The position numbers were made by a program, and so were the translations under genes. Below are positions 1 to 64,000 of a stretch of 64,000 nucleotides of DNA, one piece after another (position 1 is the first letter of the stretch; every line of letters begins with the position of its first letter). The DNA comes from an uncultured Spirochaetia bacterium. Lineage in GTDB: Bacteria > Spirochaetota > Spirochaetia > CAKZLE01. The stretch is taken from NCBI GenBank assembly GCA_937125225.1, contig CAKZLE010000026.1:1-64000 (forward strand), written 5' to 3'. Under the pieces are notes generated by a model. That model ran no database searches and was not told the DNA's origin. It worked only from the letters and a program-made list of their open reading frames with translations.

Positions 1-97
1 AGACAAGGACTGACTTCACACTAGTCGAGACCTACTCACAGTTCTTCGAAGCTAGTTCTTATGTAAGATAAGATAGAAAGATAACCCCCTAATCGTT

Positions 98-131
98 AAG
101 AAGGTTCCTCAAAGCTGAGGAGCCTTCTTTT
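98..131 (+). terminator. Rho-independent terminator
   Basis: A 14-bp stem (98-111 with 116-129, one or two G-T pairs) closes an AAGC loop and ends in a T run (TTCTTTT). It would terminate a gene entering from the left of the window. The rest of 1-242 shows no gene. Confidence 0.85.
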
Positions 132-242
132 CGTTAGGAGTCATGAGAGTTCAGTGGTTATCACATGGGCATGACAAGAGTTCCCATTGGTGTTAGACTC
201 TAGGAATATGGTAATAAGATTAAGCAAAGAGAGAGGATGATC

Positions 243-842
243 ATGAATGTACTAGGAATAGTAGGTAGTAAGAGAAAGAGGGGAAATACGGCTGCTTTGA
301 TAAAAGAGGCTATAAGGCCCTTTGAAGAGGCTGGGGATACCTGTGAGATAATCAATCTGGGGTCTCTCTCTTTTGATGGATGCCATGGCTGTGAGGCTTG
401 TGCTACTACGAATAGATGTGTGATCAAAGATGATATGCAACCTCTGTATAAGAAGATAAGAGAGGCCGATGCACTGGTATTGGGTTCTCCTACCTATTTT
501 TACGATATGTCCTCAGATATGAAGAAGTTCATCGAGAGATGTTACTGTTTTTGCACCTTTCATAAAGATGATCGGTCTTTGTGGTACTCTGAATTCGAGA
601 AAGGTGACCCAAAATATGCAGGAGTCATAGCTGTCTGTGAACAGAAGACTGCTGATAATCTTGGGTATACAGGGGTCTCTATGCGAGATGGCTTGATCTC
701 TCTTGGTTTCAGGAATGTCTTCCTCCAGGGAGCTCTTCATGCGTTCAAAGCTGGAGAGATCCTTGCTGACCAAGACCAGATGGCTCTTGCATATACTAAT
801 GGGGTGGCACTAAGGGGAACAGTTCTTCTTGCTAGATCCTGA
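243..842 (+). CDS. Iron-sulfur flavoprotein (Isf) / NADPH-dependent FMN reductase family
   Basis: A flavodoxin-fold protein of about 199 aa. The N-terminus has the FMN-phosphate loop GSKRKRGNTA, followed by GCHGCEACATTNRC, a compact C-x2-C-x2-C-x5-C cluster that is the 4Fe-4S signature of iron-sulfur flavoproteins. LGSPTYFYDMS is the usual second flavin contact. The family moves electrons between ferredoxin-type donors and small acceptors (O2, H2O2, quinones) in anaerobes; the acceptor cannot be told here. I start at the ATG at 243 because GAGAGG ends 6 nt before it, whereas it touches the ATG at 237. Its stop abuts the stop of the convergent MarR gene, so the two may be functionally linked. 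Confidence 0.88.
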   Translation: MNVLGIVGSKRKRGNTAALIKEAIRPFEEAGDTCEIINLGSLSFDGCHGCEACATTNRCVIKDDMQPLYKKIREADALVLGSPTYFYDMSSDMKKFIERCYCFCTFHKDDRSLWYSEFEKGDPKYAGVIAVCEQKTADNLGYTGVSMRDGLISLGFRNVFLQGALHAFKAGEILADQDQMALAYTNGVALRGTVLLARS

Positions 843-1277
843 TCACTCTTGCAGGATCTTAGCGTTCTTAGACATACTCACTAATACGTCCATACAGATC
901 TGTAGTTTATCCTCATCAATATTCTTTAAGATAAGCTCTTCGAACTCTTCTACCTTAGGTAGAATATTCTCGAAGAGGTCCTTACCTTTTTCTGAACAGG
1001 TTAGGAGAGTGTTTCTCCTGTCAGAATCCAAAGGGGTCTTGATGACAAGGTCCTCTTTACGCATTCTATCAATCAGTCTTACGACAGTAGACGATTTGAT
1101 CATCATCAATTCTGAAAGTCTAGACTGATTTATCCTGGGATTGTTTGCAATAAAATAGAGGGCTGTCCACTGGACACGAGTCGTTCCGTTTGCGATCAAC
1201 ACCTCATTGAAGACATCAGAGACTACACGAGTCCTGTTGGAAGTGTTAAACGAGATACAATTTTCAATTTTAAACAT
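843..1277 (-). CDS. MarR-family transcriptional regulator
   Basis: A 144-aa winged-helix repressor of normal MarR length. The recognition region (NQSRLSELMMIKSSTVVRLIDRMRKEDLV, about residues 50-79) is followed by the wing with the family motif DSDRRNTLLTCSEKG, and helices flank both sides for dimerisation. MarR proteins sense small aromatics or oxidants and usually repress their own gene and a neighbour. Here the likely partner is the convergent iron-sulfur flavoprotein. An inverted repeat just upstream (1311-1338) is the probable autoregulatory operator. The ligand is unknown. Confidence 0.9.
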   Translation of the reverse strand: MFKIENCISFNTSNRTRVVSDVFNEVLIANGTTRVQWTALYFIANNPRINQSRLSELMMIKSSTVVRLIDRMRKEDLVIKTPLDSDRRNTLLTCSEKGKDLFENILPKVEEFEELILKNIDEDKLQICMDVLVSMSKNAKILQE

Positions 1278-1310
1278 GTGATACCTATTTACTCTTACTC
1301 ATTTCTTTTT

Positions 1311-1338
1311 CTTGAACTAATTGAACAATTCGTTCAAG
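1311..1338. promoter_or_regulatory. Inverted-repeat operator upstream of MarR gene
   Basis: TTGAAC at 1321-1326 and GTTCAA at 1332-1337 form a 6-bp dyad with a 5-bp AT-rich spacer. A further CTTGAAC copy lies at 1311-1317. The dyad lies 34-60 bp upstream of the MarR start codon, where an autorepressor would bind. The assignment to this MarR protein is inferred from position. Confidence 0.6.
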
Positions 1339-1395
1339 TACTCTCGAGAAGTATAGTATGGATTTAGCATCGGGTAAATAAAAAAAGGTAAATAA

Positions 1396-2256
1396 TCAAG
1401 AGTATTCCAGAACCAGTCCAGAACCTACCTCGTTGACAGGTGCGACCTTTGATAATGCAACTTGTGCTTGTAGACCAGTGCAATGACAGGCATGGAGTGA
1501 TGAAAGCCCCAAAGCTCCGATAAAATGGACGGTACCCTCTAGTTGGGTACTATCACAATCATGGAGATGTAGTCCCCCAATGATATCGATGATCCTGTCA
1601 TCTTCACATACCTTCTTTGCATAGTTCACGATATTGCATATTCCTGCATGTGAACATCCGGTAATGATGACTAAACCTTTTTCACTCTTATAGACAATCG
1701 CAGAATCTTCCGGGATCGAATCATCTGAGGTCTCACCCTCTTTCCTTCCGATCGCAGGCGTTGGTTCGAACGAGGTCTCTCTTGGGATCTCTCCTAGGAA
1801 TATACAGTTCTCACTAAGAACCACTGGCTCTTTCGAGATGATGGGTGAAAAATAGGTTGAGATCCTTTCTAAAGGGATCAATGACCCTATAGTCCCGATC
1901 ATCGGATAGGTCGTATGCCTAAAGGTGTCAGGACAGCTTACGAGCTTGGGTGTAGCGGGGCTACGTCCCTCTAGTCGTTCCTCAGTGAGTAGCCGGATAT
2001 AATCGGTGAGCCCCCAGGTATGGTCAAGGTGGTTATGTGAGAGTACGAGGGTATCGATGGTAGTAAGGTCTATCTTCAGCTTAGTGGCATTCTTGATGAA
2101 TACATCCGAATAACCACAATCAAAGAGGATCTTTGACTCGCCATCCTCGATGAAGATGGAAAGTCCCGGTTCTGCTAGGAAATATCTGTCGATATAGGTG
2201 TTGTTATCAGTCAATATCGTAATCTTTATGATCGGTCTCCTTTTTTGTCGTATCAT
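1396..2256 (-). CDS. MBL-fold metallo-hydrolase (dihydropterin/RFAP-synthase-like subgroup)
   Basis: A metallo-beta-lactamase-fold hydrolase. The metal-binding motif HNHLDHT lies at about residues 74-80, the second histidine site is GCSHAG near 200, and a late GGLHLHD lies near 228. The N-terminus IKITILTDNNT...RYFLAEPGLSIFIE matches the subgroup often annotated as 7,8-dihydropterin-6-methyl-4-(beta-ribofuranosyl)aminobenzene-phosphate synthase-like; the true substrate is unknown. The ATG at 2256 overlaps the upstream gene by 50 bp and has no clear ribosome site. A strong AAGGAG sits 7 nt before an in-frame ATA at 2229, which would give the N-terminus usual for the family, so the start is uncertain. 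Confidence 0.85.
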   Translation of the reverse strand: MIRQKRRPIIKITILTDNNTYIDRYFLAEPGLSIFIEDGESKILFDCGYSDVFIKNATKLKIDLTTIDTLVLSHNHLDHTWGLTDYIRLLTEERLEGRSPATPKLVSCPDTFRHTTYPMIGTIGSLIPLERISTYFSPIISKEPVVLSENCIFLGEIPRETSFEPTPAIGRKEGETSDDSIPEDSAIVYKSEKGLVIITGCSHAGICNIVNYAKKVCEDDRIIDIIGGLHLHDCDSTQLEGTVHFIGALGLSSLHACHCTGLQAQVALSKVAPVNEVGSGLVLEYS

Positions 2257-5200
2257 CTTTTGCTTTCATGAATATATGATTCTCATCAAGTTCTTTCTTT
2301 CTTTTGGCAGTCTTACGGCTAGCTATGATGTTCATCGAAAAGAGGATGACGATGAATATGACCCCGAAGACGATGATAACCCATGAAGGAAGGACCACCT
2401 CTTCTTCGGGAAACATCTCATTGAACTTCGAGAGACCGATCGGTCCATACTCATCATAATCCATGAAACGAGATTCCTGTGATCCATAACGAACGTAGAG
2501 GTTGAACCGCTCTCCAAAGTTAGAGAACAGAGCTCCAGGGATCGCGAACTCTATGGACATCTTATCGGCTTTTGAGATGGCTAGGGGGACCATACCTATA
2601 AGGACTGGCTCAAGCTCTGATCCATCAGCAAGATAGAAGAGATTACCATCTCCCTGCATCATGATATCATAGCCATATTTCTTGTTGATATACCCCGTAT
2701 CCTTGTTATTATCAATATCGATATAATAGGCAGCACGCCAATCGAGTCTATCGATAGGGCCTGCCACAGTGGTTCTGATGAAGAGTGTCTCATCATGGAA
2801 AACATAGCTGACCGTCTCAATATCATAGGCCTTGATCCCGAATGGTCTGTTCTCTATGACATCATTTCCTAAGAACACCACATTGGGGTCTAACTCCCAG
2901 TCATAGAAGTTGCCATCAATCGTATCTACCGACACTGCAGTGTTCAACAGATAGTCGTTTAAAGTAACCTCTTCTTTGATGAAGAGCTCCTCATCCGAGA
3001 CTTCGGTAAATGTCTCTTCGACTCCTGATACGAAAGCGACTTCGCTCTCTTCATAGACCTCGTTGATTCCTTCAAGAGGGATGATGAACTGTGATTTAGC
3101 TGCATCAGGAAAGAAATCATCGATGTCATCCTCCCAACCGATCCCCTTCTTGTCACTAGTCACAAAGTAGATCTCTATCTCATAGCTCTCATCGAAGATA
3201 TCTTCATAGGCTAAAGCTATCTCGAGATACTCCGGATACCTGGCATTTCCAAGACTGCTTAAGACTCTCCCCTCGATAGGGGTCCAGTCCCAGGAAAATC
3301 CATCTCCGGCATACTCATAGAGGGTCCCGTTGAAGATACGGTACTCTGCACCGAACTGGTTGTTCCTTAATAGATATCCCGTACCATCAGCTAGATCAAG
3401 ATCGAAGTAGATACTGTAATCCATCATATCAAGATTGAGTCGCTGGTCGGTCATGAGTTGTACATAGAAGTAGGTCTCATCGAATGTCACAGAGACCTTC
3501 TTGAGGTCTGCATAGCCACTCAAAGCATCTGCGACTTTCAAGAGTCGTTTGTTGAACCCATCATCATCTGATTCTCTTCCGGTGAAACTGTTTGTCTCAT
3601 TGAGAACCCAATCGGCCATATTCCCATCGATCTTGATTCTTTTACCCATAGGAGGGAATGAAACAGAGGAGGAGTAGGAGGGGTAAATCTCATCGATGGT
3701 CTCATTATCTTCATCACTGACATAGAAGATCGCTTTGATCTGATCTTGAAGGGTGATATTCTCCCAATCGGTATCCGGATCATAGAGGTAGCTGTTTGGG
3801 ATCCCGAACTCTATTGCTTTCGATCCATTGATCACGCTGTAGTTGAGTTGGCCTGCTGGATAGCGTTTCCATGACCACTCACCGGATTCTTCTCCAGTAT
3901 ATCGCCATAGAGTACCACCATAGACCATATAATCTGCTTTCAGGTTGCTCACTGGGTAGCCGAGGTCATCAATATGCGGAGCATCTACGAAGACCATGTA
4001 GGTGTATTCTTTTGGGGCGATCTTCTCAGGGAAGCCCATATTGAAGTAGGTCATCTTCTCATCTTTTGCGATCGTCACCTCTTTGATATCTGCAGCGAGA
4101 TCGTTATTCGTCCCATCACCGAGGATCTCATTGAAGGGTCCTAGCTGAAGATCTGGTTCGATGATCCCGGAATCCTGGGATGATACGATCGAGACCTTCG
4201 TATCATAGAAATTGTTAAGATCACTGGATTCAATGATCTTGAAAGTCCCATCTGCACTGATCCCGATTGAGAGATCACCGGTGGATACAGGTTTATAGAC
4301 GATGGAGATCTCTTTAGTCTCGAGCGGCATCAAGGATGGTGTCGGGATGTTTCCTAGTGTCTTATTCTGGTTACCATCTTCGATCCAATAGTAGAGTCGT
4401 GAATTGGTAGCGACACCCTCATCACTGGCATTCTTATAGTGGATCGTGATGACTAAGGGCTGATCAACTACCGGATATTCGGTAGAGAAGGTGATGTCGT
4501 CTATGACGATATCGGGTGCGAATCCTGTAGGATACCAACCTTCTATGAATTCAGTATATCTATCGATATACCTGCCCTTCAGATTATTACTCTCATGACC
4601 GGGTAACTCATCGAGTTCTGGGATGACCTCATGTGAATCGACTACGACCTCTATATTGTTACCAATATCCTTAAGGGGTACCTTGAAATCGATAGTCTTG
4701 ATCTCCAAATACTGCAACCCTGCGATATCCTCTTCTCTAATGACTTGATCATTGTGAAAGATGTCTACGGTGAAATGTTCCCAGTCCTCGATATCCTGTC
4801 CGTGGTTGGTGACATTGACATGGACCTGAACCATATCATCTGATATATTCTCCGTCTCAATACTGTGTACATAGAGATCCGGGAGGTTTCTCTCTTCAGG
4901 GTGGTGGTAATAGTAGACGAAATCAGAGAACTCCGCCATGGATCTGGAACCGACGACAAAACTGATGAAATCATGTGATTCAGCTCGTGTTATCTGATCC
5001 TCTAGAGTCCCATACCAGGGAGCTTTTTGATACTCGCCACCCTCTTCTGCATCGATCATGACTTTCCAGTAGTCCAATACGAAGGTGGAGAATCCTCTAT
5101 CATCTGAATTATCCTGAGCCCCAACAACGGTGTCTTCGAAGATGTTGGCATAGTTGCCACCCCACCAGAAAAGCACATCTGCAGAATAGGACTCCCAGAA

Positions 5201-7459
5201 TACTGAGTTCACAAGCGATCTGAAGTCATCGAATCTCTTTCCCATCATATGAGGGAACATGTAATGCATGGGTCTGTTAGGCATCAGGATCTTATCGGGA
5301 TACCACATACCAATTCGTGCGAAGAAATCCAGAAAACCATTTGTCGTCCAAAAATAGTCACCATAATAGGTATAGGGAAACCACTGACTCCAGGTAGCCG
5401 AGACTCCGACTGTATCGAGAAAGATCCCATCACAACCGAGAGCTCCATCCTCGTTACCAAGGACCCAATCGATACCGGCCACATAGTCGGTCTGGATCGT
5501 AGCCTTCCTGATGAAGTCCTGCCAGCGTTCATTCCCTGGGTCCACGAAGAGCCCCCCCCATTCGATATTCTGGTCTGGTAATCCATCCTTGCCAGCTCCT
5601 CCCTGTCCCATATAGTCGATCATATCGACATAGAAGGAGGGGAATTGATACATCGGATCCTCAGAATTCGCCATGGTCAACGTATCATCCTCATAGGAAT
5701 ATGATACTGGGCCTTCAGTAGACTCTTCAATCTTTCTTGGATAGTAATAGTCTTTGAGGTCCCAGGATACATCTTCAGGGTAATCATCAAGGTTAGGATG
5801 AATCCCCAACTTCCCATTATCTTCGAGGATCTGAGGGTTGATCCCGAAATCCTCCCCAATAGAGACATAACCGATGACGATAACATCATCTTCGGTCCCA
5901 GCCTGCCCATCGAGTCCTCGTTGGATCTCTGCTACCTGTTCTCGTGTGATCAGTTGCGAACCACCTCCTGGGTGGCAGATGACAACATCATATTTCTTGG
6001 CAAGAAAGACTCTTGCGGGATCCCAACTACTGAAATAGGCCATATAGTCATCATCAGCTTCGAGACCTTCGATCGGTCCATGGATCCCTGCAGGGATAGA
6101 CCGGTCTTTGATGTCCCAGAACTCATGTGAGTACTCTCCCTCCTGAGAGGTAGAGTAGGCTGCATAGAAGTAGGACTTTCCTGTCTCAAGGTCTTCATCG
6201 ATGACTGTCTGCTTTTCTCTGTCTCTATAGGTGACAGAGGCAATCTGCTCTCCATCCTCTGCATATTCAGGGAACCTATCATCTCTTCGAACGATGATAG
6301 CCTCCTTGATCGCATCATTCTTCGGGAAGGTGAAATTGATACTCAGAGCATGCTCATCATGAATCGAGACATTGAAGTCATCTACTTGTGATTTTAAGAC
6401 TTTGACAGAGATCGGTTCATGGGTGAGAGGATATTCTACTCCAAAGCTATCCTCTGAGAATACCTTGTACTTATAATCGAGTCCATCGATGGGGTTATCT
6501 GCGAACTGTGTCTCTGTGACTAACGCTTCATTGATCTTCTCATACCCATAGGAGAACTTCATCGGTGACTTTGGTCCATAACCTACCGTGGGGAACTGAT
6601 CGAAGTTCGTTGAGACTACCATATCTATTCCGAAATGTTCTGGGTTGATCTGGTAACCGGTCAGTTCGGCGAGGTCCGAGAAGGGGATCCGCATCTCTAG
6701 GATATTATTCTTCCACTCTTTCGCAACTAGACTCATCAGGTTCCCATCACCGAACACATCTATCTTCGAAGAGCCCAGAGCTGCGTTCCCTCCCCAGGAT
6801 ATATCATAGGTATCGTTCCAAGCCTTTGCAGGGTCAGTATAGTTATTTGAAACGAACTCACTATAGGGGTAGGGGCCTTCCCAGGAATCATCCCAGACCT
6901 TTCTGTAGACCGTATCGGGATGGTTGTAGTAGTACTGGATCTCTGCTCCTATAGGAAGTCCTCGCCAGTTCTTTGACGCACTTCCTGTAGAGGTGTCCTG
7001 ATCTACATCGAGAAAGATCTCGGTCGTTGCAGCATGATGAATGCTACTTGAGCATAATAAGGCAATATAGAGATTCTCCTCATCATTGGTCACCCAGACA
7101 TCTTTGATATGGAGAATATCTTCATCAGGATAGGGATAGGTATTAGCCTTCTTCACATGCTCCCATTCAGCGATCTCACCATCGATAGTAATAGGTTCCC
7201 GCTTCTTATCTTCGATGCGCAGGATGCTCCTATATACATTGTATCCCTGAATGTCCGCTTGTGGTGCCCCTTCCCAAGTGAGAAGGACATCTTCAAAGCC
7301 ATCTGTGATGATATCAGCACCATCATCAACTAATCCTAAAGATCTTGCGATCCCTTTGAGATCATCTAGGTTTTCGGTTACGACCGGTTCTTCAGCAAAC
7401 AGAGGTGAGAAAAGAATCACTAGAAGAATGATAAGCAGGAGGCCCTTCTTTTTATTCAC
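2207..7459 (-). CDS. Large secreted membrane-anchored protein with GH114/TM1410-like barrel, CARDB and DOMON/CBM9-like domains
   Basis: About 1,750 aa. I start at the GTG at 7459 (AAGGG 8 nt upstream), which begins the signal peptide (KKK, then a run of Leu/Ile ending SPLFAEE). Visible in order: a short fibronectin-like strand set (55-85); a DOMON/CBM9-like domain starting ITIDGEIAEWE (about 90-310); a TIM-barrel region resembling GH114/TM1410 (about 480-880) with GYVSIGEDFG, GLFVDPGNERW and CDGIFLDTVG, where the E and D are the likely acid residues; two CARDB domains (LPDLYVHSIE..., APDIVIDDITF...); two further IDGNMADW/IDGNFYDW beta modules; and a C-terminal membrane helix (VIIVFGVIFIVILF) with a basic stop-transfer. 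It probably acts on or holds extracellular amino-sugar polymers. It lies head to tail with the MBL gene and downstream of the CotH gene. The exact substrate is inference. Confidence 0.8.
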   Translation of the reverse strand: MNKKKGLLLIILLVILFSPLFAEEPVVTENLDDLKGIARSLGLVDDGADIITDGFEDVLLTWEGAPQADIQGYNVYRSILRIEDKKREPITIDGEIAEWEHVKKANTYPYPDEDILHIKDVWVTNDEENLYIALLCSSSIHHAATTEIFLDVDQDTSTGSASKNWRGLPIGAEIQYYYNHPDTVYRKVWDDSWEGPYPYSEFVSNNYTDPAKAWNDTYDISWGGNAALGSSKIDVFGDGNLMSLVAKEWKNNILEMRIPFSDLAELTGYQINPEHFGIDMVVSTNFDQFPTVGYGPKSPMKFSYGYEKINEALVTETQFADNPIDGLDYKYKVFSEDSFGVEYPLTHEPISVKVLKSQVDDFNVSIHDEHALSINFTFPKNDAIKEAIIVRRDDRFPEYAEDGEQIASVTYRDREKQTVIDEDLETGKSYFYAAYSTSQEGEYSHEFWDIKDRSIPAGIHGPIEGLEADDDYMAYFSSWDPARVFLAKKYDVVICHPGGGSQLITREQVAEIQRGLDGQAGTEDDVIVIGYVSIGEDFGINPQILEDNGKLGIHPNLDDYPEDVSWDLKDYYYPRKIEESTEGPVSYSYEDDTLTMANSEDPMYQFPSFYVDMIDYMGQGGAGKDGLPDQNIEWGGLFVDPGNERWQDFIRKATIQTDYVAGIDWVLGNEDGALGCDGIFLDTVGVSATWSQWFPYTYYGDYFWTTNGFLDFFARIGMWYPDKILMPNRPMHYMFPHMMGKRFDDFRSLVNSVFWESYSADVLFWWGGNYANIFEDTVVGAQDNSDDRGFSTFVLDYWKVMIDAEEGGEYQKAPWYGTLEDQITRAESHDFISFVVGSRSMAEFSDFVYYYHHPEERNLPDLYVHSIETENISDDMVQVHVNVTNHGQDIEDWEHFTVDIFHNDQVIREEDIAGLQYLEIKTIDFKVPLKDIGNNIEVVVDSHEVIPELDELPGHESNNLKGRYIDRYTEFIEGWYPTGFAPDIVIDDITFSTEYPVVDQPLVITIHYKNASDEGVATNSRLYYWIEDGNQNKTLGNIPTPSLMPLETKEISIVYKPVSTGDLSIGISADGTFKIIESSDLNNFYDTKVSIVSSQDSGIIEPDLQLGPFNEILGDGTNNDLAADIKEVTIAKDEKMTYFNMGFPEKIAPKEYTYMVFVDAPHIDDLGYPVSNLKADYMVYGGTLWRYTGEESGEWSWKRYPAGQLNYSVINGSKAIEFGIPNSYLYDPDTDWENITLQDQIKAIFYVSDEDNETIDEIYPSYSSSVSFPPMGKRIKIDGNMADWVLNETNSFTGRESDDDGFNKRLLKVADALSGYADLKKVSVTFDETYFYVQLMTDQRLNLDMMDYSIYFDLDLADGTGYLLRNNQFGAEYRIFNGTLYEYAGDGFSWDWTPIEGRVLSSLGNARYPEYLEIALAYEDIFDESYEIEIYFVTSDKKGIGWEDDIDDFFPDAAKSQFIIPLEGINEVYEESEVAFVSGVEETFTEVSDEELFIKEEVTLNDYLLNTAVSVDTIDGNFYDWELDPNVVFLGNDVIENRPFGIKAYDIETVSYVFHDETLFIRTTVAGPIDRLDWRAAYYIDIDNNKDTGYINKKYGYDIMMQGDGNLFYLADGSELEPVLIGMVPLAISKADKMSIEFAIPGALFSNFGERFNLYVRYGSQESRFMDYDEYGPIGLSKFNEMFPEEEVVLPSWVIIVFGVIFIVILFSMNIIASRKTAKRKKELDENHIFMKAKDDTTKKETDHKDYDID

Positions 7460-7592
7460 GGCTAACCCTTTAAAACAGAATATAAAGACATGATACCATA
7501 TTTTAGGGTGTGTTTCCAATCTACATTACAAGGAACGCAAGGAACGAAAGAACGAAATGAAGGAAAGTATAATCCCCTGTTAACATATGATA

Positions 7593-10217
7593 TCAGTTTA
7601 TACTTATATTATCGATAAAGAGTTCTTCTCCTGCACTGAGAGTTCCGGTCATGAAGACGAGTCTCCCTGTTTTGATATTTGGGCCATGATAGGTAAATGG
7701 TATGATTTTATGATTCCATATGGGGGAAGGAATAATTTTCTTTTTTACTACATTTTCATTGGTCATGCAATCGAAAAGACTAATCTGTACATATTGGTTC
7801 TCCAATAGCGGTTGTGCACTCTTTATATCAAAAGAGATGTCTAGTTCCTCTCCATCTACTAGGTATAAAGAATCATAGAGAAATGTGACCGCCTCCCAAG
7901 GGTGATTTCCTCCTTCGAGTATTTTAGCATAACCAAGGTGATTACCATCTTCTTCGATGATCGTTGAAAAGACTTTTTCGGGATCATATTCTAGATTCCA
8001 CATACTGAGGTCGCTGATCTCAAAAGCACCATTTCGTATCTTTCCTAAATAGCTCTCTGGATCATAGGTTTCCATAAAATTAGCTAAATGATTAGAAACC
8101 TCTGATGGTCTTTTATTTGCAAAATCATATAAGATATCTAATTGTTCAAGCCAAGGGGTTTTTATTTCTTCCATTGTATCTTTTTGAAAGTTTTCAATGG
8201 TCCAACGGTTTAAATGGTTTTCGATTTCAGACTCTATTGCTTCCCTGTGAAAATCTATTCTGTCAACGATTGTTTCGGTTGATAATTCATTAGTAAGTAA
8301 TGATGCATATCTATCAGTGAACTGCTGAAAGAACTCCTCATTGACTATCAAAGACCTGAAGAGGGTGCTGACAATATCTGCGTTATAACTATGCATTAGA
8401 TAATCGAGCATATCAAAGCTAACAATACCATGTGGGTTTCGTTCATTCTGTTCATAATGCTGAGTATGATATTCGACAGTATCGAATCCTTCATCAGTAT
8501 CAAAGAGTATAAATCGCCACCTACCTGATTCTGTTCTCGGTCGATACATCTTCACATTACTCCAAGGCCAATCGGTATTATTAGCGAACATTTCAATGAT
8601 AACATAATCGATGAAGTTCTCTATATCTATGAATTCTTTATACATTTTATAGATTTCTCCATCTGAAGAATCAGAGAATTCAATGAAATCTATTAGCTTA
8701 TCAATAGCCTCAAAGTCTCCTTCTTTTGCTTCCATACCAACTCTATATGATCCTTCGATAAGATCAATCTCATTAAGATCAACACCTTTATGATCTGTAA
8801 TATAATATTCATTGATCTTCTCTCGGATATTGTAGATTCCCCAATAAATGCCATTTATAAAAACCTTGGAATGGCGAATATCTTGTTTATCTATATTGAG
8901 ATTAGAGGCGAGATCTGTTATTAGTGCATCTCTAATGAGAGTTCTTTCATTATCCCCTCCAGAATTTCTTAATACGATAGAGTATAGTGATTGGATTTCT
9001 GCTGCTGTCCCTTTAAAAAATTCATTGGGGATCCTCTGTAGTGATCCTGGTTCTTTGGCGTAGATTGCAAGAGATTTATGATATCTCCATCTGGAGGTAG
9101 CTCCATATATCCTCATCAAATAAGTGTCATCAATTATAGGTTGTTTGGATTGATTATCAGGAAAGTATTCGAATGAGACCTCCCGAAGGTTATTGGTTAG
9201 GAAGTTCGCAACATCACCATCTCCTCTAGTATAAATTCCCATAGTTGGATCCCAGAGATTCATGGGGTCTGTGGAAAGGGATATCACGGGAAGATCAGAT
9301 TGTTCTTGGATGAGGTAACTCCTCTTACTTATAGGGCTACACGCTCCACTTGGAGTATAGACTCGTGCTTTCACTACTGAAGTCGAATTTATAGGAATAG
9401 GTTCTTCGTAGAGTGTTCCGCTTAATCGAGTGGGATACTCCCATTCGTCTGGATTGATCATTTTAAAGACTTCTTGATCTATACCATCATTGATGGTATA
9501 GCGGATCTCATACCCTGAGGGGAGAGAATCCATATTAAAGCTTAATGAGAGTTCATCATAGAATCCTGAACTATGATCGAATATAGGACTATCAATGATT
9601 GTGTCGTTATCAAGTCCAGGGGTAGGTGTGTAATCTTTGATCAGAGTCTGTTTGCATCTAGAATATCTTTTTAATGAAAAATCATGTTCTTGCGGCTTTG
9701 AGATATCAGGACTTTCCTGAGTCTTATAGAGAAATGAATCTGAAAGATTTAGTTCATCATGCACTAATTCTATTTCCATGATATTTTCAGGAGAATCATA
9801 AATCAGGTGAATTATAGGAGTTTGAGAGTCTGTATGCTCTTTTGTAAAAACCAATAAGAGGAATTCACCCGGTTCTATTAATACCTCGGGGAAGGACGTG
9901 AACTTCTTTGTTACCCCGTCGGTATCAGTGATTGCTATATGATACCCTTCAAGACTTGCTCTTGATTCTGAGGTATTCTTCAACTCAATCCATGCTGGGA
10001 AGGTCTTGTTTTCAAATTCAAAATCACTAATATTTGTCTTACAGAATTCATTGATGATAACAGGAGAAGATTTAATATTCTCAAACTGCTTCTGACGTTC
10101 TATGATGACCTTCTCACAGGGATGAACAGATATTGATTGTTGAATTGGAGGAGTGCTACATGTTGAGAGTAATATTACCAATAAGAGTATTGGGAGAGGA
10201 TAATATTTCTTACTCAT
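7593..10217 (-). CDS. CotH-kinase lipoprotein with lamin-tail domain
   Basis: About 874 aa from the ATG at 10217 (AAGGA 7 nt upstream). A lipoprotein signal ends in the lipobox LLSTC. An N-terminal lamin-tail-like domain (VIINEF...FPAWIELKN...LEGYHIAI) is followed by a chitobiase C-terminal-like strand set (GFYDELSLSF...YEIRYTINDG). The CotH kinase core has LRNSGGDNERTLIRDAL, GIYWGIYNIREKI, NNTDWPWSNVKMYR and RFILFDTDEGF. The C-terminus looks like a carbohydrate-binding jelly roll. CotH proteins are atypical Fam20-like kinases that phosphorylate secreted proteins; a lipid-anchored form would work at the surface. The gene is more AT-rich than its downstream neighbour. Its partner is probably the giant secreted protein. 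Confidence 0.85.
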   Translation of the reverse strand: MSKKYYPLPILLLVILLSTCSTPPIQQSISVHPCEKVIIERQKQFENIKSSPVIINEFCKTNISDFEFENKTFPAWIELKNTSESRASLEGYHIAITDTDGVTKKFTSFPEVLIEPGEFLLLVFTKEHTDSQTPIIHLIYDSPENIMEIELVHDELNLSDSFLYKTQESPDISKPQEHDFSLKRYSRCKQTLIKDYTPTPGLDNDTIIDSPIFDHSSGFYDELSLSFNMDSLPSGYEIRYTINDGIDQEVFKMINPDEWEYPTRLSGTLYEEPIPINSTSVVKARVYTPSGACSPISKRSYLIQEQSDLPVISLSTDPMNLWDPTMGIYTRGDGDVANFLTNNLREVSFEYFPDNQSKQPIIDDTYLMRIYGATSRWRYHKSLAIYAKEPGSLQRIPNEFFKGTAAEIQSLYSIVLRNSGGDNERTLIRDALITDLASNLNIDKQDIRHSKVFINGIYWGIYNIREKINEYYITDHKGVDLNEIDLIEGSYRVGMEAKEGDFEAIDKLIDFIEFSDSSDGEIYKMYKEFIDIENFIDYVIIEMFANNTDWPWSNVKMYRPRTESGRWRFILFDTDEGFDTVEYHTQHYEQNERNPHGIVSFDMLDYLMHSYNADIVSTLFRSLIVNEEFFQQFTDRYASLLTNELSTETIVDRIDFHREAIESEIENHLNRWTIENFQKDTMEEIKTPWLEQLDILYDFANKRPSEVSNHLANFMETYDPESYLGKIRNGAFEISDLSMWNLEYDPEKVFSTIIEEDGNHLGYAKILEGGNHPWEAVTFLYDSLYLVDGEELDISFDIKSAQPLLENQYVQISLFDCMTNENVVKKKIIPSPIWNHKIIPFTYHGPNIKTGRLVFMTGTLSAGEELFIDNISIN

Positions 10218-10477
10218 AGATTGATCCTTCTTTTTGATAACTAACAGATAAAGAGTGCTGCACACTACTAGATTAGTTTACTTGTTATAGTATTATCAAA
10301 ATTCAGCAATAACAAGAGTTTTATCATTAAAAGGATAAGTGAAGAAATATCAGTTTGATTAAAGATTCTTCCCTAGAATATGCTATTGACGGAGAGAACC
10401 AGAAGGTAGTAGATCGCACTGTTGAAATTATAGCCTCTTTTCGATACAAAGGAGGTAATAATCGTAAAGGAAGGAAT

Positions 10478-11350
10478 ATGCGATATTTCATCGGAATAAT
10501 GATCGGCCTATCGGTCGGTATCATATATGCTGCCTCAGCACTGGCACAAAAATATACTGTATTGAAGGCAGATCACTCCAAACCTCTCATGAAACAGCTT
10601 ATAAAGAGTCCTCTTTGGTTGATGAGTGTCGTTGTATCAGGAGCCTTTATATTAGTCCTGATGGTAGTGGGGCAGTCTTTTATCGGGCCTACTCTCATCC
10701 CTGGACTCTCAGCGATAGGAATGATCATCATCCCGATCGGAGCTACGAGATTCATCGGTGAGAAGAATGGGCTTAAGGAGTATCTTGGGATTGGGGTAAT
10801 CATCATTGGTGTCTTTCTTCTAAGTATCTCTAAGTTGTCTATTGATACCTCTCTTGTTCCCTGGATGGAACCTGCCTTCTTCTCAAAGACCTTGTGGTAC
10901 TTCGGAGGTCTTAGTTGCGTTGCTGTTCTGGCACTGATCTTAGGATTGACTCAGAAGAGACGGCCTTTTCTCAGGGCTATCCTCTTCAGCCTCTCAGGTG
11001 GTTTCCTCTATGGATTGAGTAACATCCTACTCGCTCCTATGACCTACCATGCCTCAGTCTTTACACAATATGGTATTGAACAGGTCAATCTTCCCTATCT
11101 CATCATAAGTTCGGTATATCTTCTCCTCATCAATGCATATGCCGTTTCTATCACACAGAAGGCCTATGCCTTAGGTCATGTATCTATCCTCATCCCTATA
11201 CAACAGATCCCGATCCAGATCGTCCCGATCATATCACATTTCTGGTTCTTTCAAGGGGTATTTCCATCAACCTTCTCTCGAGTCAGTGTCCCCATAGCCG
11301 TGCTATTGATCTTGATTGGCGCAGCAGCTTTAGGTAACAAGAGTGAGTGA
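10478..11350 (+). CDS. DMT (EamA-like) membrane transporter
   Basis: About 290 aa with roughly ten hydrophobic helices in two similar halves, as in the drug/metabolite transporter superfamily (MIGLSVGIIYAASALAQ, MIIIPIGATRF, SLSGGFLYGLSNILL, LIPIQQIPIQIVPII). I chose the ATG at 10478 over an in-frame codon at 10355 because GGAAGG lies just ahead of it and hydrophobic sequence starts at once. The substrate is unknown. The stop codon coincides with the left end of an IS3-like remnant, so the last few residues could have been altered by that insertion. Confidence 0.8.
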   Translation: MRYFIGIMIGLSVGIIYAASALAQKYTVLKADHSKPLMKQLIKSPLWLMSVVVSGAFILVLMVVGQSFIGPTLIPGLSAIGMIIIPIGATRFIGEKNGLKEYLGIGVIIIGVFLLSISKLSIDTSLVPWMEPAFFSKTLWYFGGLSCVAVLALILGLTQKRRPFLRAILFSLSGGFLYGLSNILLAPMTYHASVFTQYGIEQVNLPYLIISSVYLLLINAYAVSITQKAYALGHVSILIPIQQIPIQIVPIISHFWFFQGVFPSTFSRVSVPIAVLLILIGAAALGNKSE

Positions 11351-11780
11351 CCTACTCCCGAAGACTAGGGCCACTGTGTAGATTAGATCTCAGCTGAAAT
11401 ATAGCATGGAGGTTGAGATGAAAAGACGATTTAGTGAAGAACAGATTGTAAAGATCCTAAGACAACAGGGACTGCATCTGAAAGGACGTAAGAGAAGAAA
11501 GAAGATAGCTACAGAGTAACGAGTACTGATAGAATTACCAGATGTATCAGGGTCCTTGTGGGCCATGGATTTTATCAGTTATTCGGTAGCGTTCAATCGC
11601 AAGCTGAAAGTATTGACGGTCATCGATCCGGTGACTCATGTATTTCCGGTGATCTATCCTGCCTATTCGATAACAGGAAGTGATGTTGCTGAGATTCTAC
11701 AAAGGACTTGTGAAGAAGTCGGGTATCCAACTTATATTCCATGTGATAATGGACCTGAATCTAGAGGGCAGCATGCTCTT
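11348..11780 (+). pseudogene. IS3-family element, internally deleted remnant
   Basis: The left end TGACCTACTCCCGAAGAC looks like an IS3-family terminal repeat. A 33-codon reading frame from 11418 begins MKRRFSEEQIVKILRQQ, the typical OrfA start, then jumps to GRKRRKKIATE and a TAA at 11517. The same frame continues VLIELPDVSGSLWAMDF...VLTVIDPVTHVFPVIY...IPCDNGPES, which is the OrfB DDE integrase core up to its second Asp. The rest of OrfA, the OrfB front, the last catalytic Glu and the right end are missing. It is dead by a deletion, a stop and a truncation. Confidence 0.85.
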
Positions 11781-11784
11781 CCCA

Positions 11785-12369
11785 TCAACCTCTGTTGAAT
11801 TCCCAGGCTGTCCGTAATATGGAAAGTACCTCCTCATCTATCTGCTCTACAGCTCCTATTCTGATACGGTGTCGGAACTTTGGGTTACTCGTCTTAAAAG
11901 GTGTCAATCCCTCATGTCCTGAGTACTCCTCAGGTAGTACGAGTTCGAGGTCCACATAGGAGTTCGTCCTCGGAGCGATGATCGCGAATTGTGATCTAGA
12001 ACGGAGACTAGAGTAGGTCTTGCAGATGATAAGCTCAATATCCTCTCCCATCTTCAACCCCTCAGAGATGAGTCTTTCATATATAGGACGTAGATGAGCC
12101 TTCTTCCCTGTATAGAGTTCCTCTACGAACTTTGGCTCTCGTAGTCCCACGTGAAGTCTTTCAGGGTCCAGAACACCCCAAGCTACCAACTGTGCATAGC
12201 CATGAGTCAAACCATATGAAGATTTCATATAGTCTGTGAGCGCTTTGAATTTGGTGATCTCACTGTCTTGTGCGAGTCTGACCCAACTAGCAAAATCTTT
12301 GCCGGTCTTCTTGAGTATATTCCCTATCATGATCTGGAATGTCTCTTGGGGAGATACAGGTGCGGGCAT
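11785..12369 (-). CDS. DUF4287 / DUF5655 domain protein
   Basis: A 194-aa cytosolic protein. The first half (SPQETFQIMIGNILKKTGKDFASWV...KALTDYMKSSYGLTHGYAQLVAW) is a DUF4287 unit. The second half (GKKAHLRPIYERLI...GEDIELIICKTYSSLRSRSQFAIIAP...VDLELVLP) is a DUF5655 unit. The two are commonly found fused, with no settled function. It has a full-length architecture and is transcribed toward the IS remnant; its stop lies a few bases past the recognisable IS sequence. Confidence 0.85.
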   Translation of the reverse strand: MPAPVSPQETFQIMIGNILKKTGKDFASWVRLAQDSEITKFKALTDYMKSSYGLTHGYAQLVAWGVLDPERLHVGLREPKFVEELYTGKKAHLRPIYERLISEGLKMGEDIELIICKTYSSLRSRSQFAIIAPRTNSYVDLELVLPEEYSGHEGLTPFKTSNPKFRHRIRIGAVEQIDEEVLSILRTAWEFNRG

Positions 12370-12600
12370 TTCGTTACTCCTTCTCTAATTAGAACATATG
12401 ACCGGGTAGGATAAAAGTCAAATGATTTCCCGTTTTCCTGTTTTGCCCATGAGAAGCAAGGCTAAGTATCGACTGTATCGATCCTCTTTCAGATCTCAGG
12501 TGGCTTTAAAAAAGAGGAAAGAGTCGTGAGTCTCTATTGATAAGTTCATCTCTTATCGGCATACTTTGAGACCAGTACGATAAATACAAGAGGGAATGAG

Positions 12601-13902
12601 ATGCAGGAAGTGAAGATTGGGATTCTAGGTTTTGGAACGGTAGGGGCAGGAGTTGTGGAAGGTTTTCAGAAGAATGGGGAGCTGATCACACAAAGGACCG
12701 GTATCAGACCTGTGTTAGCTAAGATCGCCGATCTTGATATAGAGAGTGATCGTGGAGTCGTCATAGATCCAGGGATCCTCACTACTGATGCTCTTTCTGT
12801 CATAGATGATCCAGAGATCGATGTCATCGTGGAGTTGATCGGAGGGACGACCCTCGCAAAAGACTTTGTACAAAGAGCTCTAAAGAATGGCAAACAGGTC
12901 ATTACAGCGAACAAGGCCCTGCTTGCAGAATATGGTGAAGAGATCTACCGTTATGCACAGGATCAGGGTGTCGGTATCTACTATGAGGCTGCTGTTGGTG
13001 GAGGGATACCGGTACTGAGGTCCCAGAGAGCCGGACTGATAGGCAATCAGATCGAGAGTATCTATGGTATTCTCAACGGGACCTGTAACTATATACTGAC
13101 ACGTATGGAGCTTGAGAGGCTCCCCTTTGATGAGATCCTCTCAGATGCTCAGAGACTCGGTTATGCCGAGACCCCACCTGATCTTGATATCGATGGGATC
13201 GATACCGCCCATAAGGCGGTGATCCTCGCCTCTATGGCCTATGGGGCTCCAGTCCCTATGGAGGCCTGTAAAACTTCTGGAATAAGAGGTCTTTCCAATC
13301 AGGAGATCGTCAATGCTGAAGATCTTAATTACCGGATCAAATTACTTGCTATCATCAAAGACCATGATGGGGAGATAGAACTTTCAGTAGAGCCTACTCT
13401 CGTTCCTAAAGACCATATGATCGCTTCAGTCAGTGATGCTTTCAATGCGGTCTTTGTCAGGGGAGATATTGTAGATGATACGATGTATTATGGTCGTGGG
13501 GCAGGAAGTCTTCCCACAGGTTCTGCTGTTATTGGTGATATCATGGAGGCAGCTTCTGATCGTTTCAACCATGCGGGAGCCCCAGTCAGTGTGAATATGA
13601 TGCTCCAGAAAGATGCTCTTACATACTCCCCCTCACATAAGATCGTAAAACGATATTATCTGCGGATCAGTCTCTTCGACAAGCCTGGCTCCTTGGGCAA
13701 GGTGATGGAGATCATGGGGAACCATCACATCAGTATCGCATCAGTCGTTCAGAATGAACGATTCAAGGGTGGGTATGCTCCAGTCATCATACTGACTCAT
13801 AAGGTCAAGGATTCTAATTTCATAGCAGCACTCAAAGATATCAAAGCTCTAGACGTTTCAGGAGCAGAACCAGTAGCTCTCCGTATCGAGGACTTTGAAT
13901 AG
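12601..13902 (+). CDS. hom: Homoserine dehydrogenase
   Basis: 433 aa, full length for the ACT-containing class. It converts aspartate semialdehyde to homoserine (threonine/methionine branch). The Rossmann motif GFGTVGAGV lies at residues 9-17, NKALLAEYG is the active-site lead, AAVGGGIPVLRS and ILNGTCNYILTRM form the substrate pocket, and DPDLDIDGIDTAHKA-like sequence near 200 carries the catalytic Asp and Lys. A C-terminal ACT domain (residues 350-430, RISLFDKPGSLGKVMEIM) suggests threonine feedback inhibition. It starts at the ATG after GAGGGAATG; the 230-bp leader shows no recognisable riboswitch. Confidence 0.95.
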   Translation: MQEVKIGILGFGTVGAGVVEGFQKNGELITQRTGIRPVLAKIADLDIESDRGVVIDPGILTTDALSVIDDPEIDVIVELIGGTTLAKDFVQRALKNGKQVITANKALLAEYGEEIYRYAQDQGVGIYYEAAVGGGIPVLRSQRAGLIGNQIESIYGILNGTCNYILTRMELERLPFDEILSDAQRLGYAETPPDLDIDGIDTAHKAVILASMAYGAPVPMEACKTSGIRGLSNQEIVNAEDLNYRIKLLAIIKDHDGEIELSVEPTLVPKDHMIASVSDAFNAVFVRGDIVDDTMYYGRGAGSLPTGSAVIGDIMEAASDRFNHAGAPVSVNMMLQKDALTYSPSHKIVKRYYLRISLFDKPGSLGKVMEIMGNHHISIASVVQNERFKGGYAPVIILTHKVKDSNFIAALKDIKALDVSGAEPVALRIEDFE

Positions 13903-13943
13903 GTAGGCGGCTAGATATATTACTTGATGAAAGGACTACCTTG

Positions 13944-14315
13944 ATGAAGAAGATCGCTATATATGTTTGTGGGGAGATATCCGAGCGATGTACGGCAAAT
14001 GGTTGTCTACGGGCATTCAATGATAGAGCTGATTCCTTCGAAGTCTATGGACCAGAGGCGACCGGATTGGTCGCCTTTGGTTCCTGTAATGGTTGTGAGC
14101 AAGACCCAGAGGGAGCTTTGTACTCAAAGCTTGAGAAGTTCCTCAAGGCAGAGGTCGATACGATGCACCTTTCGACCTGTATTCGGGGTAGGTGTGACCA
14201 TTATGAAGCCTTCGTCAAGATCTTATCAAAGAATTTCGATGTGATCGGGTATACCCATGGTTCACAAGAGGGTAGAAAAAAATACCATATCGATGAAGAG
14301 AAGATCCTCTCCTGA
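13944..14315 (+). CDS. CGGC-domain protein
   Basis: A 123-aa cysteine-rich cytosolic protein of the CGGC family, a putative metal-binding domain common in anaerobes. Cysteines occur in CGEISERCTANGC near the N-terminus, GSCNGCE near 50 and STCIRGRC near 75. The ATG at 13944 has AAGGA 8 nt upstream, better than the TTG at 13941. It follows hom by 41 bp and may share its transcript, though no metabolic link is known. Confidence 0.85.
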   Translation: MKKIAIYVCGEISERCTANGCLRAFNDRADSFEVYGPEATGLVAFGSCNGCEQDPEGALYSKLEKFLKAEVDTMHLSTCIRGRCDHYEAFVKILSKNFDVIGYTHGSQEGRKKYHIDEEKILS

Positions 14316-14374
14316 ACTTTAGAGTATTCACACGATACACAGGTAGTTCCTCACCCCCAATTACTGAACTCGAA

Positions 14375-17149
14375 TCAGATATTCTCCTTCTCATCTAATA
14401 TGGTTCTTATCTTCTCGAGTAACTTTTGAGTAGAGAAAGGTTTTTGGATGTAATTCAGATCTGAATCGATCACCCCGTGTTCTGAGATGATATCAAAAGA
14501 GTAGCCAGACATATAGAGGACTTTGATCGAAGAGTCTAGTAGACTCAATCGGCGATATAACTCTTTACCATCGATTCCTCCCATGATGATATCTGTCAGA
14601 AGAAGATCGAATGCCTGGGGTGAGCTCTTATAGAGTGCTAGGGCCTCCTCTCCGCTTGAGGTAGAGGATACTTTATAGCCCTGTTCTGTAAGTAGATTTA
14701 CCACAAGATTCGATACATAGATGTTATCCTCTGCCAATAATACCTGTTCCGTACCTTGAACCAATGTGGTTTGAGAATCGTCCTCTATGGGGGAGGATTC
14801 AAGGGGCTGTAGGGCTAGAGGAAAGTATATCTTGAAGGTGGTGCCTGTATCTTTCTCACTATAGACCCAGATGTTACCCCCGTGTTGTTTTACGATACCA
14901 TAGACGGTAGCAAGCCCCAATCCTGTACCCTTGCTACGGTCCTTAGTTGTATAGAAAGGTTCAAAGATATGACTGATCTCCTCTTTATCCATCCCAATAC
15001 CGTTGTCGCTGATCATGAGAACTGAATAGAGACCAGAGAGCACCCCTGTATGGCTGTTTGTATAATGCTCATCAAGGAATATCGAATCTGTCTCTATAGT
15101 GATCGTCCCCCCCTCGAGCAGGGCATCTTGAGCATTGACTACAAGGTTCATGATGATCTGTTCAATCTTTCCCTTATCTCCATTGATCATTGGAAGATCT
15201 TCTGCTTCGAGCAGTTTTAGTTCGATATTCTCCCTTAAGGTACTCGTGAGTAGAGGCTTAAACCCCTTGATGAGAGAGTTCAGATCTATCGATGAGAATT
15301 GAAGAGTCTGTTTTCTGCTGAAATCAAGGAGTTGCCCGACTAAAGACTTTGCACGAGTCCCCGCATCCAGGATAGCACGTGAATACTCTTTTTCGCTCCC
15401 CTCGGTGAACTGATTCTCAAGGATCTCGCTATAACCTATGATGGGGGTCAGAAGATTATTGAGATCATGGGCGACCCCACCAGCTAATCGCCCGATCGAT
15501 TCCAATTTCTGAGATTGATGGTATTGGGTCTCAAGACTGTCATGTTCGATCCTATGTTTATGATTCTCTAGTCTCTCATAGAGTAGGGGGGTCGTCTGCC
15601 TTGCACAATATGAGAGTAGTGCTAATTCATCATCACAGAAGATCCCGTTCCCCTTTGATATGGCTATGAAACCAATATAGGTCTCATTGTAGATGAGTGG
15701 ACAACATAAGGCCCTGCTGCAGGTAATATGCTCAAAGGGTAGTTCGATCGGACTGGTGAGGAGATAGGTCTCTTCCCTATTAGGAGAGATATTCCACGTC
15801 GCTTGAAACTCGTTCAAGTCCTGCTCGAAATCTGAGATGGTAATAGTACCACCCTCCCTTGTACCGATAGCAGTATGACTCTTATCATCTTCAAGCGTGT
15901 AGCTGAATATCCCGAGGGATCCATCGATAGTATTCATAAGGGTCTTTAACAGGGGGGAATAGGAATGAAGGGTTTTCATCTCCAGAAAGGCTGTAGCTAT
16001 CTCATTGCTACAGGTCATCTGCTTCTGATGCCTCTCTCTGTCATACTCTGCTAATTCGAGTTCAGTTATATCACGAACCGTTCCTATAAAGCAGGAGGTT
16101 CCATTGATCAAGATCGAGGAGGAGGTGATCTCTACAGGGTAGGTGTGCCCCTCCCTTGAGATGAAGGATGATTGGAAGGACTCGGGCTCATCGGTCATTG
16201 ACTCCATTGAGAAGGTGTAGCCATCATTGAGTAGGTCTGAGACAGCCATGTTAAGCAACTCCTCCTTAGCATACCCAGTCTGTTTGACGAGTTGGTCATT
16301 CACACGGGTCAGCTTTCCCTCTTTGGAGCAGATATAGATAGCATTCACGGCCTTTTCAAATAGGATCCGAAAGTATCGCTCACTCTCCTGAAGAGCAAGT
16401 TCGACTGCTTCTCGTTCTAGAATCTCCTCCTCTTTAGCCATCAGAGCGGCATTTGTCGTGATACTCATGGTATTGATCGATGATACAAGGGTATCTATCT
16501 CCCCCATCTTCTGTTTCTCATAGGGGATTATCTGAGTGATATCATCGTTGATGATCTTCTGTGCATCCTCAACGAGTCGTTCTAGCGGTCCGATCGTATG
16601 TTTTAATACATTGAGAATATTTATCGTGATGATAAGGAATATCAATATCATCTCTATGATGATGATCCGATTAAGGTCTCTTGTCTTTTGTCTGACTTGA
16701 GATGATATCTGTTCTGTCTGAAGTTGGATCTTGGTGATCATATCTCTAGATCCAAGTCTTACTTGGGAAGGTAGACGTTGTATGTACTGTTGAGTAAGTG
16801 CTTCACTGAATTCTTTCAAACGAGTCTCTTGGAAGAATTCCATCCTCTTGCCCTGTTCAGAGAGAAGAGGGACTAGCACGTTCGCAATCTGAGGATAGAC
16901 CTCTGCCTGCCTGTGGATCTCACGATAGAGATAATCCCATTGCTCTTTGACTCGTAGTGATGGTTGGTCTAGGTACTCATCAGTGATCATCATAAAATCA
17001 GTGATAGTGATCAATAGGTTTTCCATATCCTGTTTCTCATCTAGCAATGTTGAGAGATCGATGAAGTTGATGATACTGAACGTAGAGAAGACCACGATCA
17101 GAAGGATTATACTCCAGAGAACTTGACGTAACTTACCTTGTATGGTCAC
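14375..17149 (-). CDS. Hybrid sensor histidine kinase / response regulator (TM-HAMP-PAS-GAF-HK-REC)
   Basis: 924 aa. One membrane helix (11-30), a helical extracytoplasmic segment (31-160), a second helix (161-183), a HAMP-like linker to about 240, a PAS domain (260-365, ILFEKAVNAIYICSKEGKLTRVN), a GAF-like domain (390-540), HisKA with the phospho-His in LAGGVAHDLNNLLTP, an HATPase with NLVVNAQDALL, DNGIGMD and GLGLATVYG, and a C-terminal receiver with acceptor Asp in LLLTDIIMGG and MSGYS. It is encoded 3 nt after a periplasmic-binding-protein gene, so the extracytoplasmic part probably reads that protein. No cognate output regulator is adjacent. Confidence 0.92.
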   Translation of the reverse strand: MTIQGKLRQVLWSIILLIVVFSTFSIINFIDLSTLLDEKQDMENLLITITDFMMITDEYLDQPSLRVKEQWDYLYREIHRQAEVYPQIANVLVPLLSEQGKRMEFFQETRLKEFSEALTQQYIQRLPSQVRLGSRDMITKIQLQTEQISSQVRQKTRDLNRIIIIEMILIFLIITINILNVLKHTIGPLERLVEDAQKIINDDITQIIPYEKQKMGEIDTLVSSINTMSITTNAALMAKEEEILEREAVELALQESERYFRILFEKAVNAIYICSKEGKLTRVNDQLVKQTGYAKEELLNMAVSDLLNDGYTFSMESMTDEPESFQSSFISREGHTYPVEITSSSILINGTSCFIGTVRDITELELAEYDRERHQKQMTCSNEIATAFLEMKTLHSYSPLLKTLMNTIDGSLGIFSYTLEDDKSHTAIGTREGGTITISDFEQDLNEFQATWNISPNREETYLLTSPIELPFEHITCSRALCCPLIYNETYIGFIAISKGNGIFCDDELALLSYCARQTTPLLYERLENHKHRIEHDSLETQYHQSQKLESIGRLAGGVAHDLNNLLTPIIGYSEILENQFTEGSEKEYSRAILDAGTRAKSLVGQLLDFSRKQTLQFSSIDLNSLIKGFKPLLTSTLRENIELKLLEAEDLPMINGDKGKIEQIIMNLVVNAQDALLEGGTITIETDSIFLDEHYTNSHTGVLSGLYSVLMISDNGIGMDKEEISHIFEPFYTTKDRSKGTGLGLATVYGIVKQHGGNIWVYSEKDTGTTFKIYFPLALQPLESSPIEDDSQTTLVQGTEQVLLAEDNIYVSNLVVNLLTEQGYKVSSTSSGEEALALYKSSPQAFDLLLTDIIMGGIDGKELYRRLSLLDSSIKVLYMSGYSFDIISEHGVIDSDLNYIQKPFSTQKLLEKIRTILDEKENI

Positions 17150-17152
17150 GGA

Positions 17153-18169
17153 TCACCTCCCGATGATAGAGACTGAAGAAGGAGATATTTCCTTTAAGAA
17201 AGATACATCTATGATATCCAGGAAATTAGGTACAAGAGGAGTCTTCTCCTCTTGTAGGGATATAGCCCAGCGAGCCTGTTCTTCAAGATCCAAGAGAAGT
17301 GATTGATCGAGAATAAGATCAAAATGTAATGTAGGGAAGATGGTTCCTATGATCTGTGAATCAAGAGCATTCATCTCGGCATAGAGTTCCTCAGAGATCT
17401 TAGGAGCTTCTTCGATGAAATTGATAGATTCCTTCAAGGATCGTAAGAATCGCAGGACGGCCTCTCTATTATTATCAGCGAACTCTCGCTTTGTCACGAT
17501 GATCCAGGAGCTAGGGACGAGCCGGTTACTCTCGAGTTCTCTGATCTGATCTCCTAGGCGCTCCTTTAACAGTTGTGGGAAGGGGAACCAGTAGAACATA
17601 GCGTCGGCTCTGCCCTTTTCCATAGCCTCTAGGGCCTCGGGTCCATTACAGGGGACGGGAATGATATCTTCGGGTGTGAGATGATTATATAATAGCCAGT
17701 TATTCAAGAAATAGTGACCGGAAGTGTTGGGCATATATGCGACTCTCTTTCCTGAGAGATCTTGAGGAGTGTCAATATCGCTCTCTTCTGATGCATAGGC
17801 AAAATGGATCTTCGCATGGTCAATCTTACCAATGATGATAAAATCCTCACGCTCAAAGGAACTAAAGACTATTGGTGTCGCCATCACCGCAGCGATGTCG
17901 ACGGTTCCTGCAAAGAGTTGGTCTAAAGAGGTCTTCCCATCGGGATTTATCTCCATGGTGATATCAAGCCCATGACCCTTAAAGAACTCTTTCTTTAGTG
18001 CTATATGGGCCGGAGCTTCAACTATGGCAGGGACACTCGCATAGGTGAGTGGAATCTGAGATAGTGTGGCATCATTAGGAAGAATCAGGAAGAGCGAGAT
18101 AGTAATCACTAGCAACATCACACTTATTAGCATGAGGAGGACTACCTTTTGTTGTACTTTCATATTCAT
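17153..18169 (-). CDS. ABC-type substrate-binding protein (SsuA/NMT1-like), likely sensor partner
   Basis: 338 aa with an uncleaved-looking N-terminal hydrophobic anchor (VVLLMLISVMLLVITISLF), then a type II periplasmic binding fold (SVPAIVEAPAHIALKKEFFK, LFAGTVDIAAVMATP, LSGKRVAYMPNTSGHYFL, ALEKGRADAMFYWFP-like). Such proteins bind sulfonates, nitrate-like anions or pyrimidine precursors; the ligand is not evident. No permease or ATPase gene is near. The gene sits directly upstream of the hybrid kinase, which argues for sensing rather than uptake. Start at 18169 (second ATG at 18163); the ribosome site is weak. Confidence 0.82.
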   Translation of the reverse strand: MNMKVQQKVVLLMLISVMLLVITISLFLILPNDATLSQIPLTYASVPAIVEAPAHIALKKEFFKGHGLDITMEINPDGKTSLDQLFAGTVDIAAVMATPIVFSSFEREDFIIIGKIDHAKIHFAYASEESDIDTPQDLSGKRVAYMPNTSGHYFLNNWLLYNHLTPEDIIPVPCNGPEALEAMEKGRADAMFYWFPFPQLLKERLGDQIRELESNRLVPSSWIIVTKREFADNNREAVLRFLRSLKESINFIEEAPKISEELYAEMNALDSQIIGTIFPTLHFDLILDQSLLLDLEEQARWAISLQEEKTPLVPNFLDIIDVSFLKEISPSSVSIIGR

Positions 18170-18263
18170 TTATATCATGGGGATTATCAATAGTCTAGGA
18201 AATAGCTTCTTTTGAATCCTATCTCCCAATCATATAAATAATTAATATGCATTGTATAGTGAG

Positions 18264-18458
18264 TTAGGTGTGTATGACTTGAACTCTTCCCACGCTGCCA
18301 TCTGTGAGTCGTACTTTGATCCCATGGGGGTGATTCGGGGAGTTCGTCAGGATATCCTTTACCACTCCATGAGTCAGTCTTCCGGTCCTCTGATCTTGCT
18401 TCAATACGATATCGACCTCTAGTCCTGGGTGTATGTCTTTTCTTTGTTTTCCATTCAT
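18264..18458 (-). CDS. YwbE-family small protein
   Basis: A 64-aa protein of the YwbE family (DUF2196): RKDIHPGLEVDIVLKQDQRTG, then LTHGVVKDILTNSPNHPHGIKVRL and GSVGRVQVI, an all-beta fold of unknown role found in many bacteria. Full length. Confidence 0.9.
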   Translation of the reverse strand: MNGKQRKDIHPGLEVDIVLKQDQRTGRLTHGVVKDILTNSPNHPHGIKVRLTDGSVGRVQVIHT

Positions 18459-18597
18459 GTCGGGAGTATACCTGTTTGGTTGGGTTAATCCTAGTATGGC
18501 TGGTAAAAGTTTTATCAGTTAAGCATTTAAGAAGTTAGAAACTTAGTGTAAGATAGCATAAGCGAAAGCAATCAATCTATACGAGAAGAGGTCCGCC

Positions 18598-19716
18598 ATG
18601 ATCACCATTCGTGAAGTAACAACAAAAAAAGACATTAACAAGTTCTTTGCATTTCCCTTAGAACTGTATAAAGATAATCCCTACTTTGTCCCTGCCCTCA
18701 CTCTAGATGAGAAGGGTACCTTCAATAAGGATAAGAATCCCGCCTATAAGCATGCAGATACGATCATGTTCCTTGCTGAGAAGGAGGGAAAGGTCGTCGG
18801 TAGAGTCGCAGGTCTCATCAATCACAAGATCAACGAGTTTCAGAAGCTCAATGATGTCAGATTCACCCGTTATGATGTGATCGATGATCCTGAGGTGTCG
18901 AAACTTCTCATCGATAAAGTCATCGAGTGGGGACAGCATAAGGGGATGACACGCTTGATAGGACCTATGGGGTTCTCTGACCTTGATAAACAGGGTCTTC
19001 TCATCGAAGGTTTCGATCAGATGAGCACCTTCATAACCTTATATAATCATGCCTATTATCTTGACCATCTGAGTGCCTTGGGGTTCGAGAAAGAGGTCGA
19101 TTGGGTCGAGTTCAAGATCATGGTACCAAAGGAAATGGACCCTAGGATCGAACGAATCACTAAGATCGCCATGAAGCGAAATGGTTATGAGATGAAGACT
19201 TTCACCAAGAAGAAGGATGCTATCCCCTATGCGAGAAGAGCTCTGTATATGTACAATGAGGCCTTCTCCAAGATCTATGGCTTCTATCCCCAGACTGATG
19301 AACAGATAGAGGCTCTGATCAAAGAGTTTATCATGATCGTCACGGTTGACTATCTATTTGTCGTCACTGATAAGGAAGATGAGGTTCTTGGCTTCGGCCT
19401 GATGGTTCCCTCTCTTGCAAAGGCGGTCCAGAAGTCGAAAGGAAGACTCTTCCCTACCGGATTACTGAGAATCAAGAGTGCTCTCAAGAACCATAAGGTC
19501 CTCGATATGTATCTGATCGCAGTGAAACCCGAATATATCGGAAGGGGTGTCAATGCCTTGATCCTCAATGCCGGAATCAAGAAGGCTATGGAGAATGGGA
19601 TCGAATATGCTGAGACCGGACCAGAACTTGAAGAGAACATGGCGGTACAGACACAGTGGAGAGATTTCAAGACTGAACAGCATATCAGACGAAGATGTCT
19701 GAGAAAAGATATCTAG
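18598..19716 (+). CDS. GNAT-fold N-acetyltransferase-like protein
   Basis: 372 aa, about twice a minimal GNAT. The N-terminal half (MITIREVTTKKDINKFFAFP, then KDNPYFVPAL, AEKEGKVVGRVAG) and the C-terminal half (VLGFGLMVPSL, MYLIAVKPEYIGRGVNALI with the acyl-CoA P-loop, and YAETGPELEENMAVQTQW) together form the larger acetyltransferase-like family seen in spirochaetes, Bacteroidetes and clostridia. The substrate is unknown. AAGAGGTCCGCC precedes the ATG. A strong terminator follows. Confidence 0.8.
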   Translation: MITIREVTTKKDINKFFAFPLELYKDNPYFVPALTLDEKGTFNKDKNPAYKHADTIMFLAEKEGKVVGRVAGLINHKINEFQKLNDVRFTRYDVIDDPEVSKLLIDKVIEWGQHKGMTRLIGPMGFSDLDKQGLLIEGFDQMSTFITLYNHAYYLDHLSALGFEKEVDWVEFKIMVPKEMDPRIERITKIAMKRNGYEMKTFTKKKDAIPYARRALYMYNEAFSKIYGFYPQTDEQIEALIKEFIMIVTVDYLFVVTDKEDEVLGFGLMVPSLAKAVQKSKGRLFPTGLLRIKSALKNHKVLDMYLIAVKPEYIGRGVNALILNAGIKKAMENGIEYAETGPELEENMAVQTQWRDFKTEQHIRRRCLRKDI

Positions 19717-19733
19717 TATCAGACTGATACAAA

Positions 19734-19787
19734 GAGAACATCCACTTCATAGTTGATCATCCAGCAAAGAGGTGGATGTTCTTGGTT
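19734..19787 (+). terminator. Rho-independent terminator after GNAT gene
   Basis: GAGAACATCCACTTC (19734-19748) pairs with GAGGTGGATGTTCTT (19769-19783), with one G-T pair, across a 20-nt loop, and a short T-rich tail GGTTTT follows. The near-perfect 15-bp arms make this one of the clearest terminators in the window. Confidence 0.8.
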
Positions 19788-19951
19788 TTAGAGCTATTAC
19801 CATTTCAGACAACTCAATACCAGTCCTTGGTAGGTCTAGTACACTACAACGATAATACTATCAGATTTACCCGGCCCGATCATGATTCTTTCCCTCCCCA
19901 ATGCTTTTCTGCTATATAATAGAGAGAGTCAGTATTTGATAAGGAGTCAGT

Positions 19952-20323
19952 ATGGAGCTAGGAGCTTTCTCTATCAGTCTGAATGTGAAAGACATTCAGG
20001 TCTCTAAGGAGTTTTATGAAAAACTCGGTTTTCACGTCTTCGGAGGTGATAGCACACAGAACTGGTTGATCATGAAGAATGGGACGACGATCATAGGGTT
20101 GTTTCAGGCTATGTTCGATAGTAACCTGATGACCTTCAATCCTGGTTGGGATAGTGAGGCCCGGAACCTTGAGAACTTCGATGATATCAGAGAGATCCAG
20201 AAGGATCTAAAACGTAAAGGACTTGAACTCCAGATGGAGGCAGATGTGGATGGGGAAGGTCCTGCATCTCTTATGATCACCGACCCTGATGGGAATCAGA
20301 TCCTTCTCGACCAGCATGTCTGA
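19952..20323 (+). CDS. VOC (glyoxalase/bleomycin-resistance) family protein
   Basis: A 123-aa single-chain vicinal-oxygen-chelate fold with two beta-alpha-beta-beta-beta units (FSISLNVKDIQVSKEFYEKLGF; ASLMITDPDGNQILLDQ). AAGGAG lies 5 nt before the ATG. Members bind a metal and act on small electrophiles or sequester drugs; the role is unassigned here. It is followed at once by a small gene, so the two form a pair. Confidence 0.85.
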   Translation: MELGAFSISLNVKDIQVSKEFYEKLGFHVFGGDSTQNWLIMKNGTTIIGLFQAMFDSNLMTFNPGWDSEARNLENFDDIREIQKDLKRKGLELQMEADVDGEGPASLMITDPDGNQILLDQHV

Positions 20324-20332
20324 GGAGTCATG

Positions 20333-20701
20333 ATGAACAGAAATGAACTGACCAAGATCTATAGTACGATCATATCTAGTATCAATGATACGAGCGATTC
20401 GATCAGGATCGAGCGGGTGGCAACAGATCTTGAACGGTATACCTATGAACCTCTATTCCTCTTCTCTGTTCCAGATTTTCTTCGGATGTCGAAACAGGAG
20501 CTACTTTCTTATATCAGTACCCTGAACAGCATATCTGATGAGGAGATCAAGGCTTCGGGGATCAATATCCCGGGAACTCCTGATACGATCATCGAGCATC
20601 AGTTGAAGATGGTACTTCGTAACTATCAACTGTTAGTGAGACTCAGAGCTGATGAGGCTGAAGCCTGGGATGAGATCCATGAGCTGTATGAGGATGATTG
20701 A
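20333..20701 (+). CDS. Conserved hypothetical small helical protein
   Basis: 122 aa, mainly helical and acidic, with no recognised domain (RNELTKIYSTIISSINDTSDSIRIERVATDLERY ... AEAWDEIHELYEDD). The ATG at 20333 is favoured over 20330 because AGGAG is 5 nt away. It lies 9 bp after the VOC gene and probably shares its transcript. Function unknown. Confidence 0.65.
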   Translation: MNRNELTKIYSTIISSINDTSDSIRIERVATDLERYTYEPLFLFSVPDFLRMSKQELLSYISTLNSISDEEIKASGINIPGTPDTIIEHQLKMVLRNYQLLVRLRADEAEAWDEIHELYEDD

Positions 20702-20716
20702 TAGAGGTGGTTCTTC

Positions 20717-21280
20717 CTATCTTGATCTCAGGATCAGTAATAGGGAGTCATCAGCTTCCATCTCGGTATATCTCTCCATCTTCAGGACCTCGAAAAGATC
20801 CTCGATCATCGGGGTGAGGATATCCTCAGTCACCTGATAGAACATAAGATCATCGAATTGCTCGATCTCTGTGCCATACCAGAAGGAGTGAACTAGTAGT
20901 CCTCCGGAGTTGAGTAGTTCAGTCTGTCTTTTGAAAGAACCTGCCATCTCCTCATAACTGAGATGTTGAAAGACCTTGTTCGAGTAGATACAGTCAAATC
21001 TTCTCGATGAAGCAAGGGTCACAGCATCAAGTTCTAACAGATCAGCATCAGGATGGACCTTGAGAAACCTTTCGAGAAACAGTCGTGCATTATCTGATCC
21101 TGTGACAGTATAGGACTCTTCAAGCATAAGAAGGTCTTTACCCGGACCCATCCCTAATTCAAGGACAGTCTTTCCCGTTTCTAGGTAATCTTTCAACTGA
21201 TCGATGATGATCTTCCCGTCATAACCATCAGCGAGTTCTAAATATTGTTCGATATGCTCTTCTGTATCAAAGTATCCCAT
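20717..21280 (-). CDS. Class I SAM-dependent methyltransferase
   Basis: 187 aa from the ATG at 21280 (GGTGGTG just upstream). Motif I is TVLELGMGPGKDLLML, the acidic SAM ribose contact follows at TGSDNARLFLERF, and a post-motif region reads FDCIYSNKVFQHLSYEEM. Short methyltransferases like this act on small molecules or unknown targets. It is convergent with the gene pair at 19952-20701. Confidence 0.85.
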   Translation of the reverse strand: MGYFDTEEHIEQYLELADGYDGKIIIDQLKDYLETGKTVLELGMGPGKDLLMLEESYTVTGSDNARLFLERFLKVHPDADLLELDAVTLASSRRFDCIYSNKVFQHLSYEEMAGSFKRQTELLNSGGLLVHSFWYGTEIEQFDDLMFYQVTEDILTPMIEDLFEVLKMERYTEMEADDSLLLILRSR

Positions 21281-21397
21281 AATCACCACCAAAAAGAATG
21301 AGTTTCATTCATTATACCACAGGGATAGAACAAGACAGATCTGAACACGATATCTCAAGTGGGGAAGATCATTTCTGAAAGAACAAATCCTCTCAAC

Positions 21398-21426
21398 ATA
21401 GTGATACCCCCTGAGGATATCACTAT
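21398..21426. other. 9-bp inverted repeat in intergenic space
   Basis: ATAGTGATA (21398-21406) and TATCACTAT (21418-21426) flank an 11-nt loop, 12 bp past the VWA gene's stop. It lacks a T run, so it may be a weak terminator or a protein site. The remaining 21281-21437 interval shows nothing else. Confidence 0.4.
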
Positions 21427-21437
21427 ACCTCTATGTA

Positions 21438-22079
21438 TTACTTTTTTGTTCCGTTCTCACGCCCTGAGAGATCCTCTTCGATCTTCTGCTTCCATCTTTT
21501 CGGGATATCCCCGGTCGAGCGGTAACTGATAGTGGCTTCGGTAACACAAGCGAAATTTAGAGCTGTACCCTGAGAGTCGGCATGATAGGATACACTCCTA
21601 TCCTCACTGATCCCGAAGCGTTCTCCCTCCTTCACTGCATCGATATTGGCCCCGAGGAAGATGAACTCCCATCCCTGATTCTCTTGCTGCTGGTCTATGA
21701 GCTGTTTCACCCTCTTATAGGTGAATTCTCTGCTCGCATTCTCTAGCCCATCGGTAATGATCACCATGAGGGTCTTATTCTTCTCCGACTGCAGCAACTT
21801 GAATTGATCTATCGTATTACCAATTGCATCAAGTAGTGCTGTAGAACCCCGTACAAAGTAGTCCTCACTAGTGAGATCCTGTATCTCTTTTATATCGATT
21901 CTTCGATGAAGCATCTTATAACGATCATCGAACAGGACTGTGGTCACAAAGGCTTCACCTTCGAGCTTTCGCTGCTTTTCAAGGTAGGAGTTATAACCTC
22001 CTATGGTATCGCTCTCGAGGCCGCTCATCGATCCACTCCGATCTAGTATGAAGATGATATCTGTGGTCTGCTTTGACAT
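21438..22079 (-). CDS. von Willebrand factor A (VWA) domain protein
   Basis: 213 aa with an intact metal-ion-dependent adhesion site: DRSGSM near residue 13, the threonine in GSTALLDAIG and the aspartate in VIITDGLENAS. It is a cytosolic TerY-like VWA protein. A longer reading frame reaches 22232, but GGAGG 6 nt before the ATG at 22079 and the immediate start of the VWA strand decide the start. It lies 76 bp after the macrodomain-HTH gene on the same strand. In Firmicutes and relatives such VWA proteins accompany macrodomain-HTH proteins, so they probably form a unit. Confidence 0.87.
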   Translation of the reverse strand: MSKQTTDIIFILDRSGSMSGLESDTIGGYNSYLEKQRKLEGEAFVTTVLFDDRYKMLHRRIDIKEIQDLTSEDYFVRGSTALLDAIGNTIDQFKLLQSEKNKTLMVIITDGLENASREFTYKRVKQLIDQQQENQGWEFIFLGANIDAVKEGERFGISEDRSVSYHADSQGTALNFACVTEATISYRSTGDIPKRWKQKIEEDLSGRENGTKK

Positions 22080-22155
22080 ATGGTACCTCCGTAGTATCTG
22101 TCTACTGAGGAGCATATATCTTTTGGTGAAGGCGAGGGTCGCCTGTGAGGAGACA

Positions 22156-22902
22156 TCAGAGACCAAGGAGCTGCTGGTCGTAGGTGAAGAGTGCTTCATT
22201 GATCGAGAAGATGTCATAGGATCCTTTTTCAATGAAGAATTCGATGATCAGATCAAAGGTCCTGCTGTGAGAGAGGGTGTAACCTGCTTTCCCCAACAGA
22301 TCGAGCATCTGATCATAGTTGAGTTCTAAGGCGATTCCCAGTGCTATTGCCGTATGTTTACTTGGTTGATAGTCTGGATTCTTCTTGATCTTCGAGAAGA
22401 GCTTTCGATCGATATTCGCTCTCTTATAGATGGTGACCGGGTTCGATCCCTTCTCATCGATGAGTCGAAGGAGCATCTGAGAGAAGGTCTCCTCTTTCCT
22501 GTTGACTGCAAGAGTAAGTTCATTATCTTGAAAGATGAGCGGACAATCCATATCAAGGTCATGGAAGGGTGAAGAGAAGCTCTCTACTACGAGATTCTGC
22601 TCTGCAGCGAGGTGCAGATCCATCTGCACCTTGAGTTCGTCTTCGATGTTGACGATATGCTTCTCAAGGATGAGGTAGACGGAAAGGTCATGGTCTTCTA
22701 GGAATGTTATGATAGTCTTTCGTGCCTCTGAGAGGCCTTTGGTAGTGTGGTGAACTAAGGGAAGGGCAACACGTTCTCTGGTGTGGGCAACAGAGAGGGC
22801 TTCTGTATAAAAAACTGAAGCCTCATCATTGAGTCGCTGTTGGTGATCAATGATCTTGATGTTTGAGGCTAGTTTAGCCTTGGTCGTCAGGATGAGCGGC
22901 AT
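22156..22902 (-). CDS. Degenerate macrodomain fused to conserved HTH-like C-terminus
   Basis: 248 aa. The C-terminal 100 residues (FSQMLLRLIDEKG ... IYKRANIDRKLFSKI ... TAIALGIALELN ... DLLGKAGYTLSHS ... IFSINEALF) match the HTH-like tail common behind ADP-ribose macrodomains. In front, EALSVAHTRERVALPLVHHTTKGLSEARKTI and FLEDHDLSVYLIL look like the second half of a macrodomain. The first half, with the NAAN and glycine-rich ADP-ribose loops, is absent: only about 35 unrelated residues precede it. It is probably a non-catalytic regulator working with the VWA protein downstream. The alignment is from memory of the family, not computed. Confidence 0.7.
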   Translation of the reverse strand: MPLILTTKAKLASNIKIIDHQQRLNDEASVFYTEALSVAHTRERVALPLVHHTTKGLSEARKTIITFLEDHDLSVYLILEKHIVNIEDELKVQMDLHLAAEQNLVVESFSSPFHDLDMDCPLIFQDNELTLAVNRKEETFSQMLLRLIDEKGSNPVTIYKRANIDRKLFSKIKKNPDYQPSKHTAIALGIALELNYDQMLDLLGKAGYTLSHSRTFDLIIEFFIEKGSYDIFSINEALFTYDQQLLGL

Positions 22903-23075
22903 AGGTAGTTATTCCTCTATGGTATTAGATTTCTTTAGTAGAAGTATATCATACTGAAGATTGAGTCATAAGAATAAATAGAAATAGTTAGTGAACGGGT
23001 CATGATCAAAGAGTAGTGAAAATAACTGTTGCAGGTCTGAGAATCCTCTGTAATAATTAGTCTCTAGGAGAGAGC

Positions 23076-24674
23076 ATGGGTGAGAAAGACAAGATCATGA
23101 TTGTTGGTGGTGGTATTTCTGGTTTGACAGCAGCCTCTTTATTGGCTAAAAAGGGGTATGATGTAGTACTTATAGAGAAAAATGAGACCTGTGGTGGACT
23201 AGTCAACTCTTTTGACATTGATGGCTTTACCTTCGATGGGGGAATTCGGGCTGTAGAGAATGCAGGGATGATACTTCCGATGCTCGAGGAACTTGAAATC
23301 GATCTACCCATGTTACCGAGTAGAGTCTCTCTGGGAATAGAAGATAACATCATGCACGCTATCTCTGAAGATAGCATCAATGATTATGAGGCTCTACTCA
23401 AGCAGACCTATCCAGAGAGTCCAGAAGATGTAGAGAAGGTCACCAAGGTGATAAAAGACTTCAATGAATATATGAAGGTACTCTTTGGAGACGAGAGCCC
23501 CTTCTATAAGGACAAGAAGCGACACAAAAGATATTATTTCACGACCTTCTTCTCATGGTTCCTCAAGTTCATCAAGACTGGTATCGCGGTAACTCAGATG
23601 AAGCTTCCGGTTGAGGATTTTCTCCATGATCTGATTGACAATGAACCATTGTTCGATATCATCTCACAACACTTCTTCAAAAAGACTCCTGCATTCTTTG
23701 CTATGAGTTACTTCTCTTTGTATACAGATTACTATTATCCTAAAGGTGGTGTTGGCCAACTCCCAAGACAGATCGGACAGAAGTTCCGAGAGGCAGGAGG
23801 GACATTACTTCTCAATACAGATATATCACAGATAGATATCAAGGGAAGGAGGGTGATTGACACCTTAGGAACTAGCTATCCATTTAGGAAACTCATATGG
23901 TGCGCAGATATGAAATCTTTTTACCGGTCGGTGAATATCGAGGATACTCCATCTAAATATCGAAATGCTGTAGAGAAGGATCGATCCCGTATCCTTTCAG
24001 CAAAGGGGGCTGAGTCTGTTTTCACTATATTCCTAGGAGTTGATGAAGCTCCTGAATTCTTTCAGAAGATCTCACATGGCCACTTTTTCTATACCCCCTC
24101 ACGTAAAGGACTAGGTAGGGTTCATCGTGAGGATTATGCCTCTTTGATGAGACAATGGAACAGTGAGAATAAAGCTGACGTGTTATCTTGGCTAAAGAGA
24201 CTTTGTGAGTTGAATACCTTTGAGATATCAATTCCTGTATTGAATGATCAAGATACAGCTCCAGAGGGTAAGACTGGACTGATTATCAGTTTCCTCATGG
24301 ATTATGAACTACCTCTCAAGATCCAGGAGGATGGATGGTATGAGCAGTTCAAAATATATATCGAAGAGACCGTGATAGATCTTTTAGATCGTACGATCTA
24401 TCCAGGGTTTAAGAATAACATAACCTATAGACAGTCATCTAGCCCTCTTACCGTAGAGCAGTTGGTTGGCAGTTCGGAAGGGGCCATTGTAGGCTGGTCT
24501 TTTGAAAGTGAGATCCCTATAGATGCTAGTATGCTGAATATGAAGAAATCTGTCCTGACGCCGTTTCCTGATATATATAGAGCAGGACAATGGACTGCGA
24601 GCCCTGCTGGGCTACCGACTTGCATCATGACTGCAAAGATGGCTGCAGATAGAGTGATGAAAGACTTACAGTAA
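23076..24674 (+). CDS. Phytoene-desaturase-like FAD-dependent oxidoreductase
   Basis: 532 aa with the dinucleotide-binding motif IVGGGISGLTAASLLAKKGYDVVLIEKN (8-35) and CGGLVNSFDIDGFTFDGG, the CrtI/NAD(P)-binding amino-oxidase signature. The C-terminal FAD site reads IYRAGQWTASPAGLPTCIMTAKMAADRV. The start ATG follows AGGAGAGAGC. Relatives act as isoprenoid desaturases, isomerases or retinol saturases; no carotenoid genes are near, so the substrate is open. Confidence 0.85.
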   Translation: MGEKDKIMIVGGGISGLTAASLLAKKGYDVVLIEKNETCGGLVNSFDIDGFTFDGGIRAVENAGMILPMLEELEIDLPMLPSRVSLGIEDNIMHAISEDSINDYEALLKQTYPESPEDVEKVTKVIKDFNEYMKVLFGDESPFYKDKKRHKRYYFTTFFSWFLKFIKTGIAVTQMKLPVEDFLHDLIDNEPLFDIISQHFFKKTPAFFAMSYFSLYTDYYYPKGGVGQLPRQIGQKFREAGGTLLLNTDISQIDIKGRRVIDTLGTSYPFRKLIWCADMKSFYRSVNIEDTPSKYRNAVEKDRSRILSAKGAESVFTIFLGVDEAPEFFQKISHGHFFYTPSRKGLGRVHREDYASLMRQWNSENKADVLSWLKRLCELNTFEISIPVLNDQDTAPEGKTGLIISFLMDYELPLKIQEDGWYEQFKIYIEETVIDLLDRTIYPGFKNNITYRQSSSPLTVEQLVGSSEGAIVGWSFESEIPIDASMLNMKKSVLTPFPDIYRAGQWTASPAGLPTCIMTAKMAADRVMKDLQ

Positions 24675-24723
24675 GACTCCAAAGTTCATGATCGATTTCG
24701 AATGGGATGATATGAGATTCAAG

Positions 24724-25230
24724 TCATAGGCTCCTGCTGTCATAGGCCCAATGGAGTAGCGCCTGTCGTTGTCTAGGTCTACACCCGAAATCATATCGGG
24801 TACAGTGTTTCTGCAGTTGTGCCACATGCCGCTTCATCGCTTTCCATCGTGCTATCTGTCTTTTGTCATCTTCATGACGTCTCCCTGAATAGTATCGACA
24901 ATACCATTGGAACCAGCCACGTGGGTCTTCAGGATGTATCCAGTTCTTCTCTCGCCAGTAAGCAAGAGGTTTAGAGGCATCTACTCCAAAGAAATTCAAC
25001 TCAGGATCTTTTTTTCCGGTACTCAATACGGCCTTCTCAAACCAATGTTCGGGGTATTCATCAATACAGTCACGAAGGTATACTCCACCGAATATGCCAA
25101 TGCTGAGCATCTCGATAGGAGAGAGATCTGGTGTAAAACCATCATCGAACCCCTTTCCCTCTTCTTGTGTACGAAAATAGACATAGTTCTTCTGCATCTT
25201 ATCATTCACGATCACTCTTTCTGATCTCAT
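24724..25230 (-). CDS. Conserved hypothetical protein, Trp/Arg-rich C-terminus
   Basis: 168 aa from the ATG at 25230 (AGGG 6 nt upstream; the ATG at 25236 is too close). It contains FTPDLSPIEMLSIGIFGGVYLRDC, EYPEHWFEKA, NFFGVDASKPLAYWREKNWI, DPRGWFQWYCRYYSGRR and a basic aromatic tail. I recognise it as a conserved family without an assigned function; it has no membrane helix and no obvious catalytic motif. Confidence 0.7.
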   Translation of the reverse strand: MRSERVIVNDKMQKNYVYFRTQEEGKGFDDGFTPDLSPIEMLSIGIFGGVYLRDCIDEYPEHWFEKAVLSTGKKDPELNFFGVDASKPLAYWREKNWIHPEDPRGWFQWYCRYYSGRRHEDDKRQIARWKAMKRHVAQLQKHCTRYDFGCRPRQRQALLHWAYDSRSL

Positions 25231-25369
25231 ATACATCCCTACCTATATACTACTTGGTGAAGTGCTAGTTATGTATAAAATACAAAATATATATCTAAGA
25301 GTAAACATTGGGACATTAGTCTTGATCTATAGTTGTACTTTGGTATCTCAGAAGGGAGAGCTGAAGGAA

Positions 25370-27784
25370 TCATAGATATTGGTTTAACAGGTGAATAATA
25401 TCATTCTTCTCAAAAGGTTTACTCAAACTTCCTGTGAAATCATAGGCTTCAGGGGTTGAGATGATAGGGTCATTTGAATAACCACTCATAGCAAAGATGG
25501 GTAACATCCCATATGATCTTCTTAACTGTGTTATTATATCATTTCCCCCAAGTCCTCCTTGTACGGTTAGATCAAGAAAAATAGCTAAAAAAGGGCAAGG
25601 AGGTTTGTGTTCCTCGAAATACTGTTGACTATATTCTGGTAGCAATTCCAAGACCTCTTCACCTTTGGTTTTTACCTCAATAGAATAACCTAAGGATTCG
25701 AGTAGGTGTTTAAAGATATCTCTCAAGTAAGACTCGTCATCCATGATCAGGATCCTACCGTCCCCTTTGTGGTCTTTTAAACTAGCAATAAGGTTTGAAG
25801 AGTACTGCTTCCTATATATTGGTAGGAAAATATGAAAGGTCGTACCTTTACCGAGTTCTGATTCAACGAATAATGATCCATCATGTTTTTTTACAATCGA
25901 ATGGCAGGTAGCTAGTCCTAATCCATTTCCTGCTTTCTTTGTGGTGAAGAATGGATCAAAGATCTTATCGATTATACTTTTGGGGATCCCTGGCCCCGTA
26001 TCGGAGATAGAAACATTAATATATTCTCCTGGGGGTAAGAGCAGCTCGTTTATCTCCAACAGTCTTCTAATAACAGTAGAGATGACTATGGACCCTTTTT
26101 TGTCCAAAGCCTGCTTTGCATTGATAACGATATTGTCAATCACCTGTCCAATCTGATTCTTATCAATTTCACATAAGACTGGTTCATCACAAAAATTGAA
26201 TTCACAGTCTATTGATGAGCCTGACAAAGAAAAAGTAGTACTTTTCTTTATAAGAGATTTAATATCTGTGGGTGCTCGATTGGGGACCCCTCCTCGGGAG
26301 AACGTCAATAATTGTTGGGTTAGATCCCTTGTTCTAGAGAGGACTGATAAAGCACTATTGATAAATTCTAGATTATCCTCACCTTGCAGGCTATATTCTT
26401 TTGCTATCTCCATGTATCCGAAGATCCCACCAAGTAGATTATTAAAATCATGGGCTAAACCACCGGCTAGAATACCCAAAGAGTCTAAGCGTACATTGTT
26501 CTGCATCTTTTCACGGATTCTATAGATCTCAGTCATGTCTCTAAAGACCAATACAACTCCTAGGATTATACCTAATCTGTCTTTGATGGGAGAAGCACTA
26601 TCAGAAATATTGAACTCTTCACCTGTCTTCGATATGAGAATTGTATGGTTAGAGGGTTTCTTTGGTGTTCCGGTCTCAAGCACAAAAGAAATAGGGTCTT
26701 TTATGAGCTCCTGTGTTATCTCATTCTTTACGATATAAACATCATCAATATTTCTTGATAAGGCCTCCTTATGGCTAAAACCTGTGATCTTTTCAGCTCT
26801 AGGATTAATATGAGTGATGTCCCCGGAAATATTCGTGACGAGAACTGCATCATCAATCGAATTCAAGATTGTTAATAAGAATTTTTCTTTTTCAATCGCT
26901 GTATTCTTTGCATGAACTTCCTGAATAATCGAAAGATCAAGTTCATTGCCTAGCTTTCTAGCGATGATATTTGTTACGAAAAACCCAATGATCACAAAAC
27001 ATACTATTAAGAATGAAGAGCTTAAAGCGGGATTGATGATAGTACTATGGTGAGACATATAAATAAAGATCGATGAGATGAGTACTGTCACGATGGTATA
27101 AGGGATAAAGGATTGCATGATAAGATTCTTTGTTGTTTTACCATAGAAGATATTGATAGGAAAAGTATCAGGATGAGAGAGTCTGTAATGATTAGCAAGA
27201 AGAAAACTTGCCAAAGCAGTAGGTAGGGTTACCGGAAGAAAGAGCCCATCTCCTCTTAATAGCGGAGATCCGAAAATATATGAAAGACAAAGAGCCAAGG
27301 AATTGAAAGCATAAAAATAGCTTAACCAATTACTTATGAGTCTTAATCGGTTATGGACCATAGGATGGTATAAGATGATTATTTCCATGAGAATCAGTGA
27401 TTCCATGATAAAGAACAGGACACTCGTTGATGGGGGTAGGGAAAAGATTTCATGTAAAGGTATAAAGAGAGTTGATGAAAATGTATTCACCAGATAACGT
27501 ATTACATTAAAAAGTGAAAAGAGCATAAGCAAAATGGTTAGGATAGCATGTAGTCTTAATCTCTGCTTAGTGACATGCTTATCAAGAATATTGATGAGCA
27601 TGAGATTTATGATGGTAAAATGGACAGCACAAATTAGAGGCATAGGAATATAATCTTTATTGAATAAGCCTATAATCGAAAAATCACTAAAAAAATCTAT
27701 AATACCAAAAAAGGCTAGAACCTGTACGGCTCCAAGCAGTGAAGTAGTTATAAGTTCTTTTTTTCTATTGAGCTCATGGTACAT
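25370..27784 (-). CDS. Membrane hybrid sensor kinase (7-TM, PAS, HisKA, HATPase, REC)
   Basis: 804 aa. About seven to eight hydrophobic helices fill residues 12-290, a PAS domain follows at 300-425 (SIDDAVLVTNISGDITHINPRAEKITG), then HisKA with phospho-His in LAGGLAHDFNNLLGG, an HATPase (IVINAKQALD, DTGPGIP, GLGLATCHS) and a receiver (LIMDDESYLRDIF, acceptor in FLDLTVQGG, MSGYS, LSKPF). The integral membrane sensor suggests an intramembrane or lipid-borne signal. GGAG lies 7 nt before the ATG. More AT-rich than its neighbours. No output regulator is adjacent. Confidence 0.9.
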   Translation of the reverse strand: MYHELNRKKELITTSLLGAVQVLAFFGIIDFFSDFSIIGLFNKDYIPMPLICAVHFTIINLMLINILDKHVTKQRLRLHAILTILLMLFSLFNVIRYLVNTFSSTLFIPLHEIFSLPPSTSVLFFIMESLILMEIIILYHPMVHNRLRLISNWLSYFYAFNSLALCLSYIFGSPLLRGDGLFLPVTLPTALASFLLANHYRLSHPDTFPINIFYGKTTKNLIMQSFIPYTIVTVLISSIFIYMSHHSTIINPALSSSFLIVCFVIIGFFVTNIIARKLGNELDLSIIQEVHAKNTAIEKEKFLLTILNSIDDAVLVTNISGDITHINPRAEKITGFSHKEALSRNIDDVYIVKNEITQELIKDPISFVLETGTPKKPSNHTILISKTGEEFNISDSASPIKDRLGIILGVVLVFRDMTEIYRIREKMQNNVRLDSLGILAGGLAHDFNNLLGGIFGYMEIAKEYSLQGEDNLEFINSALSVLSRTRDLTQQLLTFSRGGVPNRAPTDIKSLIKKSTTFSLSGSSIDCEFNFCDEPVLCEIDKNQIGQVIDNIVINAKQALDKKGSIVISTVIRRLLEINELLLPPGEYINVSISDTGPGIPKSIIDKIFDPFFTTKKAGNGLGLATCHSIVKKHDGSLFVESELGKGTTFHIFLPIYRKQYSSNLIASLKDHKGDGRILIMDDESYLRDIFKHLLESLGYSIEVKTKGEEVLELLPEYSQQYFEEHKPPCPFLAIFLDLTVQGGLGGNDIITQLRRSYGMLPIFAMSGYSNDPIISTPEAYDFTGSLSKPFEKNDIIHLLNQYL

Positions 27785-28123
27785 TGGAAATCTCCAATAA
27801 TATAGATAATCGCATTATACAAGTGAATAGTGGATAAATCAAAATATTTACAAACCCGATCATTCATCGATATAGATCCAATAGTTCTAATCCTAACGGT
27901 AGTAGTTGCGTCAGATGACGATGTACCATGATATACCGGTGAGCAGCAAACTGAGAATTGGTTGAGTGGGGGGATGCATGAGAAGATCAAGAGGGGGTTA
28001 AAAGATCTTTGGGAACAAAATCGATGGAGCCATTTCTCTAGGACCCCCAAAGGTGGACTAGAGTCTTGATCTCCATCGAGGAAACGATCATCAAGAGCTG
28101 TTGATCATTCTATGCCATTTGAA
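27785..28123. other. Intergenic region, no supported gene
   Basis: 339 bp between the two leftward genes. The first 130 bp are AT-rich and probably hold the promoter of the hybrid kinase. A 45-codon stretch is open around 27944-28068 on the plus strand (includes MHEKIKRGLKDLWEQ) but lacks a ribosome site and a recognisable family; it may be a gene remnant. Confidence 0.4.
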
Positions 28124-28879
28124 TCAGAGAAGTGGTAACACATGCAGAATGACATCGGCAATCCCATGCCCAAGCATTGCAGGTATTAACCCCCATTTCC
28201 AATAGAGTATCCCAAAGACGATGCCCATGATCATGTTCAGACTGATGGTCCTGACGATGAATATAACATCCATTTCCATGGCATTCAGTCCAGATAGTAC
28301 ATGCAATAGACCAAAGATCAGTGCACTTAGGATGATGGAGATCATGATAGGAGTATTTGATTGCTTGTTATAGAGGTGTCTGAGTAGCCACAGAAAAAGG
28401 TTCGTACAAAAAAGGCGGAGCATGATCTCCTCTGCGATTCCTCCGTAGAGACAAACCCCTAGGCTTGCAACGAGACCGGGTGAAGCAGAACCTTCTATCA
28501 TCGTATAGGTCATATAGGGCTCAAGTATGGTATTGATCAATAGGATCAGTGATCCTGAGACTGTTCCCACCATCACAGAAAGGAACAGGGTCTTCCCGAT
28601 GGGTCTCTCTGCTGGGTATCTATAGACTAGGGTGTCAAGTACGGGGGTCTTCAACCCACCTCTTCTACTGAAGAAGAGGCCAAAGAATGCGGTCACGGCC
28701 ATGAAGATCAATGTCTGCAGGAATGTGACAATCATGAATGACTCTTGTGAGAAACCAAGCTCTTTCTGGACATTACCAAAAAGGGCATTGGTATAGGGTA
28801 GGTTAGCCGCTGCAGCGATGATGCTTAATAGAATAAGAAAAGAATAGTTCTTCCAAGGATATGAATCAGTCTGTTTCAT
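28124..28879 (-). CDS. CPBP-family intramembrane metalloprotease
   Basis: 251 aa with about six to eight membrane helices. Catalytic signatures: GGIAEEIMLRLF (EExxxR), FGLLHVLSGLNA and GHGIADVILH, which together ligate the metal in CPBP (Abi/RCE1-like) proteases. Members cleave membrane substrates or confer bacteriocin self-immunity. GGAGGAAAG lies just before the ATG. It is followed on the same strand, across 102 bp of spacing, by no clear partner; the LuxR gene lies upstream. Confidence 0.88.
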   Translation of the reverse strand: MKQTDSYPWKNYSFLILLSIIAAAANLPYTNALFGNVQKELGFSQESFMIVTFLQTLIFMAVTAFFGLFFSRRGGLKTPVLDTLVYRYPAERPIGKTLFLSVMVGTVSGSLILLINTILEPYMTYTMIEGSASPGLVASLGVCLYGGIAEEIMLRLFCTNLFLWLLRHLYNKQSNTPIMISIILSALIFGLLHVLSGLNAMEMDVIFIVRTISLNMIMGIVFGILYWKWGLIPAMLGHGIADVILHVLPLL

Positions 28880-28981
28880 AACTTTCCTCCAAAATGATTT
28901 GATACTAATATCGTAGGGGAGGATCGAAAGGTGAACAATCGTGGGAATCCCGTAATCTAACGAGAAGAGGACTACGTAGAA

Positions 28982-29869
28982 CTACGTAAATCGATGATCA
29001 GTCTTGTTCTGCATACAGTTGATGAGCTCTACCCGATTTCGGCACGCACATTTCGTATAGATGTTGGTGATATGGGTCTCAACTGTTCTAGGTGAGATGA
29101 ACAGGTGCTCTGCGATCTGTTTGACCTGGAGGCCCTGCTGCAGGAGTTCAAGGATCTCTTTCTCTCGTTTCGTGATACGGTAGGTATGTAGGAACTCTGA
29201 AGATATCTTTTCCTGTTCGAGCTCTCTTGGATACAGAAACCTGCTGATCTCAGAGATTCCCAAAGCAAGACAAAAGAGGGCTCTAGGGACCACATGTACA
29301 AGGTGTGAATCGATTGAGATGATGGAGGGAATACTTATGATGAGCATCAAGAGTTCATAGGAACCGGTGATCAGGTAGAGACGTCTCAAGAACTTCAGGT
29401 AACGGTATTCCGAAAAGAGATATCCAAGAATGGAGGCAACAAGGAGAACTAAGGAGAATCCCATGGATACGACTGAGAGTACTGCGATCGTCATGGAGAA
29501 GAATCTGGTGATCAGGACTACAAGATAGATCATAGTCGGGGTGAGTACTCCCAACCAAATATGAAATCGTGATAGCCTGCTGATCTTAGAAAGACTGAGA
29601 TATAGATAGAGGGTTAGGATCACCACAGTGAAGATCGTACGTAGACCTCCTACGAGATATATCTGCTGCTGTGAGAGCTTGTCGATGAAGATATTATTGA
29701 AAAGGGTGAAGGTATAGATGACTAACCAAAGGTCATAGGCCGTCAATAACGAGGCATAGAGCAGTTGTGCAGGCGTTCTCTTCAGCAGTGCTGATTTCCA
29801 AGCGGTGATAGAACCTGCAGTGAGTACAGAGAAAGTGATGATACTGAGCCAAAGAGAAAAGATACTCAT
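28982..29869 (-). CDS. Membrane-anchored LuxR-family regulator (7-TM plus HTH)
   Basis: 295 aa. Roughly seven hydrophobic helices (residues 5-215) precede a C-terminal LuxR HTH: TKREKEILELLQQGLQVKQIAEHLFISPRTVETHITNIYTKC. There is no receiver domain, so membrane sensing appears to act directly on the DNA-binding head. This 7-TM LuxR design is frequent in spirochaetes. The signal and targets are unknown; the CPBP protease gene downstream is a candidate. Confidence 0.85.
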   Translation of the reverse strand: MSIFSLWLSIITFSVLTAGSITAWKSALLKRTPAQLLYASLLTAYDLWLVIYTFTLFNNIFIDKLSQQQIYLVGGLRTIFTVVILTLYLYLSLSKISRLSRFHIWLGVLTPTMIYLVVLITRFFSMTIAVLSVVSMGFSLVLLVASILGYLFSEYRYLKFLRRLYLITGSYELLMLIISIPSIISIDSHLVHVVPRALFCLALGISEISRFLYPRELEQEKISSEFLHTYRITKREKEILELLQQGLQVKQIAEHLFISPRTVETHITNIYTKCACRNRVELINCMQNKTDHRFT

Positions 29870-30620
29870 ACACCTATTATAGGGGCTAAGGGTATTTTGA
29901 ACAATGTGAATGATCTCACTTTATCTGGAGCCACTTTATCTGGAGCGAGAGACAAAGACTACAAGACTACAAGACTATTACGTACACCGTAATGGATATA
30001 CGAAAGAACGGAGCCCTACGGGATAGGAGAAGATGTATGATAAAAGTGCTAAGACGATAAGCAGGGAATACAAAGAGGTATGGCAGAACATATACTTGCA
30101 GAGGTGTCCTTCACTCGAATAGAGTACTATAAAGATCATGACCTGATTGGTGCAGAGCAGCACCTGCAACGATATCTGAATTAGAAGTATTCACGGGAAC
30201 CATTGAGAGAGTGATGGGGGGGGGTAATCATGCTCGGTATTCTATCATTTCAGGGAAATTAGAAAGTATGAATTATCTGGCAACGTTCTTAGAGCAGGCA
30301 GTAGATGACAGAATACAAAAAAATCTGATTTGTTAATTCAAATCAGCTTTTAATTAGCAGGGACAGCACTTTATATAGAGTAAAAAGAATGGAAATATAA
30401 TATATATACTGTATGTAGTGTTAAATATGCGAATATTCAAAAATACTACCACTAGATGATAATTGATCTGGAAACATTTTAGAACCACCGTTCCTAAGCT
30501 TGCCCCACCACGCGAAAAAGTAATATTATTTTTGGAAACAGCACTAAAAGTATTTATAAGCAGCATATCTATAGTGTACTTCGATTAAGACCACTATCAT
30601 CTCATCAATATAGGCACTTT
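29870..30620. other. Intergenic region at chromosome-prophage junction
   Basis: About 750 bp without a convincing gene. Two tandem copies of ACTTTATCTGGAGC lie near 29918-29946, three copies of ACTACAAG-like repeats near 29957-29976, and a G9 run near 30216. A 34-codon frame (30080-30184, MAEHILAEVSFTRIEYY) and a short open stretch at 30230-30334 look like remnants of unknown genes. Composition turns AT-rich from about 30310. The left prophage boundary probably falls in this interval, but no attachment repeat can be proven without the right end. Confidence 0.5.
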
Positions 30621-32204
30621 TTAGGCCCCAATATTACGATATAGATTTTTTTTAAATAATTCTGAAATTAGTACTTTCAAATTTTCTATCATTTCAGGGG
30701 TATTAGGGATTAATGGGAATGCACCAACCCCCAAATAAGTATCAATATCATTTACTGAAGTTTTTATTAGGGCATGAACATCCTTTTCATAAAAACATAA
30801 TTCTGTTCCTGGATAAAGTTCGATAGCAAATTTACAGTTTTCTATAGCATCAAGATATGCATGCATTTTTACTACGTCTGCTGAATTATAATACCTGACT
30901 TCTTCAAAATTATTCTTTACTCGATATTTTGCGTCAAAAACATATTTTGCTCCATTAGAGAATTCTATTGTTATATCTGGTCTGAGTTCTACACTGTATG
31001 AAGTTTTGCGCTTCTTTGATTCAGTTTGATTATAATGCAAGAAAACATCTTTATGAGGTGATGATAGCGTTAGACCATACTTAATCCCAGAATCTAAATT
31101 ATTTAGTTCCCTAATGTCTTGAATAACAATATCTTTGTTAAACACAAGTTTTGCAATTTGAAAGAAAGTCCAATACTCATACAATTCAGAAATATTTTTT
31201 AATCCAACTGCTTGAAAATTTTCTATATCTGCATGAAGTAGTTGTTTAATTCCAAATCTGCTCTTAACATAATGATAAAAAAGATCTCTATATCCCAAAC
31301 GATTCCTTAAAACCGTTGAGTATTGTGGTACTTGATACATTCTACTAATATTTTTAAAGAAAGGTTTTGATAGGTAATGTACACATAGCTGATTAATTTG
31401 TTTTGCATCTTCGTTAAGATTTGAAGAGATATTTTTTTTGATCATGTATTGAGAAAGTTGTTGTATATGTAAAAGTAGGTATTTTACAAATTGGTTTTCA
31501 GGTGTATTCGTGCTTAGAAAATATTCTTTATTAAGAATCTTTTTAGGAAAATAGAATTTTGAAGAGTTTATTTTTAAATTCTTAGCTAAGGTTGAATTTG
31601 ACAAATGATTACTATCTTCAATAATTGTAAGAGTATCACTTTTTGAAAAGATTGACTGTATTGTTTTATTATTGGTTTTTCTAATTTTGGTAATATATTC
31701 TTGTTTATAGTGATGCTCGTATAAGTTGTTTGATTTTTCAATTACTATATTTAGTAATGTTTCAAAATTACGCTTTTTGGGCCAATTAATTATGATGTTT
31801 TTATAATAATTAAATTGTTGAATCTTGTTAGACTCTTTTAGATTGTAATCAATATCACCAATTAGTAATACTGGTGAAGCAAAATCATATATACAATTTT
31901 TAGTGATTTCTTGAATATCTTTTATCAAGATACTTATCTGTTCTTCACCATTTTTGTCTAGCAAGAATTTAGAACTTTTTACATCTAATGATCTAGAAAA
32001 GAAATTGATTATCCCAATTTTATTGCAAATACGCAAGGACCCTTGTTTATTTCCAGGAATCCAGTCAATAAACTCAGTAAGTTTAGATTTTCTTATTTCA
32101 TTTTTAATAATATGTAAATTCTCAGTTTCAAAATCAATGATATAAGTTGTATTTTCACTGAGTTGATTGGATTTTACTTCTAATCCATTTAGATATAGTT
32201 TCAT
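30621..32204 (-). CDS. DUF2357 / PD-(D/E)XK nuclease, McrC-like restriction subunit
   Basis: 527 aa. The N-terminal two thirds form a DUF2357-type region (QVPQYSTVLRNRLGYRDLFYHYV, LKNISELYEYWTFFQI); the C-terminal third carries the nuclease core RPDITIEF then YVFDAKYRV, i.e. the D...D-x-K signature. In McrBC-like and LlaI/LlaJI-like systems this partner cuts DNA when loaded by the AAA+ GTPase encoded just upstream. Last gene of the three-gene operon, 3 nt after the GTPase stop. Strongly AT-rich. Confidence 0.85.
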   Translation of the reverse strand: MKLYLNGLEVKSNQLSENTTYIIDFETENLHIIKNEIRKSKLTEFIDWIPGNKQGSLRICNKIGIINFFSRSLDVKSSKFLLDKNGEEQISILIKDIQEITKNCIYDFASPVLLIGDIDYNLKESNKIQQFNYYKNIIINWPKKRNFETLLNIVIEKSNNLYEHHYKQEYITKIRKTNNKTIQSIFSKSDTLTIIEDSNHLSNSTLAKNLKINSSKFYFPKKILNKEYFLSTNTPENQFVKYLLLHIQQLSQYMIKKNISSNLNEDAKQINQLCVHYLSKPFFKNISRMYQVPQYSTVLRNRLGYRDLFYHYVKSRFGIKQLLHADIENFQAVGLKNISELYEYWTFFQIAKLVFNKDIVIQDIRELNNLDSGIKYGLTLSSPHKDVFLHYNQTESKKRKTSYSVELRPDITIEFSNGAKYVFDAKYRVKNNFEEVRYYNSADVVKMHAYLDAIENCKFAIELYPGTELCFYEKDVHALIKTSVNDIDTYLGVGAFPLIPNTPEMIENLKVLISELFKKNLYRNIGA

Positions 32205-32207
32205 TTA

Positions 32208-33785
32208 TTACTCAATAAAACTAGCATAACCGGTTTTTTCAAGTGCTATATACATTCTTTTTAGTTTTGTTACTGCTTTTGGATAATCAGTAGTTTCAGG
32301 AATAATATCTTCTACCGAATCAGTTTTTGCTAGATATTTGATTAATTCAGATAAAGGTTCTTCAAGGACAGAATAATTGCCATTTAGTTTTGGAAATACT
32401 TTCTGAACTAATTGGAAATCTAATGCTTTGTTCAATATTTTTTTTGATGCCCCAATATACTTAACTGTATTTAATATATATAAAGAGATTTCATTAACTG
32501 TTCTATATCCAAAATGCAAATTGTATCTTTGAAGAATTTCATTTAATTCTTGAATGGTATTTCTAACTTCATCAGATAATAATTGATAGTGTTTACTTGA
32601 GGGCTGCTCATAATCAACATAATCAGGGAAAGTATTTAAAACAAAAAAATCTTTATATTCGTTGCCCTGAATATCTCCAGCATATGTTTTTAAATTAACT
32701 TTATTGAATTCAATGACATTTGATCTATCTAAGACTTTTGGACTTATCATATAAGTACTTTCATCAATATTTACAGTTCCAGTAATATAAAGATTAGTAG
32801 GTAAATCAATTTCATTTGGAATTTCAATAAGATAATCTGAATCTGTTGGTAAGGTCTGTTTACCGTTATGTAGTATAATCTTTTCCTGATAAAGGCCCGT
32901 GTTTTCATCAATAATTCTACTTTCTAAACAGCTTAAAACATCACTAAAATAGTGTTCAACTTTTGATAAATTCATTTCATCAAGTATTACAAAGAAAGGG
33001 TGATCTGGGTAATTTCCCGCTTCGATTATAAATTGTAGAAATTTTGGAATATGATATTTCTGCTCAATAATATTATAAAAACCAAATAGATTTGAATTGT
33101 CAGTCCAATCACTTCTCACTGATATAAAACAATGTCTATCTAATAATTTCTCTTCAATTTTAACTATGGATGATTTTACTGCTTGTTTATTAACAGATAC
33201 AACTTTAAGAACATTATCATCTACTCGTTCTAATTCTAAGACATCATGTATATTGTAATGTATCTTAAGATGGTTAATAGCATCGTATTTCTCACCTTGA
33301 GAATCTCTATTACTATTTTTGTAACGTGCTCTGACTAAAGGACTGGCAGCTCTTTGCCCATATATTCCAATAGTAAACCCACCATATTCATCTTCAACTT
33401 TTATTAAATATGTATCTGAAAAGTTACCACCATCATTTCTTTCTTTAAAATCCCTAGCCCCCTCCTCAAATTTTATAATTTGTTCTTCACTCAATAAAGA
33501 GGGAAGGGATGCGTATTGAAAATTGAATCTGTCATAAGTTTTTGGAATTCTCATTGATAATGTAGGTATTTCTTCAGTTTTTTTAGAATCATCGGGCTCT
33601 TTGTTAGATATTGAATTATTTGAAAATAGTTGTGCAATTTTTGTTTTCCCCGTACCACTAATTCCAGATAAAATTATGAATGGTTTTGTTTTTAATGATA
33701 TTGCATATGTCGTTAGTACATCTTGTGGGAAATAAAATCCCGCATCTTTATACATACCATAATATTTTTCAACTGCTGAATCCAT
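32208..33785 (-). CDS. McrB-like AAA+ GTPase, restriction motor subunit
   Basis: 525 aa. Walker A GISGTGKT (41-48), Walker B FFVILDEMNLSK (264-275), and the sensor region TGTVNIDESTYMISPKVLDRSNVIEF typical of McrB. Between Walker A and B is a 200-residue insertion with a beta-rich stretch (TYLIKVEDEYGGFTIGIYGQ) seen in this subgroup. There is no separate N-terminal DNA-reading domain, so target choice must come from the insertion or the partner. AGGAG lies 8 nt before the ATG inside the methylase stop region; genes are 3 nt apart, so translation is coupled. Confidence 0.9.
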   Translation of the reverse strand: MDSAVEKYYGMYKDAGFYFPQDVLTTYAISLKTKPFIILSGISGTGKTKIAQLFSNNSISNKEPDDSKKTEEIPTLSMRIPKTYDRFNFQYASLPSLLSEEQIIKFEEGARDFKERNDGGNFSDTYLIKVEDEYGGFTIGIYGQRAASPLVRARYKNSNRDSQGEKYDAINHLKIHYNIHDVLELERVDDNVLKVVSVNKQAVKSSIVKIEEKLLDRHCFISVRSDWTDNSNLFGFYNIIEQKYHIPKFLQFIIEAGNYPDHPFFVILDEMNLSKVEHYFSDVLSCLESRIIDENTGLYQEKIILHNGKQTLPTDSDYLIEIPNEIDLPTNLYITGTVNIDESTYMISPKVLDRSNVIEFNKVNLKTYAGDIQGNEYKDFFVLNTFPDYVDYEQPSSKHYQLLSDEVRNTIQELNEILQRYNLHFGYRTVNEISLYILNTVKYIGASKKILNKALDFQLVQKVFPKLNGNYSVLEEPLSELIKYLAKTDSVEDIIPETTDYPKAVTKLKRMYIALEKTGYASFIE

Positions 33786-33788
33786 TAA

Positions 33789-35666
33789 CTAAACTCCTAA
33801 AAATAAATACTCTTTCACACGGTTATTGTTGTCATTAACTTTATGACCTTGATTCCCGAAGCTATAAGTATGGTCAATTGCGATTACTTCAACATCATCT
33901 TTGTATTTTGACATTAGACTTATCATTTCATCCTTTGTGGGGAAAGAGTTAGATGAATAGGAAACCAATAATTTACTATTTTTATGCTTTCTAAATAGTT
34001 TATCAAATGCATCATATGCACCATTTCGGGTACTAAATGGTGTAGGGTAATTTTTGAATTTTTTGGTTTTTGTTTCCCACTGAATATCTACATCTTCCCA
34101 ATTTCTAGCTAATCCTTCAACAAAATGATATCTCCTAACATATTCATTATCAGAATTTGGACTGTAATATGGTGGATCTATATAGACTAAATCTGCCTTA
34201 GTTGAAAGATTCATAGAATCCTTATTATAAACCCTATTATTCTGTCCATTATCGAAGACTGCTGAATTTAACAGTTCAATAGCATGAATGAATTGTTCTT
34301 CAAAAGTAAGTTTTAAGTCTTTTCGTCCATCATTGTATCTAAAACCAGTGTATGTAAATATTCCTCTAGGTCTTTTTCTTGTGCATGCACGTACTAATGC
34401 GCTCATGGCAAGATCTTTCTTATACTTATTATTTAGTTTCGCTATATTTGATCTTACAAGATCTATAAAAGCGTTATCTTCTTCTGAAAAATAAATATCT
34501 TTAAAAGTATTGCATACAAAGCCATCATACCGCAACTCTCCAGCAAGTAAAAAATCAATATCTTTCTGAGTGAGCTTTACTTTTGAGTTGGAAATGAGTG
34601 CATTCCCTAACCGTTTATTCATAACCATATAGTCATTACTAATTACTTGTTTGTTTAAGGATTTAAAAAGATAACTTACTACTTGACTACCAGAAAATAA
34701 ATCTAGTACTGAAGAATAAGATACAGTTTCTGCCACTTTTTGTATTTGCTCTAATAGAGATTTCTTACTTCCCATATATCTTGTTGTAGGGAATTTTTTT
34801 ACTTGTTTAGGGATACAGTTTTCTATTGAATTAACATAAATTCTACGAATTGGAGGAACTGAAACGATGACATCTTCTCCTACACGCTTTTTCGCATTGC
34901 TATTGACATACCTTTTAGTAGGAATTACAGAAATATCGTAATCTTTAAAGAGGTCATATACAAGAGGAGCATTTGAGTTTGTTAAAAGGACATGGCATCC
35001 AATACTTGAGAGTCTTTTCACTTCTTCAGCTAATGCAATATGATCTTCTTCATAAAAACCTTCTTTAGTATAACGCTTGAAATCTGCATATTGTCCAACT
35101 GGAAGATAAGGAGGATCTAAAAAAATAAAATCATCTTTTTGTGCATATTCTTTAAGAAGTGATAAATAGGATTTGTTTATAATTTGAGCATTTTTAAGGA
35201 CATGAGATGCCGCAAGAAGTCCTTCCTCATTTATAAAATTAGGATTTTTGTATTTACCATAAGGTGTGTTGAAGTGCCCTTTTTTATTAACTCTATACAA
35301 CCCATTATAGCAAGTTTTATTTAAATATAATGTCCTTGCAGCTTTTTCCATACTATTAAGATCATTTATATCAACACTTCTAATCGAATAGTAAAATTCT
35401 TCTGTATTTTCATAAGTTTTTAATAGGTTTAGTATATCAAAAGGAGCTTTTGCTACGGAAGAATATAGGTTTATTAATTCAGGGTTAATATCCCCAATTA
35501 TAGCTTTTAGAGGATTTAAGAAGAAATATAAAGCTCCTCCTCCAAAAAATGGCTCAATATAAGTATTATACTTATTGGGCATTCTCTTAATTAACTCCTG
35601 AATAAGTTGAGTCTTTCCACCAGCCCATTTTAATATTGGTTTCACATAGGTGTTTTGTTGATTCAT
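33789..35666 (-). CDS. Bifunctional Dam-type N6-adenine methyltransferase (two fused catalytic domains, M.FokI/M.LlaI-like)
   Basis: About 625 aa holding two complete adenine-methylase units. Unit 1: KPILKWAGGKTQL, PFFGGGALYF, FIFLDPPYLP. Unit 2 (from about 295): TTRYMGSKKSLL, LDLFSGSQVVS, LVYIDPPYYSP. A double unit is what an asymmetric recognition site needs, one domain per strand, as in M.FokI and M.LlaI. It protects host and prophage from the McrB/DUF2357 nuclease downstream. The ATG at 35666 follows GGGAG by 8 nt; the ATG at 35687 is possible. First gene of the restriction operon. Confidence 0.9.
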   Translation of the reverse strand: MNQQNTYVKPILKWAGGKTQLIQELIKRMPNKYNTYIEPFFGGGALYFFLNPLKAIIGDINPELINLYSSVAKAPFDILNLLKTYENTEEFYYSIRSVDINDLNSMEKAARTLYLNKTCYNGLYRVNKKGHFNTPYGKYKNPNFINEEGLLAASHVLKNAQIINKSYLSLLKEYAQKDDFIFLDPPYLPVGQYADFKRYTKEGFYEEDHIALAEEVKRLSSIGCHVLLTNSNAPLVYDLFKDYDISVIPTKRYVNSNAKKRVGEDVIVSVPPIRRIYVNSIENCIPKQVKKFPTTRYMGSKKSLLEQIQKVAETVSYSSVLDLFSGSQVVSYLFKSLNKQVISNDYMVMNKRLGNALISNSKVKLTQKDIDFLLAGELRYDGFVCNTFKDIYFSEEDNAFIDLVRSNIAKLNNKYKKDLAMSALVRACTRKRPRGIFTYTGFRYNDGRKDLKLTFEEQFIHAIELLNSAVFDNGQNNRVYNKDSMNLSTKADLVYIDPPYYSPNSDNEYVRRYHFVEGLARNWEDVDIQWETKTKKFKNYPTPFSTRNGAYDAFDKLFRKHKNSKLLVSYSSNSFPTKDEMISLMSKYKDDVEVIAIDHTYSFGNQGHKVNDNNNRVKEYLFLGV

Positions 35667-35763
35667 AATTGATGCTCCCAAGTACATACTCTTCCATAAT
35701 CAATTTATCGTATAAATGAATATGGAGATAGAAATATATCAAATTATCAGATGTTAGCGAATA

Positions 35764-36480
35764 TCAATACGGATGATTATGATACCATCCAACTACTTTC
35801 CCTTCAATCTTCACGGTATCCAGATCTTGCGGCACCACTTTAGGGGTATAACGACTATTCTCAGAATGAATGATCACATTTTTCTCAATAGGATCAAACT
35901 CTAGTCGTTTCACATATGCATTATGATCAATTGAGATGACATATAATCCATCTCCTTCTATCTGATCTTCTGCAAATACTACGAGATCTCCATTAAAGAG
36001 CTGGGCTCCAGTCATGGAGTCTCCCTTAACTTCAATTACATGCAATTTATCTTTATCATAACGAGTGACTAATTGTTCAAGTACAGGCAACACTTTCTCC
36101 GGGTTTTGATTTTTTAAAATTTGTTCCTGGACCCCTATAGCTAAACGTTGAGATCTCATGGGAACATTGATGACCCGCTGTTCTGTAAATAGTGTATATA
36201 CTTGTAAAGCCGTTGAAGTAATCATTGGTTCTGGGTTCCCTTGCGATAATGAAGCGAGAGAGACATCTGTCTCTTCCCCAAAAACTAAGTATTCAACCGA
36301 AACTCCTAGTGCACGAGCAATTCTCGCAGCTCGATCTACAGGAGGTAATCTATCTTTTTGTTTCCAACCTGACAGCGTAGAAAGGGTAATGCCCGTCTCT
36401 TTTGCTAACCAAGTTCGAGTTAAATCTTTACTATATAACTTTTCAACACGTTTCCAGAAATCATTCATACCAATCATCAT
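35764..36480 (-). CDS. CI/LexA-type phage repressor (XRE HTH plus S24 peptidase)
   Basis: 238 aa. The HTH (residues 18-65) reads TWLAKETGITLSTLSGWKQKD ... AARIARALGVSVEYLVFG. The S24 protease-like domain has the serine in KGDSMTG and the lysine in NAYVKRLEF, plus an LexA-like tail, so it can self-cleave on RecA activation. It should hold the lysogenic state. It is divergent from the early genes and shares a dyad (36484-36506) with them. Confidence 0.92.
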   Translation of the reverse strand: MMIGMNDFWKRVEKLYSKDLTRTWLAKETGITLSTLSGWKQKDRLPPVDRAARIARALGVSVEYLVFGEETDVSLASLSQGNPEPMITSTALQVYTLFTEQRVINVPMRSQRLAIGVQEQILKNQNPEKVLPVLEQLVTRYDKDKLHVIEVKGDSMTGAQLFNGDLVVFAEDQIEGDGLYVISIDHNAYVKRLEFDPIEKNVIIHSENSRYTPKVVPQDLDTVKIEGKVVGWYHNHPY

Positions 36481-36483
36481 ATA

Positions 36484-36506
36484 GGTACTATATCGTAAAT
36501 AGTCCC
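36484..36506. promoter_or_regulatory. Candidate repressor operator (dyad)
   Basis: GG-N-ACTAT, a 7-bp centre and ATAGT-N-CC form a 23-bp dyad with 17 of 23 positions symmetric, only 4 bp upstream of the repressor start. A related AGTCCAAACGG stretch at 36553-36563 echoes AGTCCCAAACGG at 36501-36512 and may be a second site inside the early promoter. Confidence 0.55.
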
Positions 36507-36543
36507 AAACGGCAATAATTTTTACAGAAAAAATACAATACCC

Positions 36544-36571
36544 TTGACAAGAAGTCCAAACGGATTATTAT
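36544..36571 (+). promoter_or_regulatory. Early rightward promoter, probably leaderless
   Basis: TTGACA (36544-36549), a 16-bp spacer and TATTAT (36566-36571). The predicted transcript start is at or next to the ATG at 36578, with no ribosome site before it. It overlaps a repeat of the candidate operator, so the CI-type repressor probably controls it. Confidence 0.65.
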
Positions 36572-36577
36572 ATAGAT

Positions 36578-36757
36578 ATGAATATTCGAATGGATGACAA
36601 AAAACAATACAAAAAGACCAGTATATCAATCCGTATGGATATACATCGTAAAGCAAAAGCAGCTTCAGCTCTATCTCATACGGCAAAGAACTTCCAAGAA
36701 TGGATGGAAGAAGCGATTGAAGAAAAGCTGAAACGTGAAGGGGAAACACATGCTTGA
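36578..36757 (+). CDS. Ribbon-helix-helix (Arc-like) small DNA-binding protein
   Basis: A 59-aa protein that is easily missed. KKTSISIRMDIHRKAKAAS is the beta strand and first helix, then AKNFQEWMEEAIEEKLKRE the second helix, the classic RHH pattern with alternating polar residues in the strand. Such proteins act as dimeric early repressors or antitoxin-like regulators. No Shine-Dalgarno is visible and the promoter's start point falls on the ATG, so translation is likely leaderless. The stop overlaps the next gene's start by 8 bp. Confidence 0.75.
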   Translation: MNIRMDDKKQYKKTSISIRMDIHRKAKAASALSHTAKNFQEWMEEAIEEKLKREGETHA

Positions 36758-37109
36758 TGGACAAGTTTTAGTAACCAGAGAAGATCTCAATCATTTTGAG
36801 CAGAAATTGGATTTATTGAATACACAATTTTCAATGATCCTACAAATAGCAAAGATGCCAACCATCGTTAAGATCCAGGATATTGCTAGGATGGAGAATG
36901 TATCATCTACCTTCATTCGAGGGAAAGGACGATATCTCCTCCCACGCTTTGGAGTATCAGCCTTCGGTGATGGTTGTATCAGATGGTCAATGCAGGAGTA
37001 TCTTGATTGGAAAGAGATATCTCCTGATAAGCGAAAAAAGATGTGGAAAGATCTTCCTCCAAAAGAGAAACAGAGGATTGTTATGGGTAAGTATGCCATA
37101 CCCGAATAA
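36750..37109 (+). CDS. Excisionase/HTH-17-like DNA-binding protein
   Basis: 119 aa from the ATG at 36750 (AAGGGG 6 nt upstream; a GTG at 36735 is in frame but unsupported). An N-terminal coiled helix (REDLNHFEQKLDLLNTQF) is followed by a winged helix that resembles MerR/Xis-type heads: VKIQDIARMENVSSTFIRGKGRYLLPRFG and CIRWSMQEYLDWKEI. It could be the excisionase of the mid-prophage integrase, or an early regulator. Translationally coupled to the RHH gene. Confidence 0.65.
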   Translation: MLDGQVLVTREDLNHFEQKLDLLNTQFSMILQIAKMPTIVKIQDIARMENVSSTFIRGKGRYLLPRFGVSAFGDGCIRWSMQEYLDWKEISPDKRKKMWKDLPPKEKQRIVMGKYAIPE

Positions 37110-37140
37110 CCGTAGAATGAGTAATGAGTATGGGAGGTCC

Positions 37141-37170
37141 GGGAGCAACCTGCAATGCTCCCTCATTTTT
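37141..37170 (+). terminator. Terminator or attenuator hairpin after HTH gene
   Basis: GGGAGCA (37141-37147) and TGCTCCC (37156-37162) pair over an 8-nt loop, followed by TCATTTTT. It lies 31 bp after the HTH gene and 27 bp before the next start. Confidence 0.7.
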
Positions 37171-37188
37171 ACTATTTGAGGTGTTTGT

Positions 37189-37428
37189 ATGTATATACCT
37201 GGTGATTGGCCAATTGTGAATGAGATCGATGAAGTTGATGGGAAAAAGGTCTATGAAGTGCAAAACCTATCAGATGAAGTTATCGGTCATATCAAATGGC
37301 ATGGTGCAGCGAATAGCTACGGATTCATCCCTGTAGAGGGGATCATCTTCGAATCTATTGATCTAAGAACAGTGGGATTCATATGCGATAAAGCGACTGA
37401 AGGGCTTCCTAATTGGCTGAGGAATTAA
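37189..37428 (+). CDS. Small phage hypothetical protein
   Basis: 79 aa with no recognised domain (MYIPGDWPIVNEIDEVDGKKVYEV, then VIGHIKWHGAANSYGFIPVEG). Soluble, beta-rich pattern. GAGGTG lies 7 nt before the ATG. It sits between an attenuator hairpin and the tRNA-like element. Confidence 0.65.
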   Translation: MYIPGDWPIVNEIDEVDGKKVYEVQNLSDEVIGHIKWHGAANSYGFIPVEGIIFESIDLRTVGFICDKATEGLPNWLRN

Positions 37429-37433
37429 AAGAC

Positions 37434-37526
37434 ATGGGAATGGTACAAACGGTATGTACCAGGTTGTTAGCTAAACGTTATTCCCTTCAAAATAACCTGC
37501 TGTGGTTCGATTCCGCTCATTCCTAT
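37434..37526 (+). ncRNA. tRNA-like element, class II shape
   Basis: ATGGGAA (37434-37440) pairs with TTCCTAT (37520-37526), and the helix extends to 9 bp. GTAC / GTAC closes a D-like arm whose loop holds AACGGTA (conserved A, GG, A). Near the 3' side GTGG-TTCGATT-CCGC is an almost perfect T arm with the B-box consensus GGTTCGATTCC. TTATT/AATAA makes a long variable-type hairpin. If read as class II, the anticodon would be TAG, but only three of five anticodon-stem pairs form, and no CCA is encoded. It may be a degenerate or unusual phage tRNA, or a tRNA mimic. Confidence 0.5.
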
Positions 37527-37641
37527 CCCGGATCGTATGACCCGGATATTAAGTAGGTACCGACTAAACAGGTGCATTGGTTTTATCAGTCTATTCTTGA
37601 TTGGTAAGTAGTAATAGTAAACGTTCTTATACACAACAACT

Positions 37642-37666
37642 ATCATGCCGGGGAAACCCGGCTGAT
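37642..37666 (+). other. GAAA-tetraloop hairpin before small membrane gene
   Basis: ATCA-T-GCCGGG, loop GAAA, CCCGGC-TGAT: ten base pairs with one bulged T, capped by a GNRA tetraloop. It ends 5 nt before the AAGGAG of the next gene, so it may be an attenuator, an RNA protein-binding site or an mRNA 5' stabiliser. There is no T run. Confidence 0.55.
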
Positions 37667-37683
37667 TTGTAAGGAGCATCTAA

Positions 37684-37806
37684 ATGTTTGGACTTATCAT
37701 TTTTTGTATCGTATCGGTGGTATTCATTGGGATTCTTATGAAGCATGATCCTAAAGAACTCAAATCCTATGATGTGGACCTCTCAGGCCAAGGGCGGTGC
37801 TCATGA
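37684..37806 (+). CDS. Tiny single-span membrane protein
   Basis: A 40-aa protein: one hydrophobic helix (FGLIIFCIVSVVFIGILM) then a short charged tail (KHDPKELKSYDVDL). AAGGAG lies 8 nt before the ATG. Unknown role; small early membrane proteins of this shape can act in superinfection exclusion. Its stop overlaps the next short frame as ATGA. Confidence 0.55.
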   Translation: MFGLIIFCIVSVVFIGILMKHDPKELKSYDVDLSGQGRCS

Positions 37807-37895
37807 AGAGATCCTGGATACAGAGCATTATGACATTTTTATTATCACGAACTTATCAGCTGCCACAGACTACCTGTAGCAGCTTTGTTATGTAG
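37803..37895 (+). CDS. Possible 30-aa peptide
   Basis: A 30-codon frame (MKRSWIQSIMTFLLSRTYQL) starts by ATGA overlap with the preceding gene. An AGCTGC / GCAGCT hairpin (37858-37863, about 37878-37883) overlaps it. There is no family evidence; it could equally be an untranslated leader of the next gene. Confidence 0.25.
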   Translation: MKRSWIQSIMTFLLSRTYQLPQTTCSSFVM

Positions 37896-37903
37896 GAGGC
37901 AGT

Positions 37904-38179
37904 ATGAACTTAGGAATGATCACCCCAGAGGGGCTTCTCTTAGTAAATCGTAAAGGGGCCTTTATCCCACAAATATGTCCGTATACAAATCAGGGACTTG
38001 AGTGTGGAGACTGGTGTCCTCACTTTCATGAACCGGTTGAGATTTCAGGATCAACAATAAATTTACAGCTATGTCATCGCGACCAGATCGTCTTTACCCG
38101 ACTTGATGATTTTAGAACTGCAGATCGTTTTGTAGAGGAAGAACCAGAAAACCAGGAACAAGGGATCGTGAATTTATGA
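37904..38179 (+). CDS. Cys/His-rich small phage protein
   Basis: 91 aa. CPYTNQGLECGDWCPHFHE presents C-x8-C-x3-C-x-H-x-H, a likely zinc site; the rest is beta-rich with an acidic tail. AGGAGG lies 5 nt before the ATG. It overlaps the antirepressor gene by 4 bp (ATGA). Function unknown. Confidence 0.65.
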   Translation: MNLGMITPEGLLLVNRKGAFIPQICPYTNQGLECGDWCPHFHEPVEISGSTINLQLCHRDQIVFTRLDDFRTADRFVEEEPENQEQGIVNL

Positions 38180-38880
38180 GAGAGCTCATACCGATTCAGC
38201 ATCATGAAGAGATGGAAACTGATGCGGTATCTGCTCATGATTTATATGAAGCTCTAGAGATCAAAACACGATATTCTCAATGGATCACTCCACACCTTCA
38301 TGAGTTGATTGAAGGACTAGACTTTGTAAGGTTACCCTTACAAAGTTCTGGAGGTCGTCCATATGAAGATATTATCCTTGGTCTCGATATCGCAAAACAC
38401 ATCTGCATGTTATCTCGAACAGAGAAGGGGAAGGAGATTCGTGAATACTTCATCAAGGTGGAGAAAGCCTGGAACTCTCCGGATCTCGTGATTGCCAGGG
38501 CGCTTCAAGTAGCGCAGCAACAGATAGACCTGCAGCAGAAAAAGATCATTGAACTGAAACCGAAAGCCGATTTCTATGATCAGGTGGCCGGGTCAAAGAC
38601 CGCGATCAAAATGGGAGATGTTGCGAAAGTGATTGGAATCCCAGGATTGGGAAGAAATAAGCTCTTTGTTTTTCTTCGTGATATCAAGGTCCTGCAGGAG
38701 AATAATATCCCGTATCAGACCTATGTGGACCGCGGATACTTCCGGGTGATCGAACAACGGTTCAATAAACCCAATGGAGAAGTCAGTATATCGCTCAAGA
38801 CGCTCGTATATCAGCGTGGAGTGGATTATATCAGGCGAAAGCTTATAGATCATCACATGATTTCAAAGGAGGCGAGCTAA
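38176..38880 (+). CDS. Phage antirepressor (AntA/AntB N-domain plus KilAC C-domain)
   Basis: 234 aa. The N-terminus is AntA/AntB-like (VSAHDLYEALEIKTRYSQWITPHL, EGLDFVRLP, EDIILGLDIAKHICMLSRTEKGKEIREYFIKVE); a coiled linker (ALQVAQQQIDLQQKKIIELK) leads to a KilAC domain (KADFYDQVAGSKTAIKMGDVAKVIG...GRNKLFVFLRDIKVL...YFRVIEQRF). It counteracts the repressor or reprograms transcription. Overlaps its neighbours by ATGA and TAATG. Confidence 0.9.
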   Translation: MRELIPIQHHEEMETDAVSAHDLYEALEIKTRYSQWITPHLHELIEGLDFVRLPLQSSGGRPYEDIILGLDIAKHICMLSRTEKGKEIREYFIKVEKAWNSPDLVIARALQVAQQQIDLQQKKIIELKPKADFYDQVAGSKTAIKMGDVAKVIGIPGLGRNKLFVFLRDIKVLQENNIPYQTYVDRGYFRVIEQRFNKPNGEVSISLKTLVYQRGVDYIRRKLIDHHMISKEAS

Positions 38881-40049
38881 TGGATGATTCTCTACTCAAC
38901 ATTCGTATTGATAAGGACCACGATCTCATATTTTGCTCTGTGGGGCTCTATAAGATGTTCCTGGCTAATAAATCACCAGGTATGGAGGCTAAGCAACTCT
39001 ATGATCATTTACTCTTTACTGCAAGGCTTCAGGAGACCAGTATCATTCATGCGAATACTTCCTATTTGCAGAAAGGGCTCGGTTGGGGCCAGGCAAAGAT
39101 CAAACGGGCTAAGGCATTCTTAACGAAGAAGGGGCTGATCTCATATGTCCAGAGAAGAGGCCCTAATGGACAAATGATGGATTGGTTTATCCAAGTTAAT
39201 TTCTTCAGAAGAGAACCGCAGATTGAAGAGACCTATGACCCAGATCGGGCTGAACAGCTGGCATTATTCGGGTTTATGACCGGAGGATCGGATGCGACAC
39301 CACTGGAGAAAACGGAGGATAAAACCACTGGTACAGATATTGACCCAGTGGATACAACGACTAATCCATCCAGAGGTACAGAAAATGACCCTCCGGATGA
39401 AAATAGCCTAGAACCCAGTGGTTCAGAAATTGACCCTGTGGATTTAAAGCCAAAACAAGCCACTGGTATGGCTGACCGCCCAATGGCTAGCCATACGTAT
39501 GGCTACGATCGACAAATGCTTAAGATTAGAAAAGAAATGCTTAAAGAGAGAAAGAGAAACGAAGAGCCCTCCCTCTCAGATTCTGACGGGATTATCATCA
39601 AGGCATTTTATCAGGCATACATCGATCGCTTCGGGTATGACCCTGCTCAACTCACCGGAGAAGAACTCAAGCTGATTGAAACTCAGGTATCCCGATTCGG
39701 AGTAGGTAAGCTACTCACCATGCTCCAGGCCTTTTTCACTGACCGGGTGAAGAATGTGGCTTCATTCGCTGAGAAGGCCGGGTATCGCTACAAGGTCTTT
39801 TCATCCCAGATTGAAGCCCTCGCGATGATACCACCTCCCCAGAAGGCAGCAGAAAAGCCTGAAGAACTCACCGTATGCCCTGAATGTGGCCATACTGAGT
39901 TCAGGAGCACAACTGATGTGAAGATGTGCCTTCAGTGTAGAGCGTTCTATAACCTCGAAGGCGGGAAGTGGATCGTAGATCCTGAGAGTTTAGAGCAGGA
40001 TGCCAATATTTTGGAATTACCAAAATTCTGGCAGAAAAAGACGAGTTAG
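38880..40049 (+). CDS. Winged-helix replication-initiation-like protein with C-terminal zinc ribbon
   Basis: 389 aa. The N-terminus resembles replication helix-turn-helix proteins (FCSVGLYKMFL...LYDHLLFTARLQETSIIHANTSYLQKGLGWGQAKIKRAKAFLTKKGLISYV). The middle is a low-complexity Asp/Thr/Pro linker (about 120-215) containing tandem repeats of a GT/S-E-x-DP motif, followed by a DnaD-like helical part (DGIIIKAFYQAYIDRFGYDPAQLTG). The C-terminus is a zinc ribbon CPECGHTEFR...CLQC. It probably loads helicase at the phage origin. TAATG overlap with the antirepressor. Confidence 0.7.
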   Translation: MDDSLLNIRIDKDHDLIFCSVGLYKMFLANKSPGMEAKQLYDHLLFTARLQETSIIHANTSYLQKGLGWGQAKIKRAKAFLTKKGLISYVQRRGPNGQMMDWFIQVNFFRREPQIEETYDPDRAEQLALFGFMTGGSDATPLEKTEDKTTGTDIDPVDTTTNPSRGTENDPPDENSLEPSGSEIDPVDLKPKQATGMADRPMASHTYGYDRQMLKIRKEMLKERKRNEEPSLSDSDGIIIKAFYQAYIDRFGYDPAQLTGEELKLIETQVSRFGVGKLLTMLQAFFTDRVKNVASFAEKAGYRYKVFSSQIEALAMIPPPQKAAEKPEELTVCPECGHTEFRSTTDVKMCLQCRAFYNLEGGKWIVDPESLEQDANILELPKFWQKKTS

Positions 40050-40054
40050 AAGAA

Positions 40055-40159
40055 AGTTTACAGAATTAGGGTTCCGTAAACTAACTGCCCGATTAGGGTG
40101 AATAACTACCGGCATGATAAAGAGATGCGAAGACGATTTACTTTAACGAAAAATCGCAT
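40055..40159. other. Two inverted repeats ahead of the integrase (candidate att/arm sites)
   Basis: AGTTTAC (40055-40061) with GTAAACT (40076-40082), and ATGCGA (40125-40130) with TCGCAT (40154-40159). ATTAGGGT occurs twice between. In integrase-adjacent DNA such repeats may be Int/Xis arm sites or the core; they could also be a terminator for the replication gene. Confidence 0.4.
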
Positions 40160-40195
40160 GCAAAACATATTTTAAGGGAGAGAAAGAGAGAGCCT

Positions 40196-41203
40196 ATGGC
40201 GTGTATATCCTGCGTATTCTTTGATGATGAAAACACCGAATGTAAGAAACATGCCCGGTATACCAACCTGAGAGGGTTCCCATACAAAGGCCATACAGCC
40301 TGCTATGTTTCCTCAATGGCCGTGACCGTTGAATCGAAGAAATACCTTACTGATCAGCAGGTAGATTTCCTCCTGGATGATCTCAAGTTTGGATCATATG
40401 TTGAGAAGAATAAGCAGCTGATCTACTGGCTAGAAGGAAAGGATTATGACTTCGATCTTCCTTCCCTAGTTGCCTTCATCGAGGAGGCACGGGCCAGTAA
40501 GCGGTACTCAGCGAATACTGTGAACATCAGGAAAGCCCAAGTGAAAAAGATCGTCACCGAAATCTCCAAGCAGAATCCTGATCATTGGACCGTGATCGAT
40601 CAGTACAAGATTGATCAGCTTTTCAGGTCCATCAAATTTCAAAAGAAACAATCGAATGCGGTTACCTATCAGAGAATCCTTTCTCGTGAAGAACTTGATG
40701 AATTCATGGATCATCTCTCCCGGATGAACAAACGGATTCATCTTTTTGCCAGATTCCTGATCAATTCCGGGTGCCGGGTATCAGAGATGATCAACATCAA
40801 GCGAGGAGATTATGAACTCACTATCCGTGATGAGTATGAGATCACGGTGTTGGGGAAGGGGCAGAAAGAACGAGTGATCTACATCGATGTGGATCTCTAT
40901 GAAAAGATCATGAATGAATTTCATCCCGGTGGGATCTTCAAGAGGGGATACCTCTTCACCAATCGGAGCGGGACCAAGTTTTCCAGGAACTATATCTCCC
41001 GTGAATTGAACCGATACGGAAAGACGATCATAGGTCGACCGGTATCGGCCCACCGATTACGTCATAGTTTTGCAACCCTCATGATCGAGGATGAACAACC
41101 GATCAAGGCAGTCTCTGAGTACCTCGGCCATAGTAGTACCGCGATAACACAAGATATGTATGTTCACGTACAGATGAACAAAAAAGCTTTACCAAATTAT
41201 TAA
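40196..41203 (+). CDS. Tyrosine recombinase (phage integrase) with N-terminal Cys cluster
   Basis: 335 aa, catalytic set complete: R194 (SGCRVSE), K221 (LGKGQKER), H286/R289 (AHRLRHS), H312 (LGHSS) and the nucleophile Y322 (DMYVHV). A core-binding domain precedes it (about 55-155). Residues 3-36 carry four cysteines (ISCVFF...ECKKH...TACYV), a probable metal-binding tag unlike normal XerC/D. It lies mid-prophage rather than at the end, between replication and Dam genes. It probably integrates and excises the prophage, but an inversion or dimer-resolution role is open. Confidence 0.9.
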   Translation: MACISCVFFDDENTECKKHARYTNLRGFPYKGHTACYVSSMAVTVESKKYLTDQQVDFLLDDLKFGSYVEKNKQLIYWLEGKDYDFDLPSLVAFIEEARASKRYSANTVNIRKAQVKKIVTEISKQNPDHWTVIDQYKIDQLFRSIKFQKKQSNAVTYQRILSREELDEFMDHLSRMNKRIHLFARFLINSGCRVSEMINIKRGDYELTIRDEYEITVLGKGQKERVIYIDVDLYEKIMNEFHPGGIFKRGYLFTNRSGTKFSRNYISRELNRYGKTIIGRPVSAHRLRHSFATLMIEDEQPIKAVSEYLGHSSTAITQDMYVHVQMNKKALPNY

Positions 41204-41224
41204 TACCACCAAGGAGTAAACCAC

Positions 41225-41518
41225 GTGAAAATTTACCTAACAGGACCGATGTCAAACAATCCCAACTATGAATTAGAGTTCCAGCACGTTGAGGACCTGC
41301 TTCACGAGAAAGGCCATATCGTCATTAACCCAGTCAATCTAGTATCGGAGGACTGTACCGTATGGGAAGATGCGATGAAGGCTGATCTCGTGGAAATGCT
41401 ACGGTGTGATGCTGTGGCTGTGGTGCATACATGCCAACCTTCAAAGGGCCAGGCTCTGGAGATACTTATTGCTAACCAGCTTGATATCCCCTGTAAAGAT
41501 TATCAGGAATACCTCTAG
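41225..41518 (+). CDS. DUF4406 (nucleoside 2-deoxyribosyltransferase-like) protein
   Basis: 97 aa. MKIYLTGPMSN...FQHVEDLLHEKGHIVINPV...ADLVEMLRCDAVAVV is the DUF4406 pattern, a compact relative of nucleoside deoxyribosyltransferases common in phages. GTG start preceded by AAGGAG. It may alter nucleotide pools or sense them; no proof. Confidence 0.85.
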   Translation: MKIYLTGPMSNNPNYELEFQHVEDLLHEKGHIVINPVNLVSEDCTVWEDAMKADLVEMLRCDAVAVVHTCQPSKGQALEILIANQLDIPCKDYQEYL

Positions 41519-41529
41519 GGTACGCAAGA

Positions 41530-41733
41530 GTGGATATCATCGGAGGAATCACACGGGATCTCTATCCTGTGGATGATAAGAAAGAACTAATTAACGGATT
41601 ATATGCTGGGACCTATTGGATGTCTCTACGACCATGCCCTGAGTGCGGGAAAAAGCTCTTTGCCAATGGGAAACAGTATGTATGTAATACCTGCGGATAT
41701 AAAGAACGCTATTCAACTAAGAAAACGAAATAG
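41530..41733 (+). CDS. Small zinc-ribbon protein
   Basis: 67 aa, GTG start at 41530 with no good ribosome site (a second start, ATG before SLRPCPEC, is possible). CPECGKKLF...YVCNTCGYK is a C4 ribbon with a basic tail, as in small phage DNA-binding or chaperone-like proteins. Function unknown. Confidence 0.6.
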   Translation: MDIIGGITRDLYPVDDKKELINGLYAGTYWMSLRPCPECGKKLFANGKQYVCNTCGYKERYSTKKTK

Positions 41734-41753
41734 AGAAAAGAGGAACTAGATCA

Positions 41754-42563
41754 TTGAAAACACCATTAACCTATTACGGAGGCAAGCAACAGCTTGTCTC
41801 AACCATCCTTCCGCTTATTCCTGAGCATAAAACCTACTGCGAGCCGTTCATGGGAGGAGGGGCGATATTCTTTAGTAAGCGGCCTTCTGAGAATGAAGTC
41901 ATCAACGATGTGAATGCAGAACTCATCAATTTCTATGAAGTGGTGCAACGGGATTATGTAGCCCTGGAGAAGGAGATCCAGATTAGTCTGCATAGCAGAT
42001 CATTGCATCGCCAAGCGAATGTGATTTATAACAACCCGGATATGTTCGATAAGGTGAAGCGAGCCTGGGCGGTCTGGGTGACTGCAGCACAGAGCTTTGG
42101 ATCGATGCTCAGCGGTACGTATGGCTATGATCATACCGGACAGACATCTCTCAAGGTGAAGAACAAACGAGAATCCTTCACCATGGATTATGCGATCCGT
42201 CTGCAGAAGGTTGATATTGAATGTACTGATGCACTCCGAATCATCAGAAGCTATGATGCTCCGGATGCATTCTTCTATTGTGACCCTCCCTACATCGGCT
42301 CTGACTGTGGTCATTACGATGGGTATTCAGAAGAAGATTATCGAATGCTCTTAGAACACCTTTCGAAGATAGAAGGACGGTTTCTCCTCAGTTCTTATCC
42401 CAGCGATATATTGAAAAAATTCAAAAATAAGCATGGTTGGCAGCAGAAAGAGATAGAAATGAAGATGAGTGTAAACTCAAAATCTAAGAATCGCAAAACT
42501 ACCAAGATTGAAGTACTTTCTGCAAACTATGATCTTGATATGGGGCAGCAGGAATTATTCTAG
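41754..42563 (+). CDS. Dam-family DNA N6-adenine methyltransferase
   Basis: 269 aa. TYYGGKQQLV at residues 6-15, CEPFMGGGAIFF, and the catalytic DPPYIGSD near 178. The start is TTG with GAGGA 9 nt upstream. It is a single-domain orphan methylase, distinct from the bifunctional enzyme at the left end. It may shield phage DNA from host or prophage nucleases, or tune packaging; its site is not readable here. Confidence 0.9.
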   Translation: MKTPLTYYGGKQQLVSTILPLIPEHKTYCEPFMGGGAIFFSKRPSENEVINDVNAELINFYEVVQRDYVALEKEIQISLHSRSLHRQANVIYNNPDMFDKVKRAWAVWVTAAQSFGSMLSGTYGYDHTGQTSLKVKNKRESFTMDYAIRLQKVDIECTDALRIIRSYDAPDAFFYCDPPYIGSDCGHYDGYSEEDYRMLLEHLSKIEGRFLLSSYPSDILKKFKNKHGWQQKEIEMKMSVNSKSKNRKTTKIEVLSANYDLDMGQQELF

Positions 42564-42571
42564 GAGGCAAA

Positions 42572-42751
42572 ATGAATAAGCATCCGATTATAGTTTATTG
42601 GATTGGTACTGGGAAAACTAGGTATTACGAATCAATAATCCTATGTGCACAAGAGTTAAAAACCTCTACTAGTCAGATAAAAAGATTATTGAACAGTGGA
42701 AAGATTTATAATTCGAAAATGGGGTATTGCTATCTTGAAGATGCTTTATGA
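42572..42751 (+). CDS. Small HTH-like protein (NUMOD1-like pattern)
   Basis: 59 aa after AGGAGG. The pattern YYESIILCAQELKTSTSQIKRLLNSGKIY...GYCYLEDAL resembles the DNA-reading NUMOD1 helix-turn-helix of homing enzymes, without a nuclease. It lies just before the SIR2 cargo block and might be a phage gene cut off from its partner. The resemblance is weak. Confidence 0.5.
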   Translation: MNKHPIIVYWIGTGKTRYYESIILCAQELKTSTSQIKRLLNSGKIYNSKMGYCYLEDAL

Positions 42752-42766
42752 TTCGTAGTTAATACC

Positions 42767-42794
42767 TTGAATAATAATGAAATGGTGATAGAAT
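42767..42794 (+). promoter_or_regulatory. Promoter of first SIR2 gene, probably leaderless
   Basis: TTGAAT (42767-42772), 16 bp, TAGAAT (42789-42794). The predicted start is at about 42801, the base before the ATG at 42802; no ribosome site precedes that ATG. Confidence 0.6.
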
Positions 42795-42801
42795 CAACTT
42801 T

Positions 42802-44349
42802 ATGGAAAATATTCTTAACCAAATCTTTTCACAAAGTAAAACATCACCATTTCTTTTTTTAGGTTCGGGTTTTTCAAGGCGCTATATTGGATTAGATACT
42901 TGGGAAGCTTTATTGAGAAATTTCTCAAAAGAATTAAAGATGACTTATGAGTATTATTCAAGTAAGCATGATGGAGCTTTAGATTATGTGGCATCATCAA
43001 TGTCAGAGGAGTTTTTTGATTATTTTTTTAATCTAGAAAAGTATGATAGTTTGAGAACTCAATATAGCCAAGAATTACAATCACCGGATTCACCCTTCAA
43101 AGTCTTTCTTTCAGAATATTTAAAAAACGAATCACATATATCTGAAGAAAACTTCTTGTATCAAAATGAATTAGAATTATTAAGATCAATAAATATAGAT
43201 GGGATCATAACAACAAACTGGGATTGTTTTATTGAAAAAATATATCCGGATTATAAAGTTTTTATTGGACAAAGAGAATTATTATTTTCAAATCCATTAG
43301 AGATTGGTGAAATTTATAAAATACATGGGTGTATTACTAAACCTAATTCATTAATTGTTACAAATAAAGACTATTCAGATTATAACGATAGAAATCCATA
43401 TTTAGCAGCTAAGCTAATTACGATTTTTGTTGAACACCCTATTGTTTTCATGGGGTATTCACTTAATGATAAAAATATAGTGACTTTATTAAAATCTATT
43501 GTTGATTGTTTAGAAGAAGAACATATTCGAAAACTAGGAAAGAATATTATTTTCATTAATTGGAATTCTGATCCCCATTGCAGTATTTCAATAAGCCATA
43601 CCTTTATCCCTTTAGATAGAATGAGCTTACCAATAACACTAGTAAATACACATTCTTTTATTCCTATTTATGAAGCCTTAAGTGTTGTAAAAAGAAAAAT
43701 TCCAATAAAAATTCTTAGATATTGCAAAGACCAATTATATGAACTCATAAAAACCAATGACCCGAAAGACCAAATTTTTGTCTCAGATATTGATAATCTA
43801 ACAAATGAAGAAGAACCTGAATTTGTTATCGGTATTGGAATTCAAAGTCAGTACGGGAAAATTGGGTATGACATAATTACAAAAAAAGAAGTATGTCGAG
43901 ATATTGTATTTGAGGAATTAAAATATGATGCTGAAGAAATTCTAGAATTCACAATTCCAATTTTACTTCAAAGAACTCATTTGGTCCCTTTTAACTGCTA
44001 TCTAAATCAATTAGGTTATACATCCATTAATTCTTTACAAAGTAATGAGACCCTCTGGGAAAAATTGAAAAAAGGGGTATCTCAGAATAAAAGTACTTTT
44101 ATTAACAATGTATATAATTCTCAGACGATAAAAGAAGAAATCAATAGATTTAGTTTTACTGAATTCTTAGAAAAATATGATGCTGATAAAATTGTAGAGT
44201 ATGCTGCATTGCATGATGATATTGATATTGATGAACTTCAAGGTTATTTAAAAGAAAATTTCCAATTATATATAGAAGAAAAAATTAATATATCGCATTT
44301 TAGAAAATTAATATGTTTGTATGATTTTTTAAGATATCCTATTAATTAG
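42802..44349 (+). CDS. SIR2-family NAD-dependent effector-like protein
   Basis: 515 aa, AT-rich. SIR2 core: NAD loop GSGFS (21-25), TTNWD (137-141), catalytic H175 in KIHG, and MGYSLND (217-223). After about residue 290 the protein becomes a long region without a known domain (VIGIGIQSQYGKIGYDI...), probably the sensor or oligomerisation part. Defence SIR2 proteins hydrolyse NAD+ to stop growth when a phage is sensed. A standalone 515-aa form fits ThsA/DSR-like effectors only loosely, so its class is unclear. It pairs with the SIR2-STAND gene 121 bp downstream. Confidence 0.82.
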   Translation: MENILNQIFSQSKTSPFLFLGSGFSRRYIGLDTWEALLRNFSKELKMTYEYYSSKHDGALDYVASSMSEEFFDYFFNLEKYDSLRTQYSQELQSPDSPFKVFLSEYLKNESHISEENFLYQNELELLRSINIDGIITTNWDCFIEKIYPDYKVFIGQRELLFSNPLEIGEIYKIHGCITKPNSLIVTNKDYSDYNDRNPYLAAKLITIFVEHPIVFMGYSLNDKNIVTLLKSIVDCLEEEHIRKLGKNIIFINWNSDPHCSISISHTFIPLDRMSLPITLVNTHSFIPIYEALSVVKRKIPIKILRYCKDQLYELIKTNDPKDQIFVSDIDNLTNEEEPEFVIGIGIQSQYGKIGYDIITKKEVCRDIVFEELKYDAEEILEFTIPILLQRTHLVPFNCYLNQLGYTSINSLQSNETLWEKLKKGVSQNKSTFINNVYNSQTIKEEINRFSFTEFLEKYDADKIVEYAALHDDIDIDELQGYLKENFQLYIEEKINISHFRKLICLYDFLRYPIN

Positions 44350-44392
44350 ATATATTGTTTGCTATCTAAAAAGTACTTATTTTTTTTGATTA

Positions 44393-44421
44393 TTGCATTA
44401 TCGATTAGGAGGTTCTATAAT
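44393..44421 (+). promoter_or_regulatory. Promoter of SIR2-STAND gene
   Basis: TTGCAT (44393-44398), 17 bp, TATAAT (44416-44421). It gives the second SIR2 gene its own transcript, about 40 bp upstream of its start at 44471, where AAAGGG provides the ribosome site. Confidence 0.65.
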
Positions 44422-44470
44422 ACTCTTTATTATAGTGTAGAAATAGAATTTTGACTTTAAAGGGTAGATA

Positions 44471-46816
44471 ATGTTTGAATTTGATAGTTTTGAAAGATTT
44501 CAAGAGGTTGTAAAACAATATGGCCTAAATTTATTTCTTGGTGCGGGATTTTCTGTTGAAGCAGAAAATATTAAAAAAGAGAAACTTAAACTTGGTTGTG
44601 AAATTTCTGAGGCTCTGTGTCATACTTTTTCGTTGAAAGAACAATTTAAAACTAAAGGTTTACAGTTTATTTCAGGACATTTAAAAAAAACAAGAAAAGG
44701 TGAATTTCAAGATTATTTAAGATCCCAATATAAAGTGCGAAATTATGACAAACTTTATGATTGTATACCACAACTTCCTTTAAAGAATATTTTTACAATC
44801 AATATTGATGATTTAATTGAATCCATTTTTAATAATTATCCTGAAGATAAATATGTGGTGGATGTCAAAGTTTATGGAAAGACAGAATCTCCAGGAATAT
44901 GTTTCTACAAAATCCATGGATCAGTGAATTATCTTGTTGAAATGGAAATGCTATTTGGTTCAAGTGAGATTGCAAATGCAATATTTAAGGATAATGCAAT
45001 GCATATGGCTATCAGTAATAAGATCCAATCTATTCCAACATTATTTTGGGGGACTAGCTTCACTGATGCAGATATTATGCAAATAGTTGAGCCTTCCAAT
45101 ACCGTAATAAAGAATGCTAGCCCAAAATGGGTTCAAGTTATGCCAGGTGAAGATTATGATTTAGATGCAGATGAGTATCGCATAGCGGGGTATAATGTTA
45201 TTAGATCTACAACTTATGAGCTTCTAGAATACCTATCAAAAAATATTAATTTATTCTTGGAGAAGGGATTAAGCAAGGATAAAGATAGTGAGTTAGCATC
45301 ATTTAAGAATTTTTCTATAAAGAATATTTTATCCAGAGAAAATCCTGCACCTAAAATTGAGTGTTTTTATTTAGGAGATGAACCTTCTTGGTATCATATA
45401 ATTAACTTTCAAATATGTAGACTATCTTATTTTTCTAAAGTAATAAATGCTATTCATAAAGGACAAAACCTTTTAATATGTGGACCTCCAGGGAGTGGTA
45501 AAACAACTTTATTGATGCAAGTTGCATTAGAGAATAATCAATATAGCGATTCTTATTACTTTCCAAGTCTCAGTGAAAAACAAGCTGAATTGTTTGTTAA
45601 AAAAAATCGAGGTTCAAGAAGAACGATTTTTTTGGATAATCTTTCTGATAATATAGATGCATATAAACATTTTTTATCAGATAGTAGTATTCAGATTATT
45701 TGTGCTGAACGGGATTATGATTATGACCAAGTAAGAAATCATGTTAGGTTTGAAATTGATTATATAATTGATATTAGTGATTTAGGTGAAAGTGATATAC
45801 AAAAAGTATGTGATTCAATGAATAAATCTACAATCTCTTTCTATCAGCAAAAAACATCATTATTTGAGATTTGTTATAAACTATGGACTGGTTCGTCTGT
45901 TGAACAGAAGCTTAGAGAACAGGTAAAACGATTCGAGAAAGATTCAAAACTTTTAGAATTTTATACTCTTCTGACCTATATGAGGAATACCCATATAGCT
46001 GCTTCTTTTGATACTTTATTAGCATATTATGGTGATATAGAGGATTTTGATTATACAGATATATATAAATATAAAGAGAAAATATTCACGATGATTGATG
46101 ATGTTAATTTTAAACTTGATAATGTCCAAGATTATTTTACTCTGAGAAGTAAGATTTTCGCAGATATTTCTTTAAGAGTACTTCCTGCAAGCATTATTGC
46201 AAAGGTTCTACTAACATTCCATAAGAACGTTCATTCAAGTGCAATACCTCGTTATGATGTTTTTATTAAAAGAGCTTATAATGCAGATATTGCTATAAAA
46301 GCATTTCCCAAAGTTGCAGATGGAAGAACTTTTTATGAATTTATTCTCTATAAATATAGAGATACAAGGGAAGTTCGTTTCATTGATCATCAATATGCTA
46401 TTTATTTATGGAGACTTAAAAGAAAAGATGATGCTTGGAAAGTGATTGAAGAAGCATATAGACTGTCTTCAGGTAAAGTGTATTCAATCAATAATACACA
46501 TGCTATGATACTTTTTGATAATAATATTAATCGCCCAGAAGATGAATATGGGACAGTTAAGAAATCTTTATTACAAAGTTTTGAAGTACTAGAAGACTGT
46601 CTAAAAAGAGATAATAGACAAACCTATCATATTCAGAGATATGCAAATCAAGCTATCCAATATGCAAAAAGATATAGGGATGAGGGCCATGACTATTTAG
46701 ATAAAGCAAACGATTATATTGTTAATGAACTAAATAGACAGGTTTATATTCCTGCTCGTTTTAGGAGCCAATTACTAAGAATTAAAAAGGATATTGTCAG
46801 GTTTCAAGATATTTAA
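44471..46816 (+). CDS. SIR2-STAND NTPase (Avs5/DSR1-like anti-phage protein)
   Basis: 781 aa, AT-rich. The SIR2 domain (1-260) keeps GAGFS (24-28), TINID (109-113), H149 in KIHGS and FWGTSFTDAD. The STAND NTPase has Walker A GPPGSGKTT (338-346) and Walker B TIFLDN (385-390). The C-terminus (about 590-781) is helical and TPR-like (YAIYLWRLKRKDDAWKVIEEAYRLS...), the usual sensor for a phage protein. On binding, such proteins assemble and the SIR2 part depletes NAD+. The architecture agrees with AVAST type V. The trigger is unknown. Confidence 0.88.
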   Translation: MFEFDSFERFQEVVKQYGLNLFLGAGFSVEAENIKKEKLKLGCEISEALCHTFSLKEQFKTKGLQFISGHLKKTRKGEFQDYLRSQYKVRNYDKLYDCIPQLPLKNIFTINIDDLIESIFNNYPEDKYVVDVKVYGKTESPGICFYKIHGSVNYLVEMEMLFGSSEIANAIFKDNAMHMAISNKIQSIPTLFWGTSFTDADIMQIVEPSNTVIKNASPKWVQVMPGEDYDLDADEYRIAGYNVIRSTTYELLEYLSKNINLFLEKGLSKDKDSELASFKNFSIKNILSRENPAPKIECFYLGDEPSWYHIINFQICRLSYFSKVINAIHKGQNLLICGPPGSGKTTLLMQVALENNQYSDSYYFPSLSEKQAELFVKKNRGSRRTIFLDNLSDNIDAYKHFLSDSSIQIICAERDYDYDQVRNHVRFEIDYIIDISDLGESDIQKVCDSMNKSTISFYQQKTSLFEICYKLWTGSSVEQKLREQVKRFEKDSKLLEFYTLLTYMRNTHIAASFDTLLAYYGDIEDFDYTDIYKYKEKIFTMIDDVNFKLDNVQDYFTLRSKIFADISLRVLPASIIAKVLLTFHKNVHSSAIPRYDVFIKRAYNADIAIKAFPKVADGRTFYEFILYKYRDTREVRFIDHQYAIYLWRLKRKDDAWKVIEEAYRLSSGKVYSINNTHAMILFDNNINRPEDEYGTVKKSLLQSFEVLEDCLKRDNRQTYHIQRYANQAIQYAKRYRDEGHDYLDKANDYIVNELNRQVYIPARFRSQLLRIKKDIVRFQDI

Positions 46817-46818
46817 AA

Positions 46819-46832
46819 GCCCAATTTTGGGC
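46819..46832. other. 14-bp palindrome at cargo end
   Basis: GCCCAA TT TTGGGC starts 2 nt after the SIR2-STAND stop. No T run follows. It may be a weak terminator or mark the right end of the defence insertion; composition returns to the phage norm right after it. Confidence 0.4.
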
Positions 46833-46877
46833 CGATAGCCCTTCCCAAATCATATCTACCAGTATCACACTTGAATC

Positions 46878-47249
46878 ATGGCACAGCGGAACAACAACGG
46901 TGTATGCATCAGATGCCGCCGAACATTTAAAGGTAATGGATCTCTTTGCCCTTCATGTAAAAGTACTGTAGATAAAACTAAGCATCGATCTTCATCCTAC
47001 CAGCGTGGCTATGACCACCGTTGGAAGAAGATCCGAGAAGAAGTTTTTACTGCAGCAGGAATCCCCTCCGAACTATGGCCGTGTTATGCGGTCGATCATA
47101 ATCCTCCCTACAATCCTCAGATAGAACCAGATCATAGAAAGTATGATCTCGTCCCAAAAAAAATCTCTGACCATAACCGCAAGACTGCCACCGAAGATGT
47201 GATTCGGGATCATCATGGACGGTTTGCTTCAAGCAGAGGGAGGGGGTAG
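46878..47249 (+). CDS. Phage HNH endonuclease
   Basis: 123 aa. A zinc knuckle CIRCRRTFKGNGSLCPSC leads to the HNH signature YQRGYDHRWKKIREE...YAVDHNPPYNPQ...HNRKTATED. HNH proteins placed just before terminase assist cos cleavage in HK97-like phages, so a cos site is probably close. Confidence 0.92.
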   Translation: MAQRNNNGVCIRCRRTFKGNGSLCPSCKSTVDKTKHRSSSYQRGYDHRWKKIREEVFTAAGIPSELWPCYAVDHNPPYNPQIEPDHRKYDLVPKKISDHNRKTATEDVIRDHHGRFASSRGRG

Positions 47250-47328
47250 ATGAATCTCTACAATCTATCGCGATCCTACCGCGGGAGTAGCTCCGTAAAT
47301 GTCTTGCCAATATGGAGATAAGGGGTTA

Positions 47329-47901
47329 ATGACTGGAAGACCACGAAAACCGAAGATTATTAAACTCCAACAGGGCACCTTCCGGGCCGAACGAGAACCG
47401 GGCCAGGAGCCTGATCCGACTATGAGTTCAGGTGTCAGAACTGCCCCAAATCATATCGGAAAGTACGGGAAACGGCTATGGACCGAGCTTTCAGAGGAAC
47501 TCGTCTCCAGCGGAATCATGAGTGAAATCGACTGGCAAGCCCTGGAGATCTGTTGCGAGTCATACAACCTGTATCGCGAATCAAGAGACGCCATTTATAA
47601 GCCAATTTCGCGCACTTGTGCAAAGTGTGGTGAGATCGTAGAGGAGGGCAACTGCCCGGCCTGTGGATCAACCACCTTCAAAATGAAAGCCCATGCGCAG
47701 AAACTTGCTGAATACCTGAGAACCCGGAACTCTCAGACTGGGTTTGAACTGACTACCATGCATAAAGGTAAAGAGCAATTTCTTAAATACGCGGTCCAGC
47801 TGGGTCTTACTCCTGTCGCTCGAAATCGGATTGATGTATCCGGGAAGAAGTCAGAAGAGAAGAGCGAGATGGAGAAGATGTGGGAGGAATCCCATGGTTA
47901 G
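47329..47901 (+). CDS. Terminase small subunit (P27 family)
   Basis: 190 aa from the ATG at 47329 (MTGRPRKPKIIKLQQGTFR is the family's usual start). TELSEELVSSGIMSEIDWQALEICCESYNLYR is the DNA-binding helical core. A zinc ribbon (CAKCGEIVEEGNCPACG) is inserted near residue 105. The ATG at 47299 is in frame but less likely. It overlaps TerL by 8 bp. Confidence 0.88.
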   Translation: MTGRPRKPKIIKLQQGTFRAEREPGQEPDPTMSSGVRTAPNHIGKYGKRLWTELSEELVSSGIMSEIDWQALEICCESYNLYRESRDAIYKPISRTCAKCGEIVEEGNCPACGSTTFKMKAHAQKLAEYLRTRNSQTGFELTTMHKGKEQFLKYAVQLGLTPVARNRIDVSGKKSEEKSEMEKMWEESHG

Positions 47902-49591
47902 AGCGAAAGAATACATCGAAGATGTTCTGACCGGAAAGATCATCGTTTGTAAGTTCGTGAGACAGGCGGTCGAGCGCCATATGAATGATCTGAAACGTCA
48001 GAATACCCCTGAGTTTCCCTACTACTTTAATGAGAAGGCAGCAGAGAGGAAGATCAATTTCTCCCAGGACCTCAAGCATACTAAGGGTAAGTGGGCCAAG
48101 CAGCGATTACGAATCACCCTGGAACCCTGGCAGCAGTTTATCGATTGGTGTCTATTTGGATGGTTGCGTTCAGATACTCATACTCGTAGGTTCACGAAGG
48201 CCTATATCGAAGTGGCGCGAAAAAACGGGAAGACCACTATGGCATCTACGACTGCAAACTTCTGTTTCCTCATGGATGGGGAGCAGGGGGCCGAAGTCTA
48301 TATGGTAGCGACTAAGAAGGACCAGGCGAAGATTGCCTGGCGAGAAGCTGAGATGCAGGTGAGAAAGCATCCGTTCTTAAGGAATAAATGTAAGACCTTT
48401 AAACAGAACTCTACTGTTACCATACCAGGCACGACTGCTCTCATGCGCCCTTTGGGTAAGGATTCCGATACCGAGGATGGCCAGAACCCCCACTTCACTC
48501 TTGTTGATGAATACCATGCCCATAAAACTGCCGAACTCCTGAATGTCATGGAGGATGGTATGGGGGCTCGTGAGCAGCCGATTATCTATATCATTACTAC
48601 CTCCGGATACGATAAAAACTGCCCCTGTTATCAGGAAGAGCGAACCCTGATCACCGGGATCTTGTCTCGTACCCTGGAGCCGATCCCTGAAGATGTCTTT
48701 GGGATCATCTTTACCCTTGATGAAGGCGATGATTGGACCGATGAAACGGTCTGGGTTAAGGCCAATCCGAATCTGGGTGTGTCAGTCTACGAAGAATACA
48801 TCAGATCCCAGGTTCGGAAGGCTTTAGCCACTCCTCAGAAACAAAACTCGGTCAAAACAAAGAATCTCAATATGTGGACTCAGGCTGTTACCGCATGGAT
48901 CGGGGATGAAGCCTGGAAATCATGCGGGGGTACGGTTAGAGAAGAAGATCTGAAGGGGCGAACCTGCTATGGGGCAATGGACCTCTCAACGAGTACCGAT
49001 ATCACCTCATGGACCTTGTGTTTTCCTCCAACCGAACTAGATCCCCGGTATACCTATCTATTCCGGTACTTTATCCCCGAAGAGAATCTGCTTGATCGAC
49101 AACGGCGGGATAAAGTGCCCTATATGCTCTGGCGAGATCGTAAGTTTGTGATCGCAACCCCTGGAAATGTGATCGATTATGCCTTTATTGAGGCCCAAAT
49201 CAAGAAGGATGCTGATCAGTTTCACATCGAAGAGATCGCCTTTGATCCCTGGAATTCGAATGAGATCGTGCAGAATCTTGAAGCTGAAGGGATGGAAATG
49301 GTGCAGTTCCGGCAAGGATATGCCTCGATGAGTGCTCCCTCCAAGGATTTTGAGAAGAGAATCCTCGCAAAAGAGCTCAACCATGGCAATAATCCAGTCA
49401 CCGCTTGGATGCTTAGCTGTACTGAGGTGAAGTCTGATCCATCTGATAACATCAAGCCGGTGAAACCAGAGCGAAAGAAAACCGGGAAGCGAATCGATGG
49501 AACGATAACCTCGATTATGTCACTCGATCGGGCCGTTCATGGAAACCAGAACGGATCAGTCTATGAGAAGAGAGGAGTGCGGGCGGTATGA
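47894..49591 (+). CDS. Terminase large subunit
   Basis: 565 aa from the ATG at 47894 (GGGAGG 6 nt ahead). Walker A VARKNGKTTMAS, Walker B FTLVDEYHAH, and a nuclease domain with DLSTSTDITSW. It packages DNA into the prohead with TerS. TerS overlap and ATGA link to portal indicate a coupled late operon. Confidence 0.93.
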   Translation: MVRAKEYIEDVLTGKIIVCKFVRQAVERHMNDLKRQNTPEFPYYFNEKAAERKINFSQDLKHTKGKWAKQRLRITLEPWQQFIDWCLFGWLRSDTHTRRFTKAYIEVARKNGKTTMASTTANFCFLMDGEQGAEVYMVATKKDQAKIAWREAEMQVRKHPFLRNKCKTFKQNSTVTIPGTTALMRPLGKDSDTEDGQNPHFTLVDEYHAHKTAELLNVMEDGMGAREQPIIYIITTSGYDKNCPCYQEERTLITGILSRTLEPIPEDVFGIIFTLDEGDDWTDETVWVKANPNLGVSVYEEYIRSQVRKALATPQKQNSVKTKNLNMWTQAVTAWIGDEAWKSCGGTVREEDLKGRTCYGAMDLSTSTDITSWTLCFPPTELDPRYTYLFRYFIPEENLLDRQRRDKVPYMLWRDRKFVIATPGNVIDYAFIEAQIKKDADQFHIEEIAFDPWNSNEIVQNLEAEGMEMVQFRQGYASMSAPSKDFEKRILAKELNHGNNPVTAWMLSCTEVKSDPSDNIKPVKPERKKTGKRIDGTITSIMSLDRAVHGNQNGSVYEKRGVRAV

Positions 49592-51720
49592 GTCTACGAA
49601 CACGGATGTTACAGTTTGCCGCTCGTTCCTTAGGCGGGACGGTGATCAATCTCCAGGATGCGACCGGGTGGGATGATATCTTCGCACCTAAGACGGCTGC
49701 AGGAGTAACGGTTACCCATCAATCGGCCTTGAATCTCTCTGCGATCTTTGCCTGTGTACGGTTATCAACAGAAACTCTCTCAACGATCCCGGTTCATATT
49801 TTCAAGAAAACGAAGAACGGTCGAGAAGAGGTGGCAAGCCACCCAGTGACTAAGCTTCTTACCCGGCAATCTAATCCTGAGATGCCCGCTAATGTGTTCC
49901 GGGAAGTGATCCAGGGACACTTGGAACTCAGAGGGAAAGCATTCGCTGAGATCGTCAGGGATGGTTATGGTGACCCGGTGGAACTTTGGCCGATTCATCC
50001 AGATCATATCAGGATCAAGCGAGGAAAGAAGGGTGGTCTGCTTTATGAATATCTACCGACTGGTCATGTGTTCCCGGCAAGCAAGATCCTCCACTTTCGA
50101 GGGCTGGGATCAAACGGGATTGATTCCTATTCAGTAATCCAATTAGCAAGGGAATCGATTGGCCTCGGATTATCAGCCCAGCAGTACGGTTCCAGGTTTT
50201 TCGGACAGGGCACCAATATGGGAGGGTTCTTACGTCACCCGAAGGGACTCAGCGACCAGGCATTTACCCGGCTCCGTGAAGAGATGAACCAGAAGTACAA
50301 GGGACTGGAGAAATCCCATGGGCTGATCATCTTAGAAGAAGGCTTGGAGTATCAGAAGATCGGATTAACGAATGAGGATGCACAGTTCTTAGAGACCAGA
50401 AAATTCCAGAATAGTGAGATTGCTCGGTGGTTTGGGATGAAACCCCATATGATCGGGGACCTGGAGAAGGCTACTTTTAGTAACATCGAGCAGCAGTCTA
50501 TTGAGGCGGTAGCCTATACCTGGAGACCACGGGTGATCCGGCTAGAACAAGAGATCACCATGAAACTGCTCCGGGAAGATGAATATATGAAGTATTCATT
50601 AGAAGGCCTTCTTCGTGGTGATATCAAGAGCCGGTATGAAGCTTATAAGATCGCGATCGAGAATGGTTGGATGAATGCTGATGAGATCAGGGCTTTAGAA
50701 GATATGAACCCACAACCAGATGGGATGGGGCAGATCTTCTTAGCCCCCTTAAATATGGGTGATAAACGTAAACTCCTGCCCACTGAGCAGCAGTCTACGA
50801 CCTCCAATATCACGGCTATCACGGCGATTGTGGAGAAAGTGAATACTGGCGGATTACCGAAGGATGCAGGGCTTTCTCAGCTGAAGATCCTCTTCGGATT
50901 AACCGATACCCAGGCCCTCGATGTCATGGGCTCCGCCGGGGGTGAGGCCAGCCTCCCTGATGCGAAGAGAGTAAGCGTTTCTTCGGTTGAGCGCCGAACC
51001 CTGGAAGTTCGATCCTTGGCTGATCGCCGGTTTATTGCAGACCGGTACCGGGGCGAGGTGAGAAACACTGCACAGCAGATGGTCAGGAAGGAGATCGCCT
51101 ATATCTCAGAACATCTGGTAGGGCGGACCGCGAAAGAAATGATCCGTTGGCTGAAGGATGAGTATCCCTCTTTCAGTGATACGGTGCAGGATCTCTTCAC
51201 CCCCTTATTCCGGTCATTAGGTGAGGATCTGTATCCGGTGTATGCAGCCGAAGTATCGCTTGATGCTGATATCCCGGATTCTTATCGGGATCTTATTACT
51301 AAATATGTGAGTGCCTTTGCCCTTCGTTATACCTCATCTTCAAAGGGACAGCTCGTGAAGCTGATTGAGGAATTTGAGGAAGAATATCAGGAACAGGTTA
51401 ATCAGCGGATGGCTTCTTGGGAAGAAACCAATGCGCAGAAAATCGAGCAGCGGGAAGTAACCCGGATCAGGAATTACCTGGCCAAGGGAGCCTATGGGAT
51501 TGCCGGTATTACGAAGATACGCTCGGTTGCCCATGGCGATAGTTGTCCGTTCTGTAGTGCCTTAGACGGCAAAGTTATCGGGATAGAGGAGTCATTTATC
51601 TATAAAGGGGAAGAGTTCAAGCCTGAGGGCGCACACAGCGCTCTGGTGCCCCACACGAACAGAACGCATGCGCCATATCATGATGGATGTGATTGTGACA
51701 TTGTCGCGGAGGGAACATGA
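49588..51720 (+). CDS. Portal protein fused to a MuF-like minor head domain
   Basis: 710 aa, about 300 longer than a plain HK97 portal. Residues 1-420 are the portal (SAIFACVRLSTETLSTIPVHIFKK, LKKKY-like stem helices, ARWFGMKPHMIGDLEKATFSN-type clip). From about 440, long helices lead to a MuF-type end (KIRSVAHGDSCPFCSALDGK...HTNRTHAPYHDGCDCDI) with Cys/His residues. In most phages these are two adjacent genes; here the chain is continuous. ATGA overlap on both sides. Confidence 0.88.
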   Translation: MSLRTRMLQFAARSLGGTVINLQDATGWDDIFAPKTAAGVTVTHQSALNLSAIFACVRLSTETLSTIPVHIFKKTKNGREEVASHPVTKLLTRQSNPEMPANVFREVIQGHLELRGKAFAEIVRDGYGDPVELWPIHPDHIRIKRGKKGGLLYEYLPTGHVFPASKILHFRGLGSNGIDSYSVIQLARESIGLGLSAQQYGSRFFGQGTNMGGFLRHPKGLSDQAFTRLREEMNQKYKGLEKSHGLIILEEGLEYQKIGLTNEDAQFLETRKFQNSEIARWFGMKPHMIGDLEKATFSNIEQQSIEAVAYTWRPRVIRLEQEITMKLLREDEYMKYSLEGLLRGDIKSRYEAYKIAIENGWMNADEIRALEDMNPQPDGMGQIFLAPLNMGDKRKLLPTEQQSTTSNITAITAIVEKVNTGGLPKDAGLSQLKILFGLTDTQALDVMGSAGGEASLPDAKRVSVSSVERRTLEVRSLADRRFIADRYRGEVRNTAQQMVRKEIAYISEHLVGRTAKEMIRWLKDEYPSFSDTVQDLFTPLFRSLGEDLYPVYAAEVSLDADIPDSYRDLITKYVSAFALRYTSSSKGQLVKLIEEFEEEYQEQVNQRMASWEETNAQKIEQREVTRIRNYLAKGAYGIAGITKIRSVAHGDSCPFCSALDGKVIGIEESFIYKGEEFKPEGAHSALVPHTNRTHAPYHDGCDCDIVAEGT

Positions 51721-52376
51721 GTACAGAAACTGAGAGACGATACCGGATCATTGATCAGGAAGAACTTCGGGTTACGATCGATGATGACAAAATGATCATT
51801 GAAGGCTACCCGATCGTCTATAACCAACGAACCGTCTTATGGCCTGGTGTGGTGGAAATCATTGAACCAGGAGCTGCCACCAACGCCTTGGGGAAGAGGA
51901 CCACGAAGGTCTATTGGAACCATGATACCTCAAAGCCTATGGCTGGGTTTGGTAATGGGACTCTGGAAGCAACCGAAGATGAGCATGGGGTCTTTATACG
52001 GGCTGAGGTCCAAGGAACGGTGTGGGGCCGGGATGGGTATGAAGCAATCAGGAGCGGTATTGTAAACCAGATGTCATTCGCCTTTAAGGTGATTCGAGGT
52101 CAGGATGAATGGTCTGTTGAAGAGAATGAGGACGGATCAATATTGGATATCAGGACGATCAAAGAATTTGATCTTATCCCTGATTTTTCCCCAGTATGTC
52201 AACCGGCATACCCTACCACTGAAGTTTATGCCAGATCGAAAGAACTGATCTGCAGGAACCAGCCGGAATCTGAAACGTCAGATGAAGCACCTCCAACGGG
52301 AGCGGACCCTGTGACCCCCATTTCAATCTTGCAGGAGCAAATATCTGTATATGAAAAGGAGTACGAATATGAATAA
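51717..52376 (+). CDS. HK97-family prohead protease
   Basis: 219 aa. MIIEGYPIVYNQRTVLWPGVVE begins the fold, with the histidine in VYWNHD and the serine in NQMSFAF, as in the HK97 gp4-like serine protease. It cleaves the capsid delta domain on maturation. Its end overlaps the capsid start by 8 bp. Confidence 0.92.
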   Translation: MSTETERRYRIIDQEELRVTIDDDKMIIEGYPIVYNQRTVLWPGVVEIIEPGAATNALGKRTTKVYWNHDTSKPMAGFGNGTLEATEDEHGVFIRAEVQGTVWGRDGYEAIRSGIVNQMSFAFKVIRGQDEWSVEENEDGSILDIRTIKEFDLIPDFSPVCQPAYPTTEVYARSKELICRNQPESETSDEAPPTGADPVTPISILQEQISVYEKEYEYE

Positions 52377-53556
52377 ACTACAAGAACTGCTGGAGAAACG
52401 CGCGAAATTGTTAAAGAAAGCCCGCGGGATTCTCGATGTAGCAGATTCAGAGAACCGAGATATGACCGCTGAAGAGCGATCGAAATATGAAGCGGTGATG
52501 GCTGATTTTGATGCCGTTAATACCGATGTGCAGCTCAGACGTAGGCAGGAAGCAGCAGAAGAGGAGATGCGAGGAAATGATTTCTCCGGTAACCGGCCGA
52601 ATCCTGAAGGCGAAGGGGGCGAGGAGAGATCAAACCCGCTGGAATCGACAGAATATCGATCAGCCTATACCCAGTTCCTGCAGACTGGCGATACCACTGA
52701 ACTTCGGGCAATGTCGATTGGTGTGGATGCAAACGGTGGATACTTAGCCCCAACCGATCTCGATAACTCGATCATGCGGGCCTTACCTGATATCGCAGTG
52801 ATCAGAAAGTATGCCAAGGTCCTGAACCTCAGGCATGACCGGGAAATCCCGATCAGTAATAACCGCGGTAGCGTTTACTGGAAGGGTGAGGCTGAAGCTT
52901 TCGAGGAAAGCACCCCAACCTATGACAAGATGGCCCTTACCGCCTATAAGCTCACTTACCTGGTCAAGCTTTCTGAAGAGCTGATCGCTGATAGCGGGTA
53001 TGACCTCTTCGGAGAACTTGCTACCAACTATGCAGACTTGGCCGGGGAAGCCCAGGACATCAAGTTCTGCCAGGGAACGGGGAACAATGAGATCGGTGGA
53101 CTGATTGCAGGATCTTCTCTTGGATTGACTGCAGCATCGACTTTGGCGTTCACTGCGGATGAGCTGATTGACTTCCAATATTCACTGAAAAAACAGTATC
53201 GAAATAAGGCCACTTGGATCGGTGCTACTGATACAGCGAAAGTGATTAGGAAGATGAAAGATTCTCAAGGGCGATACATCTGGCAAGCAGCTCTTACTGC
53301 GGGCCAGCCTGATAACCTCTTAGGGCGTCCGTTTGAAGAGACCCTGGGGATGCCGACTATAGCTGCTGGGGCTACACCACTTATCTTCGGGGATCTCAAG
53401 TACTATACCATCGCCCAGCGTGGTAGCAGGTCGGTGCAGAGGCTCAATGAGCTCTATGCAACCTCCGGCCAGGTAGGATACCGGGTCTTTGAACGACTTG
53501 ATGGATCGGTCATGTTATCTGATGCCATCAAGAAGATGACCATGGCTGCAGCTTAA
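52369..53556 (+). CDS. Major capsid protein, HK97 fold
   Basis: 395 aa from the ATG at 52369 (AAGGAG 7 nt upstream). An N-terminal coiled-coil delta domain (NKLQELLEKRAKLLKKARGI to about 115) precedes the shell domain (GGYLAPTDLDNSIMRALPDIAVIRKYAKV, SEELIADSGYDLFGELATNYADLAG, ALTAGQPDNLLGRPFEET, GDLKYYTIAQRGS). The protease gene is adjacent. Confidence 0.93.
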   Translation: MNKLQELLEKRAKLLKKARGILDVADSENRDMTAEERSKYEAVMADFDAVNTDVQLRRRQEAAEEEMRGNDFSGNRPNPEGEGGEERSNPLESTEYRSAYTQFLQTGDTTELRAMSIGVDANGGYLAPTDLDNSIMRALPDIAVIRKYAKVLNLRHDREIPISNNRGSVYWKGEAEAFEESTPTYDKMALTAYKLTYLVKLSEELIADSGYDLFGELATNYADLAGEAQDIKFCQGTGNNEIGGLIAGSSLGLTAASTLAFTADELIDFQYSLKKQYRNKATWIGATDTAKVIRKMKDSQGRYIWQAALTAGQPDNLLGRPFEETLGMPTIAAGATPLIFGDLKYYTIAQRGSRSVQRLNELYATSGQVGYRVFERLDGSVMLSDAIKKMTMAAA

Positions 53557-53611
53557 AGATGATGCAGGGGGATTATCCCCCTGCTCATGAAACAACGTAG
53601 GAGGAGTACTG

Positions 53612-53818
53612 ATGGCGAAAGGAAAAACAAAAGAACAGACAGAAATAGAAGTGAAGAAAGAGTTCTCTCAAGTGAAGATCCTGGTCACCCATGCTGGAAC
53701 CCACGGATCGTTCGTAAAAGGTGATAAGCCGGTATTAGAGAAATCTATCGCAGATGAACTAGAACGATGTGGATATGGCGAGATCATATCAACCGCGACT
53801 GAGGTCGGGACGAAATAG
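53612..53818 (+). CDS. Small head-associated protein
   Basis: 68 aa, lysine-rich start then beta-like IADELERCGYGEIIST. Good ribosome site (AGGAGG). It sits between capsid and connector, where small decoration or stabilising proteins are usual. No stronger call. Confidence 0.6.
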   Translation: MAKGKTKEQTEIEVKKEFSQVKILVTHAGTHGSFVKGDKPVLEKSIADELERCGYGEIISTATEVGTK

Positions 53819-53821
53819 GCG

Positions 53822-54394
53822 ATGGAATTAATCAGCACGGCCTTAGTCAGTGTAGAAGAAACTGAGGAGATCCTTCAGATACCGACGAGTCTGCGTAATC
53901 GTACCATTTGGTGTATTAATGCTATGAGTGCGACCGCGTATCGATTAGCCGGGCGCATCTTCTGTGAACGGGTGAATGAAGAGATGTATCTCGAAGGCTA
54001 TGCGGGACGTTCGGTCATCGTGCCGGAATTTCCCTTAACAGAAGTATCTGCTTTGTATCTCGATCATACCCGCGAGTTTGGGCTTGATACCCTGGTTCCG
54101 CCAGAATCCTATGAGATCGATAAGGATGCTGGGTTGATCTACCTGCTGGACCGGCTCACCCCCATCGGGAGACGGACAATCAAGCTCGTGGCAACCATCG
54201 GGTATACAGAAGTGCCTGCAGATGTGAAACAGGCAACGATTGAAGGGGTTTCATGGCTCCTTGATCGGTTCAATGATCATGCGATCGGTGTGGCATCGAT
54301 TAGTTCTGCTGAAGGGATCAATACCGCCTATGAGCGGTATCTCCCTCCATCAATTAAGGATGTCTTTCGGGGCTATCGGGTAGAGCGTGTATGA
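53822..54394 (+). CDS. Head-tail connector (gp6-like)
   Basis: 190 aa. VSVEETEEILQIPTSLRN, a helical core, and IGYTEVPADVKQATIEGVSWLLDR are typical of the connector that docks below the portal. It starts 3 bp after the previous stop and overlaps the next gene by ATGA. Confidence 0.82.
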   Translation: MELISTALVSVEETEEILQIPTSLRNRTIWCINAMSATAYRLAGRIFCERVNEEMYLEGYAGRSVIVPEFPLTEVSALYLDHTREFGLDTLVPPESYEIDKDAGLIYLLDRLTPIGRRTIKLVATIGYTEVPADVKQATIEGVSWLLDRFNDHAIGVASISSAEGINTAYERYLPPSIKDVFRGYRVERV

Positions 54395-54846
54395 GTAGGC
54401 GACCGGCGATTACCTTCGATGATGAGGTGACGGCCAAACTGCAGCAGCTGGGAAAGAAATCACCTGCATGCTTGGATTCGGTGCTGTATGGGATCAGTTT
54501 CTCCATGAAACAAGCGGTCTTGAAGAAGATGGATTCAACCTTCACCGAGCGTACGGGTCAGATGAAGAAGGGGATACAGTATCAGAAGATGCGTAAAGCC
54601 TTCTTCAAACTACGAGCCCCAGCCTTGGCTTCTATCTATGAACATCATGGAGCCGATATCACCGGCAAAGGTGGAGCGTTGCGGTTTAAAGTAGATGGGG
54701 AGGTTGTTTACCGGCAATCTGTTCACATTGAACCACGGCCGTTCTTTTATCCGGGAGTACGGGGATACCTCGCCTCCGGAGAACTGAACCGAGTGGCGGA
54801 GAAAGAGATCGATCACCAGCTAAAGAAGGTGGGACTAAAACTATGA
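54391..54846 (+). CDS. HK97 gp10-like neck protein
   Basis: 151 aa. KLQQLGKKSPACLDSVLYGISFSMKQAVLKKM, then RTGQMKKGIQYQK and HIEPRPFFYPGV are the gp10 pattern (tail completion/neck). Sits in the ATGA-coupled connector run. Confidence 0.82.
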   Translation: MSRRPAITFDDEVTAKLQQLGKKSPACLDSVLYGISFSMKQAVLKKMDSTFTERTGQMKKGIQYQKMRKAFFKLRAPALASIYEHHGADITGKGGALRFKVDGEVVYRQSVHIEPRPFFYPGVRGYLASGELNRVAEKEIDHQLKKVGLKL

Positions 54847-55274
54847 CGCTCAATGCATCCTATACCCTCACTGCAGGGGTGGCCGATTACCTGACTGAAC
54901 ATATCGATTCTGTATTACCGGGAATCAAGTATGTGGGGATTGGTACTGATTATGAGAAGAAAGGACGACCTCAGCCGTTTATCCTGGTGAGTCCTTCCCG
55001 GATCGATTTTAACCGGGATGTCTATCTCGGATCACTCGAATCTGAACTCATGATTGATTGTTTGATCTCCGTGGATGGGTATGAGGCAGACCAGGTCTTG
55101 AAACAAAGCATGCTCTATGCTGATGCCCTGGTAGGGCTTATTACCAGTGATGATCAGTTATCGGGGCTTTGTGAACATGCGGAAACCAGCCATGCAGAAT
55201 TCTATCCTGGTGGAAGCGGGAATCGGCATTATGCCATCGTAACGATGAAGGTAAGTAAACTAACAGATACTTAA
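54843..55274 (+). CDS. Tail terminator-like protein
   Basis: 143 aa; position and fold pattern (YLTEHIDSVLPGIKYVGIG...RPQPFILVSPSRIDFNRDVYLGSLESELMIDCLI) suit the minor tail/terminator protein that caps the tail tube. Family recognised mostly from order. Confidence 0.72.
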   Translation: MTLNASYTLTAGVADYLTEHIDSVLPGIKYVGIGTDYEKKGRPQPFILVSPSRIDFNRDVYLGSLESELMIDCLISVDGYEADQVLKQSMLYADALVGLITSDDQLSGLCEHAETSHAEFYPGGSGNRHYAIVTMKVSKLTDT

Positions 55275-55291
55275 AGAAGGAGTACTACGAG

Positions 55292-56584
55292 ATGGATAAG
55301 AAAGCACATGTAACTGCCTGTATTGGGGGTAAGGAAGATCCTCCTGGAAGTGCGAAAGTGAGGACGGCCAGGCTACCGATAACCGGTATCCCTATGGTTA
55401 AAGCAACACCGAGTAAACAATCTGATGAAGTGATTACCGGGAGAAACTCGAAAGGGAAGATCTACACCGATTCAATTGAAGTCACCGGAGAACTTCCCTT
55501 GAAGTTTGCACCCTGCGCTGGGGTTGGGATGGGCTTAACCTCATTGCTGGGGGAGGATTCAGATCCTAAACAGGTTGGAGGGGCTATCCTTCTTCGTTAT
55601 ACCGGAGATGAAGCCAGCTGTAAGATTTCTGTATCAGACGGAGACAAACAGGTCCTGGTTGCTACCGGTGTGCTGGGAGCAGAGATCTCTGATCCTTCAT
55701 TCGGGGCAGCAGGAGTTTTAGGTTTAAGTGATGCCGGGTATGATTCGCTCATTGAGCTCGTTACCGCGCTCAACGGCTTTGATGGCTATGAATCAGAGAT
55801 TCTCTTCGGTCCAGAGGGACTTAGTACCTCGAACCCTGTTGCAATCACGGCAAGCCAAGGGAAAGATCGGCAGGTGGTGATCTTTTTTGAAGATGAGACA
55901 AGTGGGGTCTATCTCCACCGGATCAAACAGGTGGTAAGCAACACTGAGAGACCAACTTATACCCTGCAGGTCGATGGGATCACCGATAACATCCTTCAAT
56001 CGGGGGTGGTCGTTGATTCAGCGTCCCTTTCTGCAGAACTCAAAGGCCGAGCACAGGTCTCCATGAGCCTGATGGGGCTCACTCATACCGGAGGCCAGGA
56101 AGCGTCTGATCTTCCCTTACCGCAGCAGGAGCCCATGCGATTCTTCCGAGGATCTTCATTTGTATCGGGTGAGGAGTACACCTATATCAAATCATTCTCG
56201 GTTGATATCAAGAACAACCATGATTCTGATGTGGGGTATGGACAGGGTTCTCTCTACAAAACAGAACATGCCAGGGGCGAGTTTGATGCGACCGGCTCTT
56301 TCAAGGTACGTACTGATGCAGCAGCGAAAGCTGAACGATCGAAGGTGTTAACTGATGGGAAGGCATCCCTACTCACCATATTCAAGGGCGGGAACTATTC
56401 AGGTGATATCCCTGAACTTGCGATCATTGATCTTCCGGCCGTGCAATATACCGAAGGAGAACCGACTGAAAGCGGGAATGTGATCGATCTGCAGTTTACC
56501 TATCAGGTGATCGATGAAATGAGCTATGACCCGATGGTACAGATCATGCTCTTAACCACAGATAACGGGAGGTATGACGCGTAA
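55292..56584 (+). CDS. Major tail tube protein
   Basis: 430 aa, beta-rich, large for a tail tube; the size suggests an added immunoglobulin-like domain (residues 90-280). Strand-rich regions IYTDSIEVTGELPLKF, YTYIKSFSVDIKNNHDSDVGYG, VIDLQFTYQV. Its own AAGGAG. It lies immediately before the tail-assembly chaperone, which fixes its role. Confidence 0.82.
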   Translation: MDKKAHVTACIGGKEDPPGSAKVRTARLPITGIPMVKATPSKQSDEVITGRNSKGKIYTDSIEVTGELPLKFAPCAGVGMGLTSLLGEDSDPKQVGGAILLRYTGDEASCKISVSDGDKQVLVATGVLGAEISDPSFGAAGVLGLSDAGYDSLIELVTALNGFDGYESEILFGPEGLSTSNPVAITASQGKDRQVVIFFEDETSGVYLHRIKQVVSNTERPTYTLQVDGITDNILQSGVVVDSASLSAELKGRAQVSMSLMGLTHTGGQEASDLPLPQQEPMRFFRGSSFVSGEEYTYIKSFSVDIKNNHDSDVGYGQGSLYKTEHARGEFDATGSFKVRTDAAAKAERSKVLTDGKASLLTIFKGGNYSGDIPELAIIDLPAVQYTEGEPTESGNVIDLQFTYQVIDEMSYDPMVQIMLLTTDNGRYDA

Positions 56585-57084
56585 TGAGCTGGAAAGATGA
56601 TGCAAGACGGACCATTATTGGTCAGAAGAAACAGTTAGTATCTTTCTCCGGATACTGGATCAAACCAAAGAAATTCTCGAAGGCAGGAGAGGATGCCATC
56701 AATGAAGAGATCAGGCGATTACAGAAAGGGATCAACCGAAAAGCCCTGGTGACTGTTACCAAGAAGGCAGAGGAACGAGGGGAAGCTTTAGCTTCCATGA
56801 GTGAACATGAAATCCTAGAGCTCCTCACCGAAGAAGAGCTTGAAGCCCTCATGGATGGTGATACGGCAGCAACTTATGAATTATGCAAAGTCAAACTGAA
56901 GTATGGGCTTGATTCACACAATTTCTGTGAAGGGGATCTAGATACTCGTCATTCATCGATTGTTGATGATTCCTTTGTGCGGGATTTACTGGAGTATCCA
57001 GAGATTGCTGGAGAGATTCTTGGCATGATTGCAGATCATAACCGCCCTTTAGTCGAGGTGAGCTCACCGAAATCCAGGACGTAA
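56584..57084 (+). CDS. Tail assembly chaperone, short form (G)
   Basis: 166 aa, acidic and helical (ALASMSEHEILELLTEEELEALMDGD). It lies between tail tube and tape measure, the place of lambda G-type chaperones. The terminal stop (57082) is bypassed when ribosomes slip at 57045-57051. The start overlaps the tail tube stop (TAATG). Confidence 0.85.
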   Translation: MSWKDDARRTIIGQKKQLVSFSGYWIKPKKFSKAGEDAINEEIRRLQKGINRKALVTVTKKAEERGEALASMSEHEILELLTEEELEALMDGDTAATYELCKVKLKYGLDSHNFCEGDLDTRHSSIVDDSFVRDLLEYPEIAGEILGMIADHNRPLVEVSSPKSRT

Positions 57085-57353
57085 CCGAATGGATCTATAA
57101 AGGGATCGAGTTCGAGTACGGGGATCTACTGCCTGATGGCAGCGATCCCGTTGAGCTTATATCGTATTGGGGACCATGGGTGGCCGATTGTATCCGTCTT
57201 CTGGATGGGGATGGCACCTATGCCCGGTTTAACTATCAGGGGGGAATGGCAGATCAGCCAGCCTATGATCTGGCAGTGTATGACATCATCCGTAACAAAT
57301 GGAACGCGCTTCGCAATGAGGAATTACAACAGCAGTGGCAAACAACCAAGTAA
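56584..57353 (+). CDS. Tail assembly chaperone, -1 frameshifted form (GT)
   Basis: After codon 156 (TTA, 57049-57051), the -1 frame stays open from AGT at 57051 for 100 codons to the TAA at 57351-57353: SRGELTEIQDVTEWIYKGIE... then FEYGDLLPDG, RNKWNALRNEELQQQW. The extension has no start of its own, begins after a stop at 57039-57041, and fills the otherwise empty stretch before the tape measure. The fused product would be 256 aa, a normal GT size for HK97-like phages. Confidence 0.85.
57045..57068 (+). promoter_or_regulatory. -1 ribosomal frameshift site (slippery heptamer plus hairpin)
   Basis: C CCT TTA in frame 0 is an X-XXY-YYZ heptamer (57045-57051): the tRNAs re-pair as CCC and TTT. 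The palindrome GGTG AGCT CACC (57057-57068) begins 5 nt later and could act as a short stimulatory stem. Confidence 0.85.
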
Positions 57354-59761
57354 GCGTAGTAATTAACGGCACCGAGTACGTCTCGAAGGCCGCGAATACA
57401 GCTGGGAAATCTCTTCGTAATCTTAAAACCACCACCGGATCTATCTCAAAATCGATGGTCTCATCCTTCGCATCGATTGCCACAAAGATTGGTGGGATCG
57501 TGTTGTTGTTTAAGGGTCTGAAGACTGGAATTGCTCAAGCAGCAGACTTCGAGCAGATTGATACCTCCTTTGAAGTGTTAATCGGGAATGTCGATAAGGC
57601 CAAGCAGGTGGTAGGGGAGCTCCGGGATTTCTCAGCTTCCACCCCCTTACAATTTCAGACGATCACCAAGGGTGCTCAGAACCTCATGGCTTTCGGAATC
57701 GAAGCAGACTCGGTGAAGACTAAGATGGAGATGCTTGGTAATGCATCAATGGGGAATGAACAGAAACTCGATTCCCTGGTTCGTGCCTATGGAAAGATCA
57801 ATGCAAAGGGGAAGGCTTCATTAGAAGAGCTTAATATGATCACCGAGGCCGGTGTTCCCATCCTGCAGACCTTGGCCGATCAATATGGAGTATCTACTGA
57901 AGAACTCTTTAAGATGATATCAGCGGGGAAGGTGGGCTTTGCTGATGTCGATCAGGCTCTTACTTCATTAACAACCGGGACCGGGCAGTTTGCCGGGATG
58001 CTGGAAAAACAATCGCAGACCCTTAATGGCGTGATGTCGACTTTCAAAGATAATCTGAATCTCACCCTGGCAGAACTCATGGAGACCTTGCTTCCGGCCA
58101 TCAAGCAGGTATTAACTTCAATCATTGATATGATGGGGAGATTAAGAAACTCCGAGAGTTTCCAGGCCTTCGCGAAGAATATGGGGGCCGTATTATCGGG
58201 GATCATTACGGTGATTGGGAATCTTCCGGAATATGTGGCAACGATAGTCGAGGCGATCAAATCATTCATTGATGAACTGTTCACTGCAGAATATTGGAAG
58301 GGGCTCGGAACGGCGATGTGGGAATGGTTCAAAGCTACAGGGGAGGCATACCTGCAGTATATGGCATCTCTGATTAATCTTTTGGGCACGGTGATCTGGG
58401 AGCCGATCAAGTTCGGGTTTCAGAAAGCCTGGAGTGCTATTGGTGGGGGAGTCGTATCGGGGCTTAACTTCATGATCGAAAAAATCAATGTCATAGGGGA
58501 AGCTTTCTGGAATATTGGCCAGACGATCGGGAATGGGTTTAAAGATATGTTTCGGTCTGTCATCAACTTTTTCATTGATCAGATTAACTTCGTATCAGAG
58601 AAAGCCTGGGATGTTACCCAGAAACTCAAACACCCCCTGAAAGCCAGTAATCGTGAAGCCTACTCCGGAGGCATTTCGAGATTAGAAGATACACCGGATG
58701 ATGCAGCCGTTTACAACGGTGGGATCTCTACGATTACAGCTCCTGCAAAGCACGAGGGATCCTTTTCTGATGTGACCGATGGAATTAAGAATGCATTTGT
58801 TGGGGCCAAAGATAGCCTGGTTACCTATGTTAAGACGGCCGTGGGGCCTACGAGTACTGCTGATTTAAGAGGGGCTGCCTTCGGATCATTGGCCGGGGCC
58901 GTAACCTCGATCAGTGGAGATATCAAAGGGCTCATGGATGCAAGCTTTGAGCAGACGAAAGCGGTTGATGAAAATACTGCAGCTCAACAAGAATCTACCC
59001 AGACAGCAAAATATCAGCAGTCAAAGACTATTGCTTCAGGTATCAGTGGTGGTTGGATAGAAAACCTTAAAGGTTTTGCATCTAGTGTGGGAGAATTGCT
59101 CGGATCATTCGGTGGGAAGATTATTGACCTGGTGAAAGGGCTGGGCTCGGTGACCGCGATCATGGACCCGATCTCCACGATCCTCGGTGGGGTTATGGAT
59201 ATCTTGGGACCGGTGATCGATGAGATACTATCTCCCCTGGTGGGGATCTTGCGGATTCTTGGCCAGACGATCGGGAAGGTGATTGCTCCACTCTTAAAGA
59301 CTCTGGGCGATATCATTGAGATCATAGCAAAAGCCTGGTTGTGGTTTTATAACTCAGCCCTGGTGCCAGTGGCCAACGGGATCATAACGATCTTTAATTG
59401 GGTCCATAACGGGATCGCAACGATCATTAATGGTCTAATTAATGGAGTGAATTCCTTCCTTGGATGGTTGGGAGTAAACATCAAATACCAGATGGCAGAA
59501 CGTGCTCTATCTGCAGGACATCTTGATACGATTAATTATGAAACCTTAACCGCATCAGGATCATCTCATATAGGGAATTCATCAGGGGGAACTGGATCGA
59601 ATACCTCGGTGCAGCAGGTGACCATTGAGGTCCATCAATGTTTTCAGGGACCGGTGATTGGCAGCGGCGGGATGGAAGCCGTGGGTGAGTATGTCGTGAA
59701 GTCCGTGAAAGCCTATGCGAATATCGGCGGGAATGTTGATATCATTACGGGGGTGGCTTGA
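57335..59761 (+). CDS. Tail tape measure protein
   Basis: 808 aa with a GTG start (no nearby ATG). The N-terminal tape-measure domain reads ADFEQIDTSFEVLIGNVDKAKQVVGELRDFSASTP, followed by NMITEAGVPILQTLADQYGVS. Several hydrophobic helices (GVMDILGPVIDEI...) form membrane-active segments, and a C-terminal beta tail ends GNVDIITGV. Its length sets the tail length. The start lies inside the GT frame, so translation follows the chaperone. Confidence 0.9.
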   Translation: MANNQVSVVINGTEYVSKAANTAGKSLRNLKTTTGSISKSMVSSFASIATKIGGIVLLFKGLKTGIAQAADFEQIDTSFEVLIGNVDKAKQVVGELRDFSASTPLQFQTITKGAQNLMAFGIEADSVKTKMEMLGNASMGNEQKLDSLVRAYGKINAKGKASLEELNMITEAGVPILQTLADQYGVSTEELFKMISAGKVGFADVDQALTSLTTGTGQFAGMLEKQSQTLNGVMSTFKDNLNLTLAELMETLLPAIKQVLTSIIDMMGRLRNSESFQAFAKNMGAVLSGIITVIGNLPEYVATIVEAIKSFIDELFTAEYWKGLGTAMWEWFKATGEAYLQYMASLINLLGTVIWEPIKFGFQKAWSAIGGGVVSGLNFMIEKINVIGEAFWNIGQTIGNGFKDMFRSVINFFIDQINFVSEKAWDVTQKLKHPLKASNREAYSGGISRLEDTPDDAAVYNGGISTITAPAKHEGSFSDVTDGIKNAFVGAKDSLVTYVKTAVGPTSTADLRGAAFGSLAGAVTSISGDIKGLMDASFEQTKAVDENTAAQQESTQTAKYQQSKTIASGISGGWIENLKGFASSVGELLGSFGGKIIDLVKGLGSVTAIMDPISTILGGVMDILGPVIDEILSPLVGILRILGQTIGKVIAPLLKTLGDIIEIIAKAWLWFYNSALVPVANGIITIFNWVHNGIATIINGLINGVNSFLGWLGVNIKYQMAERALSAGHLDTINYETLTASGSSHIGNSSGGTGSNTSVQQVTIEVHQCFQGPVIGSGGMEAVGEYVVKSVKAYANIGGNVDIITGVA

Positions 59762-62433
59762 TGGGTTATTTCATACCGCTCCCTGCAGGTATCAGAGATG
59801 TTCTTAAGCAGCCTAGTGTGGATCGATATCTCAAGGTGACCATAGACCCTGCGGGCCAGCCAACGGTGATCTATCCGGTAGATCTCTCATGTGTGGCAGC
59901 AGGTGAGTATCAGAAATGGACTGTTTCCTTGAAGAACCGCGGAGCCTATGAAGAGGGCATGTTTGCTAGCCTCCCGGCTCAGGTAGCATTCTCGGTCGAT
60001 GATATCACCTATTACCGCATCTGGACTGGGTTTGTATCTGATGATGGGTGTAAACGAGATATGGGACTGCTTACCGATGATACGGTCTCGTTTAGTCTGG
60101 TAGATCCGACTGGCCGTAAAGGTACTAAACGAACTCCATCTGATACTTTACTGGTGAATTGCACGGTATCTGATCTGGAGCATTCAGAAAGTTCTATTTT
60201 GCATATCCTGGCATCGATGATGGGGGTTACCGATCTTGATACGGTCTCAATCCCTTATACGCTCCCGGTGGTAGAACTTGGATCAAAAACAATCTGGAAA
60301 GAACTGCAGCTCTTGGCTGGGGCCTACCATGCAGATTGTTATTATGATTACCTCGGCCGCTTGCGGTTCCGATCACCTCTAGAAGAAGGCTATACAGAAT
60401 CTGAGAATGAATGGACCTTTCAAGGTGATCCGTCTATCCCGGTGGAAGGAAATGCATCACGTATCATAGGCCGGGTAGAGACGACCTATCTGCCGGTACG
60501 GTGTAACCGGGCCACCAGTACGATTGAAGTCTATGAGGAATTATCTCTTCGGGTGATCTATAAGAACACCGATAACTATAATGAGGAACTCGATCAGTGT
60601 TTGATTGAGATTCAGCCGGGTGAATCTTGGCCTGGGCCATCATCTACGGATAAAGCGCAGCTCTCCTATAAGGACCCTGGAACCGGTGAGGCCTATGATT
60701 ATGCATCATCGGTTCAGGTACCGACCCTATCAAACGGAGATACCTCAGCCGATATTGTCTACGAAGGGGGTGTGCTGACCCTCTTCTCCTGTAATGGATC
60801 GAATGAGTATACGGCCGCTCAGCCTGGTTGTTGTGAGATCATCTTGAGGAATTCCGGGAACTCCGTCTGTAGGATCAGAAAGCTCACGATTCGCGGGATT
60901 CCCTATCGGCAAACGAAAGAACAGGAGATCGAATTTACCGATGCAGATATTATCGATGAGACTGATTATGTAGAAGAAGACATCGATGGGAAGTATGCAG
61001 CTGATCCCACACAGATCTATGAGACCCTTGGCCGAGTCGTATCTGGGGGGAAGGATCAAACCAGACAATTCTCGTTTGCTGTTCCCTTTCTTCCCCAGAT
61101 TCAGCGGAAGGTACGGGTGGCTGTACAGCTTCCCGGTAAGGCCCTGGTGCCCTGTTTCATTGAAACCTATAGTCATACGAAGAAAGGGAAAAGCCTGGCC
61201 GGAATGCAGACTCAAGTTGTCTGTACGGAGATCGGTGAATTTATTCCTTCAGGAACTCCTAAGGTGGTCACCAAAGATGCACCTGCAGGAGTTGATACGG
61301 CACGGAGTCTCTATACTTGGATTGTCTATGGAGATGATCTGCAGGGAGGGGGATTATCTTTCTTACCTGAAGGGAAACGGTATATAGGGATAGCTCAGAA
61401 CAAGACTTCCATTACTCCAAGCGAAGATCCTACTGATTATACCTGGGCGCAGTACGGAGGAGATCCAGGTACCCCTGGGGTGAATGGAGAATCTCTTTAT
61501 ACCTGGGTGAAGTATGCCGATGATATATCGGGTAATGGGATGAGTGATAGCCCGATTGGTAAAGGCTTCATCGGGTTTGGGTATAACAAGTCAGTAACAA
61601 CTCCTAGTACAGAAAAGGCTGATTACTCCTGGTCTCCATTTTATCTCTATATTGTAGCAAATGATCTGCAGGTTACTGGACAGATTCGCTCCGGTTATGA
61701 TGCGAACGGGAATGCCCCAACAAGTGGAAATGGGTTTTTCCTAGGTTCTTCAGGGGAGCTAAAGGCTAAGAATGCAGAACTCAAGAATGCGCTCATTACT
61801 GGGAAGCTTGAAGGAACCGAAGGTCGGATTGGATGTTTAGAATCCTACTATGTAGATGTGACATTTCCTCGTACCCTAGGGGGGGAAGGCGATGATGTCG
61901 TTGCATACTTTCTGGGGAAATTTGGTATTGGAGAAGGTTTTGGTTGTGATATTGATTTTGAAGGGGATAATTATGTTTATGGTGAAATCTATTCCAGCAT
62001 ACTCCGACTCTATAAACGGGATGGGGGTTACTACTATATCGATGATGATACGACCTATTACCGATGGTATGAATTAGATATCAACTGGCTGGCCAAAGAT
62101 ATCACCACCAGGACTGATATCAAGCCGGTACGAAATGGCACCTGTCATCTCGGTTCCGATGATTTGAAGTTCAAGAGTGTCTATGCAAATCAGGCTTACT
62201 TCGATAGCTATGGGGGTGGAACCATATATGGCTCGGTGACTATAGATCGTAATACCCGCGCAAAGGTGGCATCTGGATTAACGGGTACCTGGCGAGTTCA
62301 TCAGGCCTATAACGTCAATAACAACACAGATATGTGGGGAACTCATGGGTACCAATCCGGTGGGGATCTTTACATCCATAATACTGCAGGTTCCACCATC
62401 TCATTTGATTGGTGGGCCATACGCGTATCATAG
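59761..62433 (+). CDS. Tail tip / central fibre-like protein with two 50-aa repeats
   Basis: 891 aa. The N-terminal part (MGYFIPLPAGIRDVLKQPS) suits a distal-tail or baseplate module. Two tandem 50-aa units, at about 516-565 and 578-627, each begin SLYTW and end DY(T/S)W, linked by a collagen-like GDPGTPGVNGE. The C-terminus is beta-rich (SGELKAKNAELKNALITGKLEG, then YWYELDINWL-like), resembling a receptor-binding end. TGATG overlap with the tape measure. Confidence 0.78.
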   Translation: MGYFIPLPAGIRDVLKQPSVDRYLKVTIDPAGQPTVIYPVDLSCVAAGEYQKWTVSLKNRGAYEEGMFASLPAQVAFSVDDITYYRIWTGFVSDDGCKRDMGLLTDDTVSFSLVDPTGRKGTKRTPSDTLLVNCTVSDLEHSESSILHILASMMGVTDLDTVSIPYTLPVVELGSKTIWKELQLLAGAYHADCYYDYLGRLRFRSPLEEGYTESENEWTFQGDPSIPVEGNASRIIGRVETTYLPVRCNRATSTIEVYEELSLRVIYKNTDNYNEELDQCLIEIQPGESWPGPSSTDKAQLSYKDPGTGEAYDYASSVQVPTLSNGDTSADIVYEGGVLTLFSCNGSNEYTAAQPGCCEIILRNSGNSVCRIRKLTIRGIPYRQTKEQEIEFTDADIIDETDYVEEDIDGKYAADPTQIYETLGRVVSGGKDQTRQFSFAVPFLPQIQRKVRVAVQLPGKALVPCFIETYSHTKKGKSLAGMQTQVVCTEIGEFIPSGTPKVVTKDAPAGVDTARSLYTWIVYGDDLQGGGLSFLPEGKRYIGIAQNKTSITPSEDPTDYTWAQYGGDPGTPGVNGESLYTWVKYADDISGNGMSDSPIGKGFIGFGYNKSVTTPSTEKADYSWSPFYLYIVANDLQVTGQIRSGYDANGNAPTSGNGFFLGSSGELKAKNAELKNALITGKLEGTEGRIGCLESYYVDVTFPRTLGGEGDDVVAYFLGKFGIGEGFGCDIDFEGDNYVYGEIYSSILRLYKRDGGYYYIDDDTTYYRWYELDINWLAKDITTRTDIKPVRNGTCHLGSDDLKFKSVYANQAYFDSYGGGTIYGSVTIDRNTRAKVASGLTGTWRVHQAYNVNNNTDMWGTHGYQSGGDLYIHNTAGSTISFDWWAIRVS

Positions 62434-62441
62434 GAGGTTTC

Positions 62442-62813
62442 ATGGGGTTACAAATTACACTCTTACAGCAGGACTCAAAGATCTTTCATGAACAAGTAAA
62501 TGCCTATTGGCATGTATCAGAAGTGAATATTGATGTTACTTCGGATTCTGTTCAGTACCGGTTAAGTGCTTATGCTTCAAGGGATGCAGCATTAGCAGAT
62601 GAAGAGGTCTATCATGCATCATTTGATGATTTATCCCTTCCGGATATTGCACGATCTACATGGCTCTATACGGCAATACAATCAGCTGTATTATCTGATC
62701 TGGAGATCGACGGGGGGATATCACGGGATAACGTGATCACTGCACTTTACCAATACATTAAAGCAAGCATCCCATTCTTTATGGATGCCATTGATATCTT
62801 TGAGGAGGAATAG
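62442..62813 (+). CDS. Tail-associated hypothetical protein
   Basis: 123 aa from the ATG at 62442 (AGGAGG 5 nt upstream). Beta-strand-rich start (GLQITLLQQDSKIFHEQVNAYWHVSEVNIDVTS), then helices. Common right after tip genes in such prophages; function unassigned. Confidence 0.65.
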   Translation: MGLQITLLQQDSKIFHEQVNAYWHVSEVNIDVTSDSVQYRLSAYASRDAALADEEVYHASFDDLSLPDIARSTWLYTAIQSAVLSDLEIDGGISRDNVITALYQYIKASIPFFMDAIDIFEEE

Positions 62814-62816
62814 CGT

Positions 62817-63083
62817 TTGATTGACCTGACAAGATTATTAACTACATTAGCAGCTACCGGAACAACAGCCTTGATCGGGGGACTCATTACCATGCTTATC
62901 AGGATTTCAAGTGATCTGAAGACGATGAGAAAACGGGGAGAGGATCGTATGCATGAGAATCGGCTTCTATTCAAAGGAATGCTGGGATTAATTGATGCGG
63001 TGAGAACCGGGAAGTGTAATGGGAATATATCCCATGTAGAAGAAGAGATTAAAGAATATCTCAATGAAACTGCGATTCAATAG
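62817..63083 (+). CDS. Small membrane protein, holin-like
   Basis: 88 aa, TTG start with GGAGGA just upstream (coupled to the previous stop). One N-terminal membrane helix (LLTTLAATGTTALIGGLITMLI), then a charged helix with GMLGLIDAVRTGKCNGNISHVEEEIKEYL, a motif common in small phage membrane proteins near lysis genes. Holin role is inferred. Confidence 0.6.
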   Translation: MIDLTRLLTTLAATGTTALIGGLITMLIRISSDLKTMRKRGEDRMHENRLLFKGMLGLIDAVRTGKCNGNISHVEEEIKEYLNETAIQ

Positions 63084-63092
63084 GAGGAATGC

Positions 63093-63419
63093 ATGGCACA
63101 GATAGAGAATATGAGAAGAGATATCCAGATGATAGAGGATACCGGGGATAAAGTACTAGCCCCAGGGGAAAGTATGATCATCGGGATGTACAACCGTCCA
63201 GGATCGGTGCAGGTTTCTATTGATACTACGGCCTCCTATATGGTTAGTGTGACTCAAGCCCGGCAATCAAAGGTGGTGGGGGATACCGCCGTATTTGTTC
63301 CGGTAGAAGGTGAAGATCTAATCGATGATGCAGATTTCTATATCAAACATGGTGGCTTCATTAAAGTTGAGAATAGAGCTACATCTGCTGGATCTATTGC
63401 CGTAGATTGGAGGGTGTAG
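63093..63419 (+). CDS. Phage tail-region hypothetical protein
   Basis: 108 aa, beta-rich (SMIIGMYNRPGSVQVSIDTTASYMVSVTQA), no named domain. GGAGG precedes the ATG. Probably a tail accessory. Confidence 0.6.
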   Translation: MAQIENMRRDIQMIEDTGDKVLAPGESMIIGMYNRPGSVQVSIDTTASYMVSVTQARQSKVVGDTAVFVPVEGEDLIDDADFYIKHGGFIKVENRATSAGSIAVDWRV

Positions 63420-63423
63420 TTCT

Positions 63424-64000
63424 GTGAGAAATTGTAGCATGACTGAATGCCTCATTGAACAGGGCCCATTGATCACCAGGATGCAGGGATCGATTCCTCG
63501 CATCGTATTTCCTGGGCTTATAATCTCATTACAGGCAAGTAATATTCAATCATCAGAGATAGATGCCGTTTGTTATGGAAATGGCAAATATCTCTGTGGA
63601 GGGGAGTCTCAATGGATTCATACCTCCAATGATCTGATTACTTGGGGAAATGGTGTGTATGTTGGGGGATCGGTTTACTTCATTATCTGGATCGAGGAGC
63701 TTTCCCTGTATGTAGCAGGATTATCAAACGGGAAGGTTATCACTTCTCCAAATGCAATTACCTGGACTACGGTGATTCAGTTACCGAGCTATGTTTGGGC
63801 TCTTAGCTATATCAACGGGAAACTCTTTGCTTGTTGTAAGAACGGGTATGTCTATTATGCTTTAGGGAGTGATCTGAGCAACTGGGAGCACGGAATCCTT
63901 CATGAAAACCAATGTGTACCGACCTTTATAACCTATGGCGGAGGCAGGTATATAGCATCAAATGAGAATGGAAAACTCTATCTTTCATCAGATGGCCATA
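63424..64000 (+). CDS. Partial propeller-like tail/fibre protein (runs off the window)
   Basis: Open from the GTG at 63424 (GGAGGG 9 nt upstream; an ATG at 63439 is possible) to the window end, at least 192 aa. Repeats of the type GNGKYLCGGESQWIHTSNDL...WGNGVYVGGS, GKVITSPNAITWTTV and YGGGRYIASNENGKLYLSSDG look like beta-propeller blades used in phage tail proteins. The end is missing. Confidence 0.7.
   Translation, partial: MRNCSMTECLIEQGPLITRMQGSIPRIVFPGLIISLQASNIQSSEIDAVCYGNGKYLCGGESQWIHTSNDLITWGNGVYVGGSVYFIIWIEELSLYVAGLSNGKVITSPNAITWTTVIQLPSYVWALSYINGKLFACCKNGYVYYALGSDLSNWEHGILHENQCVPTFITYGGGRYIASNENGKLYLSSDGH

Follow-up and report, generated by a model that had tools for sequence, protein, structure and literature searches.

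A three-gene operon located 254 bp inside the left end of a prophage in an uncultured Spirochaetia bacterium probably encodes a GTP-dependent restriction-modification system that is blocked by modification of its site. The system would be composed of a fused adenine methylase, a McrB-like ring protein with a B3-like reader domain and a DUF2357 nuclease. The operon was found in a window of 64,000 nucleotides. The host belongs to the class Spirochaetia; a genome assigned to its class encodes a protein that is identical to one from Thiospirochaeta perfilievii. All three genes are read from the minus strand as full-length frames, and the spacing between them is exactly 3 nt. Their GC content amounts to 26-32% compared to about 38-45% for the flanking host and phage-early genes. 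The following genes are relevant here:

30621..32204, minus strand: McrC-like nuclease subunit, 527 aa (Pfam: DUF2357, E 7.8e-18; PDDEXK_7, E 5.5e-16)
32208..33785, minus strand: McrB-like AAA+ GTPase, 525 aa (PADLOC PDC-M26A; profile against solved McrB structures; structure model)
33789..35687, minus strand: N6-adenine methyltransferase of the M.AlwI type composed of two fused D12 domains, 632 aa (PDLC03261, Pfam)
35764..36480, minus strand: phage repressor, CI-like, containing an S24 peptidase domain; the methylase gene follows 76 bp downstream

The original prediction had described an adenine methylase with two DPPY units, a McrB-like motor and a DUF2357/PD-(D/E)XK nuclease, encoded by closely spaced AT-rich genes as lysogenic cargo beside the repressor. 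The layout, the composition and all three protein families were borne out. The prediction had also filed the operon as LlaI-like, and this assignment did not hold (see below).

From end to end, the methylase aligns with a single family of bifunctional type II enzymes (PDLC03261, 938 bits). MethyltransfD12 is found in two stretches (E 6e-74), and both DPPY motifs are present. The two halves are:

34869..35645, minus strand: N-terminal methylase half, Dam/M.DpnII-like, DPPY at residues 191-194 (M.DpnII 2dpm, E 9.4e-61, residues 13-273)
33792..34799, minus strand: C-terminal methylase half with DPPY motif and motif I FSGSQ (homologue alignment)

The protein is 54-61% identical to methylases of Geobacillus, Priestia and Acinetobacter plasmids and of the Erysipelothrix phage phi1605. 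Behind these plasmid and phage methylase genes, genes for AlwI-family or type IIs endonucleases are located, as is the case for seven methylase relatives on viral contigs. The endonuclease gene at one of these plasmid and phage loci (L021) is apparently cut short. Among close kin of the methylase, the partner is almost always an AlwI-family endonuclease. In the 64-kb window, no AlwI-family endonuclease was found. Judged by its amino acid sequence, the enzyme is a member of the M.AlwI/M.EacI/M.GmeI family, as deduced from a comparison with AlwI-associated relatives. In this family, one domain methylates GGATC and the other GATCC (PMC3526280). Therefore, GGATC is the best guess for the site, and m6A at GGATC/GATCC is the most likely modification. 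The prophage shows no avoidance of GGATC (O/E 0.88-0.92), which is uninformative.

The AAA+ gene is recognized only weakly by Pfam; it matches PADLOC PDC-M26A at 1.7e-48. A profile built from the McrB family reaches the solved McrB GTPases at E 2e-5, and a model of the whole protein (pLDDT 71) matches E. coli McrB (6ut6). The following elements were located in the GTPase and the nuclease:

33642..33665, minus strand: Walker A GISGTGKT, residues 41-48 (alignment)
33132..33620, minus strand: insert, residues 56-218, predicted B3-like DNA-recognition domain (structure model)
33192-33563, minus strand: folded core of the insert, residues 75-198 (structure model)
32970..32993, minus strand: Walker B FVILDEMN, residues 265-272 (alignment)
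32760..32771, minus strand: McrB signature in the NxD form, N339-I-D341-E342 (NxD branch as outlined in the cited parts of PMC11090510)
30927..30980, minus strand: nuclease active-site stretch PD(x13)DAK, P409 D410 ... D424 A425 K426 (motif comparison)

The signature lies in the context TGTVNIDESTY, i.e. NxD followed by E, and has the identical form in every relative inspected. By sequence, the protein belongs to the methylase-associated NxD branch of McrB. The PD...DAK stretch of the nuclease is unchanged across six relatives. The McrC-like protein consists of DUF2357 and the nuclease domain alone and carries no additional McrC domains.

Motif I of the C-terminal methylase half deviates from this conservation: it reads FSGSQ in the window methylase vs. 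FSGSG in 10/10 other homologues inspected. The change could weaken this half. Together with the low GC content of the cargo, it would fit a degenerate cassette that persists as inactive passenger DNA due to the altered motif or to poor expression. This is quite unlikely, as all three frames are full length and the catalytic motifs of both GTPase and nuclease, which are intact, do not vary among relatives. Moreover, if the methylase had failed, the restriction pair would presumably be toxic and quickly lost.

With Walker A found at residue 41 already, the McrB-like protein is devoid of a DNA-binding domain at its N-terminus. In its place, the protein has an insert of 163 residues that separates the Walker A helix from the following core strand, and the length of 525 aa is due to this predicted DNA-binding insert. 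When folded alone, the insert yields a model with pLDDT 82 and the order b-b-a-b-b-b-a-b-b. A Foldseek comparison with solved structures returned the B3 domain of VRN1 (probability 0.99), the N-domain of LlaJI.R1 (0.95) and the B3 domain of LEC2 (0.80), the only ones with probabilities of at least 0.8 among the matches listed. The accompanying figures are modest (E 0.008-0.015, TM 0.34-0.45), so that assignment of the predicted fold to B3 is likely but not proven. The model of the full-length protein independently matches LlaJI.R1 (0.93) and LEC2. A sequence profile of the insert found no match in the PDB; the likeness to B3 comes from fold comparison alone. By virtue of this fold, the insert may act as reader of the site that the methylase protects. 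At this position, other McrB relatives have inserts of 128-140 aa, some of them B3-like in the alignment. These proteins possess long N-terminal regions too, and an AlwI methylase is not nearby. Therefore, the insert does not necessarily read the site. A McrB relative from Thermococcus has an apparently different insert at the same position. In McrB proteins generally, this site between the two Walker motifs seems to accommodate additional domains.

Relatives of the trio were drawn from 18 genome loci with McrB relatives. The two closest full-length McrB loci are both gammaproteobacterial: Cocleimonas flava (L001) and Aestuariicella albida (L003). Each encodes a methylase of the same type, divergent to adjoining McrB and DUF2357 genes, and the McrB proteins are 43% identical to that of the window. 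Both methylases carry a MerR-like N-terminal domain (tested in Cocleimonas). In Cocleimonas, the methylase gene is directly followed by a gene for an AlwI endonuclease (PF09491, E 2.5e-111). This means that a single methylase apparently serves both the AlwI enzyme and the GTP-driven McrB/DUF2357 pair. The Aestuariicella locus adjoins phage lysozyme, baseplate and tail genes. A fourth locus is a viral contig (L028) with a McrB (44% identical) and a DUF2357 gene beside a phage lysozyme gene; this contig ends before any methylase. Since L003 and L028 are both located beside phage genes, carriage by phages is a repeated event. In a tree calculated without the insert, the McrB proteins of the window and of these three loci group together with moderate support (78/86). 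The insert is present in all four and absent from the next closest relative (L002). It changes faster than the C-terminal AAA+ part, with identities of 24-29% vs. 48-50%.

Searches of the viral collection with single-protein queries yielded nothing; alignment queries yielded one phage contig, L028. No additional close member was found in 369 genomes from the class of Aestuariicella, so that within this sample the variant is rare. In 393 genomes of the window's phylum, McrB relatives are present, with pairwise similarity bypassing the insert. In the unconstrained tree, the window methylase groups with AlwI-linked methylases. As a single clade was not rejected (AU p 0.18), it is not claimed that the McrB module became associated independently with two lineages of methylases.

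The recurrence of the trio bears on the question whether the three genes form one system at all. McrBC is classically modification-dependent, several McrB relatives combine N-terminal extensions with the lack of a methylase nearby, and the close kin of the methylase are paired with AlwI. Hence, McrB and DUF2357 might constitute an independent type IV nuclease that cuts modified DNA, beside a methylase that stands alone or whose AlwI partner has been lost. This is unlikely: the same pairing occurs in three genomes from two phyla with McrB proteins that are 43% identical, and in the window all three genes follow each other at 3-nt spacing. Furthermore, no modified-base domain was seen, and the insert of the McrB-like protein is closest to site-specific B3 domains including that of LlaJI.R1. 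A single modification-blocked system is thus the preferred reading, and its layout can be compared with those of known systems.

LlaI and BsuMI resemble the window in that their restriction is based on a McrB-like GTPase and targets unmethylated DNA. LlaI has, in addition, two methylase activities for an asymmetric site. According to a review, LlaI is a relative of McrBC that recognizes an unmodified sequence and requires two MTases (PMC3874153). In accordance with this, the window has a double adenine methylase and a McrB-like motor, and the original prediction had suggested a trimmed or distinct LlaI subtype in which a third restriction gene should be sought. Indeed, only two restriction genes are visible in the window. 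However, three restriction ORFs are found in both LlaI and BsuMI, and their McrB-like proteins are small with 337 and 343 aa, respectively (PMC1459862), whereas the McrB-like protein of the window has 525 aa with its own insert. Their methylases appear to belong to other families: that of the window is of the AlwI type, and its lactococcal split homologues are only 27% identical. Two restriction genes represent the complete layout of LlaJI- and PcaI-type systems, and the same two are conserved in Cocleimonas and Aestuariicella. No third gene is needed or missing; its apparent lack is explained by a McrB that bears an insert instead of an N-terminal DNA-binding domain. A LlaI-type system with M.FokI-like methylase that has been deprived of one restriction gene is, therefore, highly improbable.

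LlaJI from the Lactococcus plasmid pNP40 is more similar to the window. Both combine methylation with a McrB-like GTPase that contains a B3-type domain (predicted in the window) and with a PD-(D/E)XK nuclease as a subunit of its own, and both share an asymmetric site (putative in the window), location on a mobile element and two restriction genes. LlaJI depends for its specificity on the R1 subunit alone; in vitro, R1.LlaJI bound the site and displayed neither GTPase activity nor cleavage (PMC1459862). In the case of H. pylori LlaJI, DNA binding is mediated by a B3 domain at the N-terminus (structure 6c5d; PMC7680126). By contrast, the predicted B3-like domain of the window is located inside the AAA+ module. 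Further differences are the two separate 5mC methylases of LlaJI vs. one fused m6A methylase and the McrB signature, which is NxxD in LlaJI and NxD in the window. PcaI, composed of an MTase, a McrB-like protein and a DUF2357 protein, restricts unmethylated DNA in vivo (PMC8989522). It shares with the window the combination of methylase, McrB-like AAA+ protein and DUF2357 nuclease as well as mobility, but has a Dcm-like 5mC methylase (CCNGG) and another DNA-binding region. The type IIS systems AlwI, EacI and GmeI (GGATC) share the double D12 methylase family. They employ the AlwI endonuclease, in whose place the window has a GTP-dependent two-subunit nuclease, whereas Cocleimonas has both. Type IV McrBC lacks a cognate methylase and has a modified-base-binding domain, while in the window the methylase is encoded in the same operon.

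A census of McrBC systems published in 2024 states, in the parts cited here, that GTPase-domain inserts are frequent, 'likely encoding specificity domains' (PMC11090510). The same parts defer methylase-associated NxD branches to a later paper and state that no NxD McrB was characterised at that time. NxD followed by E, a GTPase-domain insert and a methylase neighbour are common to this branch and the window. For the NxD group, these parts mention extra McrC domains and two-component genes, both of which the window operon lacks, and do not describe AlwI-type or prophage members (PMC11090510). A host histidine kinase gene at 25370-27784 is located outside the prophage.

The borders of the prophage were deduced from a repeat of the tRNA-Met 3' end:

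30355..30366, no strand assigned: probable attL core TAGCAGGGACAG, with AGCTTTTAAT before it (match to the tRNA-Met 3' end at contig 68498-68509, attR)

The repeat consists of a 12-bp match and an adjoining 10-bp match with a 5-nt gap. It is convincing because of its place at a tRNA 3' end beside an integrase gene; the 12-mer by itself is weak. Both the integrase gene (contig 67221-68372) and the neighbouring tRNA-Met gene (contig 68497-68571) are located just past the window end. Due to the recurrence of the tRNA-Met 3' end, the prophage most likely spans 30355-68509 (about 38.2 kb). To the right of the repressor gene, genes for Ant, TerS/TerL, portal, prohead protease, capsid, tail tube and tape measure are found. 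In the circular phage genome, the cassette would lie between integrase and repressor, the usual position of lysogeny genes. It may be expressed in the lysogen together with the repressor. A promoter/terminator scan yielded a promoter count not above that of shuffles. As anticipated by the original prediction, protection of lysogens against other phages is plausible.

How the cassette might act can be envisaged by analogy with LlaJI, PcaI (PMC8989522) and McrBC, from which the site, the direction of specificity and the motor action are adopted. The fused methylase would introduce m6A into the two strands of an asymmetric site, most likely GGATC/GATCC, and thus shield the lysogen and the prophage. 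The McrB-like protein would bind unmarked incoming DNA by means of its B3-like insert and, as a ring, hydrolyse GTP and translocate along the DNA. Finally, the DUF2357/PD-(D/E)XK partner would be triggered to cut, as in McrBC and LlaJI, and thereby effect restriction.

Within the literature searched, the combination of AlwI-type methylase, B3-like insert, a locus shared with AlwI and carriage at a prophage end appears to be new. Going by the cited parts of the 2024 census, the cassette is a concrete member of the methylase-associated NxD group announced there, and it is relevant to the gap left by the lack of a characterised NxD McrB (PMC11090510). Since it is compact, its methylase family has a known specificity and there is one obvious reader candidate, the cassette lends itself to direct tests of its site, its GTP dependence and the part played by the insert. 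Tentatively, one might regard the NxD McrB as an interchangeable engine into which a reader is plugged between Walker A and Walker B. Combined with a B3-type GGATC reader, this engine may replace a type IIS enzyme, as in the window and Aestuariicella, or share its methylase, as in Cocleimonas, and phages may use it to defend their lysogens. The Cocleimonas locus, with a type IIS enzyme and a GTP-driven pair flanking one methylase, would show that the restriction enzyme can be exchanged while the protected site remains unchanged.

In Cocleimonas flava (locus L001, 3955-11131), a single AlwI-type methylase, whose N-terminal domain is MerR-like, is flanked by an AlwI endonuclease and McrB/DUF2357. 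A McrB relative on pTBMP1 of Thermococcus barophilus (L166, 5828-8704) adjoins a DUF2357 gene. It carries an insert of ~180 aa at the AAA+ position between Walker A and Walker B that is also used by the insert of the prophage McrB, and the two inserts are apparently of different kinds. In Desulfofustis (L002, 6978-10806), McrB comprises 396 aa, lacks an insert and is preceded by a separate 311-aa gene; this is perhaps a three-gene arrangement resembling LlaI/BsuMI. On an Acinetobacter baumannii plasmid (L021, 6953-13034), an AlwI-type methylase is followed only by a 152-aa ORF, and blaOXA-23 is located a few kb away.

The prophage that carries the restriction cassette encodes further genes:
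40196-41203 (+), early region, second tyrosine recombinase, additional to the tRNA-end integrase
41754-42563 (+), solitary D12 adenine methylase, 269 aa
42802-46816 (+), second defence-like cargo, low GC
contig 66812-67186 (L148, the contig stretch with the right prophage end, 3812-4186), short protein built from GPGGGMYT-type repeats, near that end

The first protein of the second cargo is a SIR2_2 protein matching PADLOC PDC-S25 with 552 bits. The next one combines SIR2_2 with an nSTAND NTPase and is weakly similar to Avs5.

In the prophage (36481-42800 and 46817-68509), CGACG/CGTCG shows strong avoidance (O/E 0.21), and in the flanking host DNA it falls outside the set of most avoided words. 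This avoidance may be the trace of a further restriction system in the host. The D12 enzyme is possibly a phage self-methylase. If it is GATC-specific, it would also mark GGATC.
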